From positions 1 to 35,743 of the forward strand of contig JAEURH010000017.1 in NCBI GenBank assembly GCA_016789365.1: a stretch of 35,743 nt of DNA, read 5' to 3'. Below are positions 1 through 35,743 of the stretch, one piece after another. The notes beneath the pieces were generated by a model. It worked only from the letters and a program-made list of their open reading frames with translations. It did no database searches and was not told where the DNA came from. The DNA is from Anaerolineales bacterium (GTDB lineage Bacteria > Chloroflexota > Anaerolineae > Anaerolineales > Villigracilaceae). Positions within the stretch are counted from its first letter, which is position 1, and each line of letters begins with the position of its first letter. The translations under genes were made by a program, and so were the position numbers.

Positions 1-2021
1 TTGATGTTGAGCAATTGATGAAGTTCGTGCAAGGACCAGATTTCCCAACGGGTGGATTAATCATCCAAGAAAAAGGCGAAGATAGCATTGAACATGCTTA
101 TGGTTCTGGACGTGGCAAAGTGACCGTGCAAGCCAAAGCGCATGTAGAAGAAATGGAACGAGGTAAAAACAGAATCATCGTTTCTGAATTGCCTTATACA
201 GTTAATAAATCTAGCTTGATTGAACGTATCGCTGAACTTGCACGCGATGGCAACATTGAAGGCTTATCAGACTTAAGAGATGAATCTGATAGACAAGGCA
301 TGCGCATTGTCGTTGAGTTGACGAAGAATGCAAACCCAGAAATTGTATTGCGTGATTTATACAAACGCACACCCATGCAAACAACATTCAGTATTAACTT
401 GTTGGCATTGGTTGATGGTGAACCACGCACCTTAACTCTCAAGCAGGCATTACGCGTCTATGTAGAACACAGGCTGACGGTAGTCAAGAGGCGGGCGGAA
501 TTTGATTTAGAAAAAGCAAAAGCCAGAGCGCATATCCTCGAAGGTTATTTGGTCGCATTAAAAAATCTAGATAAGATTATTGAATTAATTCGTTCATCAT
601 CCGATGTTGAAACGGCGCGTGCAAAGTTGATGAAGCAATATAAATTATCCGAGTTGCAAGCCACAGCAATTTTAGATATGCAATTACGCAGACTCGCGGC
701 ATTGGAACGAAAGAAAATTGAAACGGAATATAAAGAAGTCAGCGCGTTGATTAAAGAATTGACGACGTTATTGAAATCACCAAAGTTGATGCGTGGTGTG
801 GTGGCAGATGAATTGACGAAAGTGAAAGCCGCGTATGGTGATAAACGCCGCACACAAATTGTGAATTTGAAAGAAGGCACGAAGGCTACACATGCACTCA
901 CGACATCATCTGTGTTGCCACAACAAACGGTGTGGATTGGTGTGACGGATGATGGTTTGGTTTCAAGAACTGCCGATGATAAACAACCACGCCATTCAGG
1001 CAATGATGCACCAAGATTTTTAGTGAAAGCCTCTACAACCGATACAGTTTATTTTGTGAGCAAACTTGGCAAAGCCGCTGCGGTTGCCGCACATTTGATT
1101 CCTGAAACGAAAAAGTTGAGTCAAGGTTCGGCATATTACAAAGTTTCACCATTAAGTGAAAATGACGGACTTGCGGCTGTGTTTGCATTGCCTGCGAATA
1201 AATCATCATTAGGTGAAGAAGTTTGTGTAGTGACAATGACTCGTTTTGGCATGGTGAAGAAAAGTTTGATTTCTGAATTGCCAGGTCCTTCATCACAAAC
1301 ATTTACATTAGTCAGAGTCAATGAAGGTGATAGATTAGGCTGGATTGGAATCACGGACGGTAAAAAGAAAGAAATTTTGTTAGCAACTGCTTCTGGCATG
1401 GCGATTCGATTCAAAGAAGATGATGTTCGTCCAATGGGACTCGTCGCCGCTGGTGTGAATGCCATCAAGTTGGATGATAAAGATGAAGCCGTTGGTATGG
1501 AAATTTTGCCAACCGATGGTGATTTATTCTTCCTCGCCAGTGATGGCAAAGCCAAACGTGTAGATGTCAAAGAATTCCCAATTCAAGGACGTTATGGCAA
1601 AGGTGTGGTCGCATGGGACTTGCCAAATAAAGTAACTTTATTTGGCTTGGTCAGTGGAAAAGCGAATCATGTGGCTACGATTCATTTGAGCAAAGGCGCG
1701 CCAAAATCTGCAAGGTTAGATGAAGCAAGTTTAAGAAAACGCGCCGCTTCCAAAGGTGATTTGGTTGTGGAAGTAAAAGATGGTGCTGTGATTACAGGAA
1801 TCAATGTGGGTTGGGAGTTGGAGAGATATATTGTTGGCGTTCCGAGAGTGGAGAGTAAGAAGAAACAGGAAAGAGGAAAGGCTGTAAAGAAAGAAGGAAA
1901 GAAGAAAGAGAAGAAGGTTGTTAAAAAATCTGCACCTGTGAAGAAGGTTTCTAAGCCAGTAAAGAAAGCAAAAGCGAAACCTGCTAAGAAGAGCAAGCCA
2001 GTCAAGAAGAAAAAGAAGTGA
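1..2021 (+). CDS. Type IIA DNA topoisomerase subunit A, GyrA/ParC-like (5' truncated)
   Basis: The reading frame is open at the window edge (first full codon at base 3, DVEQLMKF...), so the N-terminal DNA-cleavage domain with the catalytic Tyr lies upstream. What is present starts at the GPDFPTGG motif, continues through the tower and coiled-coil (YKRTPMQTTFSINLLALVDG, then LSELQATAILDMQLRRL, both hallmark GyrA/ParC segments), and ends in a six-bladed beta-pinwheel of repeats such as CVVTMTRFGMVKKS and LFFLASDGKAKRVD. The canonical GyrA box (QRRGGKG-like) expected in blade 1 is not seen; that blade reads VSRTADDKQPRHSGND, and the only similar string is QGRYGKG in a late blade. The last about 50 residues are a Lys/Ala/Pro/Val tail resembling histone H1-type tails. 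The family makes or relaxes supercoils with GyrB/ParE. Whether it is gyrase or topo IV cannot be decided here. Confidence 0.93.
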   Translation, partial: DVEQLMKFVQGPDFPTGGLIIQEKGEDSIEHAYGSGRGKVTVQAKAHVEEMERGKNRIIVSELPYTVNKSSLIERIAELARDGNIEGLSDLRDESDRQGMRIVVELTKNANPEIVLRDLYKRTPMQTTFSINLLALVDGEPRTLTLKQALRVYVEHRLTVVKRRAEFDLEKAKARAHILEGYLVALKNLDKIIELIRSSSDVETARAKLMKQYKLSELQATAILDMQLRRLAALERKKIETEYKEVSALIKELTTLLKSPKLMRGVVADELTKVKAAYGDKRRTQIVNLKEGTKATHALTTSSVLPQQTVWIGVTDDGLVSRTADDKQPRHSGNDAPRFLVKASTTDTVYFVSKLGKAAAVAAHLIPETKKLSQGSAYYKVSPLSENDGLAAVFALPANKSSLGEEVCVVTMTRFGMVKKSLISELPGPSSQTFTLVRVNEGDRLGWIGITDGKKKEILLATASGMAIRFKEDDVRPMGLVAAGVNAIKLDDKDEAVGMEILPTDGDLFFLASDGKAKRVDVKEFPIQGRYGKGVVAWDLPNKVTLFGLVSGKANHVATIHLSKGAPKSARLDEASLRKRAASKGDLVVEVKDGAVITGINVGWELERYIVGVPRVESKKKQERGKAVKKEGKKKEKKVVKKSAPVKKVSKPVKKAKAKPAKKSKPVKKKKK

Positions 2022-2027
2022 ACAAGG

Positions 2028-2033
2028 TATAAT
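2028..2033 (+). promoter_or_regulatory. Putative -10 box for hicBA
   Basis: A perfect TATAAT lies 7 bp after the topoisomerase stop codon and 24 bp before the hicB start; no good -35 is visible. An SD-like AAAGG at 2044-2048 follows it. This suggests hicBA has its own promoter rather than depending on read-through. Confidence 0.45.
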
Positions 2034-2057
2034 TCATTAATCGAAAGGCAGGCTGTG

Positions 2058-2261
2058 ATGAATTTTACAGTTGAATATGAACAAGAAGAAGATGGACGCT
2101 GGTTAGCAGAAGTTAAAGAGTTACCTGGCGTAATGGTGTATGGTGAAGATGTAGATGATGCAGTGGCTCATGCACAAGCATTAGCCTTGCGTGTTGTAGC
2201 AGATCGACTTGAAAACGGTGAAGCGATTCCTACATTGATGTTTTCATTTTCGCCTGCATGA
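2058..2261 (+). CDS. hicB: HicB-family antitoxin
   Basis: A 67-residue protein with the compact HicB fold: FTVEYEQEEDGRWLAEVKELPGVMVYGED followed by an amphipathic helix DAVAHAQALALRVVADRL. HicB antitoxins bind and neutralise HicA and often autoregulate the operon; this short version has no added C-terminal ribbon-helix-helix or HTH domain, so DNA binding by it is uncertain. I chose the ATG at 2058, 9 nt after AAAGG; a GTG codon immediately upstream (2055) would add one residue. The stop overlaps the hicA start (ATGA), indicating translational coupling. Here the antitoxin comes first, opposite to the order in the best-known hicAB loci. Confidence 0.85.
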   Translation: MNFTVEYEQEEDGRWLAEVKELPGVMVYGEDVDDAVAHAQALALRVVADRLENGEAIPTLMFSFSPA

Positions 2262-2470
2262 GTAACTGGAAATCTATTAAAGCCAAACGTTTACTCGCGG
2301 CTTTAGAAAAAATTGGCTGGCGCGTAAAACGTCAAACAGGCTCGCATAAAATTCTTGAAAGAAAAGGCTGGCAAGATGTTGTCTTTGCGTTTCATGATGG
2401 GGTAGAAGTTGGTCCCAAAATGTTGGCTAGAATAGCAAAAGTAACTGGATTAAAGCCAGAAGATTTATAA
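2258..2470 (+). CDS. hicA: HicA-family toxin, mRNA interferase
   Basis: A 70-residue dsRBD-like HicA toxin. The diagnostic segment GWRVKRQTGSHKILERKG is present, with the catalytic-type His at residue 30, and the C-terminus PKMLARIAKVTGLKPEDL matches the family (usually LxxILKQAGL). HicA cleaves mRNA and tmRNA until HicB binds it. It starts at the ATG overlapping the hicB stop and is followed at once by a strong terminator, so hicBA is a self-contained bicistronic unit. Confidence 0.9.
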   Translation: MSNWKSIKAKRLLAALEKIGWRVKRQTGSHKILERKGWQDVVFAFHDGVEVGPKMLARIAKVTGLKPEDL

Positions 2471-2471
2471 G

Positions 2472-2500
2472 AAAAGACCTCTGAATTCAGGGGTCTTTTT
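2472..2500 (+). terminator. Rho-independent terminator after hicA
   Basis: AAAGACCTCTG-AATT-CAGGGGTCTTT forms an 11-bp stem with one G-U pair, followed by a short T run (2494-2500). It begins one base after the hicA stop. Confidence 0.85.
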
Positions 2501-2587
2501 GAATATAGTTATACTGATTCCAAATTACCAAACCCATATCTTAATAATGATTTTATAATAGCCATCATCATCAACGGAGAAAACATT

Positions 2588-4123
2588 ATGGCAAAAAGTA
2601 TCAAAGACGTTCCGGGCTTAGAACCAAAACCAATCGTTGGCTGGTTGGGGAATGTAGCAGGCATGTTCTCAGACCCGCTCAATGCGCTCACTGATTTGCA
2701 TAAAGAATATGGAGATGTATTAACAATCTCTCGCGGAGGGAATCCACATTTATTTTTTTCAGGTGCGGGTAAACATCACACCTTGTTTGTGTTTGGTTCA
2801 AAATACAATCATCAGCTCATGTCAAATTCAGATGTCTTTCATTCGGGTTCAATCTTAAGCACATTGTTTCCGTATGGAGAAGTAGATGCTCGGCGACGAG
2901 TCCTGCAAAAGTTAAGCATCGGCTTGTTTGGATTAAATGGCGAGACCCACCGTCGTCAGAGGCGTTTAATCATGCCTGCTTTTCACAAGCAACGACTCAA
3001 CATCTATTGTGATGATATTGTGCGAATTACAAATCAAAAATTAGATAATTGGAAAGTTGGCGAACAAATTGATATTTGGCGCGAGATGATGAATTTAACT
3101 TTGCAAATTGTGGCGCAATGTTTGTTTGGTTTGAATGCGCTGAAAGAAAGCCAAGCATTTGGTGAATTGATTCAAACGTGGATAAAGTTAGCAGTCTCAC
3201 CCGGTGTTTTGTTATTTCAATCTGATATCCCCGGCTTGCCGTATCATCGCTTTGTAAATATTTCACATGAGTTGGATTCAATAGTCCGCAACATCATCAA
3301 TCAAATCCGTCCGACTTCTGAAAAAAATGTAGATGTGCTTTCGTTAATGCTTTCTGCAAAAGATGAAAATGGGGAGCCTGCATTTACAGATGATGAAATT
3401 GTTGGGCATAGTGCTATCTTTTTTACAGCGGGACATGAAACCAGTTCCAACGCCTTAGCATGGACTTTCTTTTTACTTTCTCAACATCCACATGTGATGG
3501 AAAAACTGCGCCTCGAAATTGACCGCGTACTTGGTTCTGCTCCCCCAAGTATTGACCATCTGAAAGCAATGCCTTACTTAGATGCAATCGTAAAAGAAAG
3601 TTTAAGGTTAATGCCACCTGCTCCTTTGAGTGCGCGTATGGTTGCAGAACCTGTAGAAGTTGGTGGTTATGAATTACCCGTTGGCACAGAAGTTGTTTTC
3701 AGTGCGTTTCATACACATCGCGATTCATCTATCTATGAAAATCCCCATCAATTTATTCCTGAACGTTGGGAGACTATCAACCCCACTGCTTATGAATACA
3801 TCCCATTCAGTACAGGCATTCGTTCTTGTGTTGGAATGCCACTGGCTCTTATGGAAATCCCAATTATTATTGCCATGGTTTTTCAAAAATTCCGCCTCGA
3901 ATTATCCTCAAACGCGAATGTGATTCCGCATATTGGTCTTACCATGTCACCTAAACATGGAATGCCGATGATAGTTCAACCAAGAGACAATAATTACAAT
4001 GCAGGTGTTGGCAATGTAAAAGGAAGTATTCACAAGTATATAGATTTAAAACCTATAAACCAATTCGTCATTGCGAGGAGCACGAGCCTCAAACGGCAAA
4101 TGCACGACGAAGCAATCTTATGA
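2588..4123 (+). CDS. Cytochrome P450 monooxygenase
   Basis: A soluble bacterial P450 of 511 residues, with no N-terminal membrane anchor. Key motifs: I-helix AGHETSS (281-287), K-helix ESLR (337-340), PERW (391-394) and the heme loop FSTGIRSCVG (407-416) with axial Cys414. The substrate is not readable from sequence. Its position, convergent with the diterpene synthase operon ending at 4180, makes a diterpenoid plausible, but it is on the other strand and has its own upstream region (TATAAT 2554-2559; SD GGAG at 2576-2579), so this is inference. The catalytic domain ends by about residue 467. The last 18 residues (VIARSTSLKRQMHDEAIL) are encoded by the left arm of a dispersed palindromic repeat that supplies the stop codon, so the C-terminus is probably a late, non-functional addition. 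Confidence 0.93.
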   Translation: MAKSIKDVPGLEPKPIVGWLGNVAGMFSDPLNALTDLHKEYGDVLTISRGGNPHLFFSGAGKHHTLFVFGSKYNHQLMSNSDVFHSGSILSTLFPYGEVDARRRVLQKLSIGLFGLNGETHRRQRRLIMPAFHKQRLNIYCDDIVRITNQKLDNWKVGEQIDIWREMMNLTLQIVAQCLFGLNALKESQAFGELIQTWIKLAVSPGVLLFQSDIPGLPYHRFVNISHELDSIVRNIINQIRPTSEKNVDVLSLMLSAKDENGEPAFTDDEIVGHSAIFFTAGHETSSNALAWTFFLLSQHPHVMEKLRLEIDRVLGSAPPSIDHLKAMPYLDAIVKESLRLMPPAPLSARMVAEPVEVGGYELPVGTEVVFSAFHTHRDSSIYENPHQFIPERWETINPTAYEYIPFSTGIRSCVGMPLALMEIPIIIAMVFQKFRLELSSNANVIPHIGLTMSPKHGMPMIVQPRDNNYNAGVGNVKGSIHKYIDLKPINQFVIARSTSLKRQMHDEAIL

Positions 4124-4168
4124 ATGTGTTGGAGATTGCTTCGCTCATTTCATTCGCTCGCAATGACG
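4066..4168. repeat. Dispersed palindromic repeat, family R1 (copy 1)
   Basis: Terminal inverted repeats CGTCATTGCGAG / CTCGCAATGACG enclose a core with GACGAAGCAATCT and AGATTGCTTCG. Related copies lie at 19894-19982, 21331-21488, 25892-25990 and a stub at 27821-27840. This copy overlaps the P450 3' end and sits between two convergent transcripts, where its hairpin could end transcription from both sides. Confidence 0.85.
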
Positions 4169-4179
4169 ATATGTTTTTA

Positions 4180-4542
4180 TTAAGCATTTAAGAATCTAGA
4201 TGTAAGGTCTCGTAATTGCGCAAAAGAGATGGGTTTCACCAATACAATGCTTGCCATGCCTCGATAAAATTCTGCTTGCACACTATCTGCAGTGGCAATA
4301 ATAATGCGTGAATTTTTTAATTTATCGTTAGCATGAATTTGTTTTAACAAAGTTGCTCCATTGACATGCGGCAAGTGCATATCAAGCAAAATAATTTTCG
4401 GCACCACTTGAGTCAAACGTTCTTCGGCAACTTTGCCATCTAAAATTGCTTCTACCTTATAGCCCGCGGCGTGAAGCGCGTTGGTAAAAATATCAGAGAG
4501 GTCTTCATCGTCTTCAATTATCAATGCTAAATTTTCTGTCAT
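4180..4542 (-). CDS. Single-domain response regulator (CheY/Spo0F-like receiver)
   Basis: A 120-residue stand-alone receiver domain with no output domain. Conserved residues are all present: acidic pair D11-D12 (IIEDDED), phospho-acceptor D54 in ILLDMHLP, T84 in IIIATAD, and K103 in LVKPI. Its start overlaps the stop of the preceding histidine kinase gene (TAATG), so the two are translationally coupled and the kinase is its probable partner. Without a DNA-binding domain it cannot regulate transcription directly; it may act by protein contact or in a phosphorelay. It is the last gene of the diterpene operon. Confidence 0.92.
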   Translation of the reverse strand: MTENLALIIEDDEDLSDIFTNALHAAGYKVEAILDGKVAEERLTQVVPKIILLDMHLPHVNGATLLKQIHANDKLKNSRIIIATADSVQAEFYRGMASIVLVKPISFAQLRDLTSRFLNA

Positions 4543-6245
4543 TATGCACCTTTCATTTCTTTGAGTAGAGGTAACACGACTGTAAACGTACTGCCTTTTC
4601 CAACCCCACTGGTTACTTGAATTTCACCATTCATTAATTCTACTAACTGTTTTACGATGGATAAACCTAAACCAATCCCGCCATATTGACGAGTGGTAAA
4701 TTCCAAATTGTTTGCCTGACGAAACGCATCAAACACGAAGGGGAGTTCGTTTTCTGGTATCCCCACACCTGTATCTTTAACCTCAATCTTCCAATGCTCT
4801 TTCCCAACACGATTCAAAGAGACTGTAATCGAGCCCATCTCTGTAAACTTAAGCGCATTGCTGGTGAGGTTAATCATAATTTGCTGTAAGCGTTGCGAGT
4901 CACCGATTAACTCCTCAGGCATCTCATCACCAATGGTTGTGATAAATTCCAAGCCTTTATCGGTCACTGCTTTATCCATGGCAACACGCAAATTTTCTAA
5001 GAGAGAAGCTGTCTTAATCGCTTCTGGTCTCACGGTCAATTTACCTGCACGGATTTGTGCTTCGTTTAACAAATCACCAACCATGCTAAGCAAACGAGAA
5101 ACATTCACCATCACCCGTTGCGTCACTGACAATTGCTTCTCATTCAAAGGACCATGAACTTCTTCTTTCAAAATTTCCGCATGACCCATAATCGCATTCA
5201 ATGGCGTTCTCAATTCATGTGAAACAACCGCCACAAAGTTATCTTTCATTTTTTCAACTTGTGCTTCTTGTGTAATATCACGGAACACAGCCACAGAACC
5301 AATCGTTTCATGCGTTTGAGAATCATGCACATCTGCAACGCTAGCTGAGAGCACTTTATCACCCCATTCCACACGTGGCGTAATTTCTGAATGCTCTGAT
5401 TTTTGAATCAATCTTTTGATAGATTGCTGACTGGTTTGGGGAATATTTCTTAATTGAACAAAATTATCTAACGAGATTCCATGTAGGGTTTGTAGTGGAA
5501 TTTCAGTAAGTTGACTCAAAGCAGGGTTTGCCAATGTAGCAACATGTTGTTTATCAAACACAATTACGCCATCTGCAATTGAATTAAGAATGGCTTGGTT
5601 ACGACCTGATTCAATGCGTTCACGGGTTAAGGCATCTGCGAGTTCATTCGTACGTTCAATAACAATTTTGTCGAGGTTGGTATTAATCGTACGCAAATCT
5701 TTAAGCGCTGATTGCAAACCGCTGGATGACATCCAAGAGATTAATGCCACCAGAAAATAACTTAACATGGCGGTCACATTTGGCGATTCGTTGATTGAAA
5801 TCGCGAAGATGTAAATGATGATTGAACCTAATGTGGCAAATAAAAAAGTAGAGGTTGCCTGCAAGATTAAACTCGCCATTACAATCGGAATCATAAACAC
5901 AAATAATGAACGTCCATTGGCAATTTGTTGTGGCGTGTCGCTGAAACTAACGACCAGCATCACAACGCCTAGAAAAATATAAGAAGATAAACTTCCTTCT
6001 CGTGTACGATTCAGCCAATAAATTCCCGTCATGCTAAGGAGCATGAAAATACTAGCCAGACCGATAAACAAGTTATCTTGCGGGTCAATATTATTTAAGT
6101 TGAAGAGCGAGATAGGAATCTGAATAATTAGCAACACCGCCATTCCCAGAATGATGATGTTGAGATTTCTTCTTCTACGGGCATCATCTGGGTCAGGCGA
6201 TGAAACTTCGATGAAATTTTGAATCCAAGTAGTTATGGTTTTCAA
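4542..6245 (-). CDS. Membrane-bound PAS sensor histidine kinase
   Basis: A 567-residue kinase. Residues about 28-175 hold roughly six hydrophobic segments (a MASE-like sensor with short loops), then a coiled linker (about 180-215), a PAS domain (about 215-325, ending VAVFRDIT), HisKA with H343 in VSHELRTPLN, and HATPase_c with NLTSNALKF, DTGVGIPENE and GGIGLGLSIV. The TTG start at 6245 overlaps the cyclase stop (TTGA); GGA lies 8 nt upstream, and no ATG lies nearby. Overlaps on both sides place it firmly between the diterpene cyclase and the receiver gene. The ligand is unknown; its presence in a lipid-biosynthetic operon suggests it may sense a membrane lipid or product (inference). Confidence 0.92.
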   Translation of the reverse strand: MKTITTWIQNFIEVSSPDPDDARRRRNLNIIILGMAVLLIIQIPISLFNLNNIDPQDNLFIGLASIFMLLSMTGIYWLNRTREGSLSSYIFLGVVMLVVSFSDTPQQIANGRSLFVFMIPIVMASLILQATSTFLFATLGSIIIYIFAISINESPNVTAMLSYFLVALISWMSSSGLQSALKDLRTINTNLDKIVIERTNELADALTRERIESGRNQAILNSIADGVIVFDKQHVATLANPALSQLTEIPLQTLHGISLDNFVQLRNIPQTSQQSIKRLIQKSEHSEITPRVEWGDKVLSASVADVHDSQTHETIGSVAVFRDITQEAQVEKMKDNFVAVVSHELRTPLNAIMGHAEILKEEVHGPLNEKQLSVTQRVMVNVSRLLSMVGDLLNEAQIRAGKLTVRPEAIKTASLLENLRVAMDKAVTDKGLEFITTIGDEMPEELIGDSQRLQQIMINLTSNALKFTEMGSITVSLNRVGKEHWKIEVKDTGVGIPENELPFVFDAFRQANNLEFTTRQYGGIGLGLSIVKQLVELMNGEIQVTSGVGKGSTFTVVLPLLKEMKGA

Positions 6246-7714
6246 ATTTGTTTTCCGAGCGTTAAAGCACTTGCCACAGCCGAGCGAATCACAATCTGCG
6301 GGCTATACAGGCATTTCCCAATCCATAACGGGGGATAAGGCTTGTGTGAATTTGCTTCAAGCCACTCGACTCCTTTCTTAATGACCTTGCTGTCAATTCT
6401 ACCTGCGCTTTGGTTCCACACCCATAACGCTTGCATTGCATAAGCGGTCTCTTCGGCGGTGCCCATGTAAGTGCCCCAAGCACCATCGGGGTGTTGGCTG
6501 GCGAGTAGCCAATCTACAGAATCGGTTACTAAGTCATTGTCATAGCCTGCACAAGCAATGATGGCATGGCAGGTGGTGTAATATGGCGAGGAATGCCATT
6601 TATCTAACCAAAACTTGCTATTGCCTTTGACTCGTTTCAAAAAGCCAAGTGCTTTTTGCACAGATGGATGTTCGCTTTTATAACCTGCTTGTCGCAACGC
6701 ACCTACCACATGAATGTTTGCACTAATAGATGTGTTCGCTTCTAATGGATAGCATCGGAAATATTCTTCTTCTTCATACCCTAAAATGCTTTCAACATCT
6801 TTTTTATAACCGTATTGATAGAGTGTATCGAACACCAAACTGGTCATGTCGCTATCTTTGACGGAGTATTGTGTAGCAAACCCAATGCCGAGGTTAGGTA
6901 TCCAAGCATCCGAAAGCGTATCAAGCAGACGCGTAATGTGAGGCGTGGCTTCAAAATCAGGTATCATTTTTAGATTCCATAACGTCCACGAAATTTCAAA
7001 CGCATCAAAAGAAGCAACATTTGGGAAGCCACCATCTTCTTTGACATTATTTGCAAGATATTCAAACGCGCGTTGATTGTTTGGATTCACATACAAAGAA
7101 TAATACGCAGTTGCTGATGGGCTGTGACCAATAGAGCCATTTGGTTCTTGCAAATTTTCAATATCGAGCATATGCAAACCATCTTCACCAGCAATTTCAG
7201 CAGAGAACGCCATTGTGGTTTTGCGGTTGATTAAACTTCCTTTGATTTTAGAAAGTTTCAATTTTCGTAATTCATCTAACGAGTTTAAGATTTTATCTCC
7301 GTGTTGTTTGATAATGCCCAAAGATTGCGCTTCAGCGACTAAGGTCGGGATGAGCATTTCAAACCCAATTGTTACTTTGTTGGAATCATTTAGCACATCT
7401 TTGGTTACGCCATTAACAATATTTTCTAAGGCTTTTACGCCACGTTCTACTTGCTTCTTGTTAAGAGTAGGATTATGTTTTGTCAACGCAATCATGGCGG
7501 ATAACGTAGAGATAACGCGGTCGTAATAGTTGATTGGAAATTCTGCACCCCAAGACCCATCTGAAAGTTGATGCGTATTTAACCAATCTAAGGCACCTTC
7601 TGCAAGCGAAGGCTCTAATTCTGACAACCTTGCACCCCAAGCAGTGTCGTATGCTGTGCTGGGCATTTTGCCCGGTCCGATGTTTTCAATGAGGTCGTTG
7701 ATGATTGTGTTCAT
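6242..7714 (-). CDS. Class II diterpene cyclase, Rv3377c / copalyl diphosphate synthase-like
   Basis: A 490-residue alpha-barrel terpene cyclase, close in length to mycobacterial Rv3377c (about 500). The class II diterpene signature PSTAYDTAWGARL (residues 18-30) is clear, as are QW-type repeats (LSDGSWG 50-56, HPDGAWG 408-414), NTSISANIHVVGAL (327-340) and DKWHSSPYY (371-379). Class II enzymes protonate geranylgeranyl diphosphate to a bicyclic diphosphate (halimane, clerodane or labdane type). The proton-donor motif DXDD reads D287-S-D289-M290: the middle catalytic Asp is kept and the fourth position is Met. No class I DDXXD is seen, so diphosphate removal must fall to a partner, and the adjacent gene (27 bp upstream) encodes one. 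Which skeleton is made cannot be told. Confidence 0.9.
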   Translation of the reverse strand: MNTIINDLIENIGPGKMPSTAYDTAWGARLSELEPSLAEGALDWLNTHQLSDGSWGAEFPINYYDRVISTLSAMIALTKHNPTLNKKQVERGVKALENIVNGVTKDVLNDSNKVTIGFEMLIPTLVAEAQSLGIIKQHGDKILNSLDELRKLKLSKIKGSLINRKTTMAFSAEIAGEDGLHMLDIENLQEPNGSIGHSPSATAYYSLYVNPNNQRAFEYLANNVKEDGGFPNVASFDAFEISWTLWNLKMIPDFEATPHITRLLDTLSDAWIPNLGIGFATQYSVKDSDMTSLVFDTLYQYGYKKDVESILGYEEEEYFRCYPLEANTSISANIHVVGALRQAGYKSEHPSVQKALGFLKRVKGNSKFWLDKWHSSPYYTTCHAIIACAGYDNDLVTDSVDWLLASQHPDGAWGTYMGTAEETAYAMQALWVWNQSAGRIDSKVIKKGVEWLEANSHKPYPPLWIGKCLYSPQIVIRSAVASALTLGKQI

Positions 7715-7741
7715 GATGTTTTCTTTCTTCTATGATGTTGG

Positions 7742-8644
7742 TCAGATAGATGGAAGCCAGATATCCGATTTCAAATTTCCTGTGCCTAGCACAGTATCTT
7801 GATGGGTTTGATAAAAATTCTTTAACTCTGCAAATGTTTCAGGTTGCAGAGCGAGATAATCTGGCTCTTCTGCTCGTCTTGTATATAAATGGTCGTACAA
7901 AATAGAGCGTAATTGCTTTTCATTCATATACAATGACGGTGCAATTGTGAAGTACAAATCTTCGCCGCCCCATCTTAAGAATGGATAATCAAATACAGAC
8001 AGGCGGTCGAAACCGATAAAAATATCGGCTTTTTCAACATATTCACCATAATAATTTTCGACAATCGTATTTCTGGATGGCACCTCGCCTTTCTTTTGAA
8101 AATAATCCACTGCTGTTTTGGCAGTTTGTTCATCGGCTTTGCGTTCATCTGCAAAGACTCCAAAAAATAATCTTGCGCGTTGATGATGAAGCGTTTTTTT
8201 AGTTAACTCATCAAACAACTGCACAATGTTTTCATACGGTGTTTTTGTTAACGCATTGCGATAATCTCCATAAAAACGAACGCGCACATTGCTTTCTTCA
8301 TAAAAAGATAAAAAGTCAGCACGTGTGGCAATGCTTGCCAAACCTTCGGCACCAATTTTTTCCATATAGTCATCGCGTGTTTCTAACACTTCCGCACCGA
8401 TGACAGGTGTAATTAACGTATCGACACCATGGTCAAAAAATAATTTGTAAAGTTCAATATGTTTTTTGATGACAATATCGGTGTATGCTTCAATAGGGTT
8501 ATCAAATTTTTTATTTCCATGTTCCAACATGAACCAACGTCTGGTTCCATTAATCGGAAAGACAACCACTTTTGAACCACTTGCTTTAACAAGTTTTGCA
8601 ACTTCTGGTGTAGATAATTTGAGAAATTCTGTTAATGAAATCAT
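7742..8644 (-). CDS. Rv3378c-like diterpene synthase (tuberculosinol / kolavelool synthase family)
   Basis: A 300-residue protein strongly similar, from memory of the family, to M. tuberculosis Rv3378c (about 296 residues). Shared segments include VFPINGTRRWFMLE (Rv3378c VFPFDGTRRWF), FYGDYRNAL, ENYYGEYVEKADIFIGF, and LYFTIAPSLYMNEKQLRSILYDHLY. Rv3378c has a cis-prenyltransferase fold; it takes the bicyclic diphosphate from Rv3377c and releases an allylic alcohol or transfers it to adenosine. A Herpetosiphon homologue makes kolavelool. The residue equivalent to Rv3378c Asp34 is Asn here (AAT codon). I place the start at ATG 8644, 4 nt after an AAAGGA SD; an in-frame TTG at 8662 would add six residues. 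The product must depend on the neighbouring cyclase. Confidence 0.9.
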   Translation of the reverse strand: MISLTEFLKLSTPEVAKLVKASGSKVVVFPINGTRRWFMLEHGNKKFDNPIEAYTDIVIKKHIELYKLFFDHGVDTLITPVIGAEVLETRDDYMEKIGAEGLASIATRADFLSFYEESNVRVRFYGDYRNALTKTPYENIVQLFDELTKKTLHHQRARLFFGVFADERKADEQTAKTAVDYFQKKGEVPSRNTIVENYYGEYVEKADIFIGFDRLSVFDYPFLRWGGEDLYFTIAPSLYMNEKQLRSILYDHLYTRRAEEPDYLALQPETFAELKNFYQTHQDTVLGTGNLKSDIWLPSI

Positions 8645-8690
8645 GTTTTCCTTTGGCTTCAATGAAATTGATATAGGAAATTAAATTAAT

Positions 8691-8716
8691 AATTCCCCTC
8701 TACTTAAAGAGGAATT
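8691..8716 (-). other. Inverted repeat between operon genes
   Basis: AATTCCCCTCT and AGAGGAATT can pair around a 6-nt loop, overlapping the stop codon of the upstream membrane-protein gene. It could stabilise or attenuate the transcript between the first and second operon genes; there is no T run, so a full terminator is unlikely. Confidence 0.35.
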
Positions 8717-9275
8717 CTTTGAGAGGAGTAATCCAACTCCCAGTGATAAATGTAATTAAGACATAAACTAAACTTAATACAGGTGCATCAAATGTAAGAT
8801 GTGAAACTTGATAAGGAAGAAACGTTTTTATTTTTTCTTTTGATTGTAAAAATGCAATTATAAAAACAGCCGCACAACCCAAAAAAGCAATACCATATCC
8901 AGCAGTTGTTCCGATACAAAACATTGCCAACAAAATTGGAATAAGATATGCCGCCGATGCTGATGTGGCGATTCCATAACCGAGCATGTTTGCTAAATTT
9001 AATAACAACATCAATGCGATTAAAATCCACGCCGCTATTCTGACCTGACTGTTAAGTGCTAACCAAACGCATCCTGCTAGCCCCAGCATGATTCCGAGCA
9101 TAGCAAAAATTGTTTTTATGGTTTCAAAACTTTTCGTCACCAGCCAATACACAACCAACAAAACCATCGCGCCACTAATCGCAAGCGACGTGATAATCAC
9201 TACCATTGCAGATGCCTGGTCGAAAAGTGAGTAGGATGAGGGCAGGAGACTGGTTATTTGATTGATGAAAAACAA
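8700..9275 (-). CDS. Six-TM integral membrane protein of unknown function (orphan sensor-like module)
   Basis: A 191-residue, very hydrophobic protein with about six membrane segments (approx. 22-46, 56-75, 79-97, 104-122, 125-142, 160-182) and almost no soluble part. The layout resembles the membrane N-terminus of Chloroflexota histidine kinases, such as the one encoded downstream, but no kinase domain follows. The start is TTG at 9275, supported by AAGGA 6 nt upstream; the next ATG would remove the first 23 residues. It is the first gene of the diterpene operon, 55 bp before the Rv3378c-like gene. A role in sensing, export or membrane anchoring of the product is possible, but I recognise no named family. 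Confidence 0.75.
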   Translation of the reverse strand: MFFINQITSLLPSSYSLFDQASAMVVIITSLAISGAMVLLVVYWLVTKSFETIKTIFAMLGIMLGLAGCVWLALNSQVRIAAWILIALMLLLNLANMLGYGIATSASAAYLIPILLAMFCIGTTAGYGIAFLGCAAVFIIAFLQSKEKIKTFLPYQVSHLTFDAPVLSLVYVLITFITGSWITPLKEFLFK

Positions 9276-9451
9276 AGTGGCTTCCTTGACTAGAACGAAC
9301 CGATAAATGTATTGGGAAACTAATTACCAAAAATACCTAAAGATAGGCTTCAAAACGGGCTTCAAAATCTAATGATATTTAGGCTGATGGCTAAAGCATG
9401 ATTTCCCCACAAAATAAAAATGGCTTTCAACCACTGCAATTGACAATAGTA

Positions 9452-9519
9452 ATTATATGGATTTGGATTAACATGTGTTTTACAAATTTGTAAGGACAAG
9501 TTAATACCTTACAAATTTG
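9452..9519 (-). promoter_or_regulatory. Putative operon promoter with upstream 13-bp dyad
   Basis: On the minus strand TATAAT (9457-9452) could be the -10 of the diterpene operon, giving a leader of about 170 nt before the TTG at 9275. Just upstream is a perfect inverted repeat CAAATTTGTAAGG (9483-9495) / CCTTACAAATTTG (9507-9519) with an 11-bp centre. Each arm contains the palindrome ACAAATTTG(T). It lacks a T run, so it fits a regulator site better than a terminator, though it also lies 13 bp after the stop of the upstream VOC gene. Confidence 0.4.
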
Positions 9520-9532
9520 CAAGATATTTTGT

Positions 9533-10204
9533 TTAAATTTTGTTTACCTCATAAGGAAACCCATTAATTACAAACCCTCCTCTACTAGTCTCAATTTTTA
9601 GAGAAACTGACAAGAGCCTAGCAGGCACACCAGAATTTGGATACCAAATGCGGTTTTCAACAGGCAAAATCAGCAAACCTTCCTCGTCACCAATCGGGGT
9701 GAAGTTTTCGTTGAACTCTTGTCTGTAAACATCTACGCCAAATGTTGAACATAAATCTTTTGCAAACGAAATCACATCTTGTGAAGGCAATCCAATTTCG
9801 CTAACTTGTAAAATATGTTTACTATTGAATGACTCATTGGTTGCATTCTTTTGGTCGTGACGGGCAATAAACTCCAAAATATTGCCTGCTGAATCTTTGA
9901 AATAAATGGAAGATGAATTCCATGCATCGCCTGTAAATTCATCATTGCCTTTTTCATCTTTTAGTAAAGGGATTTTGGTTGAAGTCCATTGTTTACATTC
10001 ATTAAATTTATTTTCGGGGATGTTAAAACAGAAATGATACGCTCCATCAAAATCATTTTGTTCTTTGAAAATCAATTGCGTTTTGCCTGCTTGAATGTGT
10101 AATGAGTCGCCATCAAGTTGAGCAGGCAAGGCTAGCAGTGAAGTATAAAATTCTTTTTGAGCAAACAGGTTGGAGGTCAAAAGAGTGAGGCGGGTGATAA
10201 GCAT
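9533..10204 (-). CDS. VOC-superfamily (glyoxalase/bleomycin-resistance fold) protein
   Basis: A 223-residue protein with two vicinal-oxygen-chelate modules. The first (residues about 1-115) starts MLITRLTLLTSNLFAQKEFYTSLL and ends with the diagnostic IYFKDSAGNILEFIAR; the second starts at about 130 (ILQVSEIGLPSQDVISFAKDL). VOC proteins use a metal held by His/Glu/Gln for isomerase, lyase or dioxygenase reactions, or bind drugs. E113 of LEFI is a candidate metal ligand. The substrate is unknown. It is 32 bp from the DNA methyltransferase gene on the same strand, so the two may share a transcript. Confidence 0.8.
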   Translation of the reverse strand: MLITRLTLLTSNLFAQKEFYTSLLALPAQLDGDSLHIQAGKTQLIFKEQNDFDGAYHFCFNIPENKFNECKQWTSTKIPLLKDEKGNDEFTGDAWNSSSIYFKDSAGNILEFIARHDQKNATNESFNSKHILQVSEIGLPSQDVISFAKDLCSTFGVDVYRQEFNENFTPIGDEEGLLILPVENRIWYPNSGVPARLLSVSLKIETSRGGFVINGFPYEVNKI

Positions 10205-10236
10205 AAGTTTTTCAGGTCAATGTCACATGCGGGTTC

Positions 10237-11019
10237 TTAATCTTTTTGTAAAGCAGATGTCAAATCAACGGCTCGTTTTTTAGAAAGCATGCAATATTTT
10301 TTATCAATATCTATCCCCACGCCTTTTCGTTGATTTAATGCGGCTGATATGATTGTTGAACCGCTTCCGCTGAATGGGTCTAGGATGGTATCTTCGACAT
10401 AACTAAATAGTTTGATACAACGCCTCGGCAACTCAAGTGGAAATGGTGCTGGATGACCGACCTTTTTTTTGCTTTCGCCGTTGAACGTCCACACGCCGTT
10501 GGTCCATTCCATGAATTCATCACGTTCAATGTCTGAGATTTTGCTTCCGCTAGTTTTTTTCCAATTCTTTTTATACAAAATCAAAATCAATTCTACAGGT
10601 GCAATGACGAATGGTGCTGATGCGCTCTTCCATGAACCCCATGCTGTTCTTCGAGATATATTGCCTTCATTCCAAATCACTGTGGAATGATATTGAAAGC
10701 CGATTTGTTTTGCTATCGTTGTAATATCTGCGCCAACGCTTTGTTGACCACCTTTATTTTTATCGAGTGGAACGTTCAAACAAAAACGCCCATCGTCTTT
10801 GAGCCAGTCAAAACAACGAGACATCCATTTTTCACTGAACTCAAGATAATCCGCATAAGATAAGTCATCTTTATGGGAATTGTAAGCAATATCAACGTTA
10901 TAAGGAGGCGATGTAACAATTAGGTCAATGCTTTCGTTTTCGACCAACTTTGTAGTGATGACATCATCATTGATAATTTTGATTTGATTATTTTCAAAGA
11001 ACACGCTCGGTTTTTTCAT
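10237..11019 (-). CDS. Site-specific DNA methyltransferase (beta class, N4-cytosine or N6-adenine), orphan
   Basis: A 260-residue amino-methyltransferase. Catalytic motif IV TSPPYNV comes near the N-terminus and the SAM-binding motif I DPFSGSGST near the C-terminus, the order that defines the beta class. The middle part (WNEGNISRRTAWGSW, APVELILILYKK) is also typical. TSPPY occurs in both N4-cytosine and N6-adenine enzymes. No restriction endonuclease gene is adjacent: neighbours are a VOC protein and, divergently, an EamA transporter. So it is a solitary methylase, of the kind that serves regulation or protection from other restriction systems. The target sequence cannot be read. Confidence 0.9.
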   Translation of the reverse strand: MKKPSVFFENNQIKIINDDVITTKLVENESIDLIVTSPPYNVDIAYNSHKDDLSYADYLEFSEKWMSRCFDWLKDDGRFCLNVPLDKNKGGQQSVGADITTIAKQIGFQYHSTVIWNEGNISRRTAWGSWKSASAPFVIAPVELILILYKKNWKKTSGSKISDIERDEFMEWTNGVWTFNGESKKKVGHPAPFPLELPRRCIKLFSYVEDTILDPFSGSGSTIISAALNQRKGVGIDIDKKYCMLSKKRAVDLTSALQKD

Positions 11020-11075
11020 AGGGAAATTGTAAACGATTTACGTTATACTCGTGCGCGCTGTGAGGATATAACTTT

Positions 11076-11930
11076 ATGCCAATTTTTGCTTTGGTTTTAC
11101 TTTTCTTGTCCGCAACGATGCACGCTTTGTGGAATTTTTTACTTAAAAGTTCAGAAGAAAAATATATTGCAATGGGCTGGCAAGTAATTTTAAGCGGGAT
11201 ACTTTCTTTCTTTTTGATTTTTTACTCAGGCTTGCCACCAAAAGAAATGTGGTTGTTTGCAATTATCAGTATGCTATTAGAAGCCATTTATTTTATTTTG
11301 CTTTGTATCGCTTATACCGACCATGATTTTTCATTGGTGTATCCGATTGCACGCGGAGCGGCACCTGCTTTGCTAGTGTTATGGTCTGCGATTTTTGTGC
11401 GCGAGCAATTAACGGTTGGCGGGTATATTGGTTTAGCCATGATTACAGGCGGAATTATTTTAATTGGGGCAACAACATTATTACAAAATAAAGGTCAGAA
11501 ACCACATTTGAGAGGAATCTTAACAGCGTTGTCAGTTGCATTAGTAATTTCAATGTATACATTCATTGATGGAATTGCTGTAAAGCAAACGCCTGCCTTG
11601 CCGTATGGATTGTCTATGTTTGTGATGATTCCGTTTGTGACCACGCCTTACTTAACAAACAGATATGGCATTGAAGCATTTAAGCGCGTGTGGAAAAATT
11701 ATCGCGGATATTTGCTGATAGGCGGCGTGTTGGGTTTGGTAGCATATATGCTCGCATTGTTTGCTTACACTATTGCGCCATTAAGTTATTCAGGTGCGAT
11801 TCGTGAAGTCAGTGCTGTGATTGGGGCATTTTTAGGTTGGAGATTTTTGAAAGAAGAGATGGGTGGGATTCGTTTGGTTGGGTCAGTGATTGTGTTTGCA
11901 GGGGTGATGGTGATTGCGGTGTTTGGGTAA
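11076..11930 (+). CDS. DMT-superfamily EamA-type transporter
   Basis: A 284-residue inner-membrane protein with ten predicted TM segments in two five-helix EamA repeats. The first begins FALVLLFLSATMHALWNFLLK, and the second at about residue 146 (GILTALSVALVISMYTFIDG). The end of repeat two, GAIREVSAVIGAFLGWRFLKEE, is the conserved EamA signature. Family members export amino acids, metabolites or drugs; the substrate is unknown. TATACT at 11044-11049 and SD GAGGAT support the ATG at 11076. It is divergent from the DNA methyltransferase gene. Confidence 0.88.
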   Translation: MPIFALVLLFLSATMHALWNFLLKSSEEKYIAMGWQVILSGILSFFLIFYSGLPPKEMWLFAIISMLLEAIYFILLCIAYTDHDFSLVYPIARGAAPALLVLWSAIFVREQLTVGGYIGLAMITGGIILIGATTLLQNKGQKPHLRGILTALSVALVISMYTFIDGIAVKQTPALPYGLSMFVMIPFVTTPYLTNRYGIEAFKRVWKNYRGYLLIGGVLGLVAYMLALFAYTIAPLSYSGAIREVSAVIGAFLGWRFLKEEMGGIRLVGSVIVFAGVMVIAVFG

Positions 11931-11936
11931 GTTCTT

Positions 11937-11968
11937 AAACACAAAGGACACTAAGGTCACAAAGGTTT
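11937..11968 (+). repeat. 32-bp dispersed repeat, family R3 (copy 1)
   Basis: Starts AAACACAAAGGACACTAAGG and ends CACAAAGGTTT. Its reverse complement recurs at 16677-16708 with one mismatch. It is noncoding, just after the EamA gene. Confidence 0.8.
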
Positions 11969-11973
11969 AATCG

Positions 11974-12024
11974 AGTCCGCTTTAGCGGGCTTTGTAAAGT
12001 AGCGCGTGGGATTTATCCCCGCGC
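11974..12024. other. Two small hairpins in the 330-bp intergenic region
   Basis: AGTCCGC-TTTA-GCGGGCT (11974-11991; one G-U pair) and GCGCGTGGG-ATTTAT-CCCCGCGC (12002-12024; one bulge) lie between the EamA gene and the aminotransferase leader. They may end the EamA transcript or be remnants of dispersed elements. From 12025 to about 12110 I see nothing specific. Confidence 0.5.
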
Positions 12025-12156
12025 GATGATGGGGTAAAGAAAATGTAGGTGAAACAGAATCAACTTGAGGTCAAGTGTGAAGCGGGTTTTCATCTCATTT
12101 ACAAAATTAATTTTTAAGTTGCATCCTCTACAAAATAGGGTAAGATTAGAAATGCC

Positions 12157-12198
12157 ATGAATAAAAATTTGGCATTGCTTTTGGGTTTACTTTTGTAA
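12157..12198 (+). CDS. Leucine-rich leader peptide (attenuator)
   Basis: A 13-codon ORF, MNKNLALLLGLLL followed by TAA, with seven Leu codons (four TTG, two CTT, one TTA). It lies 62 bp upstream of the aminotransferase gene and directly precedes an antiterminator/terminator pair, the arrangement of leu-type leader peptides. No clear SD is visible; a weak promoter (TTGCAT 12119-12124, 16 bp, TAAGAT 12141-12146) would place the transcript start only a few bases before the ATG, so the peptide may be read from a leaderless RNA. Confidence 0.72.
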   Translation: MNKNLALLLGLLL

Positions 12199-12201
12199 TC
12201 A

Positions 12202-12246
12202 ATCAGTTGACCTGATGGGTATCAACGTACCTGTCAGGTTTTTTTA
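12202..12246 (+). promoter_or_regulatory. Transcription attenuator: antiterminator and intrinsic terminator
   Basis: The terminator pairs 12210-12221 with 12228-12239 (ACCTGATGGGTA / TACCTGTCAGGT), twelve pairs including two G-U, loop TCAACG, then a T run at 12239-12246. An alternative hairpin ATCAG (12202-12206) / CTGAT (12212-12216) uses the terminator's 5' arm, so the two exclude each other. ATCAG starts 4 nt after the leader-peptide stop. The terminator stands 14 bp before the aminotransferase start and would otherwise cut off that gene, so a regulatory role is likely. Confidence 0.75.
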
Positions 12247-12260
12247 TTTGAGGAGTATCA

Positions 12261-13499
12261 ATGCTGAAAACACCTTGGGAATATCGTTACGCCCATCGCG
12301 CACAAAAAGCGAAGACATCTGAAATTCGTGAGTTGTTGAAGTTAACTGAACAGCCCGATATGATTTCGTTTGCAGGTGGTTTGCCTGCACCAGAAGTGTT
12401 TCCGATTAAAGAATTTCAGCAAGCATGTAATTTTGTTTTGAATGAACGTGGGGCGCAAGCATTGCAATATGGAACATCGGAAGGGTATACGCCGTTGCGC
12501 GAAATGATTGCGCGACATAACAGCCGTTTTAGTGTGCCAGTAACGGCGGATAATATTTTGATTACATCAGGTTCGCAACAAGCATTGGATTTTATTGGAA
12601 GATTGTTTATCAATCGTGGCGACCATATTGTTGTAGAGTCGCCAACTTATTTAGGTGCGTTACAAGCGTGGAGTGCGTATGGCGCACAATATATCACTGT
12701 GCCTGCTGATGAACATGGCATGAATACTGATTATTTGGAAGAAGCGCTTCGTGTTGGACCGAAATTTATATATGTTCTCCCGAACTTTCAAAACCCTTCT
12801 GGCTCGACTCTTAGCCTTGAACGCCGCAAGCGTTTGATTCTTTTGGCTGACCAATACGGCGTGCCAATTATTGAAGATGACCCGTATGGTCAATTACGAT
12901 ATGAAGGTGAGCATATTCCTTCTGTTGTAATGTTGGATAATCAATATCGAAATGATACAGATGGAGAATATTCAGGCAATGTGATTTATTTAAGTACCTT
13001 TTCGAAATTGCTTGCACCGGGCTTGAGACTCGCTTGGGTAATCGCTCCTCCGAATGTGATTCAGAAACTGGTGATGGCAAAACAAGCCTCCGATTTGCAT
13101 ACTTCGACGTTTAATCAACAAGTGGCGTATGAAGTTGCCAAAGGCGGATTTTTAGATGAGCATGTCAAAGTGATTCGCTCGGTTTATAAAGAACGAAGAG
13201 ATGTGATGCTTGAAATAATGGAAGAAATTTTCCCAACTGAAATGAGTTGGAAGAAACCATTAGGTGGCATGTTTTTGTGGGGAATTCTTCCGCAAGGTGT
13301 AGATGCGGCTGAGATTTTGAAAATGGCGATTCAAAAGAAAGTAGCCTTTGTGCCGGGCGGTTCTTTCCACCCTGATGGTGGAAAGAATAATACGATGCGA
13401 ATTAATTTCTCGTATTCATCACCTGATGTGATTCGAGAAGGCATTACAAGATTAGGCGAGACATTGAAAGAAGTGTTCCACAAGAATGGGCATAAGTAG
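12261..13499 (+). CDS. PLP-dependent aminotransferase, LysN / 2-aminoadipate transaminase type
   Basis: A 412-residue fold type I class I/II aminotransferase. Signatures are ISFAGGLPAPEVFP (35-48), LQYGTSEGYTPLRE (68-81), NFQNPSG (175-181), IIEDDPYG (203-210), PLP-lysine K249 in STFSKLLAPGLRLAW, and the C-terminal Arg region NTMRINFSYSS that binds the substrate carboxylate. The closest characterised type I know is Thermus LysN, which acts on 2-aminoadipate and also on branched-chain and aromatic amino acids. The SD GAGGAG precedes ATG 12261. The upstream Leu-rich leader peptide and attenuator suggest expression rises when leucine-tRNA is scarce, pointing to a role in leucine or branched-chain amino acid synthesis here. 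That assignment is inference from the leader. Confidence 0.9.
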   Translation: MLKTPWEYRYAHRAQKAKTSEIRELLKLTEQPDMISFAGGLPAPEVFPIKEFQQACNFVLNERGAQALQYGTSEGYTPLREMIARHNSRFSVPVTADNILITSGSQQALDFIGRLFINRGDHIVVESPTYLGALQAWSAYGAQYITVPADEHGMNTDYLEEALRVGPKFIYVLPNFQNPSGSTLSLERRKRLILLADQYGVPIIEDDPYGQLRYEGEHIPSVVMLDNQYRNDTDGEYSGNVIYLSTFSKLLAPGLRLAWVIAPPNVIQKLVMAKQASDLHTSTFNQQVAYEVAKGGFLDEHVKVIRSVYKERRDVMLEIMEEIFPTEMSWKKPLGGMFLWGILPQGVDAAEILKMAIQKKVAFVPGGSFHPDGGKNNTMRINFSYSSPDVIREGITRLGETLKEVFHKNGHK

Positions 13500-13528
13500 G
13501 GGTTGGCGATTGGCGTTTAGCATTTAGC

Positions 13529-13558
13529 AAAAGACGGTGGTCTATACACCGTCTTTTT
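13529..13558. terminator. Bidirectional terminator between convergent genes
   Basis: AAAAGACGGTG (13529-13539) pairs perfectly with CACCGTCTTTT (13547-13557) around a 7-nt loop, with A and T runs on both sides. It serves the aminotransferase (plus) and the HAD gene (minus), whose stop codon starts at 13557. Confidence 0.88.
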
Positions 13559-14270
13559 ATTTCAACAAATTATGCAATTGATTAAACGATTGGATGGTAT
13601 GACAATCTGGTGCTTCAGGGAATAAATTTGTGGGGTCATATAATACAGGAACCAGACCTGCACTATTTGAACCGACAATATCGGCGAAGTAGTTATCACC
13701 GATATACATCGTTTCATCCGCCTGTGTTTTGGAAATTTGCAAAGCATGATGAAACACTCTGGCATCTGGTTTATATACACCTACTTCACCAGCCGCAAGC
13801 ACAAAATCAAAATATGAAGTGAGATTCAATTCTTCTAATTCATTATGAAATGGTGTTTCGCGATTTGAAACCACAGCCAAAAGATAACCTGCTTCTTTTA
13901 ACATTGATAATACATTTGGTATTTCATTTGGTACAAAGGTTTGTGGTTTATAGGCTTCGCTCATATACTCAGAAATCTGCGGAGCCAACTCATGTGCATG
14001 AGATTCGGATAACTTCAATGCCATTAATCTGCGTTTTGAATAATTGACCCAAAAGCCTTTGTTATCGTCTTTGAAAGTTTGAGCATCTTGCAAAATTTGT
14101 GGCGAGTTCGCAAAATAAAAATGCTCCCAACGCTCAGCAAATAAAATTTGTTCTTGCGAAAAAGTTAAATTCAGCGTTTGTAAATATTCTACTAACACTT
14201 GCCCACCTGATGGAGAATTAATGCGTAATGTGCCGTCAAGGTCGAAGAGAATGGCTTTGATTTTTTTCAT
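13557..14270 (-). CDS. HAD-superfamily hydrolase
   Basis: A 237-residue HAD phosphatase of the PGP/YjjG-like subtype. Motif I is FDLDGTLR (residues about 9-16; nucleophile first Asp, acid/base second), motif II is VVSNRETP, motif III is the Lys in GVYKPDARVF, and motif IV is YIGDNYFADIVGS. A helical cap lies between motifs I and II (about 20-110). Family members remove phosphate from small metabolites; the substrate is unknown. It begins 6 bp after the moaA stop on the same strand, so it is co-transcribed with moaA, without an evident functional link. Confidence 0.9.
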   Translation of the reverse strand: MKKIKAILFDLDGTLRINSPSGGQVLVEYLQTLNLTFSQEQILFAERWEHFYFANSPQILQDAQTFKDDNKGFWVNYSKRRLMALKLSESHAHELAPQISEYMSEAYKPQTFVPNEIPNVLSMLKEAGYLLAVVSNRETPFHNELEELNLTSYFDFVLAAGEVGVYKPDARVFHHALQISKTQADETMYIGDNYFADIVGSNSAGLVPVLYDPTNLFPEAPDCHTIQSFNQLHNLLK

Positions 14271-14276
14271 TATGTA

Positions 14277-15281
14277 TTATCCACCAATGTGAGACATTTC
14301 AACTTTCGGAAGTGGAATGGTATTTTCACTTCTTATTTCAGAATAACGGTCGGCGCGTTTGTGCCATACTTGAGAAATTTTTTCTGATATTTCATCATCT
14401 GTTGCGCCAGAGCGAAGTAATTCTTTGAAATCATACCCTTTGATGGCAAACAAGCAGGTATATAACTTTCCTTCGGCAGACAAACGCGCTCGATTACAAG
14501 TTCCACAAAATGCTTGGGTGACGGATGAAATGAAACCAACTTCGGCACTGCCATCTTTATATCGCCAACGTTCAGCCACTTCACCTTGATAATTCGGGTC
14601 AACAGGTTCTATTGGCATTTCTTGATTAATCATATTGATAATTTCTTTTGATGAAAAAACATCATCCATGCGCCAGCCGTTGCTATGACCAACATCCATG
14701 TATTCGATAAAGCGTAAGATATAACCTTTTTCACGGAAAAATCTCGCCATTGGTAAAATGCTTTGTTCATTAACTCCGCGTTTGACAACCATATTTACTT
14801 TAATGGGAGTTAATCCAACTTCAGCGGCGGCATCCATACCTTCAATCACTTTTTGAACGGGATAATCTACGTCATTCATGGCTTTGAAAATTTCATCGTC
14901 TAGCGAATCTAAACTGACAGTGACACGCTTCAAGCCAGCGGTTTTCAATGGCAGTGCCAGTTTGGAGAGAAGCGCACCGTTGGTGGTCAGAGTCAGGTCG
15001 AGGCTAGGGATTGAGGCGAGCATGGCAACTAAATCCACAATGCCTTTGCGAATCAAAGGTTCGCCACCCGTTAATCGAATCTTTTTCACGCCGTGTTTTG
15101 AAAATATTTTTGCTAGCCTTGTAATTTCTTCAAAGGTTAGAATTTGTTCACGTTTAAGATATGGATAATCTGACCCAAACACTTCTTTGGGCATACAATA
15201 CACACAACGAAAATTGCAACGGTCGGTTACAGAAATTCGCAAATCGCGTAAGGGGCGGTTAAGAGAATCGTAAAGGTTCAT
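14277..15281 (-). CDS. moaA: GTP 3',8-cyclase MoaA
   Basis: A complete 334-residue radical SAM enzyme for the first step of molybdenum cofactor synthesis, turning GTP into 3',8-cH2GTP. The N-terminal 4Fe-4S motif is C22-NFR-C26-VY-C29, preceded by [17 protein letters not shown] follows. The C-terminal cluster ligands are in [11 protein letters not shown] and YTCLF, and the chain ends in the Gly-Gly (HIGG) needed for activity. The 5' region has a TATAAT on the minus strand (15308-15303) but no clear SD. No other moa or mog gene lies in the window. The divergent neighbour is the PIN-TRAM gene. Confidence 0.97.
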
Positions 15282-15336
15282 TTTTGTTTTTAGTACTTTC
15301 GGATTATAACAATTTTATTAATAATGCTAAATCAAT

Positions 15337-15365
15337 TTGACTTGCGTTATCAGCCGTGCTATGAT
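15337..15365 (+). promoter_or_regulatory. Sigma-70-type promoter of the PIN-TRAM gene
   Basis: TTGACT (15337-15342), a 17-bp spacer and TATGAT (15360-15365) form the best -35/-10 pair I see in the window. AGGAG (15386-15390) and the ATG at 15396 follow. Confidence 0.7.
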
Positions 15366-15395
15366 GATAAATCATTTATGTTTTAGGAGTTATTC

Positions 15396-16478
15396 ATGAG
15401 TTTTGAATTTATTTTGCGAATTATCGGGATGTTTGTGTTGGGGATAGCAGGTGGATATTGGGGATTTGACATCTCGCGTTTTACACCAGAATCTGCCGCA
15501 ACGACTACACTTACATTTGGTTTGGTGGGTGCACTTGCTGGGTTAATTCTGACACCATACTTTACCACGCGCCCAGCGCGTACATTGCGTTCTATGCTCG
15601 GCAGGCTCGCCGCAGAAAGTTTGTTTGCAGGTTTAACTGGTTTAGTGGTTGGTTTATTAATTGCGGCTTTGTTGGCATTTCCACTTTCGATGTTGCCCGC
15701 ACCATTTGGTGAAATTCTTCCGTTTATTGGTGTATTGATATTTGCATATTTTGGTGTTTCGCTTTTTGTGATGCGACAAGGTGACATTATGGGTTTGCTC
15801 GGCGCGTTAAGTGGACGCGGCGAAGGCGGCAGTTCTTCCTCGTGGAGTAATTTGAATCGCAACATTCTTTTAGATACCAGCGTGATTATTGATGGACGTG
15901 TGGCGGATATTGCCAAAACTGGATTTTTACCCGGTACGCTTCTGATTCCGCGCTTCGTGTTGAATGAGTTGCAATACATCGCCGACTCCCCGGACGGTCA
16001 GCGTCGCCAACGTGGCAGGCGTGGCATGGAAGTTTTAGCAGAACTACAAAAATTGCCTAACGTGTTAGTGAGAATATCTGATATTAATGTAGATGGCGTG
16101 CGTGAAGTGGATGATAAATTAATTGTGCTTGGCAAACAATTGAAAAGCCCAGTATTAACCAATGACTATAATTTAAACCGCATTGCTGAGTTACAAGGTG
16201 TGACTGTCTTGAACATCAACGAATTGGCGAACGCCGTCAAATCAGTTGTTTTGCCGGGCGAAGGCTTGCGAATCAACATTATGCAAGAAGGTAAAGAACA
16301 AGGTCAAGGTGTGGGGTACATGGAAGACGGCACGATGGTCGTTGTCGAAAATGGTAAAGATTACATTGGCGAATATATGGAAGTGAACATTACAAAAGTT
16401 TTGCAAACCGCCGCTGGCAAAATGATTTTCGGTCGAGTGGATGAAGAACAGGCGAAGAGAAATAAAAACAATAAGTAA
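15396..16478 (+). CDS. Membrane-anchored PIN-TRAM nuclease-like protein (YacL family)
   Basis: A 360-residue protein with four N-terminal TM segments (about 5-25, 38-56, 76-98, 104-126), a Gly/Ser linker, a PIN domain opening with NILLDTSVIIDGRVADI (about 154-170), acidic residues in VDDKLIVLG and LTNDYNL, and a C-terminal TRAM domain (about 293-350; GYMEDGTMVVVENGKDYIGE) for nucleic-acid binding. This is the arrangement of Bacillus YacL. PIN folds are metal-dependent RNases, but the biological role of YacL-type proteins is poorly known. The start is fixed by AGGAG SD and the promoter upstream. It precedes cysS, with a terminator and repeats between. Confidence 0.93.
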   Translation: MSFEFILRIIGMFVLGIAGGYWGFDISRFTPESAATTTLTFGLVGALAGLILTPYFTTRPARTLRSMLGRLAAESLFAGLTGLVVGLLIAALLAFPLSMLPAPFGEILPFIGVLIFAYFGVSLFVMRQGDIMGLLGALSGRGEGGSSSSWSNLNRNILLDTSVIIDGRVADIAKTGFLPGTLLIPRFVLNELQYIADSPDGQRRQRGRRGMEVLAELQKLPNVLVRISDINVDGVREVDDKLIVLGKQLKSPVLTNDYNLNRIAELQGVTVLNINELANAVKSVVLPGEGLRINIMQEGKEQGQGVGYMEDGTMVVVENGKDYIGEYMEVNITKVLQTAAGKMIFGRVDEEQAKRNKNNK

Positions 16479-16509
16479 ATTAGGTAATTGGTAAATAGTA
16501 ATTAGTGAA

Positions 16510-16535
16510 CAGGGTGTAAAATACGCCCTGTTTTG
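16510..16535 (+). terminator. Rho-independent terminator after the PIN-TRAM gene
   Basis: CAGGGTG (16510-16516) pairs with CGCCCTG (16524-16530), one G-U pair, followed by TTTTGTTTT. Confidence 0.8.
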
Positions 16536-16560
16536 TTTTATAATTTCATAGACTTTCGCT

Positions 16561-16670
16561 TGTCATTCTGAGCCGCGTTCTTGTTCTTTGCGGTGAAGAA
16601 TCTCTACGATAATCTAAGAGACCCTTCGCTAGCCCCTTCACGTCGTTCAGGGCTTTGGCTCAGGGTGACA
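16561..16670. repeat. Dispersed palindromic repeat, family R2
   Basis: Ends are TGTCATTCTGAGCC and GGCTCAGGGTGACA, with GAAGAATCTC and GAGACCCTTCGC inside. The ends resemble family R1 but the core differs. It occupies most of the 244-bp gap before cysS. Confidence 0.75.
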
Positions 16671-16676
16671 TACTTA

Positions 16677-16708
16677 AAACCTTTGTGACCTTCGTGTCCT
16701 TTGTGTTT
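16677..16708 (-). repeat. 32-bp dispersed repeat, family R3 (copy 2)
   Basis: Reverse complement of 11937-11968 with one mismatch. It ends 14 bp before the cysS start, so it probably lies in the cysS 5' leader. Confidence 0.8.
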
Positions 16709-16722
16709 AATTAAAGGTACTC

Positions 16723-18111
16723 ATGCTAAAAATTTACAATACACTCACCCGCAAGACAGAAGAATTTCAAACGCTCGAACCAAACCTTGTAAAAATATAT
16801 GTCTGCGGAGTCACAGTCTATAATGACGCACATGTCGGTCATGCTATGTCTGCGATTGTGTTTGACATCATTCGTCGTTATCTCATTTACAAAAATTATG
16901 AAGTCAAGTTTGTAATGAACTACACAGATGTAGATGACAAAATTATCAATCGCGCCAAACAACTTGGCGAAGAACCTCTTAAACTTTCACAACGATATAT
17001 TGATGATTATGCCAATGATTTAAAAAATCTCAATGTGCTTCCTGCAACGGCAACTCCGCAAGTGAGCAAAACCATGCCACTCATTATCAAATTCATCGAA
17101 GGTCTCATTCAAAAAGGTTATGCTTACGCCGCTGAAAATGGCGATGTGTATTTCCGCGTCACCAAAGATGAAGATTATGGCAGATTATCAAACCGCAAAC
17201 TCGATGATATGCAAGCAGGCGCACGCATTGAAGTCGGTGAGCAAAAAGAACATCCAATGGATTTCGCTTTGTGGAAAGCCGCGAAAGATGGAGAAATTTT
17301 TTGGGAAAGTCCCTGGGGCAAAGGTCGCCCGGGTTGGCACATCGAATGTTCGGCAATGAATCTTGCTGAACTCGGCGAACAGATTGATATTCACGGCGGC
17401 GGCAATGATTTAATTTTTCCGCATCACGAAAATGAAATTGCTCAAACCGAAAGTTATACAGGTAAAGAATTTTCGCGCTATTGGATTCACAACGGCATGT
17501 TACAACTCGGTGGCGAAAAAATGTCAAAGTCTTTGGGCAACATTGTTTCAATCAAAGAATTTTTATCCACACGCTCTGCTGATGTAATGCGAATGTTGGT
17601 TTTGAATGGAACTTATCGTGCGCCATTGATGTTCAATGACGAAACACTTGATGCCGCAGAACGAAATGTCGAGCGCCTCAAATCCGCGCTCAAACCTGCT
17701 TCTGCTTCGGCAAGCGGATACAACTCTGATTCATTGTCTGCATCCATTGAATCTGCTAAAAAGAATTTCACCGAAGCCATGGACAATGACTTCAACACCG
17801 CAGGTGCAGTTGCCGCGTTATTTGAATTGGTCAAAGCGATTAATACCGCACGCGATAATGGCGCAACCAACGAACAACTTAAACCAGCACAAGAGGCTTT
17901 CAAAGAATTAACAAACGTGCTTGGATTAAAACTAGAAGATAAACAAGGCTCAAGCGAAAAAGATGCCGAAGTCAATGCTTTGATTGCAGAACGCAATGAA
18001 GCCCGCAAGCAAAAAAATTGGAAACGCTCCGATGAAATCCGTGATCAATTGAAAGAGATGGGTGTGACGATTGAAGATAGTAAAGATGGAACGACGTGGC
18101 GTTATTCGTAA
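16723..18111 (+). CDS. cysS: Cysteinyl-tRNA synthetase
   Basis: A complete 462-residue class I synthetase that charges tRNA-Cys. The ATP site has H37-VGH (HIGH motif) and KMSKS (266-270). Zinc ligands are C28, C209 (WHIEC), H234 and E238 (FPHHENE). A C-terminal anticodon-binding helical domain follows. SD AAAGG stands 5 nt before the ATG. The last 23 codons, including the stop (18043-18111), are duplicated with changes at 18986-19054, on the far side of a two-gene module, so this cysS may carry an acquired 3' end. In many bacteria cysS lies next to rlmB; here the module separates them. Confidence 0.97.
   Translation: MLKIYNTLTRKTEEFQTLEPNLVKIYVCGVTVYNDAHVGHAMSAIVFDIIRRYLIYKNYEVKFVMNYTDVDDKIINRAKQLGEEPLKLSQRYIDDYANDLKNLNVLPATATPQVSKTMPLIIKFIEGLIQKGYAYAAENGDVYFRVTKDEDYGRLSNRKLDDMQAGARIEVGEQKEHPMDFALWKAAKDGEIFWESPWGKGRPGWHIECSAMNLAELGEQIDIHGGGNDLIFPHHENEIAQTESYTGKEFSRYWIHNGMLQLGGEKMSKSLGNIVSIKEFLSTRSADVMRMLVLNGTYRAPLMFNDETLDAAERNVERLKSALKPASASASGYNSDSLSASIESAKKNFTEAMDNDFNTAGAVAALFELVKAINTARDNGATNEQLKPAQEAFKELTNVLGLKLEDKQGSSEKDAEVNALIAERNEARKQKNWKRSDEIRDQLKEMGVTIEDSKDGTTWRYS
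18043..18111 (+). repeat. Direct repeat, left copy (3' end of cysS)
   Basis: Encodes DQLKEMGVTIEDSKDGTTWRYS and the stop. The right copy is at 18986-19054 (offset 943 bp) and would encode DELKGLGVTIEDSKDGTSWRYS and a stop. The two bound the nucleotidyltransferase module. Confidence 0.88.
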
Positions 18112-18139
18112 TTCGAGATGCGTAATTTGGCAAAAACTA

Positions 18140-18172
18140 AAGTGACAGTCACCTTCAAGGTGACTGTCACTT
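18140..18172 (+). terminator. Long perfect hairpin after cysS
   Basis: AAGTGACAGTCACC and GGTGACTGTCACTT form a perfect 14-bp stem with loop TTCAA, followed by a T-rich stretch (ACTTTTTTAC) somewhat further on. It is a probable terminator for cysS, though it could also be an operator for the next gene, whose -10 begins at 18195. Confidence 0.65.
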
Positions 18173-18194
18173 CTTAATATACTTTTTTACATGC

Positions 18195-18200
18195 TATAAT
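18195..18200 (+). promoter_or_regulatory. -10 box of the nucleotidyltransferase module
   Basis: A perfect TATAAT ends 6 nt before the ATG at 18207, so transcription should start at or next to the start codon and give a leaderless mRNA. No clear -35. Confidence 0.6.
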
Positions 18201-18206
18201 TAATTT

Positions 18207-18431
18207 ATGAATAAAGAAGAAATGGTCTATCACCTGCGCGGACGTTGGAAAGAGGTGGAGGAATTTGAACGTCAGGAATTACGCGCCATGACCTTAGAAG
18301 AACATTGGCAAAAACTAAATGCAATTGTTCGTTTTGCAATCTCAACAGGGATGAACATTGAACGAGATGAAAGTGAGATAGAAGTTTTTGCACGCTGGGC
18401 TAAATTAAAGGCACATTATGAAACTGGATAA
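18207..18431 (+). CDS. Small hypothetical protein paired with nucleotidyltransferase (possible antitoxin)
   Basis: A 74-residue charged, helical protein (MNKEEMVYHLRGRWKEVEEFERQELR...) with no domain I can name. It overlaps the next gene by 14 bp, which indicates co-translation. Small ORFs of this kind are often found just upstream of AbiEii/DUF6036-type nucleotidyltransferases, where they may act as antitoxins or adaptors; that role here is inferred from position only. No SD is seen, fitting a leaderless start directly after the TATAAT. Confidence 0.7.
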   Translation: MNKEEMVYHLRGRWKEVEEFERQELRAMTLEEHWQKLNAIVRFAISTGMNIERDESEIEVFARWAKLKAHYETG

Positions 18432-18990
18432 AAACATTGAACCGTTTCGTGCCGCAATTGAATCTCTTAATCGTTTGTTGAAAAAACATAACTATCAAGG
18501 AGTAATTATTGGTGGTGTTGCTGTTGGTCTTTTAGGAAAACCTCGTTTTACAGCTGATGTAGATGCGGTTTTTTTATTATCTATCAGTGATGTTCCAAAA
18601 TTTCTTGAATCAGCAAAGTCTGAAAATATTGAAACTCGAGTTAATGGCATACAAGAGTTTGCAAAAAGAAATCGAGTCTTACCATTAATTCATACTCCCA
18701 CAGATATTGAAATTGATATTTCAATGGGCATTATGCCGTTTGAAATAGAACTAGTAGAAAGGGCAAGCGAAAAATCCTTTTCAACTCTTTCAGTACGTTT
18801 GCCTACACCCGAAGATTTAATTATTATGAAAGCCGTTGCTCATCGCCCAAAAGACTTGGAAGATATTCGAACCATTATTGATAAAAACCCTGATATTGAT
18901 ACGAAGAGGATAAAAAAATGGGTGACAGATTTTTCAGAAGTTTTAGAAAAAGATTTATGGAAAGAAATTGAAGAGATTTTGAAGGGATGA
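18418..18990 (+). CDS. AbiEii-like nucleotidyltransferase (toxin-like)
   Basis: A 190-residue polymerase-beta-fold nucleotidyltransferase. The catalytic signature is GVIIGGVAVGLLGKPRFTADVDAVF (about residues 29-53), with the GG turn and the D-V-D metal pair; a third acid is probably in TDIEIDISMG. LPTPEDLIIMKAVAHRPKDLEDI is the conserved helix of the AbiEii/DUF6036 group. Such enzymes serve as toxins in abortive-infection systems by modifying tRNA or other targets. With the 74-residue partner it makes a toxin-antitoxin-like unit lodged between cysS and rlmB and bounded by cysS-end duplicates. The target is unknown. Confidence 0.82.
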   Translation: MKLDKNIEPFRAAIESLNRLLKKHNYQGVIIGGVAVGLLGKPRFTADVDAVFLLSISDVPKFLESAKSENIETRVNGIQEFAKRNRVLPLIHTPTDIEIDISMGIMPFEIELVERASEKSFSTLSVRLPTPEDLIIMKAVAHRPKDLEDIRTIIDKNPDIDTKRIKKWVTDFSEVLEKDLWKEIEEILKG

Positions 18991-19054
18991 ATTGAAGGGG
19001 TTAGGCGTGACGATTGAAGATAGTAAAGATGGGACGAGTTGGCGTTATTCGTAA
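18986..19054 (+). repeat. Direct repeat, right copy (cysS 3'-end remnant)
   Basis: Translates in frame as DELKGLGVTIEDSKDGTSWRYS plus stop, 4 differences from the real cysS end at 18043-18111. It begins 4 bp before the end of the nucleotidyltransferase gene and overlaps its stop codon. No start codon or upstream cysS sequence accompanies it, so it is a gene fragment. Confidence 0.88.
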
Positions 19055-19080
19055 TGCGTAATTAGTAATTTGTAAGTAGA

Positions 19081-19135
19081 TCACGCTTGTAGCGTGACTT
19101 TTTTATTAAATATCTTGTCACGTTGAAAACGTGAC
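19081..19135. terminator. Two hairpins between the module and rlmB
   Basis: TCACGC-TTGTA-GCGTGA followed by CTTTTTTA (19081-19104) is a good intrinsic terminator. A second stem GTCACGTT-GAA-AACGTGAC (19117-19135) follows. The two share a GTCACG theme and may be one small dispersed element. Confidence 0.7.
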
Positions 19136-19165
19136 CTACGGTTTATCAAGTAAAATCGGGGATAT

Positions 19166-19891
19166 ATGAAAGAACTCATCTACTCCCGCAATGCAGTATA
19201 CGAAGCTATTGTCGCCAAGCGCAGACAAATTTTCTCGATTGAAATTGCCGAAGGGGTTCAAGAAAAAGGCAAATTGGCTGAGATTTTGAATTTGGCAAAA
19301 GAGCAGAAAATTAAAGTCAATCGTGTGCCAAGAACAAAGTTAGATAAAGTGCATCAAAACAATCAAGGGATTATGGCGGAAGTTGGGGAATATCCATATT
19401 CAGATGTAGTTGAAATTTTAGATAACTCAAAAGATGAATTGCCTTTTATTTTGATTCTTGATTCTTTGCAAGACCCGCAAAACTTTGGCACATTGATTCG
19501 TACTGCGGAAGCAGTAGGTGTGCATGGAATTATTATTCCGCTGGCGAGAGCTGTTGAGGTGACTCCTGCTGTGGTCAATGCTTCTTCTGGGGCGAGTGAA
19601 CACATGTTGATTGCAAAATCAAATTTGTCACAAGCCATTGATGCGCTCAAAGATAATGAAGTGTGGGTCGTCGGGTTAGACCAAAGCGGGTTGGAAATAG
19701 AATCAAATTCCCGTCACGTCAGAGGCGCGTTGGGTTTAGTCGTAGGGTCTGAGGGTGAAGGTCTGCATGAACTCACAAGAAAAAAATGTGACATCGTGTT
19801 GAAACTTCCGATGAAAGGTAAAATCGAATCATTGAATGCGGCAGTGGCGGGGTCTGTGGCTTTATACTTAGCATATCTAAATCGAAAATAA
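19166..19891 (+). CDS. rlmB: 23S rRNA (guanosine-2'-O-)methyltransferase RlmB-like, SPOUT/TrmH family
   Basis: A 241-residue protein with an N-terminal RNA-binding substrate domain (about 1-75, SpoU_sub_bind: LIYSRNAVYEAIVAKRR) and a knotted SPOUT domain. Motif 1 is LDSLQDPQNFGTLIRTAEAVG-like, motif 2 VVGSEGEGL and motif 3 LPMKGKIESLNAAVAGSVALY. RlmB methylates G2251 (E. coli numbering) of 23S rRNA. Distinction from related TrmH-type paralogues is by length and neighbour: cysS-rlmB is a common bacterial pair. SD GGGGAT precedes the ATG. Confidence 0.88.
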   Translation: MKELIYSRNAVYEAIVAKRRQIFSIEIAEGVQEKGKLAEILNLAKEQKIKVNRVPRTKLDKVHQNNQGIMAEVGEYPYSDVVEILDNSKDELPFILILDSLQDPQNFGTLIRTAEAVGVHGIIIPLARAVEVTPAVVNASSGASEHMLIAKSNLSQAIDALKDNEVWVVGLDQSGLEIESNSRHVRGALGLVVGSEGEGLHELTRKKCDIVLKLPMKGKIESLNAAVAGSVALYLAYLNRK

Positions 19892-19893
19892 TA

Positions 19894-19982
19894 TGTCGTT
19901 GCGAGGAGGGCACTTGCTCTTCCCGACGAAGCAATCTCCTGATTAACAGGAGACTGCTTCGCAACAAACGCTCGCAGCGACA
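19894..19982. repeat. Dispersed palindromic repeat, family R1 (copy 2)
   Basis: Ends TGTCGTTGCGAG / CTCGCAGCGACA, both changed from the family sequence in a compensatory way (ATT to GTT, AAT to AGC) so that the arms still pair. Core GAAGCAATCTCC-TGATTAACA-GGAGACTGCTTC. It lies between rlmB and the GH1 gene. Confidence 0.85.
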
Positions 19983-19999
19983 TAATTTACAGGAGACTT

Positions 20000-21325
20000 A
20001 TGCCTCAAGCAACGTATCATTTTCCAAAAGGTTTTTTGTGGGGAACAGCAACGGCTTCACATCAAGTGGAAGGCAATAATAACAACAACAATTGGCACGC
20101 GTGGGAAGAAGCGGGCAAGACTGTGCATAAATCTGGATTGGCGGCAGATTGGTGGGGTGGACGTTGGCGCGAAGATTTTGACCGTGCTGTTGAAACAGGA
20201 CAAAACGCGCATCGCTTCTCAGTGGAGTGGAGTCGTATTCAACCTACGCCTGATTCTTGGGATGAAGACGCTTTAGAAAAATATCGTGCCATGTTGCGTG
20301 GCTTGAAAGAACGCAATATGACTGCATTAGTAACGTTACATCATTTCACTGACCCATTATGGGTAACAGAAAAGGGCGGCTGGGAAAATGATGAAATTGT
20401 TTCTTTGTTTGAAAAGTATGTTCGCAAAGTAGTAAATGCTTTGAAAGAATATGTTAATTTGTGGTGTACGATTAACGAACCCAATATTTATGCGTTGATT
20501 GGTTATCAAGTTGGTGCTTTCCCACCTGGTAAAAATGATTTGAAACTTGCAATGCGAGTTTTAGGAAATATGATTCGCGCTCATGCGGCGGCGTATCGTG
20601 CGATTCATGAATTGCAACCCGAAGCCAGAGTTGGGTATGCTTGGCATTATCGCCCGATGGTGCCACGTGTGAAATGGTCTCCGTTAGATATTTTGATGCG
20701 CAACATTCGGTATCAAGGAATCAATATGGGTTTTCCATCTGCCATTTCGACAGGCGTGATGAAATCTCCAGTGGGAAATCAAAATATTCCCGAAGCCAAA
20801 GGCACACAAGATTATTTCGGATTAAATTATTATTCTGTTGATACGGTTTGGTTTGATATTACAAAAGGAAAAGAATTATTTTCTGCGAGTGGCTATCCAG
20901 AAGATGCAGATTTAAGTGATTCAAAATTTAATGCCAATACCCCCGAAGGAATTTTTGATTCGATTAAATGGATTGAAAGAACATATCCGAATTTACCAAT
21001 TATCATCACTGAAAACGGCGTTGAAGATTCAAGCGACCGTCTTCGCCCAAGATATTTAGTGCAACATCTTCATCAAGTGTGGCGGGCTGTCAATTTCAAT
21101 TGGCAAGTGAAGGGATATTTCCATTGGTCATTAGTTGATAACTTTGAATGGGAACGCGGCTGGACTCAACGCTTCGGCTTGTGGGGGCTTGATGTTGATA
21201 CGCAAAAAAGAATCCGTCGCCCATCTGTTGATTTGTACGCTGAGATTTGTAAAGAGAATGGCATTTCGTCAGAGATGGTGCAGAAGTATTGTCCAGAAGT
21301 GTTTGAGAAGATTTTTCCGAGTTAG
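20000..21325 (+). CDS. Glycoside hydrolase family 1 (beta-glucosidase-like)
   Basis: A 441-residue GH1 TIM-barrel enzyme, normal length. The N-terminal signature is FPKGFLWGTATASHQVEG; acid/base E160 sits in TINEPN and nucleophile E338 in IITENG; the aglycone-site FHWSLVDNFEWERGW matches the family. No signal peptide, so it is cytoplasmic and probably hydrolyses imported beta-linked disaccharides (glucosides or galactosides). A run of six Asn (26-31) replaces the usual short loop after QVEG. SD AGGAG lies before the ATG. No sugar transporter or regulator gene is adjacent. Confidence 0.95.
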   Translation: MPQATYHFPKGFLWGTATASHQVEGNNNNNNWHAWEEAGKTVHKSGLAADWWGGRWREDFDRAVETGQNAHRFSVEWSRIQPTPDSWDEDALEKYRAMLRGLKERNMTALVTLHHFTDPLWVTEKGGWENDEIVSLFEKYVRKVVNALKEYVNLWCTINEPNIYALIGYQVGAFPPGKNDLKLAMRVLGNMIRAHAAAYRAIHELQPEARVGYAWHYRPMVPRVKWSPLDILMRNIRYQGINMGFPSAISTGVMKSPVGNQNIPEAKGTQDYFGLNYYSVDTVWFDITKGKELFSASGYPEDADLSDSKFNANTPEGIFDSIKWIERTYPNLPIIITENGVEDSSDRLRPRYLVQHLHQVWRAVNFNWQVKGYFHWSLVDNFEWERGWTQRFGLWGLDVDTQKRIRRPSVDLYAEICKENGISSEMVQKYCPEVFEKIFPS

Positions 21326-21330
21326 GTAAA

Positions 21331-21488
21331 TGTCATTGCGAGGAGGCGCTGGTCGAGTTTGCTGAGCAAAGCGAAGCAAGTATCGAGACCAAGACGACGA
21401 AGCAATCCACTTTTTGTTTAGAGATTGCTTCGCCACTCAGTTTCGATACGCCCTTCGGGCTACTCAACCATCGTGGCTCGCAATGACA
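21331..21488. repeat. Dispersed palindromic repeat, family R1 (copy 3, with nested element)
   Basis: Ends TGTCATTGCGAG / CTCGCAATGACA, core GAAGCAATCCAC...GAGATTGCTTCG. It is longer than its sisters because each half holds an extra segment (GGTCGAGTTTGCTGAGC...GTATCGAGACC on the left; TTTCGATACGCCCTTCGGGC on the right), which looks like a second dispersed element inserted in it. Confidence 0.8.
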
Positions 21489-21501
21489 TATTGGAGGTAA
21501 C

Positions 21502-22308
21502 ATGGATTTCAAAACACAACTAACAGGTTTGAATGAATTGCTTTCTATCATTTATGGTGATGAAACAAAGTTAAGTTCATTGCTTCGCGAACTTGGTTTT
21601 GAAGAGGCACAAATTGAAGTTGTGCGAGATAAACATCTTGAAAGTGTTGTTGCTCAATTTTTAGAAGTGATTCATAAACGCCTCACCAATGACGCAGGCA
21701 AAGACACGTATTATCAAATTCTTGTGCGCCGTTATGGGTTAGATGGCGAATCGCCAGAACAACTTTCCGTGATTGCACCAAAATATAATTACACACCTGA
21801 ATATCTGAAACAAATTTTTGATGAAATTATCACGCGTGTCAAAACAAAAACTTGGCAAGCAGAATTAAAGAAAAGCCTCAAACAAATTGTGATTCAAAAA
21901 TTAGGTGAGTTAAATCAAAAGCCTGCCCGTGAACATATTGTTGATAAATTGAAACGGCTTGAAAATCTAAAAGGCGCGGCGGATGTAGCACGTTTAGATT
22001 ATGAATCCAAACGAAATGAAATCCTCAAACAGATTCAATCTCAACTGGATGCACTTGATTCAGAATACAAGCCTCTGCTTGAATCAGCAGAGGAAAATAT
22101 CTCTACCCTTGAAAATGAGATTAAGACCGATGTGCTTTTACACGGCGAAAGCGTGACAGGAGGAATGTATCGCGCCACGTTTACAAAAGGACGAGTCTCT
22201 TGGGATAATGAAGGCATCGAAAAATATGCAACTGCTCACCCCGAAGTGATGCAATTCCGCAAGCAAGGTCAACCGATTGTGACGCTGAGAATCGTCAATA
22301 AAGAATAA
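21502..22308 (+). CDS. Hypothetical protein: sigma region-4-like N-terminal part, coiled coil, Gp157-like C-terminus
   Basis: A 268-residue soluble protein I cannot assign to a named family. Residues about 66-120 (YYQILVRRYGLDGESPEQLS...YNYTPEYLKQIFDEIITRV) read like sigma-70 region 4, where RYGLDG precedes a helix-turn-helix. Residues about 150-210 are a charged coiled coil. The C-terminus (GMYRATFTKGRVSWDNEGIEKYATAHPEVMQF) resembles the end of phage siphovirus Gp157-type proteins (KGRVSWD...hPE). The SD GGAGG is just before ATG 21502, after an R1 repeat. A DNA- or RNA polymerase-binding role is possible but unproven. Confidence 0.65.
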   Translation: MDFKTQLTGLNELLSIIYGDETKLSSLLRELGFEEAQIEVVRDKHLESVVAQFLEVIHKRLTNDAGKDTYYQILVRRYGLDGESPEQLSVIAPKYNYTPEYLKQIFDEIITRVKTKTWQAELKKSLKQIVIQKLGELNQKPAREHIVDKLKRLENLKGAADVARLDYESKRNEILKQIQSQLDALDSEYKPLLESAEENISTLENEIKTDVLLHGESVTGGMYRATFTKGRVSWDNEGIEKYATAHPEVMQFRKQGQPIVTLRIVNKE

Positions 22309-22310
22309 TA

Positions 22311-22340
22311 AAAAATCCCGATGAATTCATCGGGATTTTT
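22311..22340. terminator. Bidirectional terminator (perfect 30-bp palindrome)
   Basis: AAAAATCCCGATGAA at 22311-22325 is followed by its exact reverse complement, ending in a T run to 22344. It separates the convergent genes ending at 22308 and 22347. Confidence 0.93.
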
Positions 22341-22346
22341 TTTATT

Positions 22347-22754
22347 TTAGTATTCGACAGCGCGTTTCAAAGATTTGGCTTTCTTGACCCAATCTTTTAC
22401 TTGGCTCAAACTCGGCAATTGACGCACAACTCTTTTCTTGCCTGAGTTTGCTTTTTCAAACGCGGCGACCAATGCTTCTGGTTTGCGTTTGCCAAGTTCC
22501 ACAACGGTATCTACACCAGCGGCTTCGAGCAAATCAGAATATTGTGAGCCAATGCCTTTCACACGGAATAAATCCGCACGATTGACCCATTCAAGAATTG
22601 TCTTTGCATTAAAGCCTGTGGCTTTGGCAAGTTCTGCGCGACCTTTGCGAGTCCCGCCTGCTTTTAACAATCCATTGACTCCACGTACACCTGCTTTATT
22701 TAATTTCGCGGCATACACTGAACCAATTCCTTCAATTTCTTTTAAGGTTGCCAT
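22347..22754 (-). CDS. DUF4332-type helix-hairpin-helix protein
   Basis: A 135-residue basic protein with two tandem HhH-like units. The first is EIEGIGSVYAAKLNKAGVRGVNGLL (about 6-30), and the second FRVKGIGSQYSDLLEAAGVDTVVEL (about 63-87). GIG turns of this kind contact the DNA or RNA backbone. The C-terminal tail is Lys/Arg-rich. The arrangement matches DUF4332 proteins, whose function is not established; non-specific nucleic-acid binding is likely. SD GGAG is 8 nt before the ATG. Confidence 0.82.
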   Translation of the reverse strand: MATLKEIEGIGSVYAAKLNKAGVRGVNGLLKAGGTRKGRAELAKATGFNAKTILEWVNRADLFRVKGIGSQYSDLLEAAGVDTVVELGKRKPEALVAAFEKANSGKKRVVRQLPSLSQVKDWVKKAKSLKRAVEY

Positions 22755-22848
22755 TTTTAATTCTCCTTCCGTATGAATATAACATCATATTAAGGAATAA
22801 ACAGTATTATTACAAAATTTTAATAATTAAATTGTGTACAATCATAAG

Positions 22849-23796
22849 ATGAATTTACCAAAAGAATTTATACAAAACATTGAATCAGTCTTTGAAGAAG
22901 ATGGAAAACAATTTATTAAAGATTTTCCTTCTTTGATTGAAGACGCTTCATCTTGCTGGAAGTTGAGTAATGTTCAACTTGTTTCAAATCTATCTTTTAA
23001 TTTTGTGGCGTATGCAACCTCATCCCTAACCCCTCTCCTAAAAGGAGAAGGGAATAATGTTGTTTTAAAAATCGGTGTGCCACGTGCGGAATTAATCAGT
23101 GAGATACAAGCGTTGAGGTTATATGATGGAAATGGTGCATGTAAGTTAATTGAGTTTGATGAAGAAAAAGGATTTTTATTATTAGAAAGACTCAAGCCGG
23201 GAGAGATGCTTTCTGAACTAGAAGATGATGATGAAAGAACTCATATTGCAATAGATGTGATGCAAAAAATACAATGTAGGTGCAGGGTCATCCTGCCCTC
23301 GGGCGAGGAGACCTCGCCCCTACAAGAAAGATTTATAAAATTATCGGATTGGTTTGATGGGTTAAAAAATATCCGCCCACATTTTGATGGGGCGGGACCG
23401 TTTCCACAAAAGATATTAGAACGAGTTGAATCTGTGTTGCCAGAATTATTTACAGAGAAACATGTTTTATTGCATGGCGATTTTCATCATTTCAATATTT
23501 TGTCATCCAAACGTGGCTGGTTAATCATTGACCCAAAAGGTGTAATTGGACCCGCAGGCTATGAGATTGGTCCGCTGATGCTGAACCCATGGGGAATGTT
23601 TCGGGACAAGAAACAGTTTGAAGTCCAGACCAAGAGGCGCGTAGATATCATCAAAGAAAGAACAGGGTGGGAACGAGAATCAATCATCAACTGGGCTTTG
23701 AGTCATGCCATCTTATCCGCTTGGTGGAATTTTGAATCAAATATCGAAGATGCACATTCTTTGATGTGTGCCAAAATATTCTCTGAACTTAAATAA
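22849..23796 (+). CDS. Aminoglycoside phosphotransferase-fold kinase (APH(6)/streptomycin kinase-like)
   Basis: A 315-residue small-molecule kinase. The ATP Lys is in NVVLKIG, the Brenner motif is LLHGDFHHFNIL with catalytic Asp, and the metal motif is IIDPKGVIGPAGYEIG. The last block, GPLMLNP, resembles APH(6) streptomycin/hydroxyurea kinases. The substrate is unknown. I start at ATG 22849, 6 nt after TACAAT (22837-22842), a leaderless layout; an in-frame GTG at 22834 would overlap that -10. Two dispersed repeats are inserted in frame: one encoding about SSLTPLLKGEG between the N-lobe strands, and one encoding about CRCRVILPSGEETSPLQ in the loop before the Brenner motif. Activity may be affected. 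Confidence 0.85.
   Translation: MNLPKEFIQNIESVFEEDGKQFIKDFPSLIEDASSCWKLSNVQLVSNLSFNFVAYATSSLTPLLKGEGNNVVLKIGVPRAELISEIQALRLYDGNGACKLIEFDEEKGFLLLERLKPGEMLSELEDDDERTHIAIDVMQKIQCRCRVILPSGEETSPLQERFIKLSDWFDGLKNIRPHFDGAGPFPQKILERVESVLPELFTEKHVLLHGDFHHFNILSSKRGWLIIDPKGVIGPAGYEIGPLMLNPWGMFRDKKQFEVQTKRRVDIIKERTGWERESIINWALSHAILSAWWNFESNIEDAHSLMCAKIFSELK
23018..23052 (+). repeat. Dispersed repeat, family R4 (copy 1), inside coding sequence
   Basis: CCTCATCCCTAACCCCTCTC, then CTAAAAGGAGAAGGG. Its 3' half can form a CCTCTCC/GGAGAAGG hairpin. It is read in frame within the APH-fold gene. A second copy in opposite orientation is at 25179-25217. Confidence 0.85.
23276..23323. repeat. Palindromic repeat, family R5, inside coding sequence
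   Basis: GTAGGTGCAGGGTCATCC...GGCGAGGAGACCTCGCCCCTAC, 48 bp (16 codons), with GTAGG/CCTAC ends and an inner GGCGAGG-AGA-CCTCGCC hairpin. It is G+C-rich compared with its surroundings and in frame in the APH-fold gene. Confidence 0.75.
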
Positions 23797-23825
23797 AAAA
23801 TGACCTCCGTGCGGAGGTCATTTTT
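23796..23825. terminator. Bidirectional terminator
   Basis: AAAAATGACCTCC-GTGC-GGAGGTCATTTTT, a perfect 13-bp stem with A/T flanks, between the kinase gene (plus) and a small membrane-protein gene (minus). Confidence 0.9.
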
Positions 23826-23829
23826 GAAA

Positions 23830-23979
23830 TTACATTCCAATCAATGCGAAGATTGCATACGCAAGGGCTAGCCAAGGGACGAGCATGCCAAGAACAGGCA
23901 CGAACCCTGCCAAACCTGTGCATAGGAAGAACAACCACATACACCAACCAGAAATTGTTTTTGGTAACGAGATATTCAT
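23830..23979 (-). CDS. Small two-TM membrane protein (49 residues)
   Basis: An ORF of 49 codons plus stop. The protein begins MNISLPKTISGWCMWLFF and has two hydrophobic helices (about 10-30 and 32-49) with a Pro-Val-Leu-Gly turn between, ending ALIGM. An SD (GGAGAG) lies 6 nt before the ATG, and a bidirectional terminator follows 4 bp after the stop, so the reading frame is bounded like a real gene. It has a Pmp3/YqaE-like size and topology, but I see no diagnostic match. Function unknown. Confidence 0.6.
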   Translation of the reverse strand: MNISLPKTISGWCMWLFFLCTGLAGFVPVLGMLVPWLALAYAIFALIGM

Positions 23980-24096
23980 TTAACACTCTCCTTAGAGTTG
24001 AAAATGTGACTAGCCGAATTACTAGTCTGCATTAAATAACCCTTGTTTGAAAGAGAGGTTACGCAAATTAAAAATTGAAAATGGTACAATTGTTCT

Positions 24097-25887
24097 ATGA
24101 CTACGTTAAGTACCCCTGCTGAATTTACTTTATATCGAGAAAATAAATACGATTATTCCTCAGCGATTCGCTGGATTCTTTCACATGTGAAACCATACAC
24201 ATGGATTGTGATAATGATTTTCGTTGGTGCGATTGGAAATGCGGTTCTGGCTGTGGTTGTACCTGTGTTGACAGGCAACGCATTTGACTCCATTCGAGAT
24301 ACGCTTGATACCAGTGTATTGTTACCTTTAGCACTAACGATTGGCATATCACAAATTATTCGCGGCGTTTTACAACTTGGTAGAAATTTTGGTGCAGAGT
24401 TGATGGCGCAAAAAATGGAACGTGATATTCGTGATGAGTTGTATCTTTCATTGCTTGGAAAGAGCATGACGTTTCATAACTTACAACCCGTCGGCGATAC
24501 GATGGCACGCGCCACCAATGATGTACGCGAAGTCAATTACATGTTTAGCCCTGGTGTGAATCTTGTGGTCGGCTCATTCATGTTTATTCTCATGCCGTTG
24601 TTTTTTGGTCCAACCTATCATTGGTCACTGATATTAACACCGTTAATTTTCATCATTGTCTATTTCGTAGCCTTAGCCAGATATTTGAAAAATTTAGCCC
24701 CAGTCACAGACGAAGTGCGTGCCACATTTGGAACAATGAATACACATCTTTCTGAGTCATTGGATGGTGTTGAAATTATGAAAGGCGCGGCGCAAGAAGA
24801 TTCAGAAGTTGAGCGTTTCGTCATCAATGCCAAAAGAGTGCGTGATGCTTTTGTTCAACAAGGTGAACTCGAAGCGCGATATATCGCCATGTTATTGCTT
24901 GGTCTCGCGTATGCTGGCGGACTCGTCCACTCATTAATTTTGTATCGTCAAAACTTGTTAAGTGTTGGTGATGTGGTTGCCTATTTCGGTATGTTGCAAC
25001 TTTTACAATTCCCAACTTTCACTTCTACATTTGCGTATTCACAAATTTCTTCTGGAATTTCATCTGCTAGACGTATTTTGGAATTAATCAAACGCGAGAC
25101 GCATCTCGACCAAAACGCTTCAGGCGTGACCTCACAGATTCGTGGTGACATCGAATTTCGTAATGTCTCATTCCATTACCCCTCTCCCGATTCTGGGAGA
25201 GGGGCTAGGGGTGAGGGAGAAGAAATTCTGAAAGATGTTTCTTTCAAAGTCAAAGCAGGTCAAACGGTTGCATTGGTTGGGCAAACGGGCGCAGGCAAAA
25301 CATCGTTAGTGAAATTAATCAACCGCACCTATGATGTATCCAGCGGACAAGTTTTAGTAGATGGCGTAGATGTACGCGAATGGAATTTGGCATCTTTGCG
25401 TGAACAAATTTCTATTATTGAGCAAGATATATTTCTGTTCTCACGCACATTAAGTGACAATATCGCTTTTGGAAAGCCAAACGCTACTAAAGATGAAGTC
25501 ATGTCTGCATCTATTGCGGCGCAAGCACATGATTTTATCTTAGACTTTGACCAAACTTATGGAACAGTCGTCGGCGAACGCGGCGTGACATTATCTGGCG
25601 GGCAACGTCAACGCATTGCATTGGCGCGTGCATTTCTTACCGACCCGCGTGTGTTGGTTTTGGATGATTCAACTTCCGCCATTGATTCAGCCACCGAAGA
25701 TAAAATTCAACGCGCCATCTCCAACGCCGCTCGCGGACGAACAACATTTATCATCACACATCGCCTCTCCCAAATCCGCTGGGCTGATTTAATCATCGTG
25801 ATTCGCAAAGGTCAAATTGTTGCCAGCGGTTCACATGATGAATTGATGAAAACATCAGAGGCATATTCAAGAATTTTTAGAGAATAA
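24097..25887 (+). CDS. ABC exporter half-transporter, degenerate-site subunit
   Basis: A 596-residue type IV ABC half-transporter: six TM helices (about 30-320) and an NBD (about 350-596). Walker A is GQTGAGKTS, signature LSGGQRQ, Walker B VLVLDDSTS and the H-loop ITHR. The catalytic Glu after Walker B is Asp (DD), so this Walker site is the degenerate one of a heterodimer. A 13-codon dispersed repeat (25179-25217) is inserted right after the A-loop Tyr (VSFHY) and lengthens that loop. TACAAT ends 6 nt before the ATG (leaderless layout). The partner gene follows at 26004. The substrate (drug, lipid or peptide) is not evident. Confidence 0.93.
   Translation: MTTLSTPAEFTLYRENKYDYSSAIRWILSHVKPYTWIVIMIFVGAIGNAVLAVVVPVLTGNAFDSIRDTLDTSVLLPLALTIGISQIIRGVLQLGRNFGAELMAQKMERDIRDELYLSLLGKSMTFHNLQPVGDTMARATNDVREVNYMFSPGVNLVVGSFMFILMPLFFGPTYHWSLILTPLIFIIVYFVALARYLKNLAPVTDEVRATFGTMNTHLSESLDGVEIMKGAAQEDSEVERFVINAKRVRDAFVQQGELEARYIAMLLLGLAYAGGLVHSLILYRQNLLSVGDVVAYFGMLQLLQFPTFTSTFAYSQISSGISSARRILELIKRETHLDQNASGVTSQIRGDIEFRNVSFHYPSPDSGRGARGEGEEILKDVSFKVKAGQTVALVGQTGAGKTSLVKLINRTYDVSSGQVLVDGVDVREWNLASLREQISIIEQDIFLFSRTLSDNIAFGKPNATKDEVMSASIAAQAHDFILDFDQTYGTVVGERGVTLSGGQRQRIALARAFLTDPRVLVLDDSTSAIDSATEDKIQRAISNAARGRTTFIITHRLSQIRWADLIIVIRKGQIVASGSHDELMKTSEAYSRIFRE
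25179..25217 (-). repeat. Dispersed repeat, family R4 (copy 2), inside ABC transporter gene
   Basis: Exactly 39 bp: CCCCTCTCCCGATTCTGGGA, then GAGGGGCTAGGGGTGAGGG, with a CCCCTCTCCC/GGGAGAGGGG hairpin. It is the inverse of 23018-23052 and encodes PSPDSGRGARGEG-like residues in the NBD. Confidence 0.88.
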
Positions 25888-25891
25888 ATCA

Positions 25892-25990
25892 TGTCATTGC
25901 GAGCCACGCTTGTGTTTTTTGTGGCGAAGCAATCTCAAATTAAGTTGGGGATTGCTTCGGGCAAAAATCAAAAACGCCCTCGCAATGACA
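25892..25990. repeat. Dispersed palindromic repeat, family R1 (copy 4)
   Basis: TGTCATTGCGAG / CTCGCAATGACA ends, core GCGAAGCAATCTC...GGGATTGCTTCG. It fills most of the 116-bp gap between the two subunit genes of the ABC exporter. Confidence 0.88.
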
Positions 25991-26003
25991 TAACGAGGAT
26001 ATT

Positions 26004-27818
26004 ATGGGTTTCTTTGCAGGACTAAACGACGAAAAATACGACCGCCAATACACAGACCGTGTACTGGTGAGTCGCATGGTTAATTATTTCAAATCACAAA
26101 TCAGACGGCTTGCTTTCGCATCTTTTATTATTATTGTGCTGGCGTTTATTGGTGCCGCATTGCCAGTGGTTGTCAGTTACATGGTGGATTTGATTCAAGA
26201 ACAACCTACAAATCAAGAAATCACATGGATTGGGCTAGCACTTGTCGGCGTGGCATTTGGCTTGTGGGGATTGAACTGGCTGAGGCGCGGTCTGACCGTG
26301 CGTGCTGTCGGTGATGTAGTCTTAGATATGCGTTCGCGTGCATTTCGCGCCGCCGCCGAACATGATTTATCTTTTTATGACCAATTTTCATCTGGCAGAA
26401 TTGTTTCGCGCATCACATCCGATACCAATGATTTTGGTCAACTCGTCGTCATCGTCACCGATGTTGGCGCACAAATTATACAAGCCGTCATTATCGCCAT
26501 CGTGTTATTCAATACTGAATGGCGTTTGGCATTATTGATGATTGGTTTTCTTCCGTTTATTTTTGCAATTGCGGCAGGCTTCCGCGCTATGGCAAGGCGC
26601 GTAACAAAACGCGGTATGAAAGCCATGTCGGATGTGAATGCCGCGATTAAAGAAACCATCAGCGGTATTTCAATTGCGAAAAATTTTCGTCAAGAAGAAA
26701 GCATCTTCAAATCGTTTGATGAATCAAATCAACAATCTTATCAAGTCAATGTTCAACGTGGGTTTGTGCTGTCGCTGGTGTTCCCAGTTCTAAATGCAGT
26801 CGGAGGCGTGTTTGTTGGCGTGCTGGTGTATGTCGGTGGCTTTAGTGCGGCACAAGGTATCGTCAGCATTGGCGCGTGGTATCTTTTCATCATCAGCCTC
26901 GACCAATTCTTTTTTCCAGTTCTAAACCTCACATCGTTTTGGGCGCAAATTCAAGGCGGACTTTCTGCCGCCGAACGTGTCTTCGCATTAATTGATGCAG
27001 ACCCAAATGTGATACAAAAAGAAAAAAATGATGTACCGCGACTCAAAGGCGAGATTCATTTTGAGCACATGAACTTTCGCTATTCGGATAAAGAACCGAT
27101 TCTTTCTGACTTCAACCTGTTGATTCAACCCGGAGAGAATCTTGCCCTCGTCGGCCACACCGGCGCAGGGAAATCTTCCATCGCAAAATTGATTGTACGT
27201 TTTTACGAATATCAAGAAGGTCGTTTACTAATTGATGGACGTGACATCCGCACCTTTGATTTGACTCAATATCGTCGTCAATTAGGAATCGTCTCGCAAG
27301 TTCCATTTTTATTTTCAGGTACCGTTGCCGAAAATATTCGTTATGCTGTGCCGGGCGTGCCAGAAGAAGAAATGCTCAAACTCGCCAGAAAAATCGGTGA
27401 CGGTGAATGGCTAGAAACTTTACCCGATGGTTTACATACAGAAGTTGGCGAACGCGGCAATCGCCTTTCAATGGGGCAACGTCAACTCGTAGCATTGATG
27501 CGTGTCTTAGTGCAGAACCCAGCCATCTTCATCCTTGATGAAGCGACTGCTAGTATTGACCCATTCACCGAATGGCAAATTCAGCAGGCATTAAATCTAA
27601 TTCTAAAAAATTCAACCAGCATTTTAATTGCCCATCGCCTATCCACCGTCAAAGCCGCGGATAGAATCGTCGTCATGAAAAAAGGCACAATTATCGAAGA
27701 AGGCAATCACGAAGGGCTATTAAATCAAAATGGTCACTACGCCGAGTTATATAATACCTATTTCCGCCATCAATCTCTTGCTTATGTTGAGCAAATGAAA
27801 GAGATGGTATCAAAGTAA
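26004..27818 (+). CDS. ABC exporter half-transporter, consensus catalytic subunit
   Basis: A 604-residue partner of the preceding gene: six TM helices (about 35-330) and an NBD with Walker A GHTGAGKSS, Walker B IFILDEATASID (catalytic Glu present) and H-loop IAHR. Its signature reads LSMGQRQ instead of LSGGQ. The degenerate site therefore combines the first subunit's Walker B Asp with this subunit's altered signature, and the active site combines this subunit's DE with the partner's LSGGQ. This is the known asymmetry of TM287/288- and BmrCD-like exporters. The ATG follows an ACGAGGA-type SD. Substrate unknown. Confidence 0.94.
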   Translation: MGFFAGLNDEKYDRQYTDRVLVSRMVNYFKSQIRRLAFASFIIIVLAFIGAALPVVVSYMVDLIQEQPTNQEITWIGLALVGVAFGLWGLNWLRRGLTVRAVGDVVLDMRSRAFRAAAEHDLSFYDQFSSGRIVSRITSDTNDFGQLVVIVTDVGAQIIQAVIIAIVLFNTEWRLALLMIGFLPFIFAIAAGFRAMARRVTKRGMKAMSDVNAAIKETISGISIAKNFRQEESIFKSFDESNQQSYQVNVQRGFVLSLVFPVLNAVGGVFVGVLVYVGGFSAAQGIVSIGAWYLFIISLDQFFFPVLNLTSFWAQIQGGLSAAERVFALIDADPNVIQKEKNDVPRLKGEIHFEHMNFRYSDKEPILSDFNLLIQPGENLALVGHTGAGKSSIAKLIVRFYEYQEGRLLIDGRDIRTFDLTQYRRQLGIVSQVPFLFSGTVAENIRYAVPGVPEEEMLKLARKIGDGEWLETLPDGLHTEVGERGNRLSMGQRQLVALMRVLVQNPAIFILDEATASIDPFTEWQIQQALNLILKNSTSILIAHRLSTVKAADRIVVMKKGTIIEEGNHEGLLNQNGHYAELYNTYFRHQSLAYVEQMKEMVSK

Positions 27819-27820
27819 CA

Positions 27821-27840
27821 TGTCATTGCGAGCCATTGCT
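27821..27840 (+). repeat. Truncated family R1 repeat (left arm only)
   Basis: TGTCATTGCGAGCCATTGCT starts 2 bp after the exporter stop, but no right arm follows. The sequence turns into the left flank of the TumE-like module, as if the repeat had been cut by that insertion. Confidence 0.6.
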
Positions 27841-27856
27841 TTTTACCGAAAACCTC

Positions 27857-27874
27857 ACTGCCCTATCGGGCAGT
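27857..27874 (+). terminator. Hairpin downstream of the ABC exporter
   Basis: ACTGCCC-TATC-GGGCAGT, a perfect 7-bp stem without a T run. Possible Rho-independent-like end of the exporter transcript. Confidence 0.4.
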
Positions 27875-27884
27875 CAACACACCG

Positions 27885-27908
27885 CTAAAAATCGGATGTT
27901 CTTGCCAT
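27885..27908 (+). repeat. 24-bp direct repeat, left copy
   Basis: Starts CTAAAAATCGGATGTTCTTG and ends CCAT; identical to 28655-28678 in all 24 positions. It lies 48 bp before the first gene of the TumE-like module. Confidence 0.93.
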
Positions 27909-27955
27909 TCTAAAATATCTGATTTTAAGTTGTAGTAAAATAATATCAATAGATT

Positions 27956-28288
27956 ATGACTAACGTAACCGTTTCAGACAAGTTCACAGAAATCCTTGCA
28001 TCGTTTGGCGATTTGCAAGAATCTGTCAACGCGGCTGTGCAACGCTATACGATTGACCAAATTACAACCAAAATTAATGAACTAAAAAATAAAGATAGCG
28101 AGTTTCAAAAAAAATACGGTGTAGATTATTCAACTTTTGTCCAAAGCACAAGTGAAGATGAAAATTTTGTAAACAAAGTTGAATCTACGATTAGCAAAAC
28201 ATGGGAAACAGATTTAGCAGAATGGGAATTTTGTTACAGAGGGATTGAAGATTGGACGGAAAAACTTCAAGACATTTTGCTGAAATAA
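27956..28288 (+). CDS. Hypothetical acidic protein, possible antitoxin of the TumE-like pair
   Basis: A 110-residue acidic, helical protein (MTNVTVSDKFTEILASFGDLQESVNAAVQRYTIDQI...) with no recognised DNA-binding motif. It overlaps the next gene by 37 bp, so the two are read together. Proteins of this sort (a beta-poor N-terminus with two helices, then an acidic tail with WE.DLAEWEF) often accompany DUF6516/TumE toxins; the antitoxin role is inferred from that placement. TAATAT at 27941-27946 suggests a nearby promoter and a very short leader. Confidence 0.72.
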   Translation: MTNVTVSDKFTEILASFGDLQESVNAAVQRYTIDQITTKINELKNKDSEFQKKYGVDYSTFVQSTSEDENFVNKVESTISKTWETDLAEWEFCYRGIEDWTEKLQDILLK

Positions 28289-28626
28289 TCGAACTTGCTA
28301 AGTCTGTTTTCAAGAACGTGGTTTATGAAATTGACGCAACACCTGACAGGTCAATTTTACGAATCAAAGCAGATTATGGAAAGTATGAAATTCTTGTCAC
28401 AGAATTAATCAATGATGGAAAAAGAAAATATCGCTATTATGTAATGAGAGAAGATTGGGTAGAAGCAGGTTTTGACAATGCTCCTGACCCGCGTGCTATT
28501 AAACTTAAATATGGAAAAATCGGCAAAGAACATACTGGGGAAAATATTCCGCATTTGCACACAGTAAATAAAACAAAGTTACAAATTACAGAAGAAATGA
28601 TATTTACGGATTTTGTTGAATGGTGA
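28252..28626 (+). CDS. TumE / DUF6516-like toxin
   Basis: A 124-residue alpha/beta protein. ILRIKADYGKYEILVTELINDGKRKYRYYVMRED gives the paired strands, followed by AGFDNAPDP and ENIPHLHTVNK, close to the DNAPHH...PHHKH pattern of DUF6516/TumE proteins, which are small toxins suspected to be nucleases. The start is probably TTG 28252, 9 nt after GAGG; this makes a 37-bp overlap with the putative antitoxin gene. The pair is bounded by a perfect 24-bp direct repeat and sits between the ABC exporter and a TrkA gene. Confidence 0.7.
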   Translation: MDGKTSRHFAEIIELAKSVFKNVVYEIDATPDRSILRIKADYGKYEILVTELINDGKRKYRYYVMREDWVEAGFDNAPDPRAIKLKYGKIGKEHTGENIPHLHTVNKTKLQITEEMIFTDFVEW

Positions 28627-28654
28627 AAGAGCAACCTGTAATCTCTTCAACCCT

Positions 28655-28678
28655 CTAAAAATCGGATGTTCTTGCCAT
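28655..28678 (+). repeat. 24-bp direct repeat, right copy
   Basis: Identical to 27885-27908 (period 770 bp). It lies 28 bp after the TumE-like gene and 21 bp before the end of the minus-strand TrkA gene. Confidence 0.93.
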
Positions 28679-28699
28679 AGGTACAGCCGTTTGAGCAAT

Positions 28700-29380
28700 C
28701 TATAAAATAGACCTATCCGGCGGCTCTAACAAGAAAGCCAATTGCTTAGCACCTTCATCATCCGTAATCGCTAATACTTCATCAAATTCTTCTAATGCAA
28801 TTGTGCCGCGTGGCAAAACAATCTCTCCATGGCGGATAATTGCCGCAATCACACATTGTTCTGGCAAGCCTAAATCTTTAATTTGCACGCCCAATGCTTT
28901 TGCACCTTTCGGCACTTTTTCTTCTACCAAAGAATATTTTCCACGTCTCAACTTGAGCAATGTCATCATATCGCCTAACGACATTTCCTCTTGAATCAAA
29001 TGTGCCATCACATCGGCTTGATTAATCGTTTCATCTACATGGAAGTTTTTATCAAACAACCACGCATTGCGTGGATTATTAATTCTCGCTACAGTTCTTT
29101 TTACATTGAACATTGTGCGTGCCAAATAACATAAAACCAAATTCGCGGCATCATCATTGGTACACGCCACAATCACTTGTGCTTTATCCAAACCCGCTTG
29201 TTTCAAAATCGTGGGGTCAGTGGCTTGCCCTTCATAAATTACTTCGGTCGGTAATTCATGGTGCAAACGCGCCAACAAATCACGCCGATGTTCTAACAAA
29301 CGCACTTCATATTTTTGAGCGAGCAATTGCACTGCTAATTCTGAACCTGTGCGCCCGCCGCCAGCAATAAATACAAACAT
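28700..29380 (-). CDS. TrkA-family RCK protein (potassium transport regulator), second copy
   Basis: A 226-residue cytoplasmic protein with a Rossmann TrkA_N/RCK domain (FVFIAGGGRTGSELAVQLL, then E35 of LLEHRR as the likely nucleotide-ribose ligand) and a C-terminal TrkA_C domain (about 140-220). TrkA/KtrA-type proteins gate K+ transporters in response to nucleotides or c-di-AMP. It is separated by 2 bp from the first trkA gene, and both follow a KimA-like permease gene, so they probably regulate that permease. No trkH/ktrB channel gene lies in the window. Confidence 0.92.
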   Translation of the reverse strand: MFVFIAGGGRTGSELAVQLLAQKYEVRLLEHRRDLLARLHHELPTEVIYEGQATDPTILKQAGLDKAQVIVACTNDDAANLVLCYLARTMFNVKRTVARINNPRNAWLFDKNFHVDETINQADVMAHLIQEEMSLGDMMTLLKLRRGKYSLVEEKVPKGAKALGVQIKDLGLPEQCVIAAIIRHGEIVLPRGTIALEEFDEVLAITDDEGAKQLAFLLEPPDRSIL

Positions 29381-29382
29381 GA

Positions 29383-30045
29383 TTATTTCTTCCCTTCTTG
29401 CAATTTGGCACGCATGGCTTTCACGCCTTCAAATGTTGCACTCACCATCAACACATCGCCTTGATGTAAAACCGCTTCTGGCGACGGTAATTCTGCTCTG
29501 CCCGCGCGAGTGAGTGCCACGCTGACAATTTCTCCGCAACCTTTTAACAAATCAGAAACTGGCATACCATCCCATTTTTCCGAGATGTACATTTCATACA
29601 TTTCCACTTCACCATTGCCTGCTGAAAATACAGCGCGGAAGGTTGGGTCAACTAATAATTCTTGCACACGTTCTGCTCCCCATGCCGTAGAACTGACCAA
29701 TTGCAAGCCAAACGCTTCTAGCATATCTCTCATGGCTGGGTCATAATTACGAACTATCACTTGTTTGACGTTTGGGTAATGAACGCGCACAGAATGTCCA
29801 ATCACTGCGTTTAATGCATCTAAATTGGTGACAACTGCCACGCCATCGGCATTGGATGCGTCTGCACGAGACAAGGTATCAGCCGAGAGAGCTTCTCCTA
29901 CAACAGTACGCCCTCGAAAGTCGGCATGGAGGCGGTTAAAAGATTTTTGGTCATTATCCACCACCACCACTTGATGTCCACTTTGAAAGAGGCGGTACGA
30001 AAGTTCTGCACCGAATCTTCCACATCCTAAAATAATAAAATTCAT
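29383..30045 (-). CDS. TrkA-family RCK protein, first copy
   Basis: A 220-residue RCK protein: NAD-type loop FIILGCGRFGAELSYRLF, acid VVVDND at the end of strand two, and a TrkA_C domain (about 145-215, EIVSVALTRAGRAELP...VLHQGDVLMVSA). It differs much from its neighbour, so the two may form a heteromeric gating ring. It begins 11 bp after the KimA-like permease stop. Role inferred as in CglK/CeoBC-type pairs. Confidence 0.92.
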   Translation of the reverse strand: MNFIILGCGRFGAELSYRLFQSGHQVVVVDNDQKSFNRLHADFRGRTVVGEALSADTLSRADASNADGVAVVTNLDALNAVIGHSVRVHYPNVKQVIVRNYDPAMRDMLEAFGLQLVSSTAWGAERVQELLVDPTFRAVFSAGNGEVEMYEMYISEKWDGMPVSDLLKGCGEIVSVALTRAGRAELPSPEAVLHQGDVLMVSATFEGVKAMRAKLQEGKK

Positions 30046-30056
30046 ATTTGTACTCC

Positions 30057-32045
30057 TTAATGACGTGCTTCACTTTCATGCACATGATAAGGCACATTCG
30101 TAATGACAATACCATGTTGAAGTTTTAATTGGTCGCGCAAAATGGTTGCAGTGTTGGTATGCAACGCGCCAGTAAGTTTGTTATCAGAAACAAATTCTGG
30201 CACAACAATCGTAATCGTTTCACCGGGTTGGCGTTGTTCAGCAATATCAGAAATATATTTCAATAAAGGTTCAACAAACAAACGATACGGCGAATCTAAA
30301 ATGACCAAGCGTGTGCCTTCACCCCATGTTTCCCATTTCTTGCGGGTTTTCTCGGCATCTTCTGGTTCAATGGTGACGTGAACCGCAGTGACATCGCTAG
30401 ATAACATGCGTGCATAACGAAGCGCAGATAATGTACCTTGATGCACACCACTGACTGGCATAATGACACGATGGCGTATCGTTTGCGGCGGAATTACACC
30501 AAAATTTTCAAGTGAAAGTTGTTTTGCTAATTTATTGTAATGACGATGAATCATCCAAAGAACTGCAACCAACAAAGGAATCAAAATCATAACGATATAT
30601 GCGCCATCTTTGAATTTTGTGATTGCAAAGACCACCATCACAACGGCAGTACATAATGCACCAAATCCATTTAGCGCCATTTTCAATTTCCAAGCAGGGT
30701 CATACTGTAACGTAGAATAGTCGCCTGTTGTTTTTACATCAGGTGAAAGTTTTCCGCTTCGCCACCAACGAATTGCCATGCCCGATTGTGCAATCGTAAA
30801 AGATAAAAATACGCCAATGGCATACAGTGGAATTAATCTTGTTACACTGGCTTGAAACAGAATAATCAAAACAGCGGATAAAAATGCCAAAGCAATCACA
30901 CCGCGTGAGTAAACCAGTCTGCTACCGCGATAAGTCAATTGACGTGGCGCGAAGCCATCTTTCGCCATTAATGCACTCAAACGTGGGAAACCTGCAAAAG
31001 CAGTATTGGCGGCAAGCATTAAGATAACGGTTGTGCCTAAAATTGCGGCACCATAAAAAATGTTTTGCCCACCAAATGCAGTTCTGGCAATTTGTGAAAT
31101 CACTGTTTCATATTCAGACGGAATGGCTTGAATATGCGTGGCAAGGAATGAAATGCCCAAGAAAACGGTTAACAGAATGGAAGCCATCCAAGTTAATGTA
31201 ATGGCGGCATTTTTACTGCGTGGTTCTTTGAAAGCAGTAATGCCAGTTGAAATTGCTTCAATTCCTGTCAATGCCGCGGTGCCACTGGAAAAGGCGTGTA
31301 AAATCAAAAACGGTGTGATGATAGCAACGGTATCATGCAAGTGAATCATTTCAGGCGGGTTTGTCACTGTGCCTAATGAGCCAGTAAAATATTTGAATAT
31401 GCCTACGCCAAGTGTAACGAACATGATAAAAATAAAGAAAAAGTTCGGAGCAATAATTATCGCGCCTGTTTCTCGTAAGCCGCGTAAATTCAAAATGGTG
31501 ATTAAGAATACAGCCGCAACCGAAGCCGCTACACGATATTCATAAACAATGGGGAAGGCAGAAGAGATTTGGGCGATGCCAGAGGATATTGAAACAGAAA
31601 CAACTAGCACATAGTCCATGAGAAGCGATGAGGCGGCAATCAAAGCGGGGAATTCACCCAAATTATCTTTTGCTACGATATATCCACCGCCACCTTGTGG
31701 ATATGCAAAAATCACTTGGCGATATGAAGCCGCCACAATCACCAACAATGCACCAATCGCAATGGAAATTGGAAACACATATTGAAATCCAGACATCCCT
31801 GCAATTGCAAGGATAACTAAAATTTCTTGGGTAGCATACGCATTTGATGACAATGCATCCGACGCGAAGACTGCTAAGCCAACGCGCTTGCCAATCGTTT
31901 CATGTGCCGCATCCGCTGTGGATAATGGTCGCCCAATTAACCATGAGCGAAATGTGCGACGAGGCTTGTAATCTGTACTTCTTTCAATAATGGGAGTTTG
32001 TTTTTTTTCTTGATTAATCATGCTTACCAACTGCCATACAGGCAA
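30057..32045 (-). CDS. KimA-like potassium/APC-superfamily permease
   Basis: A permease of 662 residues with about 12 TM helices (approx. 60-490) and a C-terminal cytoplasmic domain. The N-terminus FRSWLIGRPLSTADAAHETIGKRVGLAVFASDALSSNAYATQEIL is characteristic of KimA (YdaO) high-affinity K+ importers. The C-terminal part (about 515-660: HRVIMPVSGVHQGTLSALRYAR) resembles a USP-like domain. In B. subtilis KimA is controlled by c-di-AMP. Two TrkA/RCK genes follow on the same transcript, which argues for K+ as substrate. The TTG start (32045) has AGGG 8 nt upstream; ATG 32021 is the alternative start, 8 codons in, but lacks a good SD. A small hairpin can cover the SD. Confidence 0.88.
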   Translation of the reverse strand: MPVWQLVSMINQEKKQTPIIERSTDYKPRRTFRSWLIGRPLSTADAAHETIGKRVGLAVFASDALSSNAYATQEILVILAIAGMSGFQYVFPISIAIGALLVIVAASYRQVIFAYPQGGGGYIVAKDNLGEFPALIAASSLLMDYVLVVSVSISSGIAQISSAFPIVYEYRVAASVAAVFLITILNLRGLRETGAIIIAPNFFFIFIMFVTLGVGIFKYFTGSLGTVTNPPEMIHLHDTVAIITPFLILHAFSSGTAALTGIEAISTGITAFKEPRSKNAAITLTWMASILLTVFLGISFLATHIQAIPSEYETVISQIARTAFGGQNIFYGAAILGTTVILMLAANTAFAGFPRLSALMAKDGFAPRQLTYRGSRLVYSRGVIALAFLSAVLIILFQASVTRLIPLYAIGVFLSFTIAQSGMAIRWWRSGKLSPDVKTTGDYSTLQYDPAWKLKMALNGFGALCTAVVMVVFAITKFKDGAYIVMILIPLLVAVLWMIHRHYNKLAKQLSLENFGVIPPQTIRHRVIMPVSGVHQGTLSALRYARMLSSDVTAVHVTIEPEDAEKTRKKWETWGEGTRLVILDSPYRLFVEPLLKYISDIAEQRQPGETITIVVPEFVSDNKLTGALHTNTATILRDQLKLQHGIVITNVPYHVHESEARH

Positions 32046-32085
32046 AAATTATGCCCTTCCCGCGGAAGGACAAGTTTGGATTATA
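32046..32085 (-). promoter_or_regulatory. Promoter and SD-masking hairpin of the potassium-uptake operon
   Basis: Minus-strand TATAAT (32085-32080) marks a likely promoter inside the 101-bp gap after the kinase gene. The leader then forms CCTTCC-GCG-GGAAGG (32070-32056), whose 3' arm contains the SD for the TTG start. The gap is too short for a ydaO-type c-di-AMP riboswitch. Confidence 0.45.
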
Positions 32086-32146
32086 TTACTATTTTTATTT
32101 TTTGGGTTTGCAGTCACTTAAGAGGTGTAGACAAGATAACAGATTT

Positions 32147-35100
32147 TTATTTCAATTCATTTGGTTGTGTCAAAGGAATTTGCAAATAAAAAGTACTGCC
32201 TTTTCCAATTTCGCTTTCTACCCATATTTTTCCGCGATGACTTTCTGCAATCGAATGTACGATTGCCAACCCTAAACCAGAGCCAGGTTGAGCGCGTGCT
32301 TCGCGTTGTTTGCCGCGATAAAATTTTTCAAATAAACGTGGCAAATCTTCTGATGGAATTCCGATACCAGAATCTTTGACCACGAAAGTTAAATGACTCG
32401 GTTCAGAAATTGTGCGGATAATAACGCTTCCATTTTCTGGCGTATATTTGATTGCGTTTTCAACCAAGTTATACACTGCCTGATGCAAAAGTGCTTGGTC
32501 GGCTTCTATGGCATGGGGCATATCTTTTGCTAATTCCAATTGCAAAGAAATATTTTTTTGCATGGCTTGTAAGTGCAAAGCACTGGTAACACGTTCAATT
32601 ACATCTAACACGGTTACATTTTCTACTTGCAAACCTACACCAATTTCAATGCGACCTAAATCTAATAAATTATTCACCAAGCGAGACATATTCTCAACGC
32701 CTGAAATAATTTTCTTAATATAACCTTGTTGTTGTTCGTTCAACTCACCTGCTGAATCTAACATGGTGGCATAGCCACGCATCAAGGTTAATGGTGAACG
32801 CAAGTCGTGACTGACTGTTGCCACAAATTCAGATTTCATCGTATCCAATTCTTTGAAGTGCGTCACATCACGCATAATGCACACACGCCCGATTTGTTTG
32901 CCTTCTACCATCACTGGCGAGGCAGTTGCAAAATAAGTGCGTTTATCTGCTAATACAATTTCAGCCGATTGTTTTTCAGAAGTTGTACTTTGCAATAAAT
33001 TAACCAACGGTTTAAGTTTGATAACTTTTTCTGTTTCAACACGAGAACGAGCATCATCATCCACTTTTGGTCCGAGTGCTTCTGCCGCGGCAAAGTTTGC
33101 TAACAACAGACGATTGCGATGGTCTGTGACCAGCACGGGGTCTGGCGTGGAGTTAAGAATCGCTTCCAGTTGGCGGCGACTAGCCTCCACGTTAAGAAAG
33201 AGATGCGCATTTGCAATTGCCAAAGCCGCTTGCCCAGCCAGAGTCGTCACAAAGCGCACATCTGAATCAGAAAATTTTCGCGGCTGTTCATAACCTGCCC
33301 ACACCACGCCATAATAACGATTTTCATGGCGTAACGCCACTGCTAACAAAGCCAATGGTTGCGGCTTGGTTGGGTCTAAATCAATTTCGCGTGAGCGCGT
33401 GAGATTCGGTAAAACAATTTTTTGCTGGCTTTGCGCTAACTGTAAAATTTGTTCATCAAAATGCGCGTACAACTCACCTGCATCACCCAATGCAAAACGT
33501 GAAGGTAACTCAACATAAGTATCGGGCAAAATTTCTGGTGATAACGCCACGCGCACAGAATTTGCACCTGTTGAAAGAATTGCTTCTAACACAGGTTTGA
33601 CAGCATCTTGCATTTCTAAACTAGATGCTACACCTTGACTCACTTGTAACAAACGATTAATTTCTTCCAAACGTGATTGCAGACTAGAACGCATCTGCTC
33701 GAACGCCCGCCTGAGTTGTGCAACCTCATCTTCGCCTTTCACTTGAAGCGGATGGTCTAACTGACCTTGTGCAATACGATTGGCTTCTGCCGCCAAACTT
33801 TGCAAAGAACCAGTTACAACTCTTAAGCCCACACGCAATGAAATCATTGCTATCACTGCCAGCACAATAATCATCACTGCTAATGGCATGGCAATATTTA
33901 ATGCAATTTGTTGTGCGCGTTGGGCAGGGACTTTTAACACAATCGCCCACGGACGACCAAACACAGGTTGGTAATACACCATTTCGCGCGTGCCGTCTGG
34001 GGCGGTATCATCATAGAAAAATGCTTCGCTTCTTTGTTGACCATTATATGGAGACAAAGATTGTGTTTTGTCAGAATGATATAACACGCGGTTGTTTTCA
34101 TTCAACAACATACCAGAGCCATCAAGGTCGTTCATGTTATTGAGGCTATCAATTAATGGCAGAGTTAACGGATTTGATTCAAGTGAAGTGCGCCCGATTA
34201 AGATTCGTTCCACCTGACCCGTAGAATCCACAATAGCAACCAAAAACGAAACACGCGCGCTTTCTTCGGTTGTGGTTGGCGGAATGGAATAAATTTGAGT
34301 CAACACGCCGTTGGTGGCTAAGAAAATCCCCGAATCTTCATCTGGATACAAACGAAATGTATTCGCATCAGAAGATGGGTAAATTGCTAATATATCTTTA
34401 TTATTGGCATCTAATACAATGAATTGGTCAAAATACGGCACGGCTTGAATGCGCGAACCAATAATTGACCGTAACTCATCATTGGTGGCAGTTAGCAAAC
34501 GCGGGTCTGAGGCAAGTTGCACCGCCAAGTTTTGACCCGTCTCCAAAAAGAAAGGCACACTTTGCGAAGCCGATTTACCCGCACTGGATAATCTATCTTC
34601 TAACAATTCACGCGCGGCACGCCCTGCCACCACCCAGTCACCGATTAATAAAGTGAGCAATAACAATAAAATAAATGCACCAACTGCGAATAAAAAGCGT
34701 GCCTCTAAACTTTTTTCACCCGGCGAAGGTTGTAAGGCTTGTTTACTTCCCCAACGTGCCGGGAATGCAATCGAAATAATTTGTGCAAACAAACCGCCAA
34801 TCAACATTTCGCCACCAAAAGCCAATGTGACAATGCCTAAATTGCTTAATGCAAAATCTAAACGTGCTGTAATCGGTGTAGCATCTACGCCCCATTGTGT
34901 AAATAATGCACTCAATACATAAAACAAAGCGTGAATTGGAATCAATAACAACGCCCCCACCAATGGCTGACGTAATAATGTATATGCACGCGTTCTGTAA
35001 CTTTGGCGCATATTGATAGAAAACCATGTTGCCAAAATTGCAAGTTCTAAAATGGAGAATAAAGAATAGCTATCCCATGCGCCGCGTAACAAACCAGCGA

Positions 35101-35440
35101 ATGCCCCCAAGAATGCCGCTGGAATCGGTCCCAACATGCCTCCGCCAATTAGCCATGGAATGGCAGAAAAAATCATCAAGGCAGAACCGGGCGCATCCGC
35201 AGGCAGACCAGGTAGAGGTCGGGCTGAAGCGGAAGCAAATCTTAAACCGATAAATAAAGTTGTGGCGGGAATCAAAACGAAAAATAATATAAATAATCCC
35301 CAACTCATTTGTGTATGTGCGCGTTGCCGAAGCAAAATGAAAATCAAAGCCGCTAATAACAAAACCCATACCACCCAGCCCGCCGGTGTGGGCGACGCGG
35401 GAAATGGGATGCCTGCGAGGAGCGTGACGATGAATTCCAT
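32147..35440 (-). CDS. Large multi-domain sensor histidine kinase
   Basis: A kinase of 1097 residues. N-terminal part with six or more TM helices (about 1-235, MASE-like), another TM helix (about 250-272), an extracellular Cache-like domain (about 275-525), a TM helix, HAMP (about 550-605), GAF (about 615-765), PAS (about 770-875), HisKA with VSHDLRSPLTLMRGY and HATPase_c (NLVENAIKY, DSGIGIPSEDLPRLF, GSGLGLAIV). No response regulator gene adjoins it. It is upstream of and co-directional with the KimA-TrkA genes, so it may share some transcription and sense envelope, turgor or ion status (inference). ATG 35440 lies after an A/T-rich leader. Confidence 0.93.
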   Translation of the reverse strand: MEFIVTLLAGIPFPASPTPAGWVVWVLLLAALIFILLRQRAHTQMSWGLFILFFVLIPATTLFIGLRFASASARPLPGLPADAPGSALMIFSAIPWLIGGGMLGPIPAAFLGAFAGLLRGAWDSYSLFSILELAILATWFSINMRQSYRTRAYTLLRQPLVGALLLIPIHALFYVLSALFTQWGVDATPITARLDFALSNLGIVTLAFGGEMLIGGLFAQIISIAFPARWGSKQALQPSPGEKSLEARFLFAVGAFILLLLLTLLIGDWVVAGRAARELLEDRLSSAGKSASQSVPFFLETGQNLAVQLASDPRLLTATNDELRSIIGSRIQAVPYFDQFIVLDANNKDILAIYPSSDANTFRLYPDEDSGIFLATNGVLTQIYSIPPTTTEESARVSFLVAIVDSTGQVERILIGRTSLESNPLTLPLIDSLNNMNDLDGSGMLLNENNRVLYHSDKTQSLSPYNGQQRSEAFFYDDTAPDGTREMVYYQPVFGRPWAIVLKVPAQRAQQIALNIAMPLAVMIIVLAVIAMISLRVGLRVVTGSLQSLAAEANRIAQGQLDHPLQVKGEDEVAQLRRAFEQMRSSLQSRLEEINRLLQVSQGVASSLEMQDAVKPVLEAILSTGANSVRVALSPEILPDTYVELPSRFALGDAGELYAHFDEQILQLAQSQQKIVLPNLTRSREIDLDPTKPQPLALLAVALRHENRYYGVVWAGYEQPRKFSDSDVRFVTTLAGQAALAIANAHLFLNVEASRRQLEAILNSTPDPVLVTDHRNRLLLANFAAAEALGPKVDDDARSRVETEKVIKLKPLVNLLQSTTSEKQSAEIVLADKRTYFATASPVMVEGKQIGRVCIMRDVTHFKELDTMKSEFVATVSHDLRSPLTLMRGYATMLDSAGELNEQQQGYIKKIISGVENMSRLVNNLLDLGRIEIGVGLQVENVTVLDVIERVTSALHLQAMQKNISLQLELAKDMPHAIEADQALLHQAVYNLVENAIKYTPENGSVIIRTISEPSHLTFVVKDSGIGIPSEDLPRLFEKFYRGKQREARAQPGSGLGLAIVHSIAESHRGKIWVESEIGKGSTFYLQIPLTQPNELK

Positions 35441-35456
35441 TTCTCAAATTATAACC

Positions 35457-35507
35457 GTCCCGCAGGTTTCTTTTTAAGATTGTAAATTGTCTCTAAACCT
35501 GCGGGAC
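35457..35507. repeat. Inverted repeat with 13-bp perfect arms
   Basis: GTCCCGCAGGTTT (35457-35469) and AAACCTGCGGGAC (35495-35507) with a 25-nt centre, starting one base after the acyltransferase stop codon. It could be the terminator of that gene or another dispersed palindrome; it lies 17 bp upstream of the kinase start. Confidence 0.8.
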
Positions 35508-35508
35508 G

Positions 35509-35743
35509 CTACAAATATTCCCCGCGATATTTTTCTGGTAGCAGATTTGCCAACGCTTCCATGATTTGACTTGTGCCTTGACTGACCGCTTCTTGTCTTG
35601 TTTCAAATTGGTTGCTGACCTTCAACATTTTCCCTACTTTGACATGCACCTTAGCCCGCTTAAATTTTTTCAGGCTGCCATACACATTTTCATTTTCTGT
35701 ACCTGTGACCGTAATTGGCAACACAGGCGCACCTGATTTATAT
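35509..35743 (-). CDS. PlsC-type 1-acyl-glycerol-3-phosphate acyltransferase (5' end outside window)
   Basis: The frame stays open to the window edge (YKSGAPVLPITVTGTEN...), so only the C-terminal 77 residues are seen. GAPVLPITVTGTEN is the conserved block IV of the PlsC lysophosphatidate acyltransferase family, followed by a strand VHVKVGKML; the catalytic HX4D motif would be upstream. The enzyme adds the second acyl chain to make phosphatidate at the inner membrane face. It ends with LLPEKYRGEYL and TAG. Confidence 0.85.
   Translation of the reverse strand, partial: YKSGAPVLPITVTGTENENVYGSLKKFKRAKVHVKVGKMLKVSNQFETRQEAVSQGTSQIMEALANLLPEKYRGEYL

Follow-up and report, generated by a model that had tools for sequence, protein, structure and literature searches.

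A diterpene synthase-cyclase operon with a membrane histidine kinase and a receiver recurs in an Anaerolineales family

Results

Layout of the operon

The window, a 35,743-nucleotide stretch of DNA from an Anaerolineales bacterium (Villigracilaceae; contig JAEURH010000017.1 of assembly GCA_016789365.1), had been described in a first-pass annotation as carrying five closely packed minus-strand genes at positions 4180-9275; we found all five at these coordinates (Table 1). Direct reading of the junctions confirmed the overlaps it had proposed, TTGA at the cyclase stop and kinase start and TAATG at the kinase stop and receiver start, and the four core genes are spaced by 27 nt or overlap. For the synthase gene, a start at TTG 8662 was set aside for the ATG at 8644, which is preceded by AAAGGA and is most likely the true start, yielding a 300-aa protein. 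The hairpin between the 6-TM gene and the synthase gene, found by consensus match only, may be a weak terminator-like element or an attenuator; the 6-TM gene may thus be partly uncoupled from the operon. The P450 gene lies convergent beside the receiver in all four members of the window's own clade and is possibly a tailoring enzyme of that clade. Two polyprenyl synthases (PF00348) encoded on other contigs of the genome could be the source of GGPP for the operon.

Table 1 Features of the operon and its convergent neighbour.
Feature	Position	Strand	Remarks
6-TM protein	8700..9275	-	191 aa, TTG start; no Pfam family
Hairpin, 11 pairs	8691..8716	-	between 6-TM gene and synthase; consensus match only
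Rv3378c-like diterpenyl transferase/synthase	7742..8644	-	300 aa from ATG at 8644
Rv3377c-like class II diterpene cyclase	6242..7714	-	490 aa
Cyclase acid motif DSDMT	6842..6856	-	central Asp of DxDD-type motif kept
Membrane histidine kinase	4542..6245	-	567 aa: 6-TM sensor, PAS, HisKA, HATPase_c
Kinase 6-TM sensor domain and linker	5613..6188	-	weak MASE6 similarity below cut-off
Receiver-only response regulator	4180..4542	-	120 aa; phospho-acceptor Asp and Lys present
Cytochrome P450, convergent neighbour	2588..4123	+	PF00067 E 3.9e-83

The two diterpene enzymes

The assignment of the two enzymes to the Rv3378c and Rv3377c types held up. The transferase strongly matches the Rv3378c structures 3wqm and 3wqk by phmmer (246 bits, E 5.8e-72 to 8e-72, residues 6-303) and is 42.3% identical to Rv3378c. 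We take the Asp and two Arg of the xGTRR motif to be the functional mark of Rv3378c-type enzymes; both Arg of xGTRRW are present in 63/63 aligned rows, the window's included, and the Asp in 3/63, with Asn in the window transferase in contrast to the Asp of Rv3378c. The best structure match of the cyclase is Rv3377c (6vpt; 446 bits, E 1.9e-132; 44.7% identity), far above the next class II cyclase, a plant CPS at 134 bits. The DxD is retained in 52 of 53 aligned cyclases. At the A475 position the window cyclase has Gly, and at Y479 it has Tyr; following the logic for product class laid out in PMC9814783, these residues make a halimane- or clerodane-type product plausible.

Kinase, sensor and receiver

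The kinase contains HisKA (9.5e-18), HATPase_c (5.1e-31) and a weak PAS domain, with its H, N and G boxes intact. Its sensor consists of six hydrophobic segments and little else; an alignment of 20 sensors has 13 invariant positions, including D84, G92, S94, P101 and W152, and some of the 13 lie in the linker. As a single-sequence query, the sensor was the sole match in its own genome at E<=0.01, and a profile search added a second, weak match (28.5 bits vs 261). Like MASE-type domains, these sensors are multi-TM N-termini ahead of signalling domains, but they are linked to diterpene enzymes; MASE6 similarity appears in 6 of the 20 at E<=0.1, and row 1 of the alignment scores 20.5 bits, under the Pfam cut-off of 27.4. 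An AlphaFold2 prediction from three sequences (mean pLDDT 46.6) was too poor to use. The separate 6-TM protein aligned with the family sensor profile at 88.6% over 158 columns in hhalign (controls gave <=0.07% with that profile) and with other sensors at <=4.1%; by these profile comparisons, it appears to resemble the kinase's own sensor domain distantly.

The receiver matches Response_reg (1.2e-16), with the phospho-acceptor Asp and the Lys in place, and has no second domain, DNA-binding or other, above the Pfam cut-off. Across 45 loci of the window's family, 38 receiver frames are <=152 aa, six are 175-207 aa measured stop to stop and one is fused to a kinase. Given the lack of a DNA-binding domain, direct control of transcription by the receiver is unlikely. 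In one genome, G310, the kinase and receiver are a single protein, which supports their pairing.

Recurrence within the family

The order synthase-cyclase-kinase-receiver is not unique to this contig; it recurs across the window's Anaerolineales family, in which we found the transferase in 53 of 152 genomes. Neither outcome that the first-pass annotation gave as a refutation, lack of an Rv3378c-family match or an order unique to this contig, was found. Where enough downstream sequence was available (44 loci, profiles on stop-to-stop frames), the cyclase is kept in 42 and the kinase and receiver in 43; recurrence of the four-gene core in 42-43 of 44 loci is more than chance. The cyclase-to-kinase gap falls within -10 to +60 nt in 44 of 45 loci, with starts taken nearest the preceding stop, a choice that favours small gaps. 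Two cyclase-less loci (G419, G514) still have the kinase pair. Upstream, the 49 family loci have FemAB (31), ICMT (20), sulfotransferase (10) or 6-TM (5) partners.

The sensor and the transferase also occur together: with sensor presence set at >=186 bits and at most 21 candidates scored per genome, 50 genomes have both, three the transferase only, four the sensor only and 95 neither (Fisher 1.5e-31, without correction for kinship). The four genomes with a strong sensor and no transferase (G007, G104, G517, G539) indicate that the sensor can serve without the product. In G525, G526 and G528, second sensor copies adjoin a membrane protein; by eye it was considered a prenol kinase, an idea we dropped, as the G525 protein has no Pfam match. 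Distance correlations with the cyclase are 0.64 for the sensor, 0.50 for the kinase and 0.38 for the receiver; this fall-off along the operon also fits plain linkage, so we do not take it as evidence of co-adaptation between sensor and cyclase.

Signalling neighbours in other Chloroflexota

The first-pass annotation presented a signalling pair within a diterpene operon as new. The pair is indeed present but is not new to this contig, since other Chloroflexota loci have such links. Outside the family, we examined 35 Chloroflexota loci carrying at least one of the enzymes; 31 of them adjoin a signalling protein, two of the 31 being cut by contig ends. Beyond Herpetosiphon, eleven further Chloroflexota families have enzyme loci with an adjacent signalling protein. 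The neighbour is missing at the outside loci G119:C61 and G070b and at a distant paralogue, G130b; G500 and G504 have retained the transferase only. Within 1 kb of the enzymes, 65 of 216 ORFs encode a kinase or a 6-TM/STAS protein; beyond 5 kb, 1 of 283 does.

The outputs beside the enzymes vary among histidine kinase, GGDEF/HD and STAS. N-termini of the f39 GGDEF proteins match the kinase N-termini of f26, f30, f61 and f73 (iE 2.5e-6 to 1.5e-27), and that of a STAS protein matches the window kinase (4e-5); by these matches, related multi-TM sensors bear different output domains. Of 17 genomes searched with the f39 sensor, 15 have a match, and in 13 of these the best match adjoins the cyclase. 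Several sensor groups match one another at 2-5% or less in hhalign.

Comparison with characterised systems

The Haur_2145-Haur_2146 kolavelool locus of Herpetosiphon aurantiacus, from the same phylum, encodes the same two enzyme families, and immediately upstream of them are genes for a 6-TM hybrid kinase and a receiver. It differs in that the cyclase comes first, a methyltransferase follows and the hybrid kinase itself contains two receiver domains. Identity of the Herpetosiphon-type enzymes to the Rv pair is 24-27% and 28%. In Herpetosiphon-type genomes, the matches listed for the family sensor profile (8 candidates scored per genome) do not lie at the diterpene locus, so the sensor there has the same general build but is not demonstrably the same domain. 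PMC4008528 describes Bacillus comQXPA as similarly setting an isoprenoid-handling enzyme, a multi-TM kinase and a regulator side by side on one strand. Unlike comQXPA, the window operon has no peptide precursor gene, its enzymes are not ComQ-like (no operon protein has a ComQ-type PF00348 match) and its regulator is a receiver only, lacking a DNA-binding output domain.

The closest characterised enzymes to the family's are those of the Rv3378c-Rv3377c locus of M. tuberculosis, which makes the virulence lipid 1-tuberculosinyladenosine; identities reach 48.8% (Rv3378c-G384) and 54.5% (Rv3377c-G463), and the gene order, transferase upstream of cyclase, is the same. In contrast to the family loci, no kinase or receiver is named with the Rv pair in the relevant portions of PMC11476799, which describe the pair's expression as constitutive, without strong regulation, and the HAD protein Rv3376 as a neighbour. 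Those portions also report no orthologues of the pair outside mycobacteria and, from base composition, propose plant-associated plasmids as its source. That homologues exist outside mycobacteria was already known, since PMC9814783 described 126 'terrabacterial' members of the Rv3377c subfamily.

Sequence comparison within Chloroflexota, plasmids and phages placed the nearest relatives detected for the M. tuberculosis pair in the window's Anaerolineales family. Trees place the pair inside the family, and the combined two-enzyme tree (48 rows; three distant outgroup rows in place of all) joins it to the family with support of 99/100. We do not adopt the nesting: a family clade that excludes the pair is not rejected by the AU test (p = 0.331 for the transferase, 0.122 for the cyclase and 0.17 for both combined), and the transferase row carried a long-branch flag. 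Among 72,556 plasmid records there is no transferase homologue at E 1e-5, and the best-ranked cyclase is 30.8% identical to the window's; no homologues were found in 50,697 phage records.

Discussion

The enzyme and signalling families, the operon-like structure, its recurrence, the sensor's specificity within its genome and the swap of outputs are read from sequence; the product, ligand, direction of signalling and output are what we infer from them. A conserved operon of enzymes and sensor suggests that the terpene is sensed by the bacteria that produce it, and we give about even weight to the operon being a cassette for making and sensing a diterpenoid. The class II cyclase would convert GGPP to a bicyclic halimane- or clerodane-type diphosphate, and the Rv3378c-like enzyme would swap the diphosphate for water or transfer the diterpenyl moiety to an acceptor. 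Depending on the lineage, the product may be tailored by FemAB-like, ICMT-like, sulfotransferase or P450 enzymes encoded nearby. Through its 6-TM domain, the kinase would respond to the lipophilic product or to the resulting state of the membrane, so that the sensor would monitor the diterpenoid or its membrane effect; the kinase would phosphorylate the stand-alone receiver, which would relay the signal by protein contact or phosphorelay.

Two-component systems linked to pathways are common in biosynthetic clusters, and this pair might govern diterpenoid production or use on a different cue, such as envelope stress, redox or a partner organism, with the receiver acting through a DNA-binding regulator encoded elsewhere. 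The PAS domain of the kinase fits that account, which we consider somewhat unlikely given the small receivers without a DNA-binding domain, in the window and by size in most of the family, and the GGDEF/HD and STAS outputs at other cyclase loci, where the GGDEF/HD proteins have sensors akin to kinase sensors. A receiver-only regulator together with swapped output domains speaks more for the product or pathway being sensed than for direct control of transcription. It is rather improbable that the diterpenoid is abundant in the membrane and that the sensor gauges the physical state of the membrane, in a homeostasis loop without a specific ligand: a sensor of little but hydrophobic segments would suit such a gauge, as would ICMT/PEMT-like and FemAB-like neighbours if they modify lipids or the envelope, but the invariant sensor positions, even with some in the linker, look more like a site. 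Finally, the family loci share one ancestor, so their counts are not independent events, and the adjacency could be one old arrangement inherited without functional meaning. We give this very little credence, since the core persists while the flanks change, the distributions of sensor and transferase coincide and other outputs stand beside the same enzymes in other families.

A bolder extension of production and sensing, which we regard as speculative and doubtful, is that cyclic diterpenoids of Chloroflexota are cell-cell or self signals. On this view, the cassette would parallel comQXPA with a terpenoid as the signal, its multi-TM sensors would be receptors whose outputs (kinase/receiver, GGDEF/HD, STAS) can be exchanged, and the tuberculosis locus would descend from such a cassette by loss of the sensor. 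The virulence lipid would then have its origin in a bacterial signal. The family relatives with the same gene order bear on the origin of the Rv pair, and H. aurantiacus offers test material in a cultured relative. If the sensor does read the product, these loci would represent a phylum-wide system of diterpenoid receptors.

The operon and its enzymes

All five minus-strand genes that the first-pass annotation had described are found in their places, and its assignment of the two enzymes holds up. The transferase matches Rv3378c structures (E 5.8e-72), and the cyclase matches Rv3377c at 446 bits compared with 134 bits for the second-best match, a plant ent-copalyl diphosphate synthase. For the transferase, the probable start codon is the ATG at 8644, which yields the 300 aa quoted earlier. 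The kinase has HisKA and HATPase_c domains and a weak PAS match, and the regulator is a receiver domain alone; both retain their catalytic residues, judged by the customary sequence motifs. The upstream 6-TM protein has no match in Pfam. The window genome encodes two polyprenyl synthases, and its named relatives are MAG-271, UBA2317 and OLB14 (Anaerolineales).

The acid motif of the cyclase, DSDMT, has the central Asp; there is a Tyr at the Y479 equivalent and a Gly at the A475 position. By the logic of the available part of PMC9814783, these residues would fit a halimane or clerodane product.

Coordinates of the operon and of other features observed in the window and in related loci
Locus	Position	Feature
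Window	4180..9275 (-)	6-TM protein, transferase, cyclase, PAS histidine kinase, receiver
Window	9533-11019	Protein of 223 aa, no match in Pfam, weak Fos-like scores in NCBIfam; adjoins DNA methyltransferase gene (PF01555)
Window	30057-35440	Large HAMP/GAF/PAS histidine kinase; amino-acid permease gene adjoining
L066 (G419)	1421-3036	Cassette of transferase, kinase, receiver, without cyclase
L121 (G514)	9833-11485	Cassette of transferase, kinase, receiver, without cyclase
L098 (G492)	10380-13427	Two tandem cyclase genes, one with DGLNT replacing DxD
L227, distant Chloroflexota locus	2947-3627	HAD-family hydrolase between cyclase and transferase
L075, distant Chloroflexota locus	9161-9844	HAD-family hydrolase between cyclase and transferase
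L068 (G130)	4695-10792	Distant Rv3378c-like clade, 26-30% identical to the window's transferase or Rv3378c; adjoins large ATPase-like genes (by eye, translations); no cyclase or sensor
L069 (G070)	211-4069	As for L068

Recurrence of the cassette within the family

A transferase homologue occurs in 53 of the 152 genomes of the window's family (37 of the 88 good-quality ones; 16 of 26 genera). We took the neighbourhoods of all 53; in 44 of them the sequence continues for 4.6 kb or more downstream. The order transferase-cyclase-kinase-receiver proposed from the window recurs here: the cyclase is present in 42 of the 44 loci, a kinase with this sensor (the 6-TM N-terminal domain of the window kinase) in 43, and the receiver in 43. 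All three are absent downstream of the transferase in G504; in G514 the cyclase alone is missing, and the kinase and receiver are there. Nine loci have less than 4.6 kb downstream. All three genes are present in G013, the cyclase and sensor are seen up to the contig end in G025 and G467, G419 has kinase and receiver without cyclase, and G500, from the genus of G504, has none of the three within 1.8 kb. The contig stops directly after the transferase in G011, G486, G531 and G468; another contig carries all three genes in G011 and G468, and the kinase and receiver in G486.

Gaps of -10 to +60 nt separate cyclase from kinase in 44 of 45 family loci, kinase from receiver in 42 of 45, and transferase from cyclase in 38 of 45; in G310 kinase and receiver are fused into a single protein. 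Upstream partners, in the 49 loci where that side extends over 3.2 kb or more, are FemAB-like proteins (31), ICMT/PEMT-like methyltransferases (20), sulfotransferases (10) and the 6-TM protein (5). In the clade of four to which the window belongs, a convergent P450 adjoins the receiver. Given these variable partners beside a constant cassette, the core is conserved amid changing surroundings. In the cyclase-less cassettes of G419 and G514, the substrate of the transferase may be linear GGPP or a diphosphate taken up from outside. Judging from its motif, the DGLNT cyclase of G492 may be without the acid residue.

Signalling genes beside the enzymes in other Chloroflexota

Among 400 Chloroflexota genomes, family members included, the transferase is found in 24 and the cyclase (cut-off E 1e-10) in 43. 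Outside the family our survey covered 14 transferase loci, G070:C36 and another 20 loci with a cyclase, 35 in all; loci of G196, G255, G376 and G418 are not among them. A signalling protein is adjacent, meaning the next gene or the same run of genes, in 31 of these 35 loci holding either enzyme, and each of the 12 outside families examined has at least one such locus. The adjacent protein is a histidine kinase in G041, G070:C36, seven Herpetosiphon-type loci, G096, G241, G083, G288 (split over two frames), G209, G068 and G252; a GGDEF or GGDEF/HD protein in G223, G161, G076 and G247; a multi-TM STAS protein in G070a, G128:C252, three G362 loci, G119:C98, G405, G301 and G432; and a multi-TM start cut by the contig end in G411 and G201. 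No adjacent signalling protein was seen at G070b and G119:C61, and at G070:C39 and G239 the contig ends before the neighbour can be judged.

Kinase or 6-TM/STAS profiles match 65 of the 216 ORFs lying no more than 1 kb from the enzymes versus 1 of 283 beyond 5 kb over all loci, and 20 of 86 versus 0 of 62 in the outside loci alone; p values for this enrichment are a guide only, because proteins of this kind were used to build the profiles and the loci share kinship. In scanned loci of families f30, f39, f59, f61 and f73, the cyclase has a class I terpene synthase (Terpene_syn_C_2) nearby in place of the Rv3378c-like enzyme. In Herpetosiphon (G167), the genes for cyclase, transferase and methyltransferase come after those for a receiver and a 6-TM hybrid kinase; the available parts of PMC4902038 and PMC5704754 make no mention of this pair.

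The membrane sensor and its outputs

The sensor has six hydrophobic peaks and, in an alignment of 20 sequences, 13 invariant positions; its one similarity in Pfam is a weak one to MASE6. In its own genome, a single-sequence search returns one match, and a profile search adds one weak place (28.5 versus 261 bits). With the best candidates scored (up to 21 per genome), sensor (186 bits or more) and transferase coincide in 50 of the 152 family genomes; 3 have only the transferase, 4 only the sensor and 95 neither. In two of those four sensor-alone genomes, G007 and G104, kinase and receiver are paired and the enzymes absent.

Profile comparisons score the sensor at 99.96% with the N-terminus of the G070 STAS protein, 96.5% (173 columns) with that of the Herpetosiphon kinase and 88.6% (158 columns) with the upstream 6-TM protein, but only 11% (181 columns) with the G362/G119 STAS proteins and 10% with the G411 protein; controls (an ICMT profile and three multi-TM profiles) reach at most 0.07%. 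Compared mutually, the 6-TM protein and the Herpetosiphon and G070 domains score only 0.1-4%, and in Herpetosiphon-type genomes the family-sensor matches, among the best eight candidates per genome, are proteins other than the one at the diterpene locus; the likeness is therefore not to be over-read. Eight sensor matches were seen in G070, an f35 genome with 8% contamination (L067, L183-L188); of the seven taken, six lie on kinases, one of them adjoining a cyclase, and one on a STAS protein.

Similar N-termini carry different outputs, the signalling domains behind the sensor. Those of f39 GGDEF proteins match kinase N-termini of f26, f30, f61 and f73 (iE 2.5e-6 to 1.5e-27), and at its N-terminus the STAS protein of G128:C252 matches the window kinase (4e-5). 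When 17 genomes were searched with the f39 sensor, 15 had a match, and in 13 the best one and the cyclase are neighbours on one contig. In G239 it lies on a different contig from the cyclase, which is cut by the contig end, and in G252 it lies away from the cyclase; G068 and G196 gave no match. Several of the searched genomes hold weaker extra copies.

Relation to the tuberculosis locus

The mycobacterial pair is up to 48.8% (transferase) and 54.5% (cyclase) identical to family members, versus 24-27% and 28% to Herpetosiphon-type enzymes. Phylogenies of 63 transferase and 53 cyclase sequences place the pair among the members of the family (97/100 for a group of 15 rows; 95/89 with G463, G025 and G033), with the mycobacterial transferase row flagged as a long branch, and the 48-row combined tree unites it with the same three genomes (99/100). 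The family as one clade without the pair was not rejected for transferase, cyclase or both combined (p 0.331, 0.122 and 0.17). Like L227 and L075, the M. tuberculosis locus has a HAD neighbour (Rv3376).

According to the available part of PMC11476799, an orthologue search outside mycobacteria came up empty, plant-associated plasmids are proposed as the origin, and expression of the locus is constitutive. A plasmid collection yielded no transferase homologue at E 1e-5, and its best-ranked cyclase is 30.8% identical to the window's. A hypothetical loss of a sensor pair would be consistent with constitutive expression. The available part of PMC9814783 mentions 'terrabacterial' members and, because our genome search was of Chloroflexota, a source closer to the mycobacterial pair than the family may exist in other phyla.

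A pathway with a proposed sensor of its own

No report linking diterpene enzymes to a sensor was found in the available portions of open-access full texts, including PMC3470408, PMC7587436, PMC3087520, PMC5704754 and PMC11748557. A sensor that stays adjacent to the enzymes while outputs vary is expected if it reads something made by those enzymes. That the pathway is instead controlled by another cue ranks second, a possible but rather doubtful explanation. The best-supported reading, to which we give an even chance, is that these bacteria couple a diterpenoid pathway to a membrane sensor dedicated to its product, or to the membrane state that the product creates.
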